Under the pieces are notes generated by a model. It did not search any database. It was not told the origin of the DNA and was given only the letters and a program-made list of their open reading frames with translations. Position numbers and translations under genes: made by a program. A stretch of 40,444 bases of DNA. It comes from a virus. Of this stretch, positions 1-40,444 are shown one piece after another. The number at the start of each line of letters is the position of its first letter. Position 1 is the first letter of the stretch. Location of the stretch: positions 1 to 40,444 of IMG/VR virus record IMGVR_UViG_3300006869_000022, one strand, 5' to 3'.

Positions 1-2034
1 ATAATTCATATTATCCATCTCCTCTCCTTCCACATTCATCTGATCATATTCTGCTTCAAACTTTCCAGTAGGATCGGGAAACTCTCCAAGGTCTTGATAT
101 TTAGGAAGTCTCTTACGTTTATTTAAAAGCTCTTTACCAGATTTAGCTTGTCTGATTCCTCTTTCCGCTATAGACGTATCTACCATGTCATCTGTAATAC
201 TTTTACTAGCCTGACGCTGAAGCTGAGTAATAGTATTCTGATCATATCCGGCTTGAGTAAAAGCATTATCAATCTCATCAACAGGTATCATCTGCCTTAA
301 AAGATCTTTATAAACTTTTACAGCAGAGACTCCCAGCCGAATCTGACCTATAACATCCTCCGCCAAACTACTACCTTGAGCTGTAGACGTTGAACCACCT
401 TGCTGCCTTCTAGAAGGAGAATTGAACCCAATACTAAACCCAAACCTCGGAGTACCAGATATAAAGTCATAACTAGCAGAAGGATGACCAGTAATCTTCA
501 ATCCTCTCTTGTTTGTAATAAGAGGAATACTCCCTTCCGCTCCTATTCTAAATCCTGCCTCTGGAGATCTGGGAGTTCCATACCCGGCAAATATATTACC
601 TTGAAGTCCGCTTCTACGATCTCTTAAACCCGCCTTCCCTGTAAGATATCCATAAGGTAAAGCCTGGCCAGCATTATCCTTATCATACTCATACATGGGG
701 CCTACTTCCATAGTTCCTACACCTAACCCAGCATCAAGACCAAGATCAATGGCCATGTTTCTCATGTTACGCTTTTGAAGTAAGGTTGTGTAGTCGATAT
801 CAGCCATGGCTCCTAAACCACCCTGAAGTATATCTTGATTATATGCATCTTTTTCTATAGGGCTTTGATACCAGAATATTTCATTTCTAAGAGTACCCCT
901 TAATTCAGAATTGCGGTCTCTGTCAAAAACATAAGAGTACAAAGCTGGATTAACTGTAAACCCATAGGCAGTTCTGATATCATCATCAGTCTTCCGCATT
1001 ACTGGTGCAAGTGTTTGTGCTCCAATGCGAAGTGAAGGATCTCTTGGACTTTTTGATTTTCTACCTTTAGGATCAACCAAGGTCATAAATTTATTATCAG
1101 GCCAGTTACCTCCTTTTTGATATTCTTCAAACGCTGGCTCTAGATCTGAAGAATTGTTGGTTACCCAGTTTTTTAAAGCTTTCTTGATACCAAGAGTATT
1201 AGGATCTTGTGCTGGTTCTATTCCCCCTGTAGCTGTTATACCTTTATTTATATAAGATCTAATCTTTTGTTCCATCTCTTCTTCACTATCTGATGTAGCT
1301 CCTATGTAAGCACCCAATAAATTATTCCACATGTCTTCAGCAGAGTTCATACCCGACCTAACATAGTCATACTTATCTTCTTCCTCAGACATCTGGTCCT
1401 TAAAAAAAGCAGCTTCATGACCAGCACCTAAAAGGTTTGAAGCTAAAAAACCTAAAACATCATTCATACCAGTATATTCCAGAACTCCTCCATAACCCGG
1501 TATCTTACTTAGCGCGTCACTAACTTTATCTGCTGTAGCAGCAGAACTATAAGCATGTCTTATTTCATCACTATGCCAATCTCTCCAATCCATCTCTTCC
1601 CACATCTCTAAATTCTCTGGACTAGAAAAGTCCATTTCCTCGTCAAGAAGAGATTGTAACTCCGCGCTATCTTCAGGGGATATTTCATTAAATAACTCGT
1701 GATCATAATGTAAACCAAGCGTATCATAATTAAGATTAAAAGAAGGTCTTCTATATTTATCCCCAATTCGAGTAACAAAAACTTGCTGTCTTTCTAGAAG
1801 GTTCTTCCAATCATCTTCATACTTTTTGTAATCCTCTGTTTTTGCAAGATTGGACTTATGAAGTCCATGAGCCTCTTTTAATTTGTCTAGTTCCTTCAAA
1901 GACATACCAGACATACCCTGAAGGGTTATTGGTTTCTTTGGTTCTCTTGATCCGATTGGTCTAAGCTCTTTCTTAAACTCCCCCGCATTCTGGAACTTAG
2001 CTAAACCTTTTTTATTTAAACGAGCTCTCTTCAT
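1..2034 (-). CDS. Putative virion cargo/ejection protein (partial, C-terminus off the left edge)
   Basis: The frame is open for 678 codons from an ATG at 2034 to the window edge, with no stop, so the gene is truncated by the window. I do not recognise a catalytic domain. The N-terminus is basic (MKRARLNKKGLAKFQNAGEF) and carries a K-[FY]-Q-[ND]-x-G-E-F motif that recurs near residues 640-650 (LPKYQDLGEF) and, in shorter form, in the neighbouring cell-wall-degrading gene. Residues about 425-545 hold at least five short glycine- and aromatic-rich stretches (for example FRIGAEGSIPL and RFGFSIGFNS) that look like amphipathic beta strands, as in outer-membrane barrels. A promoter-like 12-mer lies 10 bases upstream of the start. 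Its place after the muzzle-type and lytic genes fits the cargo proteins of crAss-like virions, which enter the host with the DNA; that role is inferred from position and composition. Confidence 0.75.
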   Translation of the reverse strand, partial: MKRARLNKKGLAKFQNAGEFKKELRPIGSREPKKPITLQGMSGMSLKELDKLKEAHGLHKSNLAKTEDYKKYEDDWKNLLERQQVFVTRIGDKYRRPSFNLNYDTLGLHYDHELFNEISPEDSAELQSLLDEEMDFSSPENLEMWEEMDWRDWHSDEIRHAYSSAATADKVSDALSKIPGYGGVLEYTGMNDVLGFLASNLLGAGHEAAFFKDQMSEEEDKYDYVRSGMNSAEDMWNNLLGAYIGATSDSEEEMEQKIRSYINKGITATGGIEPAQDPNTLGIKKALKNWVTNNSSDLEPAFEEYQKGGNWPDNKFMTLVDPKGRKSKSPRDPSLRIGAQTLAPVMRKTDDDIRTAYGFTVNPALYSYVFDRDRNSELRGTLRNEIFWYQSPIEKDAYNQDILQGGLGAMADIDYTTLLQKRNMRNMAIDLGLDAGLGVGTMEVGPMYEYDKDNAGQALPYGYLTGKAGLRDRRSGLQGNIFAGYGTPRSPEAGFRIGAEGSIPLITNKRGLKITGHPSASYDFISGTPRFGFSIGFNSPSRRQQGGSTSTAQGSSLAEDVIGQIRLGVSAVKVYKDLLRQMIPVDEIDNAFTQAGYDQNTITQLQRQASKSITDDMVDTSIAERGIRQAKSGKELLNKRKRLPKYQDLGEFPDPTGKFEAEYDQMNVEGEEMDNMNY

Positions 2035-2043
2035 AATACACTT

Positions 2044-2055
2044 ATAATATACAAA
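2044..2055 (-). promoter_or_regulatory. Putative late promoter motif
   Basis: Minus strand reads TTTGTATATTAT, an exact copy of a 12-mer found upstream of several genes here. It ends 9 bases before the ATG of the partial left-edge gene, so any leader would be very short. Confidence 0.6.
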
Positions 2056-2076
2056 TAATTAAGGGAAAAATCTAAT

Positions 2077-5000
2077 CTAGAGAACAGTCTGAAGCTGCCG
2101 TGGGATGATGTTTGTCATGATAAAATTAGGAGGAGACATACCTGCTTTCTTGGCTGGCGCATAGTAAACTCTATTCATTCTATCATAAACTTTTTGAGCT
2201 TTTGGTTCTAGATCTGTACCATCAAACTCACCATTGATGTAACCCTTATACATCTCTAGTTTATTCATCTCACCTCCCGCTCTCTTATATAGATTAGTAA
2301 TCTGATTAGTAAGTGTTGTATCTGTCATAGCCTTTGCCAAGTCCTCAACATACTTCCTAGTGGGAGTATTCTTATTAAAGATGATCATATCTATGTATCC
2401 CTTTGGCTCGCTAGGTAAATCCTCTAGCCAATCAAAACTATTATAGATATCAACACCGGCTTTCCTTTGATCAGTAAACCACTTTCTAGCTGTCTTCGGT
2501 CCCCAGTTGTAAGCAGCAAGAGCTTTTGCTAAACGCACATTAGGATCCTGATTAGGTTTATTTATCCATTCACTGTTGTATAGTTTATTCATATACCACT
2601 TGTGAATAGTAGAATTCTGAACTGGATCAAATGGATCTACTTCTTTGACTTTAAATGCCTTCTTGTAATCTGTAATAACATCATCACCAATCTGACCCAA
2701 ACCTTTATAGCCTCCTTTATTTTCTACATCAGTCTCCCAGTTAGATTCTGCAAAAGCTTGCCTCCATAACATCTCAGATGGTATAACATCATTAGTTGGT
2801 ACATAAGGTTTCTTCACAGGAATATTAAGCTTCTGACCCAACGAAAGCTTGTCAATGTTTATATCAGGGTTAGCCTCTATAAAGTCTTCTCTGGGTATTT
2901 CCAATCTATTGGCAATGCCTAAAAAAGTATCACCTGACTTGACCTTATATACTTCTTGCCCTTCTTGAGCTTTAGGTAGTGGGCCGCCATTTTTTCTTGT
3001 AAAAAATATATCAGAATCTAATTGACGATCATTAATATATTTAGATGCTTCACCTTTACTGTTATAATAAGTTGTTCTAGACCTTGGTAATTTCATAAAG
3101 GTTCCTTCAAATGGCCTAGATAAATTAAACTCTTGCTTCAGCAAAGGAAGTATTTCTGTATTATAAGAAGGGACATTTCTATTAGGTTTTGGAATGCCTA
3201 CCCTACCCATTTGCATTCTAGACGTATTACCACCACTTAACCCAGCAAAACCTCTATTGCCAGATACAATAACAGATGGTTTATCAGTATCAAATAATAA
3301 ATGGTTATGTTGATTAGCCGGATCAAGTCCTCTATGGCGACCTAAATTAACTATATTATCTGGGTTCATTAATCCCTTATTTACCATATAATCTGCAACA
3401 GGTACTGTTTCTATTTTGTAATCAAAAAGTTCACCTCTTCTGTTAGTGTGAGTTAAAGACTGTCTTACCGGTTTTCCTGTAGGAACATTTGTTGCATAAA
3501 ACCCTTGCTGACCATAAGATCTTAAGTTTTTATCCCACTCCCCACTCGGATCATGAGCGGACCCATCATAAAAACGTTTGTCATAGTATCCGGTATATGT
3601 ATTTTTGACGGTCGTAGGACCTGGAGACTCAAGACTAAAAACATTATGTATGTTTAATTCAGGATCATCAAATATTTCTTGCATTCTTTTAGAAGGCGTA
3701 GCGTCTTTGCCAAGATTCATTTCAAACTTGGTCCTTGGATTCTTTCTTGAAAAATCTGCCAACTGATTTGCTAAAGCATCATCCGTGTTAAAATCTGCAT
3801 ACCGCTGAACAAAAGTGTTAAAAACATCATCAGCTGCCTGAGCCTGATTTACTTGAGAAATAGCACTGCGCTCATAATTTGTCAATGATATAAAGTCATC
3901 TCCACGTAATCCTAACTCATCAATGCCAAGATTGCTATAATCACCTGTACCCGCACCGCGTATATCTGCTGCAGGAAACTTTGATCTATATTGTTTTAAA
4001 AGAGAAGGCTTAGAAAATTTAGGAGTATAAGGAGAAGTGGCTAGTTTTTTTAGAAAACTACCAGGAATAAACGGTAAGAGAAAACCAGCAGCATTAAAAC
4101 CAGCATCTACATAGTCACCTCGCATTAAAGCTTCTCCAGTATTTTTTGCATCAATGTATTCACCTGCTACAGGGAACCAACCTGCTACTTCTTCATTATA
4201 AGTAATAGGTTTTAGACCTTGATCCGGAAACAAATCACCCCCAGGGCTTCTTCTCATGTATTCCTTCAACTGTCGTTCCTCTTCAGCTTTCAGAGCTGCT
4301 ACAGTGCTAGCGTTAAAAGCTTCACGTTGAGCAGGACTCAAAGTACTAAATGGATCACGAGGGACTAGATCTTGTGCTTTTAACTCTCCAGCCTTTTGCA
4401 TCTCAGGAATCTCTGTGTTGCTTGCCATTAGCTTGTCGGTAGAAACCTCTGGAGTTTTTTCAGAGATGGCTTTGTAATATCCTTCTATTCTCTTAGCATG
4501 TACATTACCACCCTGAGCATCCCCTGTTTTTAATGATGAAGGGCTCTGCCACCAATAACCTATCTTCATTGCATCAGACATGTTAGGGTCATTGCCTAAT
4601 GTCTTCATCTTTATATAGACATCTCCATCATCATCAATATCTGCTTGATATCTATTAGTGCCCGTTAAAGCATTTAAAGAAGTTGTAATCTTTTTTACAT
4701 TTTTTTCATTCCATCCAGGAATATCAGAAAAACTGACTCTATCATTTAACTCATCTAAGTAAACACCGGATCTATTAATCCTTGAAGATGAGGATCTTAC
4801 TAAATCTTTAAGCCCAGTGTTGTCATAAAAATTTCTAACACCAGGTTCTAGACCCTCTTCATACAACTTACTAGATCGTCTTCTGCCAGCATTTGTATAT
4901 ATCAATGTAGCAATAGCTGATTTTGCCGGGTCTCTTAAATCTGCTAATTGTTTAATCTTTTGAGGACCTCTAACACTTTCATTGAACATAGCAAGCTGAC

Positions 5001-6363
5001 GACTTAATACTTCATCATCTTTGATGTTGTCAAAGTTCAACTGAGTAAGACCTTGTGTGGAACCAGCCCAATCAACACTAAGACCACCCCCTCCTTCAGA
5101 TTCACCCATTGCCAATGCTATTGACAAATTTGCTAAGTCATCATACTCATCACTAGTAAGGCGTAGAGCTTCCATCATAGTCTCTTTGTTATCTTTAAGA
5201 GATTGGCTAAACTCCTGCATAGCCTCTTTATCTAGACGAGGTGCTCTAAACTTATCATCTTCTTTAATCCTAAACTTAGGATCTTGTCTAATCTCATCTA
5301 AACGATCAACATCAAACTGATACTCTGTAAAATAACGAGGTCTATAAAAGTTGTCAGATAGTTTAATGTTCTGAGGAGTAAGGCTAGCATAACTCTTTGG
5401 TACTCCTACTGTTTCAAGTTCGTAGCCTAGCGGTGAATTAGCTATTTGCTTTATAATATTCTCTTCTGTATCATATTTCTTTAGATATGCATCATAAAGA
5501 ATAATTTCTCCTTTTTCATTTACACCAACAGACATAACACTATGATGAGATGGTTGTAAACCATAATCAATATTAAATCCTTTTGCTCTTTGCCCATAAG
5601 GTGTATCGGTGCGACCCTTAGGACCAAAACTGTAAATAGATCCTATAGGGTATTGACCGGGTTGAAACTTTCCTGTAGGATCATCAATCTCTTTGTCATC
5701 AGATTCAATCTTTGCGCCCTCCTTATTCCTGTTATATAAAGTCTTACCTTCTGCACGTACTATGTTTCCTTGTATATCCCAACTATCCGCAGCACCCACC
5801 CCTCTATCACCATCCATCCATGGAAAGTCTTGTACTTGCTGCTTAGTTGGTGTGTTTTTAATGCTTGTTATATCCAGATCATCTTTTCCCCAAACATTAG
5901 CTGTATAGGGAACACCCGAGATACTACCCGCTGTTGCATCAAAAGCCTTTCTTGTGTTCTCCAAACAGTTACCTCCAAAACAACGCTCACTATTAAGAAA
6001 CTCTAGATCTTCCTCAGTTATTAGAAAGTCATGAAGATTAACCATCTCCTTTTCTTTTGACGGAGGATCTAATGCTAAGCCATCTTTAGCCATGGGAAGT
6101 TCAAATACCATATCTCCAGGAAACTTATAATCATTACCGGGAGTCATCATCTTAGAGTTCCCTAAATTGTCTGTACCTAGAACAGGGAAGTCCACACCCT
6201 TCATGGTAATGTCACCTGAAGGAATAATGTTAAAAGGGTTATCTACATCAGGGGAGTCTCTCTTATATCCCTGGGTAGAGAATATTCCAGTTGTATAAGT
6301 AAACATCTCATTGGGTCCACCAGGTAAACCTCTACGCTCTGACTTTTCGTATTTCCCTTTCAT
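2077..6363 (-). CDS. Multi-domain virion-associated cell-wall hydrolase / ejection protein (LysM + lytic transglycosylase)
   Basis: A roughly 1428-residue modular protein, probably packaged in the virion to breach the cell wall during DNA entry. Residues 50-95 hold a conserved-looking stretch with ITMKG, PVLGTDN and PGDMV. Residues 128-292 resemble an NlpC/CHAP-type cysteine peptidase or amidase, with a candidate Cys at about 134 and His at about 274-275 before a beta-rich GEIILYDA segment. Residues about 410-500 look lysozyme-like, with a Glu in AMGESEGG followed by TQGLTQLN. Residues about 725-772 are a Gly/Ala-rich hydrophobic stretch ending LLPFIPGSFLKK. LysM lies near 1135-1180 (YKVKSGDTF to LGQKLNIPV). 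A soluble lytic transglycosylase domain follows, with Glu in AFAESNWE, GLGQIG and the AYNWGP signature. The start is uncertain: the ATG at 6363 overlaps the upstream stop as TGATG, while a GTG at 6366 adds one residue. LysM and transglycosylase are secure; the other domains are weaker calls. Confidence 0.88.
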   Translation of the reverse strand: MKGKYEKSERRGLPGGPNEMFTYTTGIFSTQGYKRDSPDVDNPFNIIPSGDITMKGVDFPVLGTDNLGNSKMMTPGNDYKFPGDMVFELPMAKDGLALDPPSKEKEMVNLHDFLITEEDLEFLNSERCFGGNCLENTRKAFDATAGSISGVPYTANVWGKDDLDITSIKNTPTKQQVQDFPWMDGDRGVGAADSWDIQGNIVRAEGKTLYNRNKEGAKIESDDKEIDDPTGKFQPGQYPIGSIYSFGPKGRTDTPYGQRAKGFNIDYGLQPSHHSVMSVGVNEKGEIILYDAYLKKYDTEENIIKQIANSPLGYELETVGVPKSYASLTPQNIKLSDNFYRPRYFTEYQFDVDRLDEIRQDPKFRIKEDDKFRAPRLDKEAMQEFSQSLKDNKETMMEALRLTSDEYDDLANLSIALAMGESEGGGGLSVDWAGSTQGLTQLNFDNIKDDEVLSRQLAMFNESVRGPQKIKQLADLRDPAKSAIATLIYTNAGRRRSSKLYEEGLEPGVRNFYDNTGLKDLVRSSSSRINRSGVYLDELNDRVSFSDIPGWNEKNVKKITTSLNALTGTNRYQADIDDDGDVYIKMKTLGNDPNMSDAMKIGYWWQSPSSLKTGDAQGGNVHAKRIEGYYKAISEKTPEVSTDKLMASNTEIPEMQKAGELKAQDLVPRDPFSTLSPAQREAFNASTVAALKAEEERQLKEYMRRSPGGDLFPDQGLKPITYNEEVAGWFPVAGEYIDAKNTGEALMRGDYVDAGFNAAGFLLPFIPGSFLKKLATSPYTPKFSKPSLLKQYRSKFPAADIRGAGTGDYSNLGIDELGLRGDDFISLTNYERSAISQVNQAQAADDVFNTFVQRYADFNTDDALANQLADFSRKNPRTKFEMNLGKDATPSKRMQEIFDDPELNIHNVFSLESPGPTTVKNTYTGYYDKRFYDGSAHDPSGEWDKNLRSYGQQGFYATNVPTGKPVRQSLTHTNRRGELFDYKIETVPVADYMVNKGLMNPDNIVNLGRHRGLDPANQHNHLLFDTDKPSVIVSGNRGFAGLSGGNTSRMQMGRVGIPKPNRNVPSYNTEILPLLKQEFNLSRPFEGTFMKLPRSRTTYYNSKGEASKYINDRQLDSDIFFTRKNGGPLPKAQEGQEVYKVKSGDTFLGIANRLEIPREDFIEANPDINIDKLSLGQKLNIPVKKPYVPTNDVIPSEMLWRQAFAESNWETDVENKGGYKGLGQIGDDVITDYKKAFKVKEVDPFDPVQNSTIHKWYMNKLYNSEWINKPNQDPNVRLAKALAAYNWGPKTARKWFTDQRKAGVDIYNSFDWLEDLPSEPKGYIDMIIFNKNTPTRKYVEDLAKAMTDTTLTNQITNLYKRAGGEMNKLEMYKGYINGEFDGTDLEPKAQKVYDRMNRVYYAPAKKAGMSPPNFIMTNIIPRQLQTVL

Positions 6364-9300
6364 CACCTGAATGATAAATTAAGTTTGGTATTATTTAGCT
6401 TCAACAGCATCTTTCTATCTGCTGAAATCCTTCTTGTTAATAAGAACTTGTTATAGTAATGTCTAAACTTTTTTCTTTCAAAAGCAGACTTGCTATAATC
6501 TAAGTTGCCAGAGTTTAAATCTCTGATATAACCATTCCGGCGTGTTTTAAATATCTCTTGCTGAGCATTTGAAAACTCACCTCTATCATGGGTAGTATCC
6601 CAGAATTGATTAATACGATATTTCTGTTCAACTTTTGATGAGAGTATTTCAATATCTGAAAGATTCACTTTTGGATACTCTAATCCTTTCATCGGATCAT
6701 TCTTGAACTGATTGTGGATTCTTAGTAATCCAGACACTTGTTCTGTGTTATGAACAATCAGCTCATCAAAGTTGAAATCAAGATCATGCCATCTGTCATC
6801 ACCACACCCATCGTGCAGATCTCCTTTATAGACGTAAGACTCTAACTGATATTCTAAACTTCTAACAGTGTTTACATTCTGACCTGTGTTTTCTACTAAC
6901 TCTACTTCCCATGGATAATCTACACCATAGTAGTTAGCAAACAAATCACACCTATAGTTATGTCTCCATATACCAGAACCTGTAGTTACGGCAGGTGTAA
7001 TATCCTCATAAAAGAAACTACAGATAACTGGATTAGGGTTTACATAGTTAGGATCTCCATTAGGTCCTGCTTTATAAACATCATCACAGTTACCAATCTT
7101 CGTTGTGAGTCCTTTAGGATTTATAGGAGGAGGACATTCACACCCAATCTTTCTACATATAGGTGGATTAACATCATTACAGTCACCTGTTGGTTCTGTG
7201 TAACCATTGTTGCCCGGATATACTAAAGTGTAACCCGTTGGACAAGAGCATGAAAAAGAACAAATAGAGTTAATAATCTGCTGTGCAACATAATCTGTTT
7301 TCTGGTCATTCAATGGCTGTTGCGAAAGAATGATATATTGATTCTGTCTGTTTGGTGTATTAGCATCACCAGTAAGATTATCTAAAATATCATTTCCGGT
7401 AAAAGGATAAATACCCTGAGTTGCATTAGCACAATCATCAGATATTTTAATATTGCCTTGACTATCAAAAACATCCTGATTCTCCCCACACCATACAGTG
7501 TAGATATACTGATTGGCTGGACCACCACCACCTAGAAGACTGCTTTGATATGTCATACCAATTGAAGAACCACCAGCCCGGCAATTATTTTTTTCATTAA
7601 AGCTGTTTGGAGGGCTGGTTGTATTAGCTCTACAACGAGCATCTGTAATAACTATTACCGCCTGAATAAAATTAGCATTACCACTTCTATCACCAAGTTC
7701 TGTAGTACTCTTAGAATTTAAAACTTCAAACGCATTATATATACCACGACAGAAATTGGTTTTTTGTCCGCTAGGATCTAATGTGTTATAGTAAGCTGTT
7801 GCACTAGAACTAAAACCTAATCCATCAATAACAGTGTCAGGATCAAAAGTATTAGCCATAGTCTTTTGAACATTGCCACTAGTTCTTAGATTCATAAAAG
7901 TGCTTTCTGCACTACCAAAAGCTGTAAAGCCCATTTGTAATCTACCAGAAGATAGAGCTGACTGTACATCAGAATTGTCTAAAAAATCAGAAATAAACTG
8001 ATGTTGATTTTTAAGAATTGATTGTTGATTTGCATTTGTACTTGCAGAGTAGTCCATGCATAATACCAAATCAATATCACAAGTCTGTGTCTGTAGATTA
8101 GCAAGTACCTCTTCTACATTTACAATTGCTGGGGCAGAGTCACCAATAGTTATCTCACAGTTTTGAGTTACGGGATTATAACTATACCCTGGTGGACAAT
8201 ATGGTTGATCTAATTGCTTTTCCTTTGTTGTTAGGAAATGATTAATGCTAGGCATGCACAGTTCTGGATGCCAATCATGGAATGAGATCCAAGCCTTAGC
8301 TTTAGGGTCATAGCTTACAGTCCAAGATACATCCTCAAAGTAGAGAGGATCTCCTAATGTAATCTTAGTACTTAGGATAGGTGCATCGTCATTTACCTGC
8401 GGCTGCAGTACAAAACCATTGAATGTAAAACCATTCTGTACTGTATAGTTGACCTGATCTTTATACTGGTCTTTAACCCTAAAGTCTCTCTTACAGAAAT
8501 ATACTACATCATTATTTACATCATAGATAGACTGGCATCCTACACCGACTACAGGATTATCTGCTAATGGTGTTTCTTCTAATGCTGGAAACTGCTTAAT
8601 CAACTGAGATGGTAAGTACTTATTGAACCACCACTTCATACCATTATTAGCAATGTTCTCTAGCTTACCTGTGTAATGGAATATCTTACCCTGAGCCTGT
8701 GATATAAAGAACACACCCATAGGTGTATTAATTACAGTCCTATGACTCTCACATGATCCATACTCATTAGATAAATCTGAGTTTGTAATGTTCTGGAAAG
8801 GTTGGCTAAATAAACCACCATCACCTATAGTAAGCTTAGTACCTAAATCTGTCTTCAGTGTATCCAGACCTTGAAACATCTGAGGTGACTGGTATGGGAA
8901 TAATACTAAGGCACCGCTCTTATTAATAGGCTTGATTACATTGATAGGATTCTTAAAATCCTTGTAGTTGTTTGGTAAGAAAACTCTCCAGAAATCTTTC
9001 TTAGATTCTGTCTTGGCCTGAAGAGAGTATATTAATCTCTTAGGGTAATAACTAAAACAATCTTCAGCAACCTTAGGATCGTAATCTCTAGTTTGAACCT
9101 CTCCAAAATTAGATATCTGAGTGAGGAACTTTGATACACTCAGAGAGATATCATACTTATAGTAGTTGTCCTTCTTGATTATGTCTGCATGAAATAAATC
9201 ATCCGTGTTAGCATACTCATAAGGATCATAGAACCTCTTGTCCTGAGCTTCCTCCCAATCTCTTTGAGCTAGGTTATACTCTGACTCTACAAAGAAGTCC

Positions 9301-12300
9301 TGAATACCATTGACATGAGTATACATATACCCATATCGCATAGCAAAAACAGGGTTGGGATCATTATCGCCGTCAAATATATTTAAGCTTCCATGAATGC
9401 TTGCATTATGTCTATCTAAATAGAATAGATCTGATGGTAAAGGATCACTTGTTTTGGGTAAAGACAGACCAACAATCTCGTTTGCCAAACTAGTCATATC
9501 AAACTTCCGCGTATCCATCCAATATCTTGGGTATGGAATGTTTACACGCTGCAGGTAATCATAAGTATATTGATCTGGCTGACCATTTAAAAAGTCAGCA
9601 AAGATTGGCATAATGGTTTTCTCAGTATACCTGTTGATATATACATCACCAGCAAATATAGGAGAAGAAGAAAATTTAGTTTGAGGATTATTAGCTGATA
9701 CTAGTTCTATTGTACCACGCATCTGAACCTGCTTAATGCCATCAAGTTGACCATACTGATTCTCAGCGTCAAACTTTAAAGCACCATAAACTGCTGAGAT
9801 ATCTCTCTTTTGTTCTTGCTCAGGATTCCTTAAATATTTATTAGCTACGGACTCAGAAAATGGACCACCGCCATCTCCACTAATAACATATCTTGATTTA
9901 TCTACAATACTAGGATCATCTATATTATCTGTAGTAGCAACTGCTACGGTATCTGGTCTAAATAGATTATTAATCTTAAAACCATTAAAAGCCTGATATG
10001 TACTACCTATATAGTTTGAGTCTTCATTTCTAGTCCTATACACTTGACCATTTGGTCTAGTAGTAAATGTATCATAGAAGCCGTGAGAGTTATGCTTAAA
10101 TGCAAAATCCTCTTCCTTGATAAGACCATAGATTAACTCTATGATTTCATTTCCACCATCTGCAATATTGAAACGAGCAATAAAATAACCAAAGGCTGCT
10201 TGTAAAAACTTTGGAAGGTTGCCACTAGGATGTTCAACTTTAAATCTCTCAATATTCTTACCAGAGTCTGTACCTGGTGTTCGAGAAGCTAAAGTAAGAT
10301 TTTTACCTTGCCCAAAGCTCATCGTAAGATCAACAGCTCCTTGTCCCAACCAAATAGTGCTTATATCGACTACATCTTGTAGTAATATCTCTCCTAGCAA
10401 ATCAAACAAACTACCTACCCCAAGATTAATACCTTGTTCTGCACTAATTGTTTCGTATAGAGCACCTGTACCTGGTGGGCCAACAAAAGGTACATATGGA
10501 ACAGACGCTCCACCACCTACACCGAGAACATCAACATCTAAATAATCATTAGCAACAAGATTATTATTTATACTTAAACCTTGTAGTTCAGACTCCTGAG
10601 TTCCTCTTATTCTTGAAATTGCATAGCCAATCCCAATAATACTGGCAATGATGGATGCAATATTTCTGATTAATTTATTCTGAGGATGATTCTCTGACTT
10701 AATAAAATGCCCTACAGATGTACCGGAAAGATCTCCATATAGTCTTGTCTCATAAGCATTCAAGAAAGGTCTTTTGAACATCAGCTCTGGTGAGTGGAAT
10801 GTAAAGAACTTCTTAGCTACACTTGTAAGTGGTTTAAAGTCGTCAATAGAATCAGCATACTTCTGAGTACCATCTGTTCTATGATCATCTCTTCTCTGAC
10901 CATCATGGAAATAAACATCAGGTCTTAGATCATTGTATGGATAGTTTGGATAAAGACCTACAGGATTACCCCCGGTCTGCCCACCCTCAGGAATATTGTA
11001 CTTACGCATATTCCTAAATATTCCCTTGGCTAGGATAGACTTTTGTCCTTCTCTTGAACCTCGTAAGATCTCATAGCCAACTATATTTGGTATGACAGTG
11101 CCATCATTAAACACCGGAGGTTTGATATCACTGAACTGTACACCCAGCACTCTAATCCTACTATTAGAATCATTTGTCAAGTGCAACTCAGGCCCACGTT
11201 CTTCAGTTGGCATCTTATGATGGCGGATATACTTACCACATAAATCAAAGCGAGAGTCTCCGGTACCACCAATGTTTACTCCTGTAGTTACATCTGTGTA
11301 AGTAGCATTCCAGATTTCAGGTTGTGTTGCAGGATACTTCTCTGTAGACTGCCAGTAACTCATCTCACCCTTGGCAATAACCAAACCTCCATCCCCTGTA
11401 GGATTATTTAATCCTGTCGCCTGAATGGTAGATGTATCGTATACCTGAAAGTTCTTTTCTCTAGAGCTTAAAACATTGAGACCTCCGCCACCTGCTAGAC
11501 CATCTTCACTACTATTGATCTGCTCATTAAACTGATTTCTAAAAGAACTCTTTGGCGGTCTGCCTGGAATATGATAAGACTTAGATCTTTCACCAGTATT
11601 ATAAATCCATCTGATAAAGAAAGCATACTGCTCATCACGCATAAAGCCGGTGCTGTTACCTCCCTTACGATAATACTCAGCAGGATATTCAGCAACTACC
11701 CATTCAGTCTTAATCTGATTAGCTCTGGGTTGATAGTTAAAATCAAATTGTTCTGTAGGACCTTTACGTATAAGCCAATCATTAACAACAAACATTGCAT
11801 CTGACTTCTCATACGCAGGGCTTCTAGCTGGCAATAATTCTAATGGGATACTGACTAATGACTGATCTATATAGTCAACAGAAATAGAACTAGTCTCAGT
11901 GCTATACAACCCAATCTTCTTGGCTGCATAATTATTTGCGTTGTTGCTAAGAATAACTAATTCAAAAAACTCAAAGTCTTTATCCAGATTAGACACCTTA
12001 ATATCCAGAGACCCTGCAGTGCCGTCATGATCAAAAAGACTCTGCAGATTAGATACACCAATATAGTCTGTTACTCTCTGCTCATTTACAGTATAAGCTA
12101 TATAAGCTTGATACATACCATTCCTTAAAGATCCTCCATCGGGAGCTTTGGAAAGTTTGACAATAGGAGTGTCAAGAAGAGGTGCCAATCTGAGTTTCTC
12201 ACAATCTAGTATGGTCGTATCTTCATAGATAACACAATCATCACCAGGTGTAGAGGTAACAGTTTGCTGGTAAGGAATATTGTCTAGATTAAGAGTACGA

Positions 12301-12737
12301 GACGGGTTTCTCCCATCATCCCAGTATACTTGCCAACTGCAGTCAAAGTTCTCTTTTGCGGCACCTTGAATTAAATTCTCTTTGTTGAAGTTAAGACACT
12401 TGGAATTGACCAAAGTCTTATACTCGCATTTACTATCATCAAAGAGACCTATCTCAGAGTTAGTATTATCAGTGGTATACAGCACCCACTCATCTGCATA
12501 TAAATGCACTGTTCCAATAACTGTATATGGAACTACACCACAGGCTAAGTTAGCTGGTTCGTTACCCAGTACTCCTACATCACCGTCTGTAGAATTGTTT
12601 GCAGCGTTTCTTGCGTGAGTCCAAGATTGTTTGGGTTCGTAACTAGGATTGATATCCTTGTTCATACCCTTCACAAAAACATTAGTCTCTACAGAGTCAG
12701 CACCTTTGTTCTGAATATTTTGTTTCTTCTTAGCCAT
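6363..12737 (-). CDS. Giant muzzle/stabilisation-type tail protein with an inserted von Willebrand A domain
   Basis: A 2124-residue protein, the largest in the window. The N-terminus (NVFVKGMNKDINPSYEPKQ, then TDGDVGVLGNEP) resembles the stabilisation/muzzle proteins of crAss-like phages, which form the outer end of the short tail. The last 200 residues (GIWRHNYRC, WEVELVENTGQNV, RINQFWDTTHDRGEF) look like the conserved end of the same family. Between them, residues about 1505-1920 look like an insert. It has a CPPGYSYNPVTQNCE Cys-rich element, then a vWA domain with a full metal-binding MIDAS set: D1562-x-S1564-x-S1566, T1660 in GQKTNF and D1699 in VIVITDA. More Cys-rich sequence follows (CSFSCSCPTGY, CECPPP). 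vWA domains bind ligands through a divalent metal, so a receptor-binding role is plausible. The ATG at 12737 follows the upstream stop by 11 bases. Confidence 0.85.
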   Translation of the reverse strand: MAKKKQNIQNKGADSVETNVFVKGMNKDINPSYEPKQSWTHARNAANNSTDGDVGVLGNEPANLACGVVPYTVIGTVHLYADEWVLYTTDNTNSEIGLFDDSKCEYKTLVNSKCLNFNKENLIQGAAKENFDCSWQVYWDDGRNPSRTLNLDNIPYQQTVTSTPGDDCVIYEDTTILDCEKLRLAPLLDTPIVKLSKAPDGGSLRNGMYQAYIAYTVNEQRVTDYIGVSNLQSLFDHDGTAGSLDIKVSNLDKDFEFFELVILSNNANNYAAKKIGLYSTETSSISVDYIDQSLVSIPLELLPARSPAYEKSDAMFVVNDWLIRKGPTEQFDFNYQPRANQIKTEWVVAEYPAEYYRKGGNSTGFMRDEQYAFFIRWIYNTGERSKSYHIPGRPPKSSFRNQFNEQINSSEDGLAGGGGLNVLSSREKNFQVYDTSTIQATGLNNPTGDGGLVIAKGEMSYWQSTEKYPATQPEIWNATYTDVTTGVNIGGTGDSRFDLCGKYIRHHKMPTEERGPELHLTNDSNSRIRVLGVQFSDIKPPVFNDGTVIPNIVGYEILRGSREGQKSILAKGIFRNMRKYNIPEGGQTGGNPVGLYPNYPYNDLRPDVYFHDGQRRDDHRTDGTQKYADSIDDFKPLTSVAKKFFTFHSPELMFKRPFLNAYETRLYGDLSGTSVGHFIKSENHPQNKLIRNIASIIASIIGIGYAISRIRGTQESELQGLSINNNLVANDYLDVDVLGVGGGASVPYVPFVGPPGTGALYETISAEQGINLGVGSLFDLLGEILLQDVVDISTIWLGQGAVDLTMSFGQGKNLTLASRTPGTDSGKNIERFKVEHPSGNLPKFLQAAFGYFIARFNIADGGNEIIELIYGLIKEEDFAFKHNSHGFYDTFTTRPNGQVYRTRNEDSNYIGSTYQAFNGFKINNLFRPDTVAVATTDNIDDPSIVDKSRYVISGDGGGPFSESVANKYLRNPEQEQKRDISAVYGALKFDAENQYGQLDGIKQVQMRGTIELVSANNPQTKFSSSPIFAGDVYINRYTEKTIMPIFADFLNGQPDQYTYDYLQRVNIPYPRYWMDTRKFDMTSLANEIVGLSLPKTSDPLPSDLFYLDRHNASIHGSLNIFDGDNDPNPVFAMRYGYMYTHVNGIQDFFVESEYNLAQRDWEEAQDKRFYDPYEYANTDDLFHADIIKKDNYYKYDISLSVSKFLTQISNFGEVQTRDYDPKVAEDCFSYYPKRLIYSLQAKTESKKDFWRVFLPNNYKDFKNPINVIKPINKSGALVLFPYQSPQMFQGLDTLKTDLGTKLTIGDGGLFSQPFQNITNSDLSNEYGSCESHRTVINTPMGVFFISQAQGKIFHYTGKLENIANNGMKWWFNKYLPSQLIKQFPALEETPLADNPVVGVGCQSIYDVNNDVVYFCKRDFRVKDQYKDQVNYTVQNGFTFNGFVLQPQVNDDAPILSTKITLGDPLYFEDVSWTVSYDPKAKAWISFHDWHPELCMPSINHFLTTKEKQLDQPYCPPGYSYNPVTQNCEITIGDSAPAIVNVEEVLANLQTQTCDIDLVLCMDYSASTNANQQSILKNQHQFISDFLDNSDVQSALSSGRLQMGFTAFGSAESTFMNLRTSGNVQKTMANTFDPDTVIDGLGFSSSATAYYNTLDPSGQKTNFCRGIYNAFEVLNSKSTTELGDRSGNANFIQAVIVITDARCRANTTSPPNSFNEKNNCRAGGSSIGMTYQSSLLGGGGPANQYIYTVWCGENQDVFDSQGNIKISDDCANATQGIYPFTGNDILDNLTGDANTPNRQNQYIILSQQPLNDQKTDYVAQQIINSICSFSCSCPTGYTLVYPGNNGYTEPTGDCNDVNPPICRKIGCECPPPINPKGLTTKIGNCDDVYKAGPNGDPNYVNPNPVICSFFYEDITPAVTTGSGIWRHNYRCDLFANYYGVDYPWEVELVENTGQNVNTVRSLEYQLESYVYKGDLHDGCGDDRWHDLDFNFDELIVHNTEQVSGLLRIHNQFKNDPMKGLEYPKVNLSDIEILSSKVEQKYRINQFWDTTHDRGEFSNAQQEIFKTRRNGYIRDLNSGNLDYSKSAFERKKFRHYYNKFLLTRRISADRKMLLKLNNTKLNLSFR

Positions 12738-12748
12738 AGTTCACCTTG

Positions 12749-13627
12749 TTACACAGGATAACTCTTGAACATATTATAGTAATTGTGATACTGCGCTCTT
12801 CTGTTTAACCACCAGATCTTCTGCATCTCTTTAAAGTCTGGAGTATTTACAAATCCAAGTGCGTTATTTCTTGCAGCTCTCAGGCGTCCCTCTATTAGAC
12901 CTAATTGATTAGCCACATTCTCTCCGGCAAAAACCATGTTCTCAAGAATCCTCTGCTTCAAGGCATACTCGTAGTATTCATTGCAATAAGGATGGTCCAG
13001 TACAAGCAATCTTCCTTGAGAGTCTTCCATGGCTCCTTGGAAACTAATATATACTTTACCTGTTGTAAAGTTTGTAAGAAGATAACCGTCTTTTATTTCA
13101 GCAATATCTGATGCTTGCTCTCCGACATTTGGACAATCACAAGTAGCATCATTTACATTCTGTATCCTCAGAGGATAGAATGCAGTGTAAGTTCTATACT
13201 CTCCGCCACCAATCTTCTGAACTAACTGATACTGATTCTTGTCTTCACAGGTCTTAATAACACATACTTCTTTACATTCCGGATCATCACATGGTCCGGA
13301 CTCATCTGGAGCTGGTACATAAGGCACAGGGTTATCTGTCTCTACATGTGTACCAGAGGGCATCTGAGTAGAGATGCTATAGTCACCACACATAAAAGCA
13401 TAATTCAAAGAGAAAAAGTCACTTGGAAGCTTGGTCTTGCCATGCTCTACATCCAGCACCACTTCTTTGGTTCTATTGATTCTTAAACCAAGATCATAAT
13501 TTACTCTCGTTGCAACTTTAATTAACTGCTGAGGTTCAATCATCCCCTCCATTGCATATGTAGAAAAATCTACTGTTACATCTTCAAGTAACTGATCAAA
13601 AGTTCTATACTTATGTGATACGCTCAT
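12749..13627 (-). CDS. Putative ring/connector-type tail protein
   Basis: A 292-residue protein with the look of phage connector or tail-ring proteins. A helical N-terminus is followed by a beta region (EHGKTKLPSDFFSLNYAF) and a C-terminal helical part beginning LVLDHPYCNEYYEYALKQR. In crAss-like phages proteins of this kind stack between portal and muzzle, and here the gene lies directly before the muzzle-type gene. A middle segment (about residues 110-165) carries clustered cysteines (CDDPECKEVC, CDCP) that could bind metal or form disulfides and look like a surface insertion. The ATG at 13627 sits 3 bases after the preceding stop. Ring identity is inferred from context and general pattern. 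Confidence 0.65.
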   Translation of the reverse strand: MSVSHKYRTFDQLLEDVTVDFSTYAMEGMIEPQQLIKVATRVNYDLGLRINRTKEVVLDVEHGKTKLPSDFFSLNYAFMCGDYSISTQMPSGTHVETDNPVPYVPAPDESGPCDDPECKEVCVIKTCEDKNQYQLVQKIGGGEYRTYTAFYPLRIQNVNDATCDCPNVGEQASDIAEIKDGYLLTNFTTGKVYISFQGAMEDSQGRLLVLDHPYCNEYYEYALKQRILENMVFAGENVANQLGLIEGRLRAARNNALGFVNTPDFKEMQKIWWLNRRAQYHNYYNMFKSYPV

Positions 13628-13630
13628 GAT

Positions 13631-13918
13631 TTACCATTTTACTTTATGAGACCAGTAACGTGCTGAAAAAATATCCGGCTTAGAATCCTGGGCATTATGT
13701 CTAGCGTAGTAACTCTTCTTTCGTGCTTTATCTTTCGCACTCTTAGGATTCTTACCTGCACCCTTTACACCTTGTTGACCAAAGCGGATAAGCTTTGTCT
13801 TATCACCTTTCTTAGCTACAACAACATGTGACTTCGTAGGATGACTTGGTGTCCTCTTAGGTTTATTATAACCTGATACACCAGCTCTAGTCAACTTTGG
13901 ATCCTTCTTAGCTGCCAT
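13631..13918 (-). CDS. Small lysine-rich protein of unknown function
   Basis: 95 residues, strongly basic, without membrane segments or a signal peptide. It contains TPSHPTKSHVVVAKKGDKTK, a short beta-rich part (LIRFGQQGVKGAG) and a tail with KARKKSYYARHN and SARYWSHKVKW. I recall similar small proteins in phages of aquatic bacteria but know no function. It is one of four tiny basic genes in a 1.5-kb stretch. A role in compacting DNA or packing inside the virion is possible given the charge, but this is inference. Confidence 0.7.
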   Translation of the reverse strand: MAAKKDPKLTRAGVSGYNKPKRTPSHPTKSHVVVAKKGDKTKLIRFGQQGVKGAGKNPKSAKDKARKKSYYARHNAQDSKPDIFSARYWSHKVKW

Positions 13919-13920
13919 GA

Positions 13921-14451
13921 TTAGTGTGCTTTAGCTTGAATAACAATCCATCTTGTTCCATCGGACCAAAGAGTAATACCTTCAAAATGTTGATTAATCT
14001 GATAGTTGGAGCTGCTTTCATCTATAAACTGACCATTAAAGGTTACAAGCTCAGCATGATTGCTTCCCTGCATAGAGGCATCGGATATAAAACGAATAAC
14101 TCTATACTTGTAAGCTACTGATGTTGCATCTGGTAATAGCACTTGATAGGTAGCATTTCCAACTTGTGTGTGCTTTAGATAAATCATCCAGTCATCAGAA
14201 GCTGTAAGATCAAATACATCTCCACCACTACCTTCAATCAATCTAGGTATAATAAACTTTGTATCCTGGATTACATAGGATTTTAAATCCTTTGCCTTTA
14301 TCAAATTAGAATCAGCCTCAGGTTCTGGTTTTAATTCTTTCTTTACAGTTTTAGTTCTTTTACTAATAAAAAAGAAATCTTCATCACTAGGAATAGATAT
14401 AAACAACCTACGTTTAATCATTCCCATTATGTCTTGTAAAATATTACTCAT
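13921..14451 (-). CDS. Fibre-like virion protein with shared N-terminal anchor (copy 1)
   Basis: 176 residues. The N-terminal 60 or so (MSNILQDIMGMIKRR, then LIKAKDLKSYV) match the start of the 222-aa protein at 15170-15838 (MNNILTDILGMLKRR, then ITKAEDLVKYV), while the rest does not. This pattern, a constant N-terminus with a variable beta-rich C-terminus, is typical of proteins that dock on the virion and present different tips. The C-terminal part has short beta-strand-like segments (YRVIRFISDAS, HAELVTFNGQF) and ends in GITLWSDGTRWIVIQAKA, reminiscent of phage fibre end domains. It overlaps the upstream gene by an ATGA junction. Fibre or head-decoration role is inferred. Confidence 0.72.
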   Translation of the reverse strand: MSNILQDIMGMIKRRLFISIPSDEDFFFISKRTKTVKKELKPEPEADSNLIKAKDLKSYVIQDTKFIIPRLIEGSGGDVFDLTASDDWMIYLKHTQVGNATYQVLLPDATSVAYKYRVIRFISDASMQGSNHAELVTFNGQFIDESSSNYQINQHFEGITLWSDGTRWIVIQAKAH

Positions 14452-14690
14452 CTCTTCTTGCCTTTATGTAGTCCATGTTTTGCATGCTGCTTACCTTTTT
14501 TAGTAGCAGCACGTTTCTTTTTATTAGCAGCAGCTAACTTCTTTCTACCAGCTGCAGTACTCTTAAGCTTTCTGATAGTAGCAGACGGCGCATACACTTC
14601 TCCTGTCTCAGAAGATTTCTTACCAGAAGGTGTTCTCCACTTCTGCTTAGTCCATCTATCTAAACTCTTTTGCCTTGCCGTCTTTGCCAT
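14448..14690 (-). CDS. Small lysine-rich protein of unknown function
   Basis: 80 residues, extremely rich in Lys and Arg. The N-terminal half has a recognisable pattern, KSLDRWTKQKWRT followed by GKKSSETGEVYAP, that I associate with tiny basic proteins widespread in aquatic phages and some large viruses; the function is not known to me. The C-terminal half is mostly Lys, Ala and Gly. It is coupled to its neighbours: the start overlaps the preceding stop by one base, and its stop overlaps the next start by four bases. It is very likely translated as part of this operon. Confidence 0.7.
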   Translation of the reverse strand: MAKTARQKSLDRWTKQKWRTPSGKKSSETGEVYAPSATIRKLKSTAAGRKKLAAANKKKRAATKKGKQHAKHGLHKGKKR

Positions 14691-14956
14691 TACTTGCTAT
14701 GTTTCTTTTGGATCTTAAATTTAGCTGTTAATGACGCACCAGGATGCTTTACAAATTTGCCAGAGTGTTTCATCAACTTATATCCAGATCCGTCCTTCAT
14801 CCAATGAAAACCCTCAGGAGCTTTTACAGACTTCATGCTAGTAGATCCACCTTTCTTATAAACACTCTTAGCCATAGGTTTTGCACCCTTAGGTTTCTTA
14901 CCCTTCTGCTTCATATTCACTGCTATTGCAGCTTGTTGTTTTCTAGAACTAGCCAT
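14690..14956 (-). CDS. Small basic protein of unknown function
   Basis: 88 residues, basic. The first 30 residues carry KQQAAIAVNMKQKGKKPKG. The last 45 contain APEGFHWMKDGSGYKLMKH and a GKFVKHPGASL segment that looks like a compact beta domain repeated in small phage proteins I have seen without a named function. It overlaps both neighbours by one base (TAATG junctions), which indicates translational coupling. It is the third member of the four-gene basic cluster. Confidence 0.7.
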   Translation of the reverse strand: MASSRKQQAAIAVNMKQKGKKPKGAKPMAKSVYKKGGSTSMKSVKAPEGFHWMKDGSGYKLMKHSGKFVKHPGASLTAKFKIQKKHSK

Positions 14957-15165
14957 TACTTCTTAGTTTTATAACCGCCACCAGCAGCCTTATATCGCTT
15001 GGCTAACATCTGTGCTTTACGTGCAGACCATTGACCAGGACGTCCACCTTTACTTCCGGCTTTAATCTGATTAAATAGTTTCTTACGCATACCAGGCTTC
15101 GTATAGTTACCAGAAGCATTAACTGTGCTTTTCTTTTTTGCAGGTGCTTTTTTTCTTGGAGGCAT
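14956..15165 (-). CDS. Small lysine-rich protein of unknown function
   Basis: 69 residues from the ATG at 15165 (MPPRKKAPAKKK). An ATG at 15183 would add six residues but would overlap the upstream gene by 14 bases, whereas 15165 leaves a 4-base gap; I prefer the shorter form. The core MRKKLFNQIKAGSKGG followed by PGQWSARKAQMLAKRYK and GGGYK is a pattern I recall from small proteins of aquatic phages, with no known function. It has two parts: a Lys/Ala-rich N-terminal arm and a predicted helical core. Confidence 0.7.
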   Translation of the reverse strand: MPPRKKAPAKKKSTVNASGNYTKPGMRKKLFNQIKAGSKGGRPGQWSARKAQMLAKRYKAAGGGYKTKK

Positions 15166-15169
15166 AACC

Positions 15170-15838
15170 TTATGGTAATTCAACTAAAAATGAAACTTCA
15201 ACTTCATTTACATTAGCACTGACGCTTCCAGCATTAATTGTTGCTGCCAATGAAAACATTGTGCCTGCTGGTATTTCTAGAGGAGCGCTAAGATTTTCAA
15301 CAAAACCAGGATTACCATTATCAGCAACAGTCCAACGTTTAGCTAATGAACCAGCATATGTCCAAATACCTGAATCATTCGGCCTACCATTTGCTAGTTG
15401 ATCCGATGTCCAAATTTTAAATTCAAAATCAGCATCAGCAGAAAAAGTTACAGCATTTCCAGTCATCTTTGCTGTAGCAGCAATAATCTTTAAATTCCTT
15501 GGTGCTACAAGTACAGATGTGTGTGCATTCACTGCACCACCTCGCACAGTCCATTCTGCAGGTTCTCCACCAAAAGGTGAGTTGGGAGTATCTCCACTTC
15601 CAAAGTCTTCAATAACTCCAGTATAAACTAAATAGCCTTTTGGAATAGAGTCCTCAACATACTTTACTAAGTCCTCTGCTTTAGTAATTCTTGTAATAAC
15701 CTTAGGTTCTTCAAGTACACCTTTATTCCTGCGTAGATTCTTTCTATATCTAGCAAATGGGATAAAATCTCCATTCTCAACTTTAGAGATCTCCCTTCTC
15801 TTCAACATCCCAAGTATGTCTGTGAGTATATTATTCAT
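15170..15838 (-). CDS. Fibre-like virion protein with shared N-terminal anchor (copy 2)
   Basis: 222 residues. Its N-terminal 60 residues are related to those of the 176-aa protein at 13921-14451 (same NIL-x-DI-x-GM-x-KRR opening and a shared KAEDL/KAKDL helix), but the C-terminal 160 residues differ completely. That part looks like a jelly-roll-type beta domain: alternating hydrophobic strands such as TSVLVAPRNLKIIAATAK and FSLAATINAGSVSANVNEVE, ending in EVSFLVELP. This fits a virion surface protein with an exchangeable tip. The ATG at 15838 lies 19 bases after the preceding stop. Confidence 0.72.
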   Translation of the reverse strand: MNNILTDILGMLKRREISKVENGDFIPFARYRKNLRRNKGVLEEPKVITRITKAEDLVKYVEDSIPKGYLVYTGVIEDFGSGDTPNSPFGGEPAEWTVRGGAVNAHTSVLVAPRNLKIIAATAKMTGNAVTFSADADFEFKIWTSDQLANGRPNDSGIWTYAGSLAKRWTVADNGNPGFVENLSAPLEIPAGTMFSLAATINAGSVSANVNEVEVSFLVELP

Positions 15839-15857
15839 TGTATTCTACTTTAAATTA

Positions 15858-16553
15858 TTATCTATGAACACTCTGTTTGTTATCTGCATCTTCTGCAGGC
15901 ACTTTTACTGTATTAAATATTACCGCAAGTACCTGCTGTTCAATCTCAGCAAATAAAAACTCCGGTACAAAAAACTGTTGTAAGTATCTAGGTACACAGT
16001 TATCATCTTCATCACATGTCCATCTAGATATGTCACCTTCAAATACCCCCTCCAACTTAATAGCATCCCATTCAATATTAGGCATATATAGATAGCCATT
16101 TAAGTACCAGTAATACTTTGTTGTATTGTACTTAAAAGAGGTTGTTTTAGACATTGAGGTATAAGTACCTGGATTTGTAGGCTGTAACTCTATAGATCCA
16201 TCTAAAGAACTAACAGTTCTAATCAGAGGACCCCAGTATCCTTCCATAAATGTTGGAAGCTTTTCCTTAGTTCTCTTGATTGTACAACCACTTGCTATAC
16301 CAGAACAGCTAGCTTCAACTCTATCTACCTCAATCAAGTTTAAAAATGGAAGCGTCTGCCATACACTATTAAACTTCATCAGTTTATTAGCACTATCCTG
16401 CCTACGCATAAGCAGCTGAGCAAACTTTAAAATAAGGCTATATATGTAGCGGTCAGTAACAAAAGCATCTTGCACCTCTGCTTTTACCTGTCCTCTGACT
16501 CTTGATACTACATCTCCTATTGTTGTCATTCTCTTAGCTTTCAAATTCATCAT
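15858..16553 (-). CDS. Putative tail ring/connector protein
   Basis: 231 residues from the first ATG, which overlaps the upstream gene by 20 bases. An internal ATG at 16529 (MTTIGDVVSRVRG, 223 aa) leaves a 4-base gap and may be the true start. The helical N-terminus with RYIYSLILKFAQLLMRRQD and the later beta part (TKYYWYLNGYLYMPNIEWDAIKLEG) ending in EFLFAEIEQQVLAVIF resemble the ring proteins between portal and tail hub in crAss-like phages. The family call rests on pattern and on its place between conserved virion genes. Confidence 0.65.
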   Translation of the reverse strand: MMNLKAKRMTTIGDVVSRVRGQVKAEVQDAFVTDRYIYSLILKFAQLLMRRQDSANKLMKFNSVWQTLPFLNLIEVDRVEASCSGIASGCTIKRTKEKLPTFMEGYWGPLIRTVSSLDGSIELQPTNPGTYTSMSKTTSFKYNTTKYYWYLNGYLYMPNIEWDAIKLEGVFEGDISRWTCDEDDNCVPRYLQQFFVPEFLFAEIEQQVLAVIFNTVKVPAEDADNKQSVHR

Positions 16554-17094
16554 ATCCCTTCAGATCACTCTCTGGAGGGGTAAAGTTGAAAAGATGTGCT
16601 ATCCTATACTTGTTCTTCATAATCCTATACTTATTCCAGTTCTCTGGATAAGTCTTGGCTACAGATCTCTTAAACTTCCTACACGCTGTGAATCTCCAAA
16701 ACTCTCTGTTGCGAAATCTATATTTAGTAGACCAGTTTGTATAAAATATCTTTCCTATGTTTCCGTCAGTTTCCCAATTCTTGTTTTGCAAAACCTTGCC
16801 ATATTCCTTTGATAGTGAGTAGTTTGTATTCACTGATTTAGCCGGAGCACAAGTACCTATAAAAAGATACCCTAATGAATCAGGTAATTCAACACCATCT
16901 CTATTATCAATCACTCCATTCCACAACTTATTATTATATATCCTAATTATGTCCTTCAACTTGTTGTTATCAATATTCTCATAATGAGGATACTTACTCT
17001 TAAACTTATTAATCACCTCAGCATTTAGAAGCCCAAGCCTTTTCTCTCTGTATCTCGGAGCATTTAGGTCGGGCTCTTTGAAATTATTAATCAT
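16534..17094 (-). CDS. Conserved phage protein of unknown function
   Basis: 186 residues, soluble, rich in aromatic and basic residues. Distinct stretches are APRYREKRLGLLN, LPDSLGYLFIGTCAP, FYTNWSTKYRFRNREFWRF and VAKTYPENWNKYRI. I recall similar proteins in many Bacteroidota phages, usually beside virion genes, but no function. No catalytic motif is evident. It sits between the phosphoesterase and a ring-type gene, downstream of a variant of the promoter motif, and its stop overlaps the next gene. Confidence 0.68.
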   Translation of the reverse strand: MINNFKEPDLNAPRYREKRLGLLNAEVINKFKSKYPHYENIDNNKLKDIIRIYNNKLWNGVIDNRDGVELPDSLGYLFIGTCAPAKSVNTNYSLSKEYGKVLQNKNWETDGNIGKIFYTNWSTKYRFRNREFWRFTACRKFKRSVAKTYPENWNKYRIMKNKYRIAHLFNFTPPESDLKGYDEFES

Positions 17095-17105
17095 AGTTTA
17101 TAGTT

Positions 17106-17117
17106 ATAATTTACAAA
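17106..17117 (-). promoter_or_regulatory. Putative late promoter motif (variant)
   Basis: Minus strand reads TTTGTAAATTAT, one base different from the 12-mer found before other genes. It ends 11 bases before the ATG at 17094. The surrounding gap also contains the 8-mer AGTTATAA twice on the plus strand (17103-17110 and 17127-17134). Confidence 0.45.
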
Positions 17118-17138
17118 AAAAAGAGCAGTTATAAAAGT

Positions 17139-18350
17139 TTAAAGTGCCTGATAAGTGAGCTCGCAGATGTTACCCATCTCAGGGTGTTGTAACTCAATCT
17201 TACCTGCTCTCTGGTTACCTACGTACTTATTGTGGTAATGATAGTAATCAGTCTTACATAGACTAGGAAGAGTCTTATGTATAAAGCCAGTGTTCTCGGA
17301 GGTAGTTACATACTCCACCTTTCTGTTCTGGTGATAGTGCCCTGCAAATAAAGTCCTATTCTTAGTAGATCCCCACTCTTTAGCATACTCTGTTGCATAT
17401 ACTAACGGTGTGTTTTTAGCTGGTACATCACCATGTTCAAATGCGTTAAAGTTATCATGCCACACGTGTACCTTTCTTTCTGCATATTCAATGTCCCAAA
17501 TAATATTAGGATCTGATATAGCTTTAGAAAGAGCATGAGCTAGGTGAAAGGATGATAACCTATCATGGTTACCCGGTATGTAAACTACAACGAGCTCATC
17601 ACAAAAAGCCTTTGCATAGTTTAAGCCCCAGTGCATAGCATCAAATGCTTGGATATATGCATCGGTTGCCATGCTACAATTATCTAATGGTGTACCGCTA
17701 GTAGTAGTCCCAGAAAAAGAATCCATGTTGATCATGTCACCGCCTACTACAAAGAATAACTTCTCTATGTGGTGTGCTGCACTGCTCCTAAGTAAAAGAT
17801 CCTTAAGTGTGTCCTCAAAGTCTTTGTCAATGGTTTCATTCCCCTGCTTGCCAAAATGGATATCCTGTAAAGAAATAATGCCACAAACTTTCGTGGCATT
17901 CTTATTCAAAAAGTGATCTGGTTTTGTAATATTGTAGTCTCTTGGCTGCCAGTTCTTAATTACATCTTCTATGTAATTCTTATCCTCTTGCTTGACTCTG
18001 GTTATAAAAGCGGATACTCTCCAATGATCTCCCATCTGCTTATTCCAGTATGAGGCTAAACGCCATTGCGTTGTATCAATCTTTAATAGCTTAACTATCT
18101 CTTCTGGAGATTTAGGCTCATGATCAAATGTACCTGCTATTTTACCCTCTCCTTTTTCTAGATTAATCTCCTCAGTAAATTGCTCATTCTTTGCAGATCC
18201 GCTAAAAAACTTTTTCTTCTTTTTTCTTTCTGAAAAAATCTCACGTTTAATCTTAGAATATGTTTTCTCAGAGATATCTAGACGTGCTGCACAATACGGA
18301 ACACTCTTTTTCCATTTAAGAGATTCTTCTACTTTTCCTTTTAGGCTCAT
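17139..18350 (-). CDS. Calcineurin-like metallophosphoesterase with N-terminal helix-turn-helix-like region
   Basis: 403 residues. Residues 155-345 carry the two-metal phosphoesterase motifs in order: D163-x-H165 (QDIHFG), GGD at 203-205, GNHD at 260-263, H306 in EHGD, and GHYH at 337-340. The catalytic set therefore looks complete. Residues 10-40 (VPYCAARLDISEKTYSKIKR) look like a small helix-turn-helix, followed by a Lys run at 43-47. Such enzymes cleave phosphodiesters or phosphomonoesters in nucleic acids or nucleotides; the substrate cannot be read here. It is the first gene after a strong terminator, so it probably has its own promoter, and it is placed unusually, inside the tail gene block. 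Confidence 0.88.
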   Translation of the reverse strand: MSLKGKVEESLKWKKSVPYCAARLDISEKTYSKIKREIFSERKKKKKFFSGSAKNEQFTEEINLEKGEGKIAGTFDHEPKSPEEIVKLLKIDTTQWRLASYWNKQMGDHWRVSAFITRVKQEDKNYIEDVIKNWQPRDYNITKPDHFLNKNATKVCGIISLQDIHFGKQGNETIDKDFEDTLKDLLLRSSAAHHIEKLFFVVGGDMINMDSFSGTTTSGTPLDNCSMATDAYIQAFDAMHWGLNYAKAFCDELVVVYIPGNHDRLSSFHLAHALSKAISDPNIIWDIEYAERKVHVWHDNFNAFEHGDVPAKNTPLVYATEYAKEWGSTKNRTLFAGHYHQNRKVEYVTTSENTGFIHKTLPSLCKTDYYHYHNKYVGNQRAGKIELQHPEMGNICELTYQAL

Positions 18351-18387
18351 ACTTAGAAGTTTATCAAATTTAAAGAAATTAAATTAA

Positions 18388-18416
18388 CAAAAAAGAAGGC
18401 CCCCGCAGGGACCTTC
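18388..18416 (-). terminator. Rho-independent terminator
   Basis: On the minus strand a nine-pair stem (GAAGGTCCC / GGGGCCTTC, with one G-T pair) encloses a TGCG loop and is followed by six T. It lies about 40 bases past the stop of the FN3 protein and closes the fibre transcription unit. The T-run continues as TTTTGTTAATTTAAT, which resembles the promoter motif loosely. Confidence 0.85.
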
Positions 18417-18458
18417 TCCAACATCTGTGATAGAAAACCAACAAACTACCACTTCCGT

Positions 18459-19016
18459 TTACGCCGTCAACGTTGTAGCAAATACAATAACCGATTCAGG
18501 TTGTGTAGCACCATTATCAGCTATGATTCTAAACTTGTATTTTGTTTCAGCAACTAGACTGCTAATAGTTGCTTTAAACACACCAGCAGTCAAAGTTGCT
18601 GCTGTAGTCCAAGAAGATCCAACTGCGGTATCATATTGAACTTGCAAGCTGGTAGTTCCAGTAGCCTCTCCAGACCACAACAACTCAATAGATGAACTTG
18701 TAATAGTACCAATATATAAGTTCAAAGGAGCATGGAATGAATTGCTTGCGTTGCCTGCAACAAGACCGTCTGCTAGTACAAGCATCATCCTTTGTAGGAT
18801 CTGCTCTAATCTCTCACCCGGTTGAATAACAAAGGTGTCTCCTTCAGCATCCTCAACTAAAGTCTCAGGACCCGTCCAAGTCACACAAGCAGGAGATACT
18901 GATTCATCACATCTCTCAGCTGTAGAAGGGCATTCTGTATATGAACATGGATTAGTCAATGCGCTGTCTTTACAGCTACACTTGTTAGGACTACATTTGG
19001 TACAGTTACAACTCAT
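18459..19016 (-). CDS. Cys-rich virion protein with fibronectin type III domain
   Basis: 185 residues. The first 45 contain ten cysteines (MSCNCTKCSPNKCSCKD at the start). Residues 44-80 (ACVTWTGPE, then GDT) match the N-terminal pattern of the 1122-aa neighbour (NCVVWQGPD, then GDT), which suggests a common attachment element. Residues about 93-185 form a fibronectin type III fold: LNLYIGTITSSSIELLWSG, a YDT strand and VAETKYKFRIIADNG. FN3 domains are common on phage surfaces, where they bind carbohydrate weakly. It is 14 bases downstream of the large fibre-like gene and ends just before a terminator. Fibre or decoration role is inferred. Confidence 0.78.
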   Translation of the reverse strand: MSCNCTKCSPNKCSCKDSALTNPCSYTECPSTAERCDESVSPACVTWTGPETLVEDAEGDTFVIQPGERLEQILQRMMLVLADGLVAGNASNSFHAPLNLYIGTITSSSIELLWSGEATGTTSLQVQYDTAVGSSWTTAATLTAGVFKATISSLVAETKYKFRIIADNGATQPESVIVFATTLTA

Positions 19017-19030
19017 ATCTTAATTATTTA

Positions 19031-22000
19031 TTATGATGGCCAGGCTGGACTTGCAGGAGAAGTACTGTCCGGGCATAAATCATCATGTCCAACAAACATA
19101 ATTTTCATCTTCTCTTGGAAGTCTCCGTCATCAGTACCATTATAAATCGCAGTTAAATACTCTGCAACAGTAAGAGATCCAACAGGTTGATTCAAGAACA
19201 TAAGAACACTCTTCTTATAAAGTCCTTCTAGTGTAATAGCTCCAGTGCTAGCCCCTTCATATGGGTTAGTGGCAGATGGTGTTACACCCTGCATCAAGTA
19301 TCCTGTAACATCAACAGCCGTTCTAACACCATACTCGCTCGGAGGAGTCATTTTAGCTGTATAAGATGCCAGACCTTGTAAGATTGCAGAAGCTGATTGA
19401 CCTGCAGTATCTGCAGTAATCGGATAATATACCACCTGCATTCCTGCTGTAAATGGGGATGTGCCTCCAAAAGCCTTTGCTACTCCATAAGCGCTATTAG
19501 CTGAACCGGTTAAAATATCAGTATGAATCTCATAGTCCTCAAGATAATTAGCTGTAGGTTGTGTAGGTGAACCAAAACCACTGCTTAAAGTAGCGCCATG
19601 ATACTCAGGATTTGTATTATTAGAAAATACAAGAATATTAGCTCTAGTCGTAGGAGCTGCTAAAGGAGCGCTTCCCCAACCGGTAGGTAAGTCTTGAATA
19701 GCAACCCACTCTGATGCACCATCAAGCGGAGCTCCAACAGCACCTGTAGCGCTTTGCCCATTTTCAACAACAGCAGTTGAATACTGTAACCATCTTCGAC
19801 TAGTGGTTGGAATTAAAAAAATCTCACCACTCCAAGCTGTACAAACTAATGCAAGCCAAGCCTCCAGCCTAGCCTTAAGAGATTCAAACGTAACTGCATC
19901 TGTTACACTAAAGCTATTTGTATCAACAAACATATAAAAATCATCCTCTGTCTCTGAAACCTGAGCACCTAAAATCTCAGGCTGAATAATCTGAACTTGA
20001 ACAATTGCAGTGACAGAAGAACAATCTCCTGCTGTGTCTGAAGTCAATCTAACCTCAAATGTATCTCCATATGAAGAAGCTCCGTTATGGGTATAAGTAA
20101 AGGTATTAGCATCGGTTGGGCTCTGAGTTACAGTTCCGTACTGAGGATTAGCTACAATACTTAAGGCTGGTTCACCGTCACCAATGACATATGGAATTTC
20201 AATAGTAGTGCTTGATCCACTGTTACAGAAGTACCCAGATGTAGTGCTTGTTAGTAAGAAAGCGGGGCATTCGCAACATGCCACAACTTTTGTAACTGTT
20301 TCTGTAGCATCACTCCAGCCAGCATAGATATATTGAGTAACGCTGTTAACTTCAATCTTTCCAACATAGTACCAAACACTCTCTGATAGATTTCCACCAG
20401 GAATAGTCTCGGTAAGTGTGCCACATGTAAGTGTACCGTATGATACAAAGAAACCAGAAGGTTGGCTTGTTAAGAAACTTGGAGTATCATTCGCAGGATC
20501 CTGGATAGTTGTAGTCTGATCTGTGTTAAAATCATAACGTACAATAGTGTATTCGCTATAATTAGAACCACCATCATTCTGACGAGCTCTAACATAAATG
20601 GACTTAGTTGTAATTCCAGTTGCAATAACTATCCCATTATCAGGATTAGTGGTAGTAGATCCTCCATTTGTCCACGTAATCATATCTGCACTATAGTCAT
20701 ATATGATAGTAGTAGGTGTCCCTGTGCCTCCGGTATTACGTTCTACATTAATAGTTACATTACCACCAGCAGTCACACTAACAACAGTTAGATCAGGATT
20801 AAATAATGACACCTCACCAACCTGTCTAATAATGCTATTTCCGGGTCTATAATAAAATCTTTTAGTATTTTCGACAGTTCCTGTCTGACCAATGTAATAG
20901 TCACCAGCAACAGCGGCTTCGTCTAAAGCATCTGTGATTGCAAGAGAAGTACAACTAACACCAAGTGTAGTTGTCGCACCTAAAGTGCAGGCCCTCTGCT
21001 GTTGTGTGCTTAAATCTGTAATATTAATCTGGATAGTATAGAGTGTTGCCGAAGATAATCCTGTGAATGTGTAAGAAATGTTAGCACCAGGATTTGCAAT
21101 AGTTGTTGCAGCAACAACATTTGGTCCTTGATTACAAGTGATTCTATAAGTATAATTTGAACCAGTTAAGCTGTTAGGAAAAGCAACTACAATCGAGTCT
21201 GTACTAGGTGTTAAAGTAGAACTAGTAGGACATGGAATGCCAAGTGGTATAGTAATATTCTTGATCTCTTGACATACATTATTATTATCCGTAGCACAAA
21301 GCTGTGCAACAACAGATAACGAATATGTCAGTATAAGATTAGAGTTGGTTAGATCAATGTTTACACCTACTGAACTAGATGCTAAGTTTGCAGCATTGAT
21401 AGATTGTGAAATCTTAGCTCCACTAGCATCAGTAATCTCAATAAATGAATTACCGCAATCTGTAAAGCCACTTGGAACAGTTGAACCATTCAAGTTAAAA
21501 TTGATAGTTGTAGGTAATCCGCTTACAGGATCTGTGACTACATTATATGTCATAGCCCATGAAACAGCACTGCAATCCGATACACAACAGTTCTGTTGAA
21601 TATTAGCAACAGCATCATAGATGTCGCAAATAGCCACCCACTGGTTAGCATTAATATCTGCTAATGTATTTGGATTCTGAATCCACCCTGACTGACTACC
21701 ATAAGTGCCACCCTGACTTAACATGTTAGATGTTCCAGATAAACAACTTGCGTTAATGGCAAAGTTGATAGCTTGAGCATCACCAACTGCCGTTCTCAGA
21801 TTACAAAACTCTGTTTCAAGAGCTAATAATAATGTAGATACGGGAACAGTCTGGCCTTGTAAAATACAAGAAGATATTACTTCTGACGTTGGAGAAGCAA
21901 TTGGAAAATAACTTTCTACAATAGAGAGACGACTAGCAATATCAAAAATTTGATTATTAATAATATTGATAGCGCTCTTTATAGTACAAATCTCATTTGC

Positions 22001-22399
22001 TAAGTATTTTGCATACTCATCAATAGGTAAAGATGTAACAGGATTGCCTTGAGAATTTGTATAATGCAAGCAATCTGGCAACTCTACATTAATTGTGGTT
22101 GCATTAGATGTAGGCAATGTGCAGACATAATCTACAATAGCCTGCATATATTGGGTAAGATTAGGATCTTGCTGAGGAGGAGCAGGAATACAATCTAAAG
22201 TAAGACCTGATAAATCTGGATTACACTGACATGTCTGTGTTACCAAATCACACAGTTGTGTAGCCATCTTACTGACCACATCACTTATGGTATCCCCATT
22301 ACATAAGTTAATACAAGAAATATCAGGACCTTGCCATACCACACAATTTGATGATAAAGGATCACAAGGGGATGTACTGCCGTTATTCGTAGGAATCAT
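19031..22399 (-). CDS. Large fibre-like virion protein with Ig/FN3-like repeats and a possible vWA-like C-terminal domain
   Basis: 1122 residues. The N-terminus holds the anchor pattern NCVVWQGPD, GDTISDVVSKMA and a Cys-rich stretch. The middle has Ig/FN3-type modules: SIVVAFPNSLTGSNYTYRIT with a following TFTGLSSATLYTIQI, and a cadherin-like part (PALSIVANPQYGTVTQSP, YGDTFEVRL). From about residue 815 a Rossmann-like pattern appears: strand FYMFVDTNSFS (D826), helix SLKARLEAWLALV, strand GEIFLIPTTSRRW and strand NILVFSNN. This is how some phage-fibre vWA-like domains read, though the MIDAS spacing here is not canonical. YHGATLSSGFGSPTQP follows. A 12-mer promoter motif lies 42 bases upstream. 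The product is likely an extended virion fibre or adhesin. Confidence 0.78.
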   Translation of the reverse strand: MIPTNNGSTSPCDPLSSNCVVWQGPDISCINLCNGDTISDVVSKMATQLCDLVTQTCQCNPDLSGLTLDCIPAPPQQDPNLTQYMQAIVDYVCTLPTSNATTINVELPDCLHYTNSQGNPVTSLPIDEYAKYLANEICTIKSAINIINNQIFDIASRLSIVESYFPIASPTSEVISSCILQGQTVPVSTLLLALETEFCNLRTAVGDAQAINFAINASCLSGTSNMLSQGGTYGSQSGWIQNPNTLADINANQWVAICDIYDAVANIQQNCCVSDCSAVSWAMTYNVVTDPVSGLPTTINFNLNGSTVPSGFTDCGNSFIEITDASGAKISQSINAANLASSSVGVNIDLTNSNLILTYSLSVVAQLCATDNNNVCQEIKNITIPLGIPCPTSSTLTPSTDSIVVAFPNSLTGSNYTYRITCNQGPNVVAATTIANPGANISYTFTGLSSATLYTIQINITDLSTQQQRACTLGATTTLGVSCTSLAITDALDEAAVAGDYYIGQTGTVENTKRFYYRPGNSIIRQVGEVSLFNPDLTVVSVTAGGNVTINVERNTGGTGTPTTIIYDYSADMITWTNGGSTTTNPDNGIVIATGITTKSIYVRARQNDGGSNYSEYTIVRYDFNTDQTTTIQDPANDTPSFLTSQPSGFFVSYGTLTCGTLTETIPGGNLSESVWYYVGKIEVNSVTQYIYAGWSDATETVTKVVACCECPAFLLTSTTSGYFCNSGSSTTIEIPYVIGDGEPALSIVANPQYGTVTQSPTDANTFTYTHNGASSYGDTFEVRLTSDTAGDCSSVTAIVQVQIIQPEILGAQVSETEDDFYMFVDTNSFSVTDAVTFESLKARLEAWLALVCTAWSGEIFLIPTTSRRWLQYSTAVVENGQSATGAVGAPLDGASEWVAIQDLPTGWGSAPLAAPTTRANILVFSNNTNPEYHGATLSSGFGSPTQPTANYLEDYEIHTDILTGSANSAYGVAKAFGGTSPFTAGMQVVYYPITADTAGQSASAILQGLASYTAKMTPPSEYGVRTAVDVTGYLMQGVTPSATNPYEGASTGAITLEGLYKKSVLMFLNQPVGSLTVAEYLTAIYNGTDDGDFQEKMKIMFVGHDDLCPDSTSPASPAWPS

Positions 22400-22441
22400 A
22401 AATATTTTTTTTGCAGCTGTTCAAACAAGTATGGTATATCT

Positions 22442-22453
22442 ATAATATACAAA
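22442..22453 (-). promoter_or_regulatory. Putative late promoter motif
   Basis: Minus strand reads TTTGTATATTAT, an exact copy, preceded by CTCAAAACT. It lies between the 62-aa gene and the large fibre gene and would give a leader of about 35-40 bases. Confidence 0.65.
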
Positions 22454-22501
22454 AGTTTTGAGGAACAACCAAGATTATAACCAACCTGCCCTTCTCATTA
22501 T

Positions 22502-22690
22502 CTAATCACAGTTTACTGTTTCTGGCTCCTCTATCTTAAGGTTCTGCCAGTCGCATAAGTACTTCTTAATCTTAGCTGATTCAACGTCTGTATAGCAACA
22601 TGGTGTGATGCCAAATCTGTGTGAAATAAATTCTTGATACACAGTATTGGCAAACTTCCGCTGAGCTTCAACTATCTTAATCTCGTCCAT
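22502..22690 (-). CDS. Small conserved phage protein of unknown function
   Basis: 62 residues with a mostly helical look (IVEAQRKFANTVYQEFISHR) and a TPCCYTD turn followed by KIKKYLCDWQ. Three cysteines could bind a metal with others. Its start overlaps the stop of the preceding zinc-type gene by one base (TAATG), a sign of coupled translation. I recall similar short proteins in Bacteroidota phages beside tail genes, with no function. Confidence 0.65.
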   Translation of the reverse strand: MDEIKIVEAQRKFANTVYQEFISHRFGITPCCYTDVESAKIKKYLCDWQNLKIEEPETVNCD

Positions 22691-22875
22691 TATGTACGTA
22701 AATTCTGTTTAGCTCTATATACTTGCTGAGTGATTCCATCTGCAGGCATAGCTGGTGCTACTCCTGTAGCTTTTCCATAATCAGCTAGACAACTCTTGTG
22801 TACTGTTTGACCATTGGCCGCTACAGTTTTTTGGCACCCGCAAGTAAAAGCTTTATTACAATGTGCACAGTTCAT
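22690..22875 (-). CDS. Small zinc-binding-type protein
   Basis: 61 residues from the ATG at 22875. The frame stays open upstream to 22914, but that would overlap the preceding gene, while 22875 leaves a 17-base gap. It opens with a compact Cys/His set: C-x2-C (CAHC), then CGC, then HKSC, which fits one zinc site. The C-terminal half is Ala/Gly-rich with no motif. It sits between a tail-type gene and a small coupled gene. It may be a structural mini-domain; no function is known to me. Confidence 0.65.
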   Translation of the reverse strand: MNCAHCNKAFTCGCQKTVAANGQTVHKSCLADYGKATGVAPAMPADGITQQVYRAKQNLRT

Positions 22876-22892
22876 ATTATTGGTTTTTGGTT

Positions 22893-23444
22893 TTAACAAC
22901 AGACAGCTGAACAATCTATCTTATCCAGCCTCTTTTTAGCATAGTTATATAACTCCATCCCCTTATTAGGGCTTTGGCAGTATTCTACTTTAGCTACAGC
23001 GGCGTCAATTAAAGTTCTGATATAACCTAATTCACTAATAATCTCAGATCTTTCGCTGCTGGGTTCACAGGGTTGCATATCAAGATCACAAAGCACCTTA
23101 TAATACTTTGTCATCAATGAGGTAACTCGTAAGTGGTTGTACTCTACATAGACCTTATCTGTGGGTGCTACACTATATCTGATAATATAAATACCATCAG
23201 CAATAACCGTAGTCTTATCACCACAATTCTCTGTCTGGACACCAATAGTGCAATTGGTTAATGACAGATCAAAACCGTTGGTAACGTTAATTAGATAAGG
23301 CTTATTGAAACCGGGAACTGTTATCAAGAGTTCTTCGCAATCAATCTGTAAATCAGTAGTATACTGACTAGTATCCTTGATATTAAGTATATCACAATTG
23401 GCAACTGGAGAAACCTCTAGACTTAGTATATGCTTATTTGCCAT
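22893..23444 (-). CDS. Conserved tail-region protein of unknown function
   Basis: 183 residues. The first 110 look beta-rich, with strands such as KHILSLEVSPVANCDILNI and GIYIIRYSV followed by VYVEYNHLRVT. The last 60 are helical (EIISELGYIRTLIDAAVAK, GMELYNYAKKRLDKI). Cysteines are frequent and the sequence ends in CSAVCC. I recall a family of this type in Bacteroidota phages next to tail genes; a connector or fibre-base role is plausible. The gene begins its own unit: a terminator and then an exact promoter 12-mer lie upstream. Confidence 0.68.
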   Translation of the reverse strand: MANKHILSLEVSPVANCDILNIKDTSQYTTDLQIDCEELLITVPGFNKPYLINVTNGFDLSLTNCTIGVQTENCGDKTTVIADGIYIIRYSVAPTDKVYVEYNHLRVTSLMTKYYKVLCDLDMQPCEPSSERSEIISELGYIRTLIDAAVAKVEYCQSPNKGMELYNYAKKRLDKIDCSAVCC

Positions 23445-23484
23445 TAAGGAATTATTTAGAAATAAAAACTACTGTAGTACAGTA

Positions 23485-23496
23485 ATAATATACAAA
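23485..23496 (-). promoter_or_regulatory. Putative late promoter motif
   Basis: Minus strand reads TTTGTATATTAT, an exact copy. It begins 14 bases past the terminator of the previous unit and leaves about 40 bases to the next ATG. Confidence 0.7.
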
Positions 23497-23510
23497 AAAT
23501 AAAATAGATT

Positions 23511-23542
23511 AAAAAGAAAAGGCCGGGTATAACCCAGCCTTT
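23511..23542 (-). terminator. Rho-independent terminator
   Basis: On the minus strand a ten-pair stem (AAAGGCTGGG / CCCGGCCTTT, one T-G pair) with a TTATA loop is followed by a T-rich tract (TTCTTTTT). It lies 22 bases past the stop of the 497-aa virion protein. Confidence 0.85.
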
Positions 23543-23563
23543 CTTTCATAACTACCTTAACTA

Positions 23564-25057
23564 TTAGGGTGTCTCAATACCACTAACAAAGGCAACGTTA
23601 CCACCGCTGGCATTACACCATGTAGCAATTTCACCCATCAAGGTATCCATATCTGCAATCAGTGCTGCATCTGTGCTCTTAACATAGATCTTGTAACAGT
23701 ACTGGTCGTTATCAAATGTGGAAGTTGGATTGTTGAATCTAGGCACACTGTGCTGGATAACATACACCTTGTAAAGTGCAGTTCTATCAACACTTCCTAC
23801 GATATCATCAGATCCCTCAATCTCACGGATACGAGCAGAATCAGGATTACCCTGGTTGTATGGAGACTGCATGTAGTTCTCAGTCATCAAAATATCTCTC
23901 AGAACTGTCTCACCAACTGTAGAAGCCATAACTCCGGGAGTGTTAACAGTAACACCGCAGTCGTTACAAGGATCACCAGTCTCATCCAAGATAGCCAGGT
24001 TCAACTGCACAGGCTCCTTACCGTAGAAGTCGCGAGTGTCAAATGAACAAGCACCAAACTTAGTCTCTGCATAAGCACCTTCAATGTGGAAAGCAGCAGA
24101 AACACCATCGGTAACAGGATCAGTAGATGCAGTATAAGTTGCATCAATAATTTGAGCCATTGAGAATGAAGCAGCATCTGCATCTTGAACAACAGTTACA
24201 GTAAAGCCAGTAGCTGCAGCATTAGCAACAACAACATTTGTAGTAGCCTTAGATCCTGCAGTATAACCAGAACCAGCAGCTAAAACTGTAAATGCTGTAA
24301 CAGCACCAGCAGTTGCGGTTACTTGTAAAACTGCAAGGCTAGAACCAGTGTCAACAGATACAATATCACCAGTAGTATAGTTAGAACCGCCAGCATTAAC
24401 TGTAGATGTAGAATCTACACCGTTCAAACCACCACCAGTCTTAGTTACAACAATACCAGCAACAACTGCACTAGCACCTGTTCCCCATTGACGCTCTCTT
24501 ACGAAAGGACTAACAATTGGATCAGCTACCAGACGAGTACCAGCTTGAGCAAGAGCAAGAGCAGGATCAACATAAGTTTGTCCAGGCTCGCTGCAGCAAG
24601 CGCCATCAGAATCAGCAACAGCATAAGCGTTGTGATTCAAGAAACGCAGAGCAGGAGAACCCTTAACATCTAATCTCAGATACAAAGGATCATCACAAGG
24701 AGCGCAAGTAGAAGCAACCGAGATAACACTTGTAGACTGAGAAGCCTCAACAACGTCAGTAGAATATAATCTGCTAACGTATCTTGGGTTGATACCCTTA
24801 GACTTTACAGACTCGGTATATCCACCATGTCCAGGATTGTTTCCAATGCTGTCTTGAGTGTGATATGAACCTTGAACAATGTACCCAAGATTACCTGCTG
24901 CAGGAAGGGGCGCATTAGTAGGAGAAACAGATTGCCAAGTAGAACCATCTACAAATACAATCTGTCCAGCTGTAAGAGCTGATGTTGCAGTTCCATCTGC
25001 AGGCATTGCTCCGGCTGGGTTGAAGCATTTTACAAATGCATGATTAAAATAAGCCAT
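23564..25057 (-). CDS. Probable abundant virion protein with an inserted beta-repeat domain
   Basis: 497 residues. It has its own promoter motif and its own terminator, as expected for a protein made in quantity. The outer parts (residues 1-200 and 310-497) look like one conserved domain with paired cysteines (CAPCDDP, CCSEP, CNDCG) and strands such as ALYKVYVIQHSVPRF. Residues about 215-300 are a different, Ala/Gly/Thr-rich module: GGSNYTTGDIVSVDTG and AAGSGYTAGSK, the GSGYT-type beta repeat seen in many phage fibre proteins, probably inserted as a surface loop. Position after the first ring-type gene suggests a capsid-auxiliary or tail protein. I cannot place it more exactly. Confidence 0.72.
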   Translation of the reverse strand: MAYFNHAFVKCFNPAGAMPADGTATSALTAGQIVFVDGSTWQSVSPTNAPLPAAGNLGYIVQGSYHTQDSIGNNPGHGGYTESVKSKGINPRYVSRLYSTDVVEASQSTSVISVASTCAPCDDPLYLRLDVKGSPALRFLNHNAYAVADSDGACCSEPGQTYVDPALALAQAGTRLVADPIVSPFVRERQWGTGASAVVAGIVVTKTGGGLNGVDSTSTVNAGGSNYTTGDIVSVDTGSSLAVLQVTATAGAVTAFTVLAAGSGYTAGSKATTNVVVANAAATGFTVTVVQDADAASFSMAQIIDATYTASTDPVTDGVSAAFHIEGAYAETKFGACSFDTRDFYGKEPVQLNLAILDETGDPCNDCGVTVNTPGVMASTVGETVLRDILMTENYMQSPYNQGNPDSARIREIEGSDDIVGSVDRTALYKVYVIQHSVPRFNNPTSTFDNDQYCYKIYVKSTDAALIADMDTLMGEIATWCNASGGNVAFVSGIETP

Positions 25058-25117
25058 TTTCTTAAATTTAAAAAGTTACAAAAAAATAAATCTGTACCTA
25101 CTCAGGTAGATACATTA

Positions 25118-25129
25118 ATAATATACAAA
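25118..25129 (-). promoter_or_regulatory. Putative late promoter motif
   Basis: Minus strand reads TTTGTATATTAT, an exact copy, about 60 bases before the ATG of the 497-aa gene. A related TTTGTATACT lies just upstream (about 25140-25150). The leader holds a weak TACCT/AGGTA hairpin. Confidence 0.68.
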
Positions 25130-25151
25130 AAAAGTTTTAGTATACAAAGGT

Positions 25152-25868
25152 TTAATTATTTCTTTCCGCCATCTGCTGTTCTCTTTGCATCTGAGCAAAG
25201 TTGGCAATATCACCAGCAATAATGGCAGCAGTCTCATCAATAAATAATTCCACAAGATCATCCTTAAACTCTGGTTCTACATCTACAGAAGATATAGTTC
25301 CAGTATATGGATTTAGAACACCAGCAATTTCAATATACTTAGGCACCCTATAAAATGTAAGAACAGGGTTAACTATCTCAAAATCAGCGTTTTTGTAGAT
25401 CCTGACCTGCCCATCAATCAAAGTGCAAAATGTTTCACCCCAATCAAAATCTGGTCTCTTCAGTGGATCTCTCAGAATTAAATCTCTGTTAGCCTCTTCA
25501 GCTAAGTAAACTGTCATAGATCGAGGATCTGTGCAACACTCGCTTGTAGCATCTGCACTTACCCTCTTATACTCTAGGTAAACATCAATATCAGGAAAAT
25601 TATCAGACTCAAAGTATTCATCTGTACTATTAGCTCCCTTAGTAAGAGGGAGTTCCATCAACAAGATCTGTAGATCGTCCACCCTCTTCTTAGAGACTTC
25701 ATCCCCTTCTTTGTAAAGATTGTTGCCGTGTAGGTTTCTTCTACACCATTCCAATTGCGCTTTATTAAAAGCTTCAATAATCTGCCAGTCTTCTATATTG
25801 TCATAGTCTTGGCTATCTAGCTTATTGAGACGCTGTTTAAGCTTTAATTGTAATGTTGCAATATCCAT
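25152..25868 (-). CDS. Ring/connector-type protein next to the portal complex (crAss-like ring protein family)
   Basis: 238 residues. The opening MDIATLQLKLKQRLNKLDS with EDWQIIEAFNKAQLEWCRR and a DDLQILL segment, then VYLAEEANRDLILRD, GETFCTLIDGQVRIYKN and a final LVELFIDETAAIIAGDIANF are features I associate strongly with a conserved crAss-like head-tail connector. These proteins form a 12-fold ring under the portal. It follows the 338-aa head-region gene with a 10-base gap. The evidence is remembered family resemblance together with position between capsid and tail genes. Confidence 0.75.
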   Translation of the reverse strand: MDIATLQLKLKQRLNKLDSQDYDNIEDWQIIEAFNKAQLEWCRRNLHGNNLYKEGDEVSKKRVDDLQILLMELPLTKGANSTDEYFESDNFPDIDVYLEYKRVSADATSECCTDPRSMTVYLAEEANRDLILRDPLKRPDFDWGETFCTLIDGQVRIYKNADFEIVNPVLTFYRVPKYIEIAGVLNPYTGTISSVDVEPEFKDDLVELFIDETAAIIAGDIANFAQMQREQQMAERNN

Positions 25869-25878
25869 GAGTTAAAGT

Positions 25879-26895
25879 TTAAGAATTCCAGTAAGGTTCT
25901 ACCTTAGCTAATAAACTTGAAAGAACTTCTTCTTGATCTGGTTTCTTCAAAAAATCTACAACTTCCTCTTGTCTCTTACCAAGCTTTACCCCACTATCTA
26001 GAGTCTCAATCCACCCTCCGGCTTTCTTGGTAATAAACCTGTAATACATGCAGTCTTTCACTAGAGCTGTAATCTTAAGATCCTGCATTGAGTACTTAGA
26101 AACTTTAATAAAGATTTCCGCAGCTCTCTTCTTACTACTCTCAATACCCTCACCATTGATGTAAGCATCCATGTTTTCATAGATGATATCTACGGGAGTA
26201 TTCTTAGTATACTGTACACTATCAATATCTACAGCCTTTGCCACATACATAAGCTTGGCATTGTTCTTTCCATACATGCCTTCCAATGCAACAAGCGCTT
26301 TGTTTCTAAGCTTACTGTACTCTGTTCTTGTGGTTACAGTCTCCTCAATTGTATCTAAGTAAAACTTTGGTGTAGGATTCATCATCTTAGCATCCTTCAA
26401 AGATTTAGCTACAATAGAAAAACCGCCAGCCTTGATAGCATGGATCTTAATAAGATCATAAGGATCTGAATCTGGATCTAAAAATACAGGATCATTACCG
26501 CATCTCAGACTAATCTTAGACCAAAACTTATCATTATCTGGCTTAAGCAGATTAAGTTTATTCCAGAACTCTTTGTCTTCAGGGTCAACAACATTTGCTG
26601 CTAAATCCTTTTCTAACTGAGAAACTGTCTCTCTGATCTCTTTTACCTTGAGCTCTCTCTCACCGGGAGCTAAGTTTTTAACCTCTGGGGCAAACTCATT
26701 CAAGCCTGTGACATATCTCTTAACACCATTAATCTCTAGACAAGCTAAAGTTTCTTCATGATACACTCCATCATGAAGTGACATTCCGTAATTCTCTAAA
26801 CCCATATTGGCTTTAGCACCATTAAAGAATGGTCTAATGGCAATAGCAGCACTTTTTCGCTGTTGATACTTCTCTACAATTGTGTAATCTTCCAT
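25879..26895 (-). CDS. Conserved virion-module protein of unknown function
   Basis: 338 residues, soluble and mostly helical, with no signal or membrane segment. Distinct parts are LENYGMSLHDGVYHEE, CLEINGVKRYVTGLNEFAPE, a helical linker (VKEIRETVSQLEKDLAANV), GNDPVFLDPDSDPYDL and a C-terminal FITKKAGGWIETLDSG. I recall this family sitting directly after the capsid genes in many Bacteroidota phages. It is probably a virion or assembly protein, but the exact role is unknown to me. A promoter-motif variant and a hairpin lie upstream of its start. Confidence 0.72.
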   Translation of the reverse strand: MEDYTIVEKYQQRKSAAIAIRPFFNGAKANMGLENYGMSLHDGVYHEETLACLEINGVKRYVTGLNEFAPEVKNLAPGERELKVKEIRETVSQLEKDLAANVVDPEDKEFWNKLNLLKPDNDKFWSKISLRCGNDPVFLDPDSDPYDLIKIHAIKAGGFSIVAKSLKDAKMMNPTPKFYLDTIEETVTTRTEYSKLRNKALVALEGMYGKNNAKLMYVAKAVDIDSVQYTKNTPVDIIYENMDAYINGEGIESSKKRAAEIFIKVSKYSMQDLKITALVKDCMYYRFITKKAGGWIETLDSGVKLGKRQEEVVDFLKKPDQEEVLSSLLAKVEPYWNS

Positions 26896-26927
26896 GTTTG
26901 TTTGGTTTTAATTAAAGTTCTGAACTC

Positions 26928-26938
26928 AATAATACAAA
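26928..26938 (-). promoter_or_regulatory. Putative late promoter motif (variant)
   Basis: Minus strand reads TTTGTATTATT, which equals the 12-mer with two bases missing in the middle. It lies 32 bases before the ATG of the 338-aa gene and just after a hairpin. Confidence 0.45.
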
Positions 26939-26957
26939 TGTATATATACAGTTCTAA

Positions 26958-26975
26958 TGCCAGCCGTAGCTGGCA
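26958..26975 (-). terminator. Hairpin, possible weak terminator
   Basis: A perfect seven-pair stem TGCCAGC / GCTGGCA with a four-base loop lies 11 bases past the stop of the small head gene. The T-tract after it is poor, so termination is uncertain; it could also be an RNA-processing or stabilising hairpin. Confidence 0.45.
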
Positions 26976-26986
26976 AAAGTTTTGAG

Positions 26987-27193
26987 TTACGCGGTAACTA
27001 CTTTTAATGCACCAGTAGATGAGGTGTGATATAAATCACCAGCTTTTAATCCGGCTGCTACAGCAGCATTATTATCAGCATAATCTCTAGCTAAGATGTC
27101 TTTACCTACAGCGCCAGAAGCCAAAATTTTAGAAACACTTGAGTTTGTAAACTCAGTTGTCTTATTTGCCTTTTTGATTCTAAGTCCTAACAT
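26987..27193 (-). CDS. Small head/decoration-type protein
   Basis: 68 residues from the ATG at 27193; a TTG at 27199 in the same frame is less likely. It begins MLGLRIKKANKTTEF and ends AAGLKAGDLYHTSSTGALKV. I associate that end pattern (AGLKxGDLY followed by a short strand) with a small domain in many phage structural proteins. It lies just after the major capsid gene but beyond that gene's terminator, so it is presumably made by read-through or from an unseen promoter. A capsid-surface role is plausible. Confidence 0.65.
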   Translation of the reverse strand: MLGLRIKKANKTTEFTNSSVSKILASGAVGKDILARDYADNNAAVAAGLKAGDLYHTSSTGALKVVTA

Positions 27194-27204
27194 GATCAAT
27201 AATT

Positions 27205-27237
27205 TAAAAAGAAAAGGGGAGGAGTGACCCTCCCCTT
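27205..27237 (-). terminator. Rho-independent terminator after the major capsid gene
   Basis: On the minus strand a nine-pair perfect stem AAGGGGAGG / CCTCCCCTT with a six-base loop is followed by TTCTTTTTAAATT. It lies 22 bases after the capsid gene stop, the same distance as for the 497-aa gene. Confidence 0.87.
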
Positions 27238-27258
27238 CTCAGGTTAATAAATAAACTA

Positions 27259-28878
27259 TTAGAATGATCCGCCTGTAACAGGGTTTCTCATAACGATCTT
27301 GAGAACCTTGGTTGGATCCTTCACCCAGATAGCTGGCATGGTTTGAGTCATCATAACTCTGTAACCATTAAAGTTACCGGTAGAAGCAAATCCTTGGCTG
27401 CGACCCATGTAGTCCATAGTACCATTCTGGTAGAACCACTTCAGTTGATTATCCCAAGAAAGCTTCAAGAGATAGATGTTGTCATTTCCTTCCTCAGTTA
27501 CATCAAAGATGATGAAGCTGTAAGAGCTCAATGGACGTCCATCAATCAAAGGATTCTCAACGTCATTAGTGTGCAGGTTGTCAAACGCTGGGTTCAAGAC
27601 AAACTTAACGTTAGCCAAGAATGGAATGGTGAAGCTTGTGTAAGCAAAACCAAAGTCAAGATCCATTCCAGAACCTGAAACAGCACCAATGTCAGAAGCA
27701 TTCTGTACGAGACCAGAACCATAAACCTCATCAGCGATAGCTTTGTTGATCAACTGCATACCACCGATACCTGTTTGAACAACAAGCTTTCTCTGGGGGT
27801 CTGGACCCTTGAATTCAACTTTACCCTGGTAGAAGTTGTAAAGCTCAGACTTGAACATATCCAATGTGAACTGAGACTTGTTATAAACTCTCTTGAAAGA
27901 GTTGTCTAACTGAGACCAAAGACCAACAGACAGTCTGATATCATCTGGACCATCTTGCTTGATTCTACCGCCTTTACCCCACATCAGGTAAGTTTCGATG
28001 TCATTAGCAATCTTAGATAAGTGAGCCGCTTCGAGATTAGTGATAAAGGTTCTTGTCAAAGTACCATTATCAAAGGCGTCTCTAGCACCTGCCTTACCCA
28101 TGTTTGCAACCAACTGCTCAATGCTTGAAACAGAAGGATTGTTAGGATCCTGGTTAAAGTTTCTCCAGATCTCGGTTACAGGTACAGTACCGTCAGCATT
28201 CAAACCACCCTTGATCATAAGATCAGCACGGCTAGAAATAGAATAGTGTACGTGTGCCTCAGCGCCTCCTACAAAGTTGTAGAACTCTCTGAATCCAGAA
28301 CCGGTCTCAATGTCTGAGAACCTCTCACCATACTCACCACGTGCAGAACCTTTTCTGAAATACTTTGTGCCAGATACCAAGTACTTGCTAGCATCCAAAG
28401 TAGCAGAATTATCATTGTTCACAAGCTGAACGGTATAGATAAACCCGTCACCAGCTGGAAGAATGTCATCCGCAGTGATGTAAAGTTCAAGACCATTGTA
28501 CTTGTCATAAGTGATGATATCACCATGACCAAATGATCTCTTAGATAATTTGATCTTGAAAGTTGTACCGTCTCCACCGAGATTAGTGTCACTTTCGATG
28601 TTTCCTACAGAGAAAGGAAGATCCTGTGCTACAGGAGTCTGCCACTTATACTCACCGCGAGCATTGTCTACAAGAATTGTATTCTTCCCACCGAAAGAAG
28701 CCATCTGATACAAAGGCATTTCTACCTTCTGGGTCATAGCCCAAAGATCAACTGGTCCCATATCCATAGGCTCAGCAGAACCGAGCATCTGGGTAAGGTG
28801 ATAAGAATCAACATGAGAACTAGCCTTATAGCTTGTATCTCTGAGGAAGATTCCGTTGTTTAAAACTGGAGTTGCCAT
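27259..28878 (-). CDS. Major capsid protein
   Basis: 539 residues, matching crAss-like major capsid proteins in size and position: after portal and scaffold-like genes and ended by a strong terminator. The N-terminus (GIFLRDTSYKASSHVDS, then an NTILVDNARGEYKWQTP segment) and the body (GGAEAHVHYSISSRADLMIK, FKRVYNKSQFTLDMFKSELY, KLVVQTGIGGMQLINKAI) are what I associate with that family. An HK97-like fold is assumed from the family; it cannot be read from the sequence. The start has an A/T-rich upstream region without a clear Shine-Dalgarno. The leader holds a (TGAT)4 tandem repeat, and no copy of the promoter 12-mer was found before it. Confidence 0.87.
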   Translation of the reverse strand: MATPVLNNGIFLRDTSYKASSHVDSYHLTQMLGSAEPMDMGPVDLWAMTQKVEMPLYQMASFGGKNTILVDNARGEYKWQTPVAQDLPFSVGNIESDTNLGGDGTTFKIKLSKRSFGHGDIITYDKYNGLELYITADDILPAGDGFIYTVQLVNNDNSATLDASKYLVSGTKYFRKGSARGEYGERFSDIETGSGFREFYNFVGGAEAHVHYSISSRADLMIKGGLNADGTVPVTEIWRNFNQDPNNPSVSSIEQLVANMGKAGARDAFDNGTLTRTFITNLEAAHLSKIANDIETYLMWGKGGRIKQDGPDDIRLSVGLWSQLDNSFKRVYNKSQFTLDMFKSELYNFYQGKVEFKGPDPQRKLVVQTGIGGMQLINKAIADEVYGSGLVQNASDIGAVSGSGMDLDFGFAYTSFTIPFLANVKFVLNPAFDNLHTNDVENPLIDGRPLSSYSFIIFDVTEEGNDNIYLLKLSWDNQLKWFYQNGTMDYMGRSQGFASTGNFNGYRVMMTQTMPAIWVKDPTKVLKIVMRNPVTGGSF

Positions 28879-28902
28879 AGTTTAATTAAAATTTAAGTTA
28901 AC

Positions 28903-28918
28903 TGATTGATTGATTGAT
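28903..28918. repeat. Tetranucleotide tandem repeat (TGAT)4 in the capsid gene leader
   Basis: Four perfect TGAT units on the plus strand (ATCA on the coding strand), in the 51-base gap between the scaffold-like and capsid genes, about 25-40 bases before the capsid ATG. Confidence 0.9.
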
Positions 28919-28929
28919 TAAATAAATTC

Positions 28930-30225
28930 TTACGCTCTTCTAAAAATGTTGTTAGGTCTCTTGATCTTTCTCTTAGATGTTCTTGCCCCTTCTTTGTCTC
29001 TCTGCTCTACACCTAAAGAACTACCCCCGCTATTACTCTGCTCAGTCTTAAGTTTCCTTACGGTCTTTTCAACTGCAATCTGAGATCCCTTTTCCATAAT
29101 CTTGCCTTTGTATCCATCTGGATCTGCCAATAACCACAGTGCTTCCGCAATTAACTCATGGTTAGGCTCAACAAATTGATACTTCTCAAGTAAGTGCCCA
29201 AGTAAGTTGGTATTTTTACCACTTACAGATGGATAGTTAGGTTGTACTAAACCATTATATAACATAGCCTGCACTTTCCTATCCATCTTAATATCGTTAA
29301 TGGTACCCTCTTTAAGAGTATTGTACACATTTTCCATATACTGTTGAGATGCCTGCTCTTGTTGCTTTCTCTTAAGCTCCTGTTGCTGAAGCTTTTGTGC
29401 AACTACTTTCTCTTGCATCTTATCCAACTTAGGCTTAAACTTCATAGCCTGTTGCTCAAGCTTACCCAAGTCTTTCCAAACTTCAATCTCCTCTGCAATC
29501 TCTTCGGATGTACCGTAACCAGTTGCACTGAGATAGTCTACAATGATTCTTTCTTGATCTCTCTCATTCTTGACATCAAGAGATTTAGCTTCTTCTGTAG
29601 AAGCAAGAGTCTGGAATAAACCTTTAAGATCATTACCACCCTCAGCCACATATCTTGCAGCAATCTGTAATTCCTCAGGGAGACTTGCAAAAAACTGTTT
29701 AGGAGTCTCTTGTCTAACTTGATTAGCCCTTTCTTCAAGGTTTGCCTCAATAAGCTCTTCCCAGTCTTTGGCTGAATACTCATCCAAAGGCTTGTCATCA
29801 TCAAAAGGAACAATCTTATCATCTTTGATAAGCTTGTTAAATACATCACTAATCCCCTCAATTTTCTTTCTACCTCTAGTTTGCTTAGTTTCTTCAACCT
29901 CCGTCTCCTCCTCATTATTATCCTCTTCAACTAAAGTATCAAGAAGTTCACCACCGTCTTCTTTCTTTTCAGCCTCAGGCTCTTTGGTTTCTTCAACCTC
30001 AGAAGTTTCTTCTACTTCTTCGTTTAGGTCAGTTGTATCATCAGCAGGTTCTGCAAATGACATATCTACCTTAGGACCTCCAGCTGTAAAAATATTAGGA
30101 GTAGACTTAGAACCTTCATTAGGTACAGTCACACCCTCTGCGGTAGCTGCACCATCAAAGATCTCGTCTAAATCTATATTTACTGTTTCTACTGTACTGT
30201 CCATTGTCTTATTTGACTCACTCAT
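28930..30225 (-). CDS. Putative scaffold/head-assembly protein
   Basis: 431 residues between portal and major capsid genes, the usual place of a scaffold. Residues 60-120 are highly acidic, with Glu/Asp runs (EEVEETSEVEETKEPEAEKK), and are probably disordered. The middle (about 230-300) is a Gln/Lys-rich coiled coil (VVAQKLQQQELKRKQQEQ). The C-terminus is basic (TSKRKIKRPNNIFRR), and scaffold proteins often bind the capsid through such an end. No enzyme motif is visible, and the scaffold role is inferred from position and composition. It starts a transcription unit, with an exact promoter 12-mer 38 bases upstream. Confidence 0.75.
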   Translation of the reverse strand: MSESNKTMDSTVETVNIDLDEIFDGAATAEGVTVPNEGSKSTPNIFTAGGPKVDMSFAEPADDTTDLNEEVEETSEVEETKEPEAEKKEDGGELLDTLVEEDNNEEETEVEETKQTRGRKKIEGISDVFNKLIKDDKIVPFDDDKPLDEYSAKDWEELIEANLEERANQVRQETPKQFFASLPEELQIAARYVAEGGNDLKGLFQTLASTEEAKSLDVKNERDQERIIVDYLSATGYGTSEEIAEEIEVWKDLGKLEQQAMKFKPKLDKMQEKVVAQKLQQQELKRKQQEQASQQYMENVYNTLKEGTINDIKMDRKVQAMLYNGLVQPNYPSVSGKNTNLLGHLLEKYQFVEPNHELIAEALWLLADPDGYKGKIMEKGSQIAVEKTVRKLKTEQSNSGGSSLGVEQRDKEGARTSKRKIKRPNNIFRRA

Positions 30226-30262
30226 TTTTGTTGGTTTTATAGTTAATTACTTATCTATATAT

Positions 30263-30274
30263 ATAATATACAAA
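30263..30274 (-). promoter_or_regulatory. Putative late promoter motif
   Basis: Minus strand reads TTTGTATATTAT, an exact copy, in the 134-base gap between portal and scaffold-like genes. The rest of that gap shows nothing else clear. Confidence 0.68.
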
Positions 30275-30359
30275 TATATGTAGGAATAAACTTTAAATAT
30301 TTTACGGCTGTTGCTAATTTCTTGCAGTATATAGCTAACGCTAAGAACAATTTTTCCTA

Positions 30360-33122
30360 TTAGTCCTTTTGTCTCTTATCTCTGTCAGACTGGACATCAT
30401 ATTTATTCTTATTCTCTCTGGCTATCTGTAGATTTTTATCAGCAATATCTCTCTGCGTTGCCAGCTTCTCGCGCTCAATATTCATCTTCTCAGAATTCTG
30501 AGAGTTTCTGATTGCTGATTCTTGTCTCTTAAAGTCCATCTGCTCCCTATACTCAGCTCTCTGCCTCATGTTTTCCATCTGATCTTGGAAGTCAGATTGT
30601 AAATTCTGATTAATATCTTGACTAGCTCCGTAACCAGCAGATCTGATTTCAGCTACTGTAATATCTTTCTGCCTTTCCTTCTCATTTTCAGAAGCTTCAA
30701 ACTGCAACTTCATCTGCTCTTCTTGCTGCCTAGCTGCAATCTGCTCTTGTTGCATCTGCTGTTGCTGCTGCATTTCCTGCTGCTTCATTGCAAGCTGCTT
30801 AGCCTCTGCATCCTTAAGAATATCAGAAACTTCTGCAATACTATCTGCTTTGATAATATTTCCAAGATCATAAATACTAGCTCCACTAGTATTGTTTGTA
30901 ACAGCTAACTGCTTTAGCTGCTCTAAGATTGCTCTATGATTAGTCTTGGTAGTACAGAAAATATTAAAATCCCTGAGCAATAGATCTGTACCGTTAATAA
31001 CAAAGTTTACCTTCTCTGCCTCAGAGGAGATGTAAGATAATCTTAAACTAGGATTTGAGCTATGATAAAACTGCGCAAGATCGGTGCGCATCTGGTGCAC
31101 TCTTGGCATTAAATTATCAGAATGCTGTGTAAAATACGTTTCAGTTTGAGCATAAGATTGATTCAATGCTTGTACCACACCGGTAGCAGTTTCCTGTCCC
31201 ATTGGCGCACCCAACCGCTGCGGATTAATACCAATAGCATCAAAACATTGCTGTTTAAAATAGTTAGCCAACTGAATCCTAGACATCAATCTACCACTCT
31301 GCTCCATATTTAGAGTCTGGTAGTGATTAAAGTTTGTAGCATTCTCTGTGTTAGTAATAGATGTATCAAGAGGTAACATCTGAAAATCCTTCATTGCTAC
31401 ATATGCCTTAGCATAGTTGCCCTTACCCCAGTCTTCACCCATTGAGTGTCTTGGTAAAGCATTCTGGTCAAACATAATAACAGTGCCAAGCTCATCTACT
31501 AAGATGTCAGCAATCTGATTATTGACCATATTGTATCCAACCTGATATGCTTTCATCAGATCTACTAAAGAAGTGGATCTAGTGTTACGATCAGAGAATA
31601 CTCTACCCTCTACAGGTAATTTACAACCATACAAAGTCTCATTGCCTTTAAACTGGAATGGTATTCTTCCGGGCTTACTTCTATTAATCCCTAAATAAAT
31701 AGGATTAATATTATCAGCTGTCATGCTAGATCTCCAGAATGCAGGCAAGTTTGGACCAAGTTTAACACCACCCCAAACTTCATTGATCCAAAACCAATCT
31801 ATATGCTCCCCTTCAAGTAGGTTCTCCTTAGTCTTATTCTTAAACAGAGTTGTATCATACACACCCTTCTCTGTGATCTTGAAGGTCTCATCAACAATCT
31901 CTTGGGTGATCTGCCCGTCTGACTCAATCTTAGTAAGATGCCCCACCTTTCTTTGGGTCTTCCAATAACATGTAGTCACACGCATAAGCTCACCTTCACC
32001 CCAAGCATTTACATCATCACCTTCGTTCAAAATGGCTGTAACAACATCTCCGCCTGAGGCCGGATCATTATACCAGTTACTTACAAACTGACGATATGCA
32101 AGACCTGGCATATTAGTATTCCAAGCATGCGATTTAGATGGATCATAATAAGAACCGTCGTTCTGATAACCATTGACTTGATACAACTCTGATTTAGCTG
32201 GATAGATCCTCTGTAAGGACTCCAATTGATCTTTGGTCATCAGATATCCATACCTGTCAATAACGTCAGCAGGCGTCATTAAATCAATCTTACCAACAAA
32301 GTTTGAGTCAGAAATATATCTAACATCTGGAGACTTCTGATAGAAGGTCAGAACAGGATTCCATAACTCTACATCATAGTCATCCTCTAACATTCTAAAA
32401 TGCCAGAACTCTCTATCGGTAATAAGCATATCTCTAAATGCTCTCTCCTCTAGCTCTTGCATTTTAAATCTCTCCTCATCTACGTTAGTCTGATGAGAAG
32501 CCCACTCTTCAACTAAAGATCTATAATCCTTAGAAAAGAAATCTTCAATCTCTGGTAATGACTTAATATTTTCAGGAGACATCATTTGCTGTGCCTCTTC
32601 AGACTGTGGATTTAAACCCATCTCTAGCATTCTCCCAAGAAGCTTTGCCTCTGCATCTGCAAGCAAGTTCTCTTCTACTTGAGCTCTCTTTGCTTCCAGC
32701 ATTTCATTATAAGACAAATCATCTACGGCCCTAAATTGGACCTTAGAGTATCTTTTAGAAAACTCACCAGATAGTACATTGATTACGTTTGGAATGATTG
32801 GATAAAACTTGAGCTCCAATGCTGATTCATCCTCCTTGGTAAGGACATCCATTAAGTCCTTATGTTCATTGTCTTCTTCTACAATGTAGTCGGTTTTATC
32901 AATAATACCCTTGGCAAGTTTGTAATTCTTAAGTAACCGGCGAGCGTTTAATCTTAAAAATTCAAGACCTTGGAGTTCCAGCCAGTCCATATTCCAAGCT
33001 CTCCAATCATCATCTTTCTTTTTAGATGGCAAGAACTGAACCGGTTGAGTAAGACTAGAGGAGGTTGAGTAAGACTCACCTTTTGCTCCACTCTTAAGCT
33101 GCATTGCATTTAATACTCTCAT
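30360..33122 (-). CDS. Portal protein
   Basis: 920 residues, directly downstream of the terminase with a 7-base gap. The portal is the dodecameric ring at the capsid vertex through which DNA is packaged and released. Typical parts of large crAss-like portals are visible: ARRLLKNYKLAKGIIDKTDY at the N-terminus, VTKEDESALELKFYPIIPNV, FWHFRMLEDDYDVELWNP and RPGRIPFQFKGNETLYGCK. Helices near AYQVGYNMVNNQIADILVD follow. The last 170 residues are a long Gln/Glu/Arg-rich coiled coil with a Q-run (MQQQQQMQQEQIAARQQEEQ), longer than in most portals and perhaps extending into the capsid or contacting cargo. Identification rests on position, size and pattern. Confidence 0.88.
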   Translation of the reverse strand: MRVLNAMQLKSGAKGESYSTSSSLTQPVQFLPSKKKDDDWRAWNMDWLELQGLEFLRLNARRLLKNYKLAKGIIDKTDYIVEEDNEHKDLMDVLTKEDESALELKFYPIIPNVINVLSGEFSKRYSKVQFRAVDDLSYNEMLEAKRAQVEENLLADAEAKLLGRMLEMGLNPQSEEAQQMMSPENIKSLPEIEDFFSKDYRSLVEEWASHQTNVDEERFKMQELEERAFRDMLITDREFWHFRMLEDDYDVELWNPVLTFYQKSPDVRYISDSNFVGKIDLMTPADVIDRYGYLMTKDQLESLQRIYPAKSELYQVNGYQNDGSYYDPSKSHAWNTNMPGLAYRQFVSNWYNDPASGGDVVTAILNEGDDVNAWGEGELMRVTTCYWKTQRKVGHLTKIESDGQITQEIVDETFKITEKGVYDTTLFKNKTKENLLEGEHIDWFWINEVWGGVKLGPNLPAFWRSSMTADNINPIYLGINRSKPGRIPFQFKGNETLYGCKLPVEGRVFSDRNTRSTSLVDLMKAYQVGYNMVNNQIADILVDELGTVIMFDQNALPRHSMGEDWGKGNYAKAYVAMKDFQMLPLDTSITNTENATNFNHYQTLNMEQSGRLMSRIQLANYFKQQCFDAIGINPQRLGAPMGQETATGVVQALNQSYAQTETYFTQHSDNLMPRVHQMRTDLAQFYHSSNPSLRLSYISSEAEKVNFVINGTDLLLRDFNIFCTTKTNHRAILEQLKQLAVTNNTSGASIYDLGNIIKADSIAEVSDILKDAEAKQLAMKQQEMQQQQQMQQEQIAARQQEEQMKLQFEASENEKERQKDITVAEIRSAGYGASQDINQNLQSDFQDQMENMRQRAEYREQMDFKRQESAIRNSQNSEKMNIEREKLATQRDIADKNLQIARENKNKYDVQSDRDKRQKD

Positions 33123-33129
33123 ATGGCTA

Positions 33130-35316
33130 TTAGCTCAAATTTTTAAAACCGGATCTCTTTCTGGTTGACCCCATCATGCCTTTCTTACGCCCAATATTAC
33201 TAAAAGGGCTATACCTTAATTTAAACAAATTCTGTGAATTATCCAAAGATGAGTTACCGTCTGACTCCCTTCTTTTATTATATCCTCTGTTAGATTGTTG
33301 CACTTTTGCAAACGCTATTAAAGCACCAAAAGAAACCAATCTATCTACGTTAAGACCAGGGTAATAGGCAAGCATTTCTTTGATCAACATTGGGTCAGGT
33401 ATTCTCTCAACACCTAACGTCTGAGATATCATCTCCCCATTCTCATCAAGCTCCTCATCAATCTGTTCTCTGAGGTACTCAATTGCATAAGATATCAGAT
33501 GGTTCTTAAATAATGTGCCAGTATTCTTCCAGCCGTATTCTTGGTAAACAGTTCTATTAGAACCGAGATCTTTAAGAAACAAAATCTGTTGTTTAGGAAC
33601 TAAGTATTTCTGTTTCTTTTTGGCTATCATATGCTGGATAAATAGAGATATATTATTTTCCACCACAGTCCAGGCATTATACCACTCAATTATTTTCTCT
33701 AACTGCTCGTGTGTTTTATTAATATCATCATATCTACCACACCAAGCTGCAACAATCTTATCTCTTTCAATAAAGTGTTCTAGTCCATCTGCTGTTTCAC
33801 GGGTAACCTCTACAGGATTCTTGTATACAAATATGCTACACAATGAATCTGATGTAGTTGTTTTACCTTCTGACACAGGGTCAATAGATGCATAGTATGC
33901 ACCGAACTCTGGATTCTTAACAGGTCTTTCCCAGACAACTAAGACTCCTGACTTATCCGCCTGCTTCTTATCTACAGGAAACTGAGTAATAGGTAGCTTA
34001 GAAGATCTTTTTGCAGCTATACCTTTCTCATCTCTCTCCAATTCAATGTGCTCAAAAGAATATTCTTTCTCTTCTATTCTTTTAAGCTGTTTAGATAATA
34101 TACCCTGAGGAAAGATAGACTCCTTCCTATAGGCAAATCCCTCTGCAATGTTAGTAGGCTTCTGAGAAATACGTAACTGATATTGCTCTGGATTTAGTTC
34201 TGCCTTCCACTTTTCCCTTTCACGATGTATGGCTTCTAAAGCTTCTTCTATCTTAGAGTTACCATATTCATCAATATATGGTGGCATAGACCATTGCTCT
34301 GGAATAAATAAACCAGACAAACCAATAGTTCCATCTTTATCTAAAAGGTTACTCTCAACTGCATAGATGTCATTAATTGTAGGATTCATGATCATCTCTT
34401 TTAAAGGCTCACACTGATCCAAGTCACCCACAGATCCTGCAGCTATAAACATACCTGTAGTCAGCATACCTGAAGACATCGCAGGTCTTAGATATTCATA
34501 GGTATCCATCATCTTGGGTGCAATACCAGCTTCTTCATGGAAAAAGTAAGTAGTAGGTCCACCTACACCTGTTGTTGCATTCTTTTCAAAAGATGCACCC
34601 TGGATCTTAGACTTTAAACCTTTTGTAGTCTTTCTATTACCTACTCTAACCTCAATCTGCTGCTGCCATAGTAACACCTTCTCAGGGTTGCTAGGTCTAT
34701 ACCAAGCGGTATGCTCGTTTAGAAAGTCTTTGTATTCATCTAAAAACTTCCATGAACCCTTGTCATTAATGTAATCCTTTAGACTAGCACCAATTTTACA
34801 AACCGTTCCTTCTTCAAACCAGTAGGTATTAATAATCTTACCCATATGAAAGTAAGAAGATGCAATCTGACGTTTCTTAAATATCGCTGAGTGCTTATTA
34901 TTTAGTTCTGCCAAGAGTTCATACAAAGCCATATGATACTGAGCATCCCGCACTTTAGCAAATCCATACTTCTTTTCCTCTTTATCAAAGATTGGTAAGA
35001 AGTTAAGCCACATGTAATAGTCCCTAGTAAGATACCAAGTCTTGGTACCTGACTTATATATCACACCAGAACGACACTTATTCTTTTGGTCATTCCAGTA
35101 GTGTATAAAATCTTTAGACCTTAAAGGTTTGTCGCAGTAGAATCCTTTTTCATTAAAGATCCTGGCCTGCTCATTAAATAAAAAAGATGTTTCATCAAAC
35201 TCATACAACCCAGGCTCTTTGAATATCCCTTTTATAAAATCAGCAAAGTCCTCATCAGTTACAAACGAGGACTCTGACCATACACCATTTTCATATGTAG
35301 GGACTAATCTGCTCAT
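33130..35316 (-). CDS. terL: Terminase large subunit
   Basis: 728 residues. It packages DNA into the capsid with an N-terminal ATPase and a C-terminal RNase H-like nuclease. The ATPase part shows KKRQIASSY (about 147-155) in the place of an atypical Walker A, and a Walker B-like TTYFFHEEAG with acidic residues at 261-262. The nuclease part has D479 in YYASIDP within a strand, a later VVENNISLFIQ strand and a final DPMLIKEMLAYYPG, as in crAss-like TerL. It overlaps the preceding small gene by four bases (ATGA) and leads directly into the portal gene. A separate small terminase is not obvious. Confidence 0.92.
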   Translation of the reverse strand: MSRLVPTYENGVWSESSFVTDEDFADFIKGIFKEPGLYEFDETSFLFNEQARIFNEKGFYCDKPLRSKDFIHYWNDQKNKCRSGVIYKSGTKTWYLTRDYYMWLNFLPIFDKEEKKYGFAKVRDAQYHMALYELLAELNNKHSAIFKKRQIASSYFHMGKIINTYWFEEGTVCKIGASLKDYINDKGSWKFLDEYKDFLNEHTAWYRPSNPEKVLLWQQQIEVRVGNRKTTKGLKSKIQGASFEKNATTGVGGPTTYFFHEEAGIAPKMMDTYEYLRPAMSSGMLTTGMFIAAGSVGDLDQCEPLKEMIMNPTINDIYAVESNLLDKDGTIGLSGLFIPEQWSMPPYIDEYGNSKIEEALEAIHREREKWKAELNPEQYQLRISQKPTNIAEGFAYRKESIFPQGILSKQLKRIEEKEYSFEHIELERDEKGIAAKRSSKLPITQFPVDKKQADKSGVLVVWERPVKNPEFGAYYASIDPVSEGKTTTSDSLCSIFVYKNPVEVTRETADGLEHFIERDKIVAAWCGRYDDINKTHEQLEKIIEWYNAWTVVENNISLFIQHMIAKKKQKYLVPKQQILFLKDLGSNRTVYQEYGWKNTGTLFKNHLISYAIEYLREQIDEELDENGEMISQTLGVERIPDPMLIKEMLAYYPGLNVDRLVSFGALIAFAKVQQSNRGYNKRRESDGNSSLDNSQNLFKLRYSPFSNIGRKKGMMGSTRKRSGFKNLS

Positions 35317-35558
35317 TCAAATGGAGGACCTTCAATTTCTTCTTGAAAATCAAAGTAATTGTCAATTGTTATCAGCCTTTCATTTGCTGAAATAAAAAGG
35401 TCTAGAGCTTTCTCTGCATCTTCAAAAAAATCATCTGCTGTATGATCTCCAATTCCAACAGCTTTATTCTCTAAGAGATCTAAAGCCATTAAAGCTTTTT
35501 CTTTATCTGCAAGAGCCTTAGCATATAAGGCATTCATTACACGTGATTTACCATTCAT
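35313..35558 (-). CDS. Small conserved protein before the terminase
   Basis: 81 residues, helical and acidic. The core LLENKAVGIGDHTADDFFED followed by AEKALDLFISANERL is a pattern (xVGIGDHxxxD) I recall in small proteins of many phages, often without function and often near terminase genes. It could help packaging because its stop is coupled to the TerL start (ATGA overlap). It is too short and lacks a visible DNA-binding helix to be called a small terminase. Confidence 0.68.
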   Translation of the reverse strand: MNGKSRVMNALYAKALADKEKALMALDLLENKAVGIGDHTADDFFEDAEKALDLFISANERLITIDNYFDFQEEIEGPPFE

Positions 35559-35574
35559 GATTTAAAGTTTAAAA

Positions 35575-36093
35575 TTACATTTGGTCATACGCTAGTCCCT
35601 GACCTCCTCTTACAGAAGTCTGTTGTTCATCCTGTAAATCTTTATACGCACCCTTAAATGATTGACGAATAGAATCAAAATCCTTAGCAACCGCCCGGAT
35701 TTGTCCAATATTACCGTCTCTCCCGTCCGTTATTGGAGTATTGGCCATGTATGTAGCCATGTTGTCTAAAGCCTTCTTGATACCCAGGTATGCTCTGTGT
35801 GTAGGGGTTTGATACATTTCCTCACAGCGCTTTAAAGCTGCTCTAATCTTCTCGTCTTCTACGGATTCTTCTAGCCCCACCTCTTCAATTATGATTTCTT
35901 CTTTATCCTCCTCCGGTAAATGGAAGAATGGATTATAATCTGGGTTTGGGCAGGTCATGTAAAACAAATACTTGTATATCTGCATGTATGATTCTGGATA
36001 AGCGGACATAAGCACCTTTAGAAACTCCAAAGCATAACAATGCTCCGATGGAATTATCTCATTATTCTGTATGTCAAAGAGTTTAATGATCAT
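35575..36093 (-). CDS. Conserved protein of unknown function before the terminase
   Basis: 172 residues. The N-terminal part is mixed (MIIKLFDIQNNEIIPSEHC, SYMQIYKYLFYMTCPNPDYN), followed by an acidic stretch with EEDKEEIIIEE and a helical C-terminal half (LKRCEEMYQTPTHRAYLGIK, ITDGRDGNIGQIRAVAKDF). I recall this family just upstream of TerL in many Bacteroidota phages. It may be a packaging accessory or a small-terminase equivalent; that is inference from place and helical content. It overlaps the nuclease gene by 11 bases. Confidence 0.68.
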   Translation of the reverse strand: MIIKLFDIQNNEIIPSEHCYALEFLKVLMSAYPESYMQIYKYLFYMTCPNPDYNPFFHLPEEDKEEIIIEEVGLEESVEDEKIRAALKRCEEMYQTPTHRAYLGIKKALDNMATYMANTPITDGRDGNIGQIRAVAKDFDSIRQSFKGAYKDLQDEQQTSVRGGQGLAYDQM

Positions 36094-36901
36094 TTTTCTG
36101 CTCCCACCATTTAATTAAGGACTTAACTTCGCTCTTTAAGTAAGGTACATCGTACATAATCACTTCTTCTAACACAGGCTCCCCATTAATATGCTCATTG
36201 ATAGGATATCCATTCTTATCTGTACCTAACTGCTTAAACTTTACATGTTGTAAGGTTAACTTCCCAGGTTTAAGTTTAGGATTATGCTTCAATATAATAT
36301 ACATATAAATGGACATCTGTAAAGAATAGTGATTGAAATTACAATCATCCAAATGATTTACAGGATTGTACATTTTTGCAGAGATTCCTTCCCAATTTTT
36401 AAATCCTTCTTTCTTGATCTCCTTATTAGTCTTGTAATCTGTAATATTTACCCTACCATTTACAACTTCTACAAGATCCGCTTGCCCACAAAGACTTGAA
36501 GACTTCAGATAAACAAAATGTTCTGGATAAACCCCAGCGTCAATCTTTTGAACTGGTGCAATCTTTGCACCACTTGCCTCATCAAACAATGGTCTAACAA
36601 TAGGAACCTCAACACCTTCTCTCTGAATGGTTTCAAAGTTTAGTAAGTCGCTCTCTCTTTGATTATGATAGAAGTTACCAAGAGTTATAGCTCTTTTGGA
36701 CTCATTATCCCAGGCCGTTAAGATTTCTTTCTCAGTCATCCCGTACCACTTGGACTTTTTATTCTTTGCTGATTTTTTAGCTTGGGCTTTTGCGTCAAAC
36801 TTTGGTTTGAACATTCCAATAAATGAAGTGACGCTAGTCCACTTGATATCCTCTTCTATGCTTTCGTAAAGGTGCCCCTCTTCTTTAAAAATTAAACTCA
36901 T
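36083..36901 (-). CDS. PD-(D/E)XK nuclease
   Basis: 272 residues. The restriction-like nuclease core is visible in order: LGNFYHNQRE (a helix with a His, as in RecB/Cas4-like nucleases), E127, GQAD at 139-142, and D155-Y-K157 in NITDYKTNKE, followed by the helix YSLQMSIYMYI with QMSIY. The motif set is complete, so the enzyme should be active on DNA. In crAss-like phages such a nuclease lies in the packaging block and may act in DNA processing before packaging. The gene starts two bases past the preceding stop. Confidence 0.87.
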   Translation of the reverse strand: MSLIFKEEGHLYESIEEDIKWTSVTSFIGMFKPKFDAKAQAKKSAKNKKSKWYGMTEKEILTAWDNESKRAITLGNFYHNQRESDLLNFETIQREGVEVPIVRPLFDEASGAKIAPVQKIDAGVYPEHFVYLKSSSLCGQADLVEVVNGRVNITDYKTNKEIKKEGFKNWEGISAKMYNPVNHLDDCNFNHYSLQMSIYMYIILKHNPKLKPGKLTLQHVKFKQLGTDKNGYPINEHINGEPVLEEVIMYDVPYLKSEVKSLIKWWEQKNDH

Positions 36902-36903
36902 GT

Positions 36904-37062
36904 CTATAAATTTTTAACACCTGGAAAGCTACCTGTCTGCTTTTCAGACAAAAGGGCTCTAACTTTTTTACCTAACTGCTGATCATTAGGTGTATCTTTT
37001 ACTAACTTCAGAAGCTCCGGATAGGTGTAGTTCTCAAATCGTATGTAATCCATCTTACTCAT
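36904..37062 (-). CDS. Small protein of unknown function (52 aa)
   Basis: A short frame, ATG at 37062 to TAG at 36904. It opens MSKMDYIRFENYTYPELLKL and ends in VRALLSEKQTGSFPGVKNL. It overlaps the end of the zinc-type gene by 8 bases and ends two bases before the nuclease ATG, filling an otherwise empty gap in a tightly packed operon, which makes it likely real. No motif is recognised. Confidence 0.6.
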   Translation of the reverse strand: MSKMDYIRFENYTYPELLKLVKDTPNDQQLGKKVRALLSEKQTGSFPGVKNL

Positions 37063-37375
37063 TGTCTTTTAATTTATCATTTAACATATCTTCTTGCTCT
37101 TCGGTCATCAATGCTTGCCACTTACCCTTAGGACACTCGGATGATAAAGATCTAGTTTTAAATGCAAGACTGCATCCACAGTCTGAGCAACAAGGTTGCG
37201 TACCTGGTGCCGCACAATTCTTGCCAACTGTATCTAAAAACTCACACTGCTTGCATATAGCCCACCTTAAAGCGGCTTCAGCTTCAACATGCTCCTTCTT
37301 GAAGATGCTATTCTTAATTCCTTCTGCAATCTGACTAGTGTTCTTAAAAGCTCCTAAGAATTTTCTAAGATCCAT
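37055..37375 (-). CDS. Cys-rich zinc-ribbon-type protein
   Basis: 106 residues from the ATG at 37375 (MDLRKFLGAF). The frame stays open to 37417, but that start would lie well inside the preceding gene. Residues about 46-84 hold C-x2-C (CKQC), NCAAPGTQPCC, CGC and a final SSECPKGKW, eight cysteines spaced like two zinc knuckles. I recall this type in many Bacteroidota phages beside the HU/IHF-like gene. It may be a DNA- or protein-binding factor. No enzyme motif is visible. Confidence 0.7.
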   Translation of the reverse strand: MDLRKFLGAFKNTSQIAEGIKNSIFKKEHVEAEAALRWAICKQCEFLDTVGKNCAAPGTQPCCSDCGCSLAFKTRSLSSECPKGKWQALMTEEQEDMLNDKLKDNE

Positions 37376-37730
37376 TTTTCTTTTCTTTAAATTTCTTTTT
37401 TTCCTCCATTGTCTCATTCAACATCCTAAGCGCCTCTTGCTGTTTCTCTAGTCTGTCATTCACAGCATGAGTCTTTTCCATCCCCTTGTACTCTGTCTTC
37501 TTCAGATTCCCTAGAATGCTTTTATTTTTCTTAATCGCCTTTTCCAATTTATTCTTTTTCAAAGAAAATGTGCCAAGGTTCTCAACATAAACATTCACAT
37601 GCACCAGATTAGACAGAGCTTTTCTTACCTGCGCATAGTAATATGATATAAAGTCATCAACTACGTCAGGGTGCACTCCCACTTGTTCTGCTATTCCATC
37701 TTTAAACTGTTTGTGCTTCTTCGGATTCAC
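37365..37730 (-). CDS. HU/IHF-like DNA-bending protein
   Basis: 121 residues. Residues 7-70 match the histone-like (HU/IHF) pattern: a helical start FKDGIAEQVGVHPDVVDDFI, a second helix VRKALSNLV, then VNVYVENLGTFSLKKNK, the first strands of the DNA-binding arm. The basic C-terminal half replaces the usual arm and is longer than in HU. Genes of this type, called IHF subunits, are a marker of crAss-like genomes in the virion block. The only usable start is GTG at 37730, overlapping the upstream gene by 29 bases. It probably bends or compacts phage DNA for packaging or expression. Confidence 0.78.
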   Translation of the reverse strand: MNPKKHKQFKDGIAEQVGVHPDVVDDFISYYYAQVRKALSNLVHVNVYVENLGTFSLKKNKLEKAIKKNKSILGNLKKTEYKGMEKTHAVNDRLEKQQEALRMLNETMEEKKKFKEKKNGS

Positions 37731-38082
37731 TACCTAATACTTTTATATCTAACAACACAAGCCCCTTAGTCTGCACATTTATCTCTTTTAAGATGCTCAC
37801 AGTCTTCTTATTCTTGCCTTTTTTAATCAATAAGCCCTTTTTGTTGACCTTATTGATAGCATTCCTTGCTGACTGCTCACTACCAAAGATACCCAGAGTA
37901 GTGATATCCTTACAAAACTGTGTAAGCTCAATACCTGGGTTCTTTGCTAGTTCACATAGCATGTTAAGATCAGTGTGACCTATGAGGATGTCTTTAAAGA
38001 AACAATAGGTGAGTATCTGATACTTGATAGTATCATCAATATTCACCTTTAACCTCTGGTCTACTTTGTTAACAATTGCCAT
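37702..38082 (-). CDS. Putative winged-helix protein
   Basis: 126 residues. The N-terminal half is helical (IKYQILTYCFFKDILIGH, LTQFCKDITTLGIF). The second half reads as helix-turn-helix plus wing: FGSEQSARNAINKVNKKGL and then LIKKGKNKKTVSILKE. It could be a regulator or a DNA-binding packaging factor. I recall homologues in Bacteroidota phages next to the HU/IHF-like gene, with no named function. It lies one base after the endolysin stop and overlaps the next gene by 29 bases. Confidence 0.68.
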   Translation of the reverse strand: MAIVNKVDQRLKVNIDDTIKYQILTYCFFKDILIGHTDLNMLCELAKNPGIELTQFCKDITTLGIFGSEQSARNAINKVNKKGLLIKKGKNKKTVSILKEINVQTKGLVLLDIKVLGSESEEAQTV

Positions 38083-38083
38083 T

Positions 38084-39016
38084 CTACAAACTCATTATCA
38101 TATCTATAAGCCGTGGGTCTGGGTAGACATCCATTTTGTCTTTCCTCACATTAGTATGTGATAACAGCCCTCTCACCTTACCATAGTAAGCATCTTCTTG
38201 AAAATGAAAAGCTTTCTCCTTACCCTGCTTATGGATAAACTTCTGCAAGCCCTCTTTGACATCAATGTTATCACGCTGGGCTACATATTGAATAAGCTTC
38301 TCTGTTTCTTCAATCTGCTTATCAGAATATTTATGCCAGTATATCCGACGCTTAAATCCATTATCAAGCTGAATCACCTGTGATGGATGCGCCTTCTTAC
38401 CAACATAACTGTTGAACTGATTATCTAGATATCCAATAGAGCATATCTCTAGACCTACAGAGTATTTGTTCATATACCCAGATCCAGTCTTACCTAAATG
38501 ATAAGCATATCCAGTTTCAGGAAAAGCTTGCACCAGAACCCCGTCATACTCATCATCACCAGTTCTATAGTTTTGTCCCCCCAGGACAAACTCTGTAGCA
38601 ATACGCCCCCGGCTATCCCTGTTCCATTGATCAATAGTTCTGTAAGGATTGGGACCACCGGCAGTGTGGTGTAAAAAGAAATAATCATTATCTCTCTTTG
38701 CATTGGTTTCAATATACTCACCCCTGCCAAGGAAATATTTGTTTATCCTCTGGTTCCAATCCGTTACAAAGAACTGCTGTTCAAGATCTGTGTCTTCATC
38801 TATATCTGGAACGATGTTCTTGTTATCAGTGATCAGTGCAGTCCACGTCTCACCGGCAACAATACCATCTGTCCTTAGATTCTTAGATAGCTGAAACTTG
38901 ATAACCGCTGCCTGTGTACCGGCCCCAAAGATTCCATCAGACTTTATCTTCAGGATAGACTGTAGCTTAGCCACCTCTGGGCCTACGCTACCTTTCTTTA
39001 GTAGCTTATTGATCAC
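38084..39016 (-). CDS. Endolysin: N-acetylmuramoyl-L-alanine amidase with peptidoglycan-binding domain
   Basis: 310 residues. Residues 4-62 are a peptidoglycan-binding domain (GSVGPEVAKLQSIL, SDGIFGAGTQAAVIKFQ). Residues about 110-300 are an Amidase_2 fold with the zinc set: H116/H117 in FLHHTAGG, H287 in LLSHTNVRKDK and D296; E190 in SVGLEICSIG is the likely helper residue. It cuts the bond between sugar and stem peptide to lyse the host. There is no signal peptide, so a holin or similar is needed; none was recognised in the window. It overlaps the preceding gene by 11 bases. Confidence 0.9.
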   Translation of the reverse strand: MINKLLKKGSVGPEVAKLQSILKIKSDGIFGAGTQAAVIKFQLSKNLRTDGIVAGETWTALITDNKNIVPDIDEDTDLEQQFFVTDWNQRINKYFLGRGEYIETNAKRDNDYFFLHHTAGGPNPYRTIDQWNRDSRGRIATEFVLGGQNYRTGDDEYDGVLVQAFPETGYAYHLGKTGSGYMNKYSVGLEICSIGYLDNQFNSYVGKKAHPSQVIQLDNGFKRRIYWHKYSDKQIEETEKLIQYVAQRDNIDVKEGLQKFIHKQGKEKAFHFQEDAYYGKVRGLLSHTNVRKDKMDVYPDPRLIDMIMSL

Positions 39017-39299
39017 GCTTCAGAGTCCTTTGGGCTTTCGCCATTTCCTGTTCAAACTCCATACGAGCCTCGTCATTTGCTCCCTCCTCTTTTTCTTGAG
39101 CAGCATATGCCTGTGCCTGGAACATCTGAGCTTGGAGTCTTTCAGCTCTAGCCTTCTCGATCTTGGTAAGAAGCTCTTCGTATTCTAACTGCACCTTAGC
39201 GTGTTTAGCGCTTTCCTTGTACCACGCAGTAAGTTCTTCTCTACGCTTTTTCAGTTCTTCAGGAGACAGTTCCTTTTCGTTTTCAACGTCCTGTGACAT
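39006..39299 (-). CDS. Coiled-coil protein upstream of the endolysin
   Basis: 97 residues, very rich in Glu, Lys, Ala and Gln, and predicted almost wholly helical: LSPEELKKRREELTAWYKE, then YEELLTKIEKARAERLQAQ and QAQAYAAQEKE. No membrane segment, so it is not a holin. Similar short coiled-coil proteins occur next to lysis genes in Bacteroidota phages as I recall; the role is unknown. The ATG at 39299 follows an A-rich leader, with a candidate Bacteroidota-type promoter upstream. Confidence 0.68.
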   Translation of the reverse strand: MSQDVENEKELSPEELKKRREELTAWYKESAKHAKVQLEYEELLTKIEKARAERLQAQMFQAQAYAAQEKEEGANDEARMEFEQEMAKAQRTLKRDQ

Positions 39300-39324
39300 T
39301 TGTTTTGGTTTTAAAGTTCACAAA

Positions 39325-39351
39325 CAAATATACACATTTCAGGTTTACCAA
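39325..39351 (-). promoter_or_regulatory. Candidate Bacteroidota housekeeping-type promoter
   Basis: On the minus strand TATATTTG (39332 to 39325) fits the Bacteroidota -7 box TAnnTTTG, with a TTG 16 bases upstream, where about 19 or more would be usual. It would drive the coiled-coil and endolysin genes. It is different from the 12-mer motif used elsewhere. Confidence 0.35.
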
Positions 39352-39355
39352 CGTC

Positions 39356-39463
39356 TCATTTCAAAGGTCTCTTTGTTATACAGTAGATACAAGTTCTCAA
39401 CAGCGATAATCCCAATGGTAATGGCTTACCACAATTATTACATGTGGGTTTGAATTCTTTCAT
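39356..39463 (-). CDS. Tiny zinc-knuckle peptide (35 aa)
   Basis: An ATG at 39463 opens a 35-codon frame ending in TGA. It encodes C-x2-C (CNNC) and a second C-x2-C (CIYC) 13 residues later, with GKPLPLGLSLLR between: a complete four-Cys zinc ribbon in miniature. A chance frame this short would rarely give such a paired set. It lies alone in the 194-base gap between the acidic and coiled-coil genes. The function is unknown. Confidence 0.5.
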   Translation of the reverse strand: MKEFKPTCNNCGKPLPLGLSLLRTCIYCITKRPLK

Positions 39464-39493
39464 AAACCAAAGATAGAACTTCTAGGTAAAGGA

Positions 39494-39820
39494 TTATATT
39501 TCTATACCAATAGTCTCAGGGTACACCTCATGTAGCACCTTACGGAGCTCGATACATTTATCATAATCCTCCCGAGGCTCCTCACTATAATACTTAATCA
39601 CCGCGATGATCACATCCTTATTAAATCCTTCATTAGGATCATGCGCCAATACGATAGGAGAGCTCTTCCCGTCTATATCCTTCAGCAAATCCTCAAAATC
39701 CAAATCCTGGGTTATAAAGAGATAAGAAGTATAAAAAGCCTCATCAATGATCTCATCCTCTATAAGAGACTTATCCCCCTCAGGCAAGTTATCAAAATCA
39801 TCCAACCAATCATCTCCCAT
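39494..39820 (-). CDS. Acidic protein of unknown function, first gene of the leftward block
   Basis: 108 residues from the ATG at 39820 (MGDDWLDDFDNLPEGDKSL). A TTG at 39835 in the same frame lies inside the promoter motif and is very unlikely as a start. The protein is strongly acidic (many D/E, DLDFEDLLKDIDG) and ends VLHEVYPETIGIEI. It has no motif I recognise. As the first gene of the minus-strand block, with a promoter motif nearly touching its start, it is expected to have a very short or no leader. Small acidic early-position proteins can be anti-host factors, but nothing here shows that. Confidence 0.65.
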   Translation of the reverse strand: MGDDWLDDFDNLPEGDKSLIEDEIIDEAFYTSYLFITQDLDFEDLLKDIDGKSSPIVLAHDPNEGFNKDVIIAVIKYYSEEPREDYDKCIELRKVLHEVYPETIGIEI

Positions 39821-39824
39821 ACAT

Positions 39825-39836
39825 ACAATATACAAA
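39825..39836 (-). promoter_or_regulatory. Putative promoter motif (one mismatch)
   Basis: Minus strand reads TTTGTATATTGT, one base from the common 12-mer. It lies 4 bases before the ATG at 39820 and marks the right-hand start of leftward transcription. Confidence 0.55.
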
Positions 39837-39921
39837 GACTCCCGCTTAATTTAGTTTGTGCAGATAATAAAAAAAATTTTTGCCCAAAAAATTACTTGTG
39901 TGTTTGGCGTTGTGTGAGGGT

Positions 39922-39971
39922 CCTACTATTCTGCTCCCCGGCTATTTTCCGGGCCTTGTGGCCCCCGTAGG
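39922..39971. other. Folded element upstream of the plus-strand gene
   Basis: An outer CCTAC/GTAGG stem (39922-39926 with 39967-39971) encloses two small hairpins that share bases and so may be alternatives: CCCGG/CCGGG (39937-39953) and GGGCC/GGCCC (39951-39964, loop TTGT). It lies 30 bases before the ATG at 40002. It could be an RNA leader, a cruciform site or an attachment-like site. Confidence 0.5.
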
Positions 39972-40001
39972 CAAATGTTTAACTAAACCCAAATTAACTC
40001 C

Positions 40002-40346
40002 ATGTCAAAGCCTGTCGTTTATTTCCGTAAAGTCCGCATCAATGAATCAGCTGGCACAGCCACCATCATTGTTGCCGACCAGCCTAGCAGTCTCACCAAG
40101 CAAAAGCTTGCTGGACTTGCTGTGGCCACCCAAGACAACGCTGGTGCAACCATCGGTGTCTTGTCATTACGCGACCCTGAAACGGGTGGCGTAATGCGGG
40201 CTGACCACCAGGTCATTCAGCAGCTAAAAGCTAAGCTGAAGCCTGGCGACCCAATGCCCGGGTTTCGCATCACCGATAATCCTATCACAGATAGGGATAC
40301 CGGTGAGGAAACCGGCCTGTTCTGGGTGGAAGCTGTAGCTTCCTAA
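40002..40346 (+). CDS. Protein of unknown function in the G+C-rich segment
   Basis: 114 residues, and the only plausible plus-strand gene. It opens MSKPVVYFRKVRINESAGT, has beta-like strands (ATIIVADQ, ATIGVLSL), a helix (HQVIQQLKAKLKPGD) and ends in PITDRDTGEETGLFWVEAVA. I do not recognise the family. Codons are richer in G and C at the third position (GCC, ACC, GGC) than those of the phage genes to its left, which supports a different origin or a separate replicon. It may be the first gene of the divergent phage block, but base composition argues against a simple continuation. Confidence 0.7.
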   Translation: MSKPVVYFRKVRINESAGTATIIVADQPSSLTKQKLAGLAVATQDNAGATIGVLSLRDPETGGVMRADHQVIQQLKAKLKPGDPMPGFRITDNPITDRDTGEETGLFWVEAVAS

Positions 40347-40364
40347 CCCAGACAGGGTCTACCG

Positions 40365-40416
40365 CTACCGTGTGCACCGCTCTCAAGGTGATAGTTGAGG
40401 AGCCGTGCACAGGTAG
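40365..40416. other. Long imperfect hairpin after the plus-strand gene
   Basis: A 52-base inverted repeat: CTACC, TGTGCAC, GCTC and TCAA pair with TTGA, GAGC, GTGCACA and GGTAG (20 pairs) around a GGTGATAG loop, with two single-base bulges and one mismatch. It starts 19 bases past the gene stop. A TTTTT run follows at about 40422-40426, so it may terminate transcription; a structured origin or RNA is also possible. Confidence 0.65.
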
Positions 40417-40444
40417 TCCGGTTTTTGTGAGCCAAACCAAGTAT

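Follow-up and report, generated by a model that had tools for sequence, protein, structure and literature searches.

A von Willebrand A domain at an exchangeable site in the muzzle protein of uncultured crAss-like phages

The muzzle protein encoded in a 40,444-nucleotide stretch of viral DNA (IMG/VR record IMGVR_UViG_3300006869_000022, referred to hereafter as the window) carries a large insert that is predicted to fold as a von Willebrand A (vWA) domain with an intact MIDAS metal site. Computational analysis established the fold, the conservation of the MIDAS and the site of the insert in the muzzle and, among relatives, the loss of the domain, its replacement and, in two cases, the exchange of its alleles. 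We consider it probable that the insert is an exchangeable payload of the muzzle for adhesion to the host surface, in which the vWA domain would hold a metal and bind a receptor ligand.

The muzzle gene and its setting

The open reading frame at 6363-12737 (minus strand) is identified by sequence as the gene for a crassvirus muzzle protein, in agreement with a preliminary description of the window. It matched PF25731 (crAss_MUZ) with E 3.1e-33 and 115.5 bits, above the Pfam cut-off of 27, and phrog_37948 with E 3.3e-45, and full-length relatives are present in IMG/VR. A capsid protein together with multiple ring proteins was taken as the mark of the Crassvirales; in the window PF23898, PF24228 and PF25702 all scored above their Pfam cut-offs.

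6363..12737, minus strand: crAss-like muzzle (tail) protein, 2124 aa (PF25731 crAss_MUZ; phrog_37948; full-length IMG/VR relatives)
12749..13627, minus strand: ring protein 1, context (PF24228, E 6e-8)
15858..16553, minus strand: ring protein 2, context (PF25702, E 3.1e-16)
27259..28878, minus strand: crassvirus major capsid protein, context (PF23898, E 4.9e-31)

Directly downstream of the muzzle gene, positions 2077-6366 (minus strand) encode a 1429-aa protein with LysM and SLT domains, and two small, very basic proteins of 80 and 88 aa lie amid the tail genes at 14448-14956 (minus strand).

A phmmer search of the whole muzzle against the PDB returned only a short cysteine motif resembling contryphan (E 0.32), which we put down to chance. 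A full-length muzzle profile did not recover gp44, the muzzle of phiCrAss001, from the PDB by sequence; gp44 was compared instead through the phiCrAss001 record, an HMM alignment and a model of a relative (L076).

A vWA domain with a conserved MIDAS, nested in a cysteine-rich neck

The insert comprises residues 1506-1920, bounded by PSINHFLTTK and GIWRHNYRC, and consists of a vWA domain (1553-1825) flanked by two Cys-rich segments, which we term the neck. Its position in the muzzle is called site B.

8082..8222, minus strand: N-terminal Cys-rich neck segment, residues 1506-1552, CPPGYxxNPxTxxCE (conserved cysteines; pLDDT mostly above 90)
7263..8081, minus strand: vWA domain, residues 1553-1825 (AlphaFold2 model; PDB matches by Foldseek, VIA-align and the family profile)
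8040..8054, minus strand: MIDAS motif D1562-Y-S1564-A-S1566 (D, S and S each kept in 46/47 representatives)
7758..7760, minus strand: MIDAS T1660 (kept in 45/47 representatives)
7641..7643, minus strand: MIDAS D1699 (kept in 45/47 representatives)
6978..7262, minus strand: C-terminal Cys-rich neck segment, residues 1826-1920 (conserved cysteines; pLDDT mostly above 90)

Searched alone against Pfam, the insert of the window matched VWA_2 with E 0.012 and 16.6 bits, below the cut-off of 27. The gathering score of PF00092 or PF13519, which is a detection threshold and not a property of the domain, was thus not reached by the insert's own sequence, and a PF00092 search of the window's record gave no match, so that the sequence of the window is by itself insufficient to settle the identity of the domain. 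Among single members of the family, nine of 43 matched VWA_2 and eight of 43 matched VWA at E ≤ 0.01. A profile of the 43 members, searched against the PDB, matched PTMP1 (E 0.0013), a MIDAS-bearing protein of the mussel byssus.

An AlphaFold2 model of residues 1480-1935 had a mean pLDDT of 80, with 208 of 456 residues at 90 or above and the vWA core mostly above 90. Foldseek matched the model to the vWA domains of SpaC, PTMP1, complement, integrin and anthrax-receptor proteins. Alignment with VIA-align gave Z 17.7 to the CMG2 vWA domain (2.6 Å over 177 residues) and Z 16.7 to an integrin I domain. In the model, the core of the insert has the Rossmann-like alpha/beta vWA fold. Model, Foldseek matches, structural alignment and family profile therefore agree with the preliminary description, which had read a vWA domain with an intact MIDAS and Cys-rich edges from the letters alone.

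All five MIDAS ligands were found in the window's muzzle at the residues originally named, with the codons of D1562, S1564 and S1566 at nucleotides 8052-8054, 8046-8048 and 8040-8042. The five ligands span 138 residues. Among 47 vWA representatives clustered at 90% identity, each of the first three was kept in 46, and T1660 and D1699 in 45 each. The hydrophobic-DxSxS motif ended at insert residue 60-73 in every one of the 69 site-B inserts labelled vWA, while in a control with shuffled inserts the motif was present in 74 of 3450.

Conservation was measured on alignment A1, which holds 43 of the 47 representatives (the degenerate L038 and L049 and the divergent L062 and L065 were left out) and to which all entropy and length figures refer. 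The vWA domain had the lowest mean pairwise identity (0.395) of the seven muzzle regions measured; the scaffold stood at 0.742 before the insert and 0.707 after it, the two neck segments at 0.486 and 0.502, and two other parts of the muzzle at 0.492 and 0.666. The invariant cysteines lie mostly in the two neck segments. The segment with DxSxS and the loop behind it varied in length from 7 to 42 residues. We had considered variability confined to the metal face, the pattern of a ligand site, but the picture is not clean, as the alpha5-betaE loop also varies (6 to 53 residues).

The MIDAS is degenerate in relatives L049 and L038, both of which lack the DxSxS, T, D pattern, and in the second vWA domain of L136 and L148. 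The site-B domains of L038, L136 and L148 form a subfamily with QADDST at the place of DxSxS that probably lacks a metal site. The degenerate domain of L136 and L148 is one of two in the insert, the other being a jelly-roll or an intact vWA domain next to it.

Site B lies in the propeller part of the muzzle

The HMM alignment placed site B between the phiCrAss001 gp44 matches at 1121-1205 and 1232-1283, and by eye it falls near residue 1235 on the gp44 sequence, where gp44 has nothing. A model of L076 with its payload (mean pLDDT 73.7) was then superimposed: both site flanks aligned to gp44 1064-1371 (7qol_P) with Z 16.8 and 2.8 Å over 249 residues, a match that holds for the C-terminal part and for this relative rather than for the window. 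In PMC10172136, IG2 including the crass domain of gp44 is given as residues 318-1021, which puts site B in the propeller or the ring-joining part. By sequence alignment and modelling, site B is in the propeller part of the muzzle and not in the distal crass domain. The tail-tip placement given in the preliminary description is therefore true of the muzzle protein and unproven for the vWA domain.

Occupancy of site B in related muzzles

Relatives were collected from four IMG/VR scans, with contigs overlapping between scans, and from three annotated phages; they are the nearest relatives and not a random sample. The upstream flank was found in 186 ORFs and both flanks in 184, of which 113 were distinct. 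As 184 of the 186 stay in frame across site B to the downstream flank, broken copies are rare. In 23 of the 113 distinct homologues the flanks were joined by only 2-13 residues, and these were scored as empty. Labels, assigned by insert length and then by hand, were as follows.

vWA: 68
vWA + degenerate vWA: 1
degenerate vWA: 2
jelly-roll: 7
jelly-roll + degenerate vWA: 1
metzincin: 2
L048 type: 2
L073 type: 2
neck only: 5
empty: 23

Two of the rows labelled vWA, L115 and L140, had no vWA HMM match at 1e-3 and were labelled by their DxSxS motif, in L140 with the further backing of a Pfam match at E 0.0021. Pfam was run on selected payloads among the 113, and one step of the analysis took 63 of 79 rows, leaving out 5 with an empty site, 4 with the neck alone and 7 with another payload. 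The insert is not part of the muzzle core: some muzzles have nothing at the site, five keep both neck segments without the vWA domain, and others carry a different domain there. The preliminary description, which had seen the insert as an interruption of conserved tail-protein parts, was right on this point. The insert in this muzzle is real. It is not peculiar to the phage of the window: uncultured crAss-like phages that form a large group typically have it.

In the L076 model the payload resembled carbohydrate-binding jelly-rolls, a lectin and the phage Chi tail-tip protein (Z 8-9), which supports, with moderate confidence, a jelly-roll identity. A PA14 label was also tried for the alternative payloads of this type and given up, its Pfam matches being weak (L136, E 0.0044; L044, E 0.097) and the structure pointing to carbohydrate-binding jelly-rolls more generally. 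The metzincin motif HExxHxxGxxH was present in three of the 113 homologues, in L187 and L171 at site B and in L123 at site A, and all three inserts matched Pfam Reprolysin. Profile A3, when searched against the PDB, gave only an EGF-like match (E 0.059).

Site A is a second loop just upstream of site B.

8337..8465, minus strand: site A loop, about residues 1425-1467, short in the window (at least 323 aa in 17/113 homologues)

Its length was 24-99 aa in 96 of the 113 homologues and 323-862 aa in the remaining 17. A payload of 323 aa is found in the muzzle of Cellulophaga phage phi4:1, a cultured relative whose record states that this muzzle was detected in virions by MS/MS. Scanning of site A payloads revealed a vWA domain above the PF00092 cut-off in L132, L135, L141, L168, L065 and L119; in the first three of these, site B is empty.

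Three related muzzle genes (L194, L195 and L196) are on contigs of metagenome-assembled genomes (MAGs) labelled Campylobacteraceae and Pseudomonadales. This placement is likely to reflect binning errors and would otherwise hint at hosts outside Bacteroidota. Genome contigs were thus uninformative as to the host, since the three loci come from only two MAGs, which belong to different groups.

Gain, loss and replacement of the payload

A tree of the muzzle core was built without sites A and B (113 rows, 1230 columns) and rooted at its midpoint only; several of its outer branches are long. One branch of 95 rows (support 100) contains all rows with a payload at site B. The 18 rows outside it are all empty, as are five rows inside it. 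With all labels considered, the minimum number of label changes was 16. This would be consistent with a gain of the payload at the base of the 95-row branch, followed by several losses and replacements; given the midpoint root and the long outer branches, the history is a reading of the tree and not a proof.

Loss could be followed at the DNA level. The comparison of L074 with L077 revealed an in-frame gap of 672 nt, by which the vWA domain is gone and the neck is left; the remaining insert was identical at 463 of 519 aligned bases. Site B is empty in the close kin L026, L029, L031, L036 and L182, indicating that the vWA domain is dispensable for some phages. Deletion in L074, along with the degenerate metal site of some copies, would be compatible with an insert that is a tolerated passenger of little function, spread through recombination. 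Such a passenger would not be expected to keep five ligands over 138 residues in 45-46 of 47 representatives at a mean identity of about 0.40, nor to stay in frame through site B in 184 of 186 ORFs, and we give this explanation almost no credence.

vWA alleles have been exchanged between near-identical phages

Core identity was at least 0.85 in 47 pairs of phages, and at least 0.950 in 20 of them. Both members carried a vWA domain in 19 of these 20, and in six of the 19 the vWA identity was below 0.70 (the value for L167/L168 was disregarded because different domains were compared). The six pairs represent three cases.

In the first, L007 and L008 had a core identity of 0.965 and a vWA identity of 0.45. 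Their DNA was 97.3% identical over 11.76 kb and, after a gap, 96.6% identical. The unmatched block (11760-12470 in L007, 12636-13232 in L008) began immediately after the DxSxS motif and covered the rest of the vWA domain. The vWA domain of L007 was nearest to those of L018/L042 (0.77) and the domain of L008 to that of L011 (0.82), whereas core identity was 0.67 for L007 and L018 and 0.73 for L008 and L011. In the second case, L022 had core identities of 0.967 and 0.976 to L017 and L033, with vWA identities of 0.60 and 0.59, and its vWA domain was 0.87 identical to that of L024; blastn aligns across the block in L022, so this case rests on protein identity. The third, L023 compared with L019, L020 and L150 (core 0.95, vWA 0.69), is ambiguous and could reflect fast divergence; no donor of the L023 vWA domain was found among the sampled phages, the best identity being 0.691. 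Control pairs without exchange (L018/L042, L052/L011, L017/L033 and L002/L001) had vWA identities of 0.90-0.97. Over 903 pairs, vWA and core identity were moderately correlated (Spearman 0.45). We conclude that vWA alleles were exchanged between phages in two cases, L007/L008, which is clear by DNA, and L022, by protein. Exchange is expected where a domain contacts a partner that lies outside the virion and varies, and its occurrence between near-identical phages adds new evidence that points to a receptor role.

The exchanged blocks could also be chimeras of metagenome assembly rather than natural alleles. All vWA-bearing site-B sequences found are metagenomic, and searches of 50,697 annotated phage records (E 0.01) and of PHROGs gave no match to the insert of the window or of L077. 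Against this, the two clear cases lie on different contigs, both affect the vWA domain and both preserve the reading frame, and the exchanged alleles recur in other phages, which makes chimerism very improbable.

The vWA domain is not the sole variable part. Residues about 700-900 also varied in close pairs (for example, 35/50 differing in L018/L042 and 36/50 in L007/L008), and in both L074/L077 and L007/L008 there was a further unmatched block just beyond the muzzle gene, about 1 kb in length in L007/L008. The latter block could encode a partner that changes together with the vWA domain. Many vWA domains act within complexes, and the domain might be an assembly or docking part of the virion, its MIDAS binding a neighbouring tail protein, a fibre or cargo. 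There is a precedent in SU10, whose short tail fibres are docked by a loop connected to the propeller of the nozzle (PMC9509320). In the L007/L008 comparison, however, the 11.76 kb preceding the vWA block matched without any further gap of this kind (a partner elsewhere would escape), and the domain is lost in close kin and its place taken by unrelated domains. Docking within the virion is unlikely on this evidence.

Proposed role of the vWA domain

Adhesion to the host surface accommodates these observations as follows. The Cys-rich neck (1506-1552 and 1826-1920) would emerge from a loop of the propeller part, with the vWA domain nested inside it. The phiCrAss001 muzzle is a hexamer (PMC10172136), so that in the virus of the window six vWA copies may surround the tail. 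Through a divalent metal bound at the intact MIDAS, each would coordinate an acidic group on its ligand, most likely a protein of the host-cell surface. Binding could contribute to host choice and perhaps to the triggering of ejection: the muzzle closes the tail, must open upon contact and is the gate of genome release (PMC10172136), and a displayed, metal-dependent vWA domain bound to a host surface protein might help to start its opening. Relatives would have deleted the vWA domain and kept the neck, swapped in a diverged vWA allele, or come to carry a jelly-roll or metzincin instead. That the domain is lost, exchanged and replaced among relatives suggests that it helps to choose the bacterium to infect. 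It may not be the main receptor binder, as phiCrAss001 has separate tail fibres (PMC10172136).

The same features bear on a target other than a receptor. Matrix and adhesion proteins, such as PTMP1, collagen VI and integrin I domains, are among the nearest vWA folds, Ig-like capsid domains have been proposed to bind mucus, and exchange and loss are also compatible with changing habitats; the domain might tie the phage to particles, mucus or eukaryotic matrix and so hold virions near their hosts. The function of the muzzle as the genome-release gate (PMC10172136) favours cell contact instead, and replacement by a protease or by carbohydrate-binding-like domains suits a bacterial surface at least equally, so we regard attachment to non-host targets as improbable.

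A wider reading can be offered tentatively, with the chances for and against it nearly balanced. In this large group of uncultured crAss-like phages, two neighbouring propeller loops would serve as docks for payloads, and phages would alter their host range by exchanging a neck-borne MIDAS adhesin cassette, for which carbohydrate-binding-like domains and metzincin proteases would be the alternatives. The ejection gate itself would then be a metal-dependent receptor sensor. Little is known of how crAss-like phages choose their hosts, and for most of them no host is in culture. In the present case one compact, exchangeable domain stands out; a near-identical pair that differs mainly there, together with natural deletions as controls, makes the recognition target of the muzzle directly testable. 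The vWA allele also offers a genomic marker for host switching, and the inserts add an integrin-like metal site and a protease to what is known of the equipment of phage tails.

Comparison with known systems

One of the closest known systems is the phiCrAss001 muzzle gp44 (PDB 7QOK/7QOL), a member of the same family (PF25731). Length variation in the gp44 family is described as arising from insertions in the crass and IG2 regions (PMC10172136), whereas the payload of the window is a recognisable vWA domain near gp44 1235. A crassvirus protein annotated as vWA-like is also known, phiCrAss001 gp52, with the motif DTTGS. It differs in being a free-standing protein of 255 aa, encoded beside the RNA-polymerase genes and not in the muzzle, and it has little similarity to the muzzle vWA profile (5.8 bits).

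The pilus-tip proteins SpaC, RrgA and Mfa5, the integrin I domains and PTMP1 have in common with the window the fold and the five MIDAS ligands, and in such MIDAS adhesins, too, the domain is inserted in a larger display protein. Unlike these, the vWA domain of the window belongs to a protein of the virion and sits within a Cys-rich neck, and muzzle vWA domains are exchanged, lost and replaced among relatives; identity to the known adhesins is about 10-17%. VWA is listed among the domains linked with tail fibres of eCIS (PMC12923769). The receptor-binding domains of phage and eCIS fibres are likewise exchanged on a conserved scaffold, but here the scaffold is the gate-forming muzzle with its two adjacent docking loops. 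The SU10 nozzle has a seven-bladed propeller with a loop that carries adhesion parts (PMC9509320). SU10 docks a separate fibre protein, while in the window muzzle the presumed adhesin forms part of the same polypeptide.

No paper that combined the terms crAss-like and von Willebrand was found in the open-licence PMC literature, nor, in the portions of that literature accessible to us, was a description of a vWA domain in a muzzle; in PMC8651126, vWA refers to CobT. With no matching record or paper, and with VWA known from eCIS fibres and a fibre-docking loop from SU10, the insert is a case of known parts, a familiar domain and the modular principle of receptor binding, combined in a new way and at a new location.

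A domain related to a site A payload outside the muzzle

The C-terminal domain (19031-19969, minus strand) of a further gene of the window, the 1122-aa ORF at 19031-22399, is related to a site A payload. A search of this domain for a vWA-like fold gave no PDB match. It matched phrog_37948 with E 5.5e-11 and was 27% identical (E 3e-16) to the 323-aa payload that the muzzle of Cellulophaga phage phi4:1 carries at site A, which indicates a module common to another gene and a muzzle dock.
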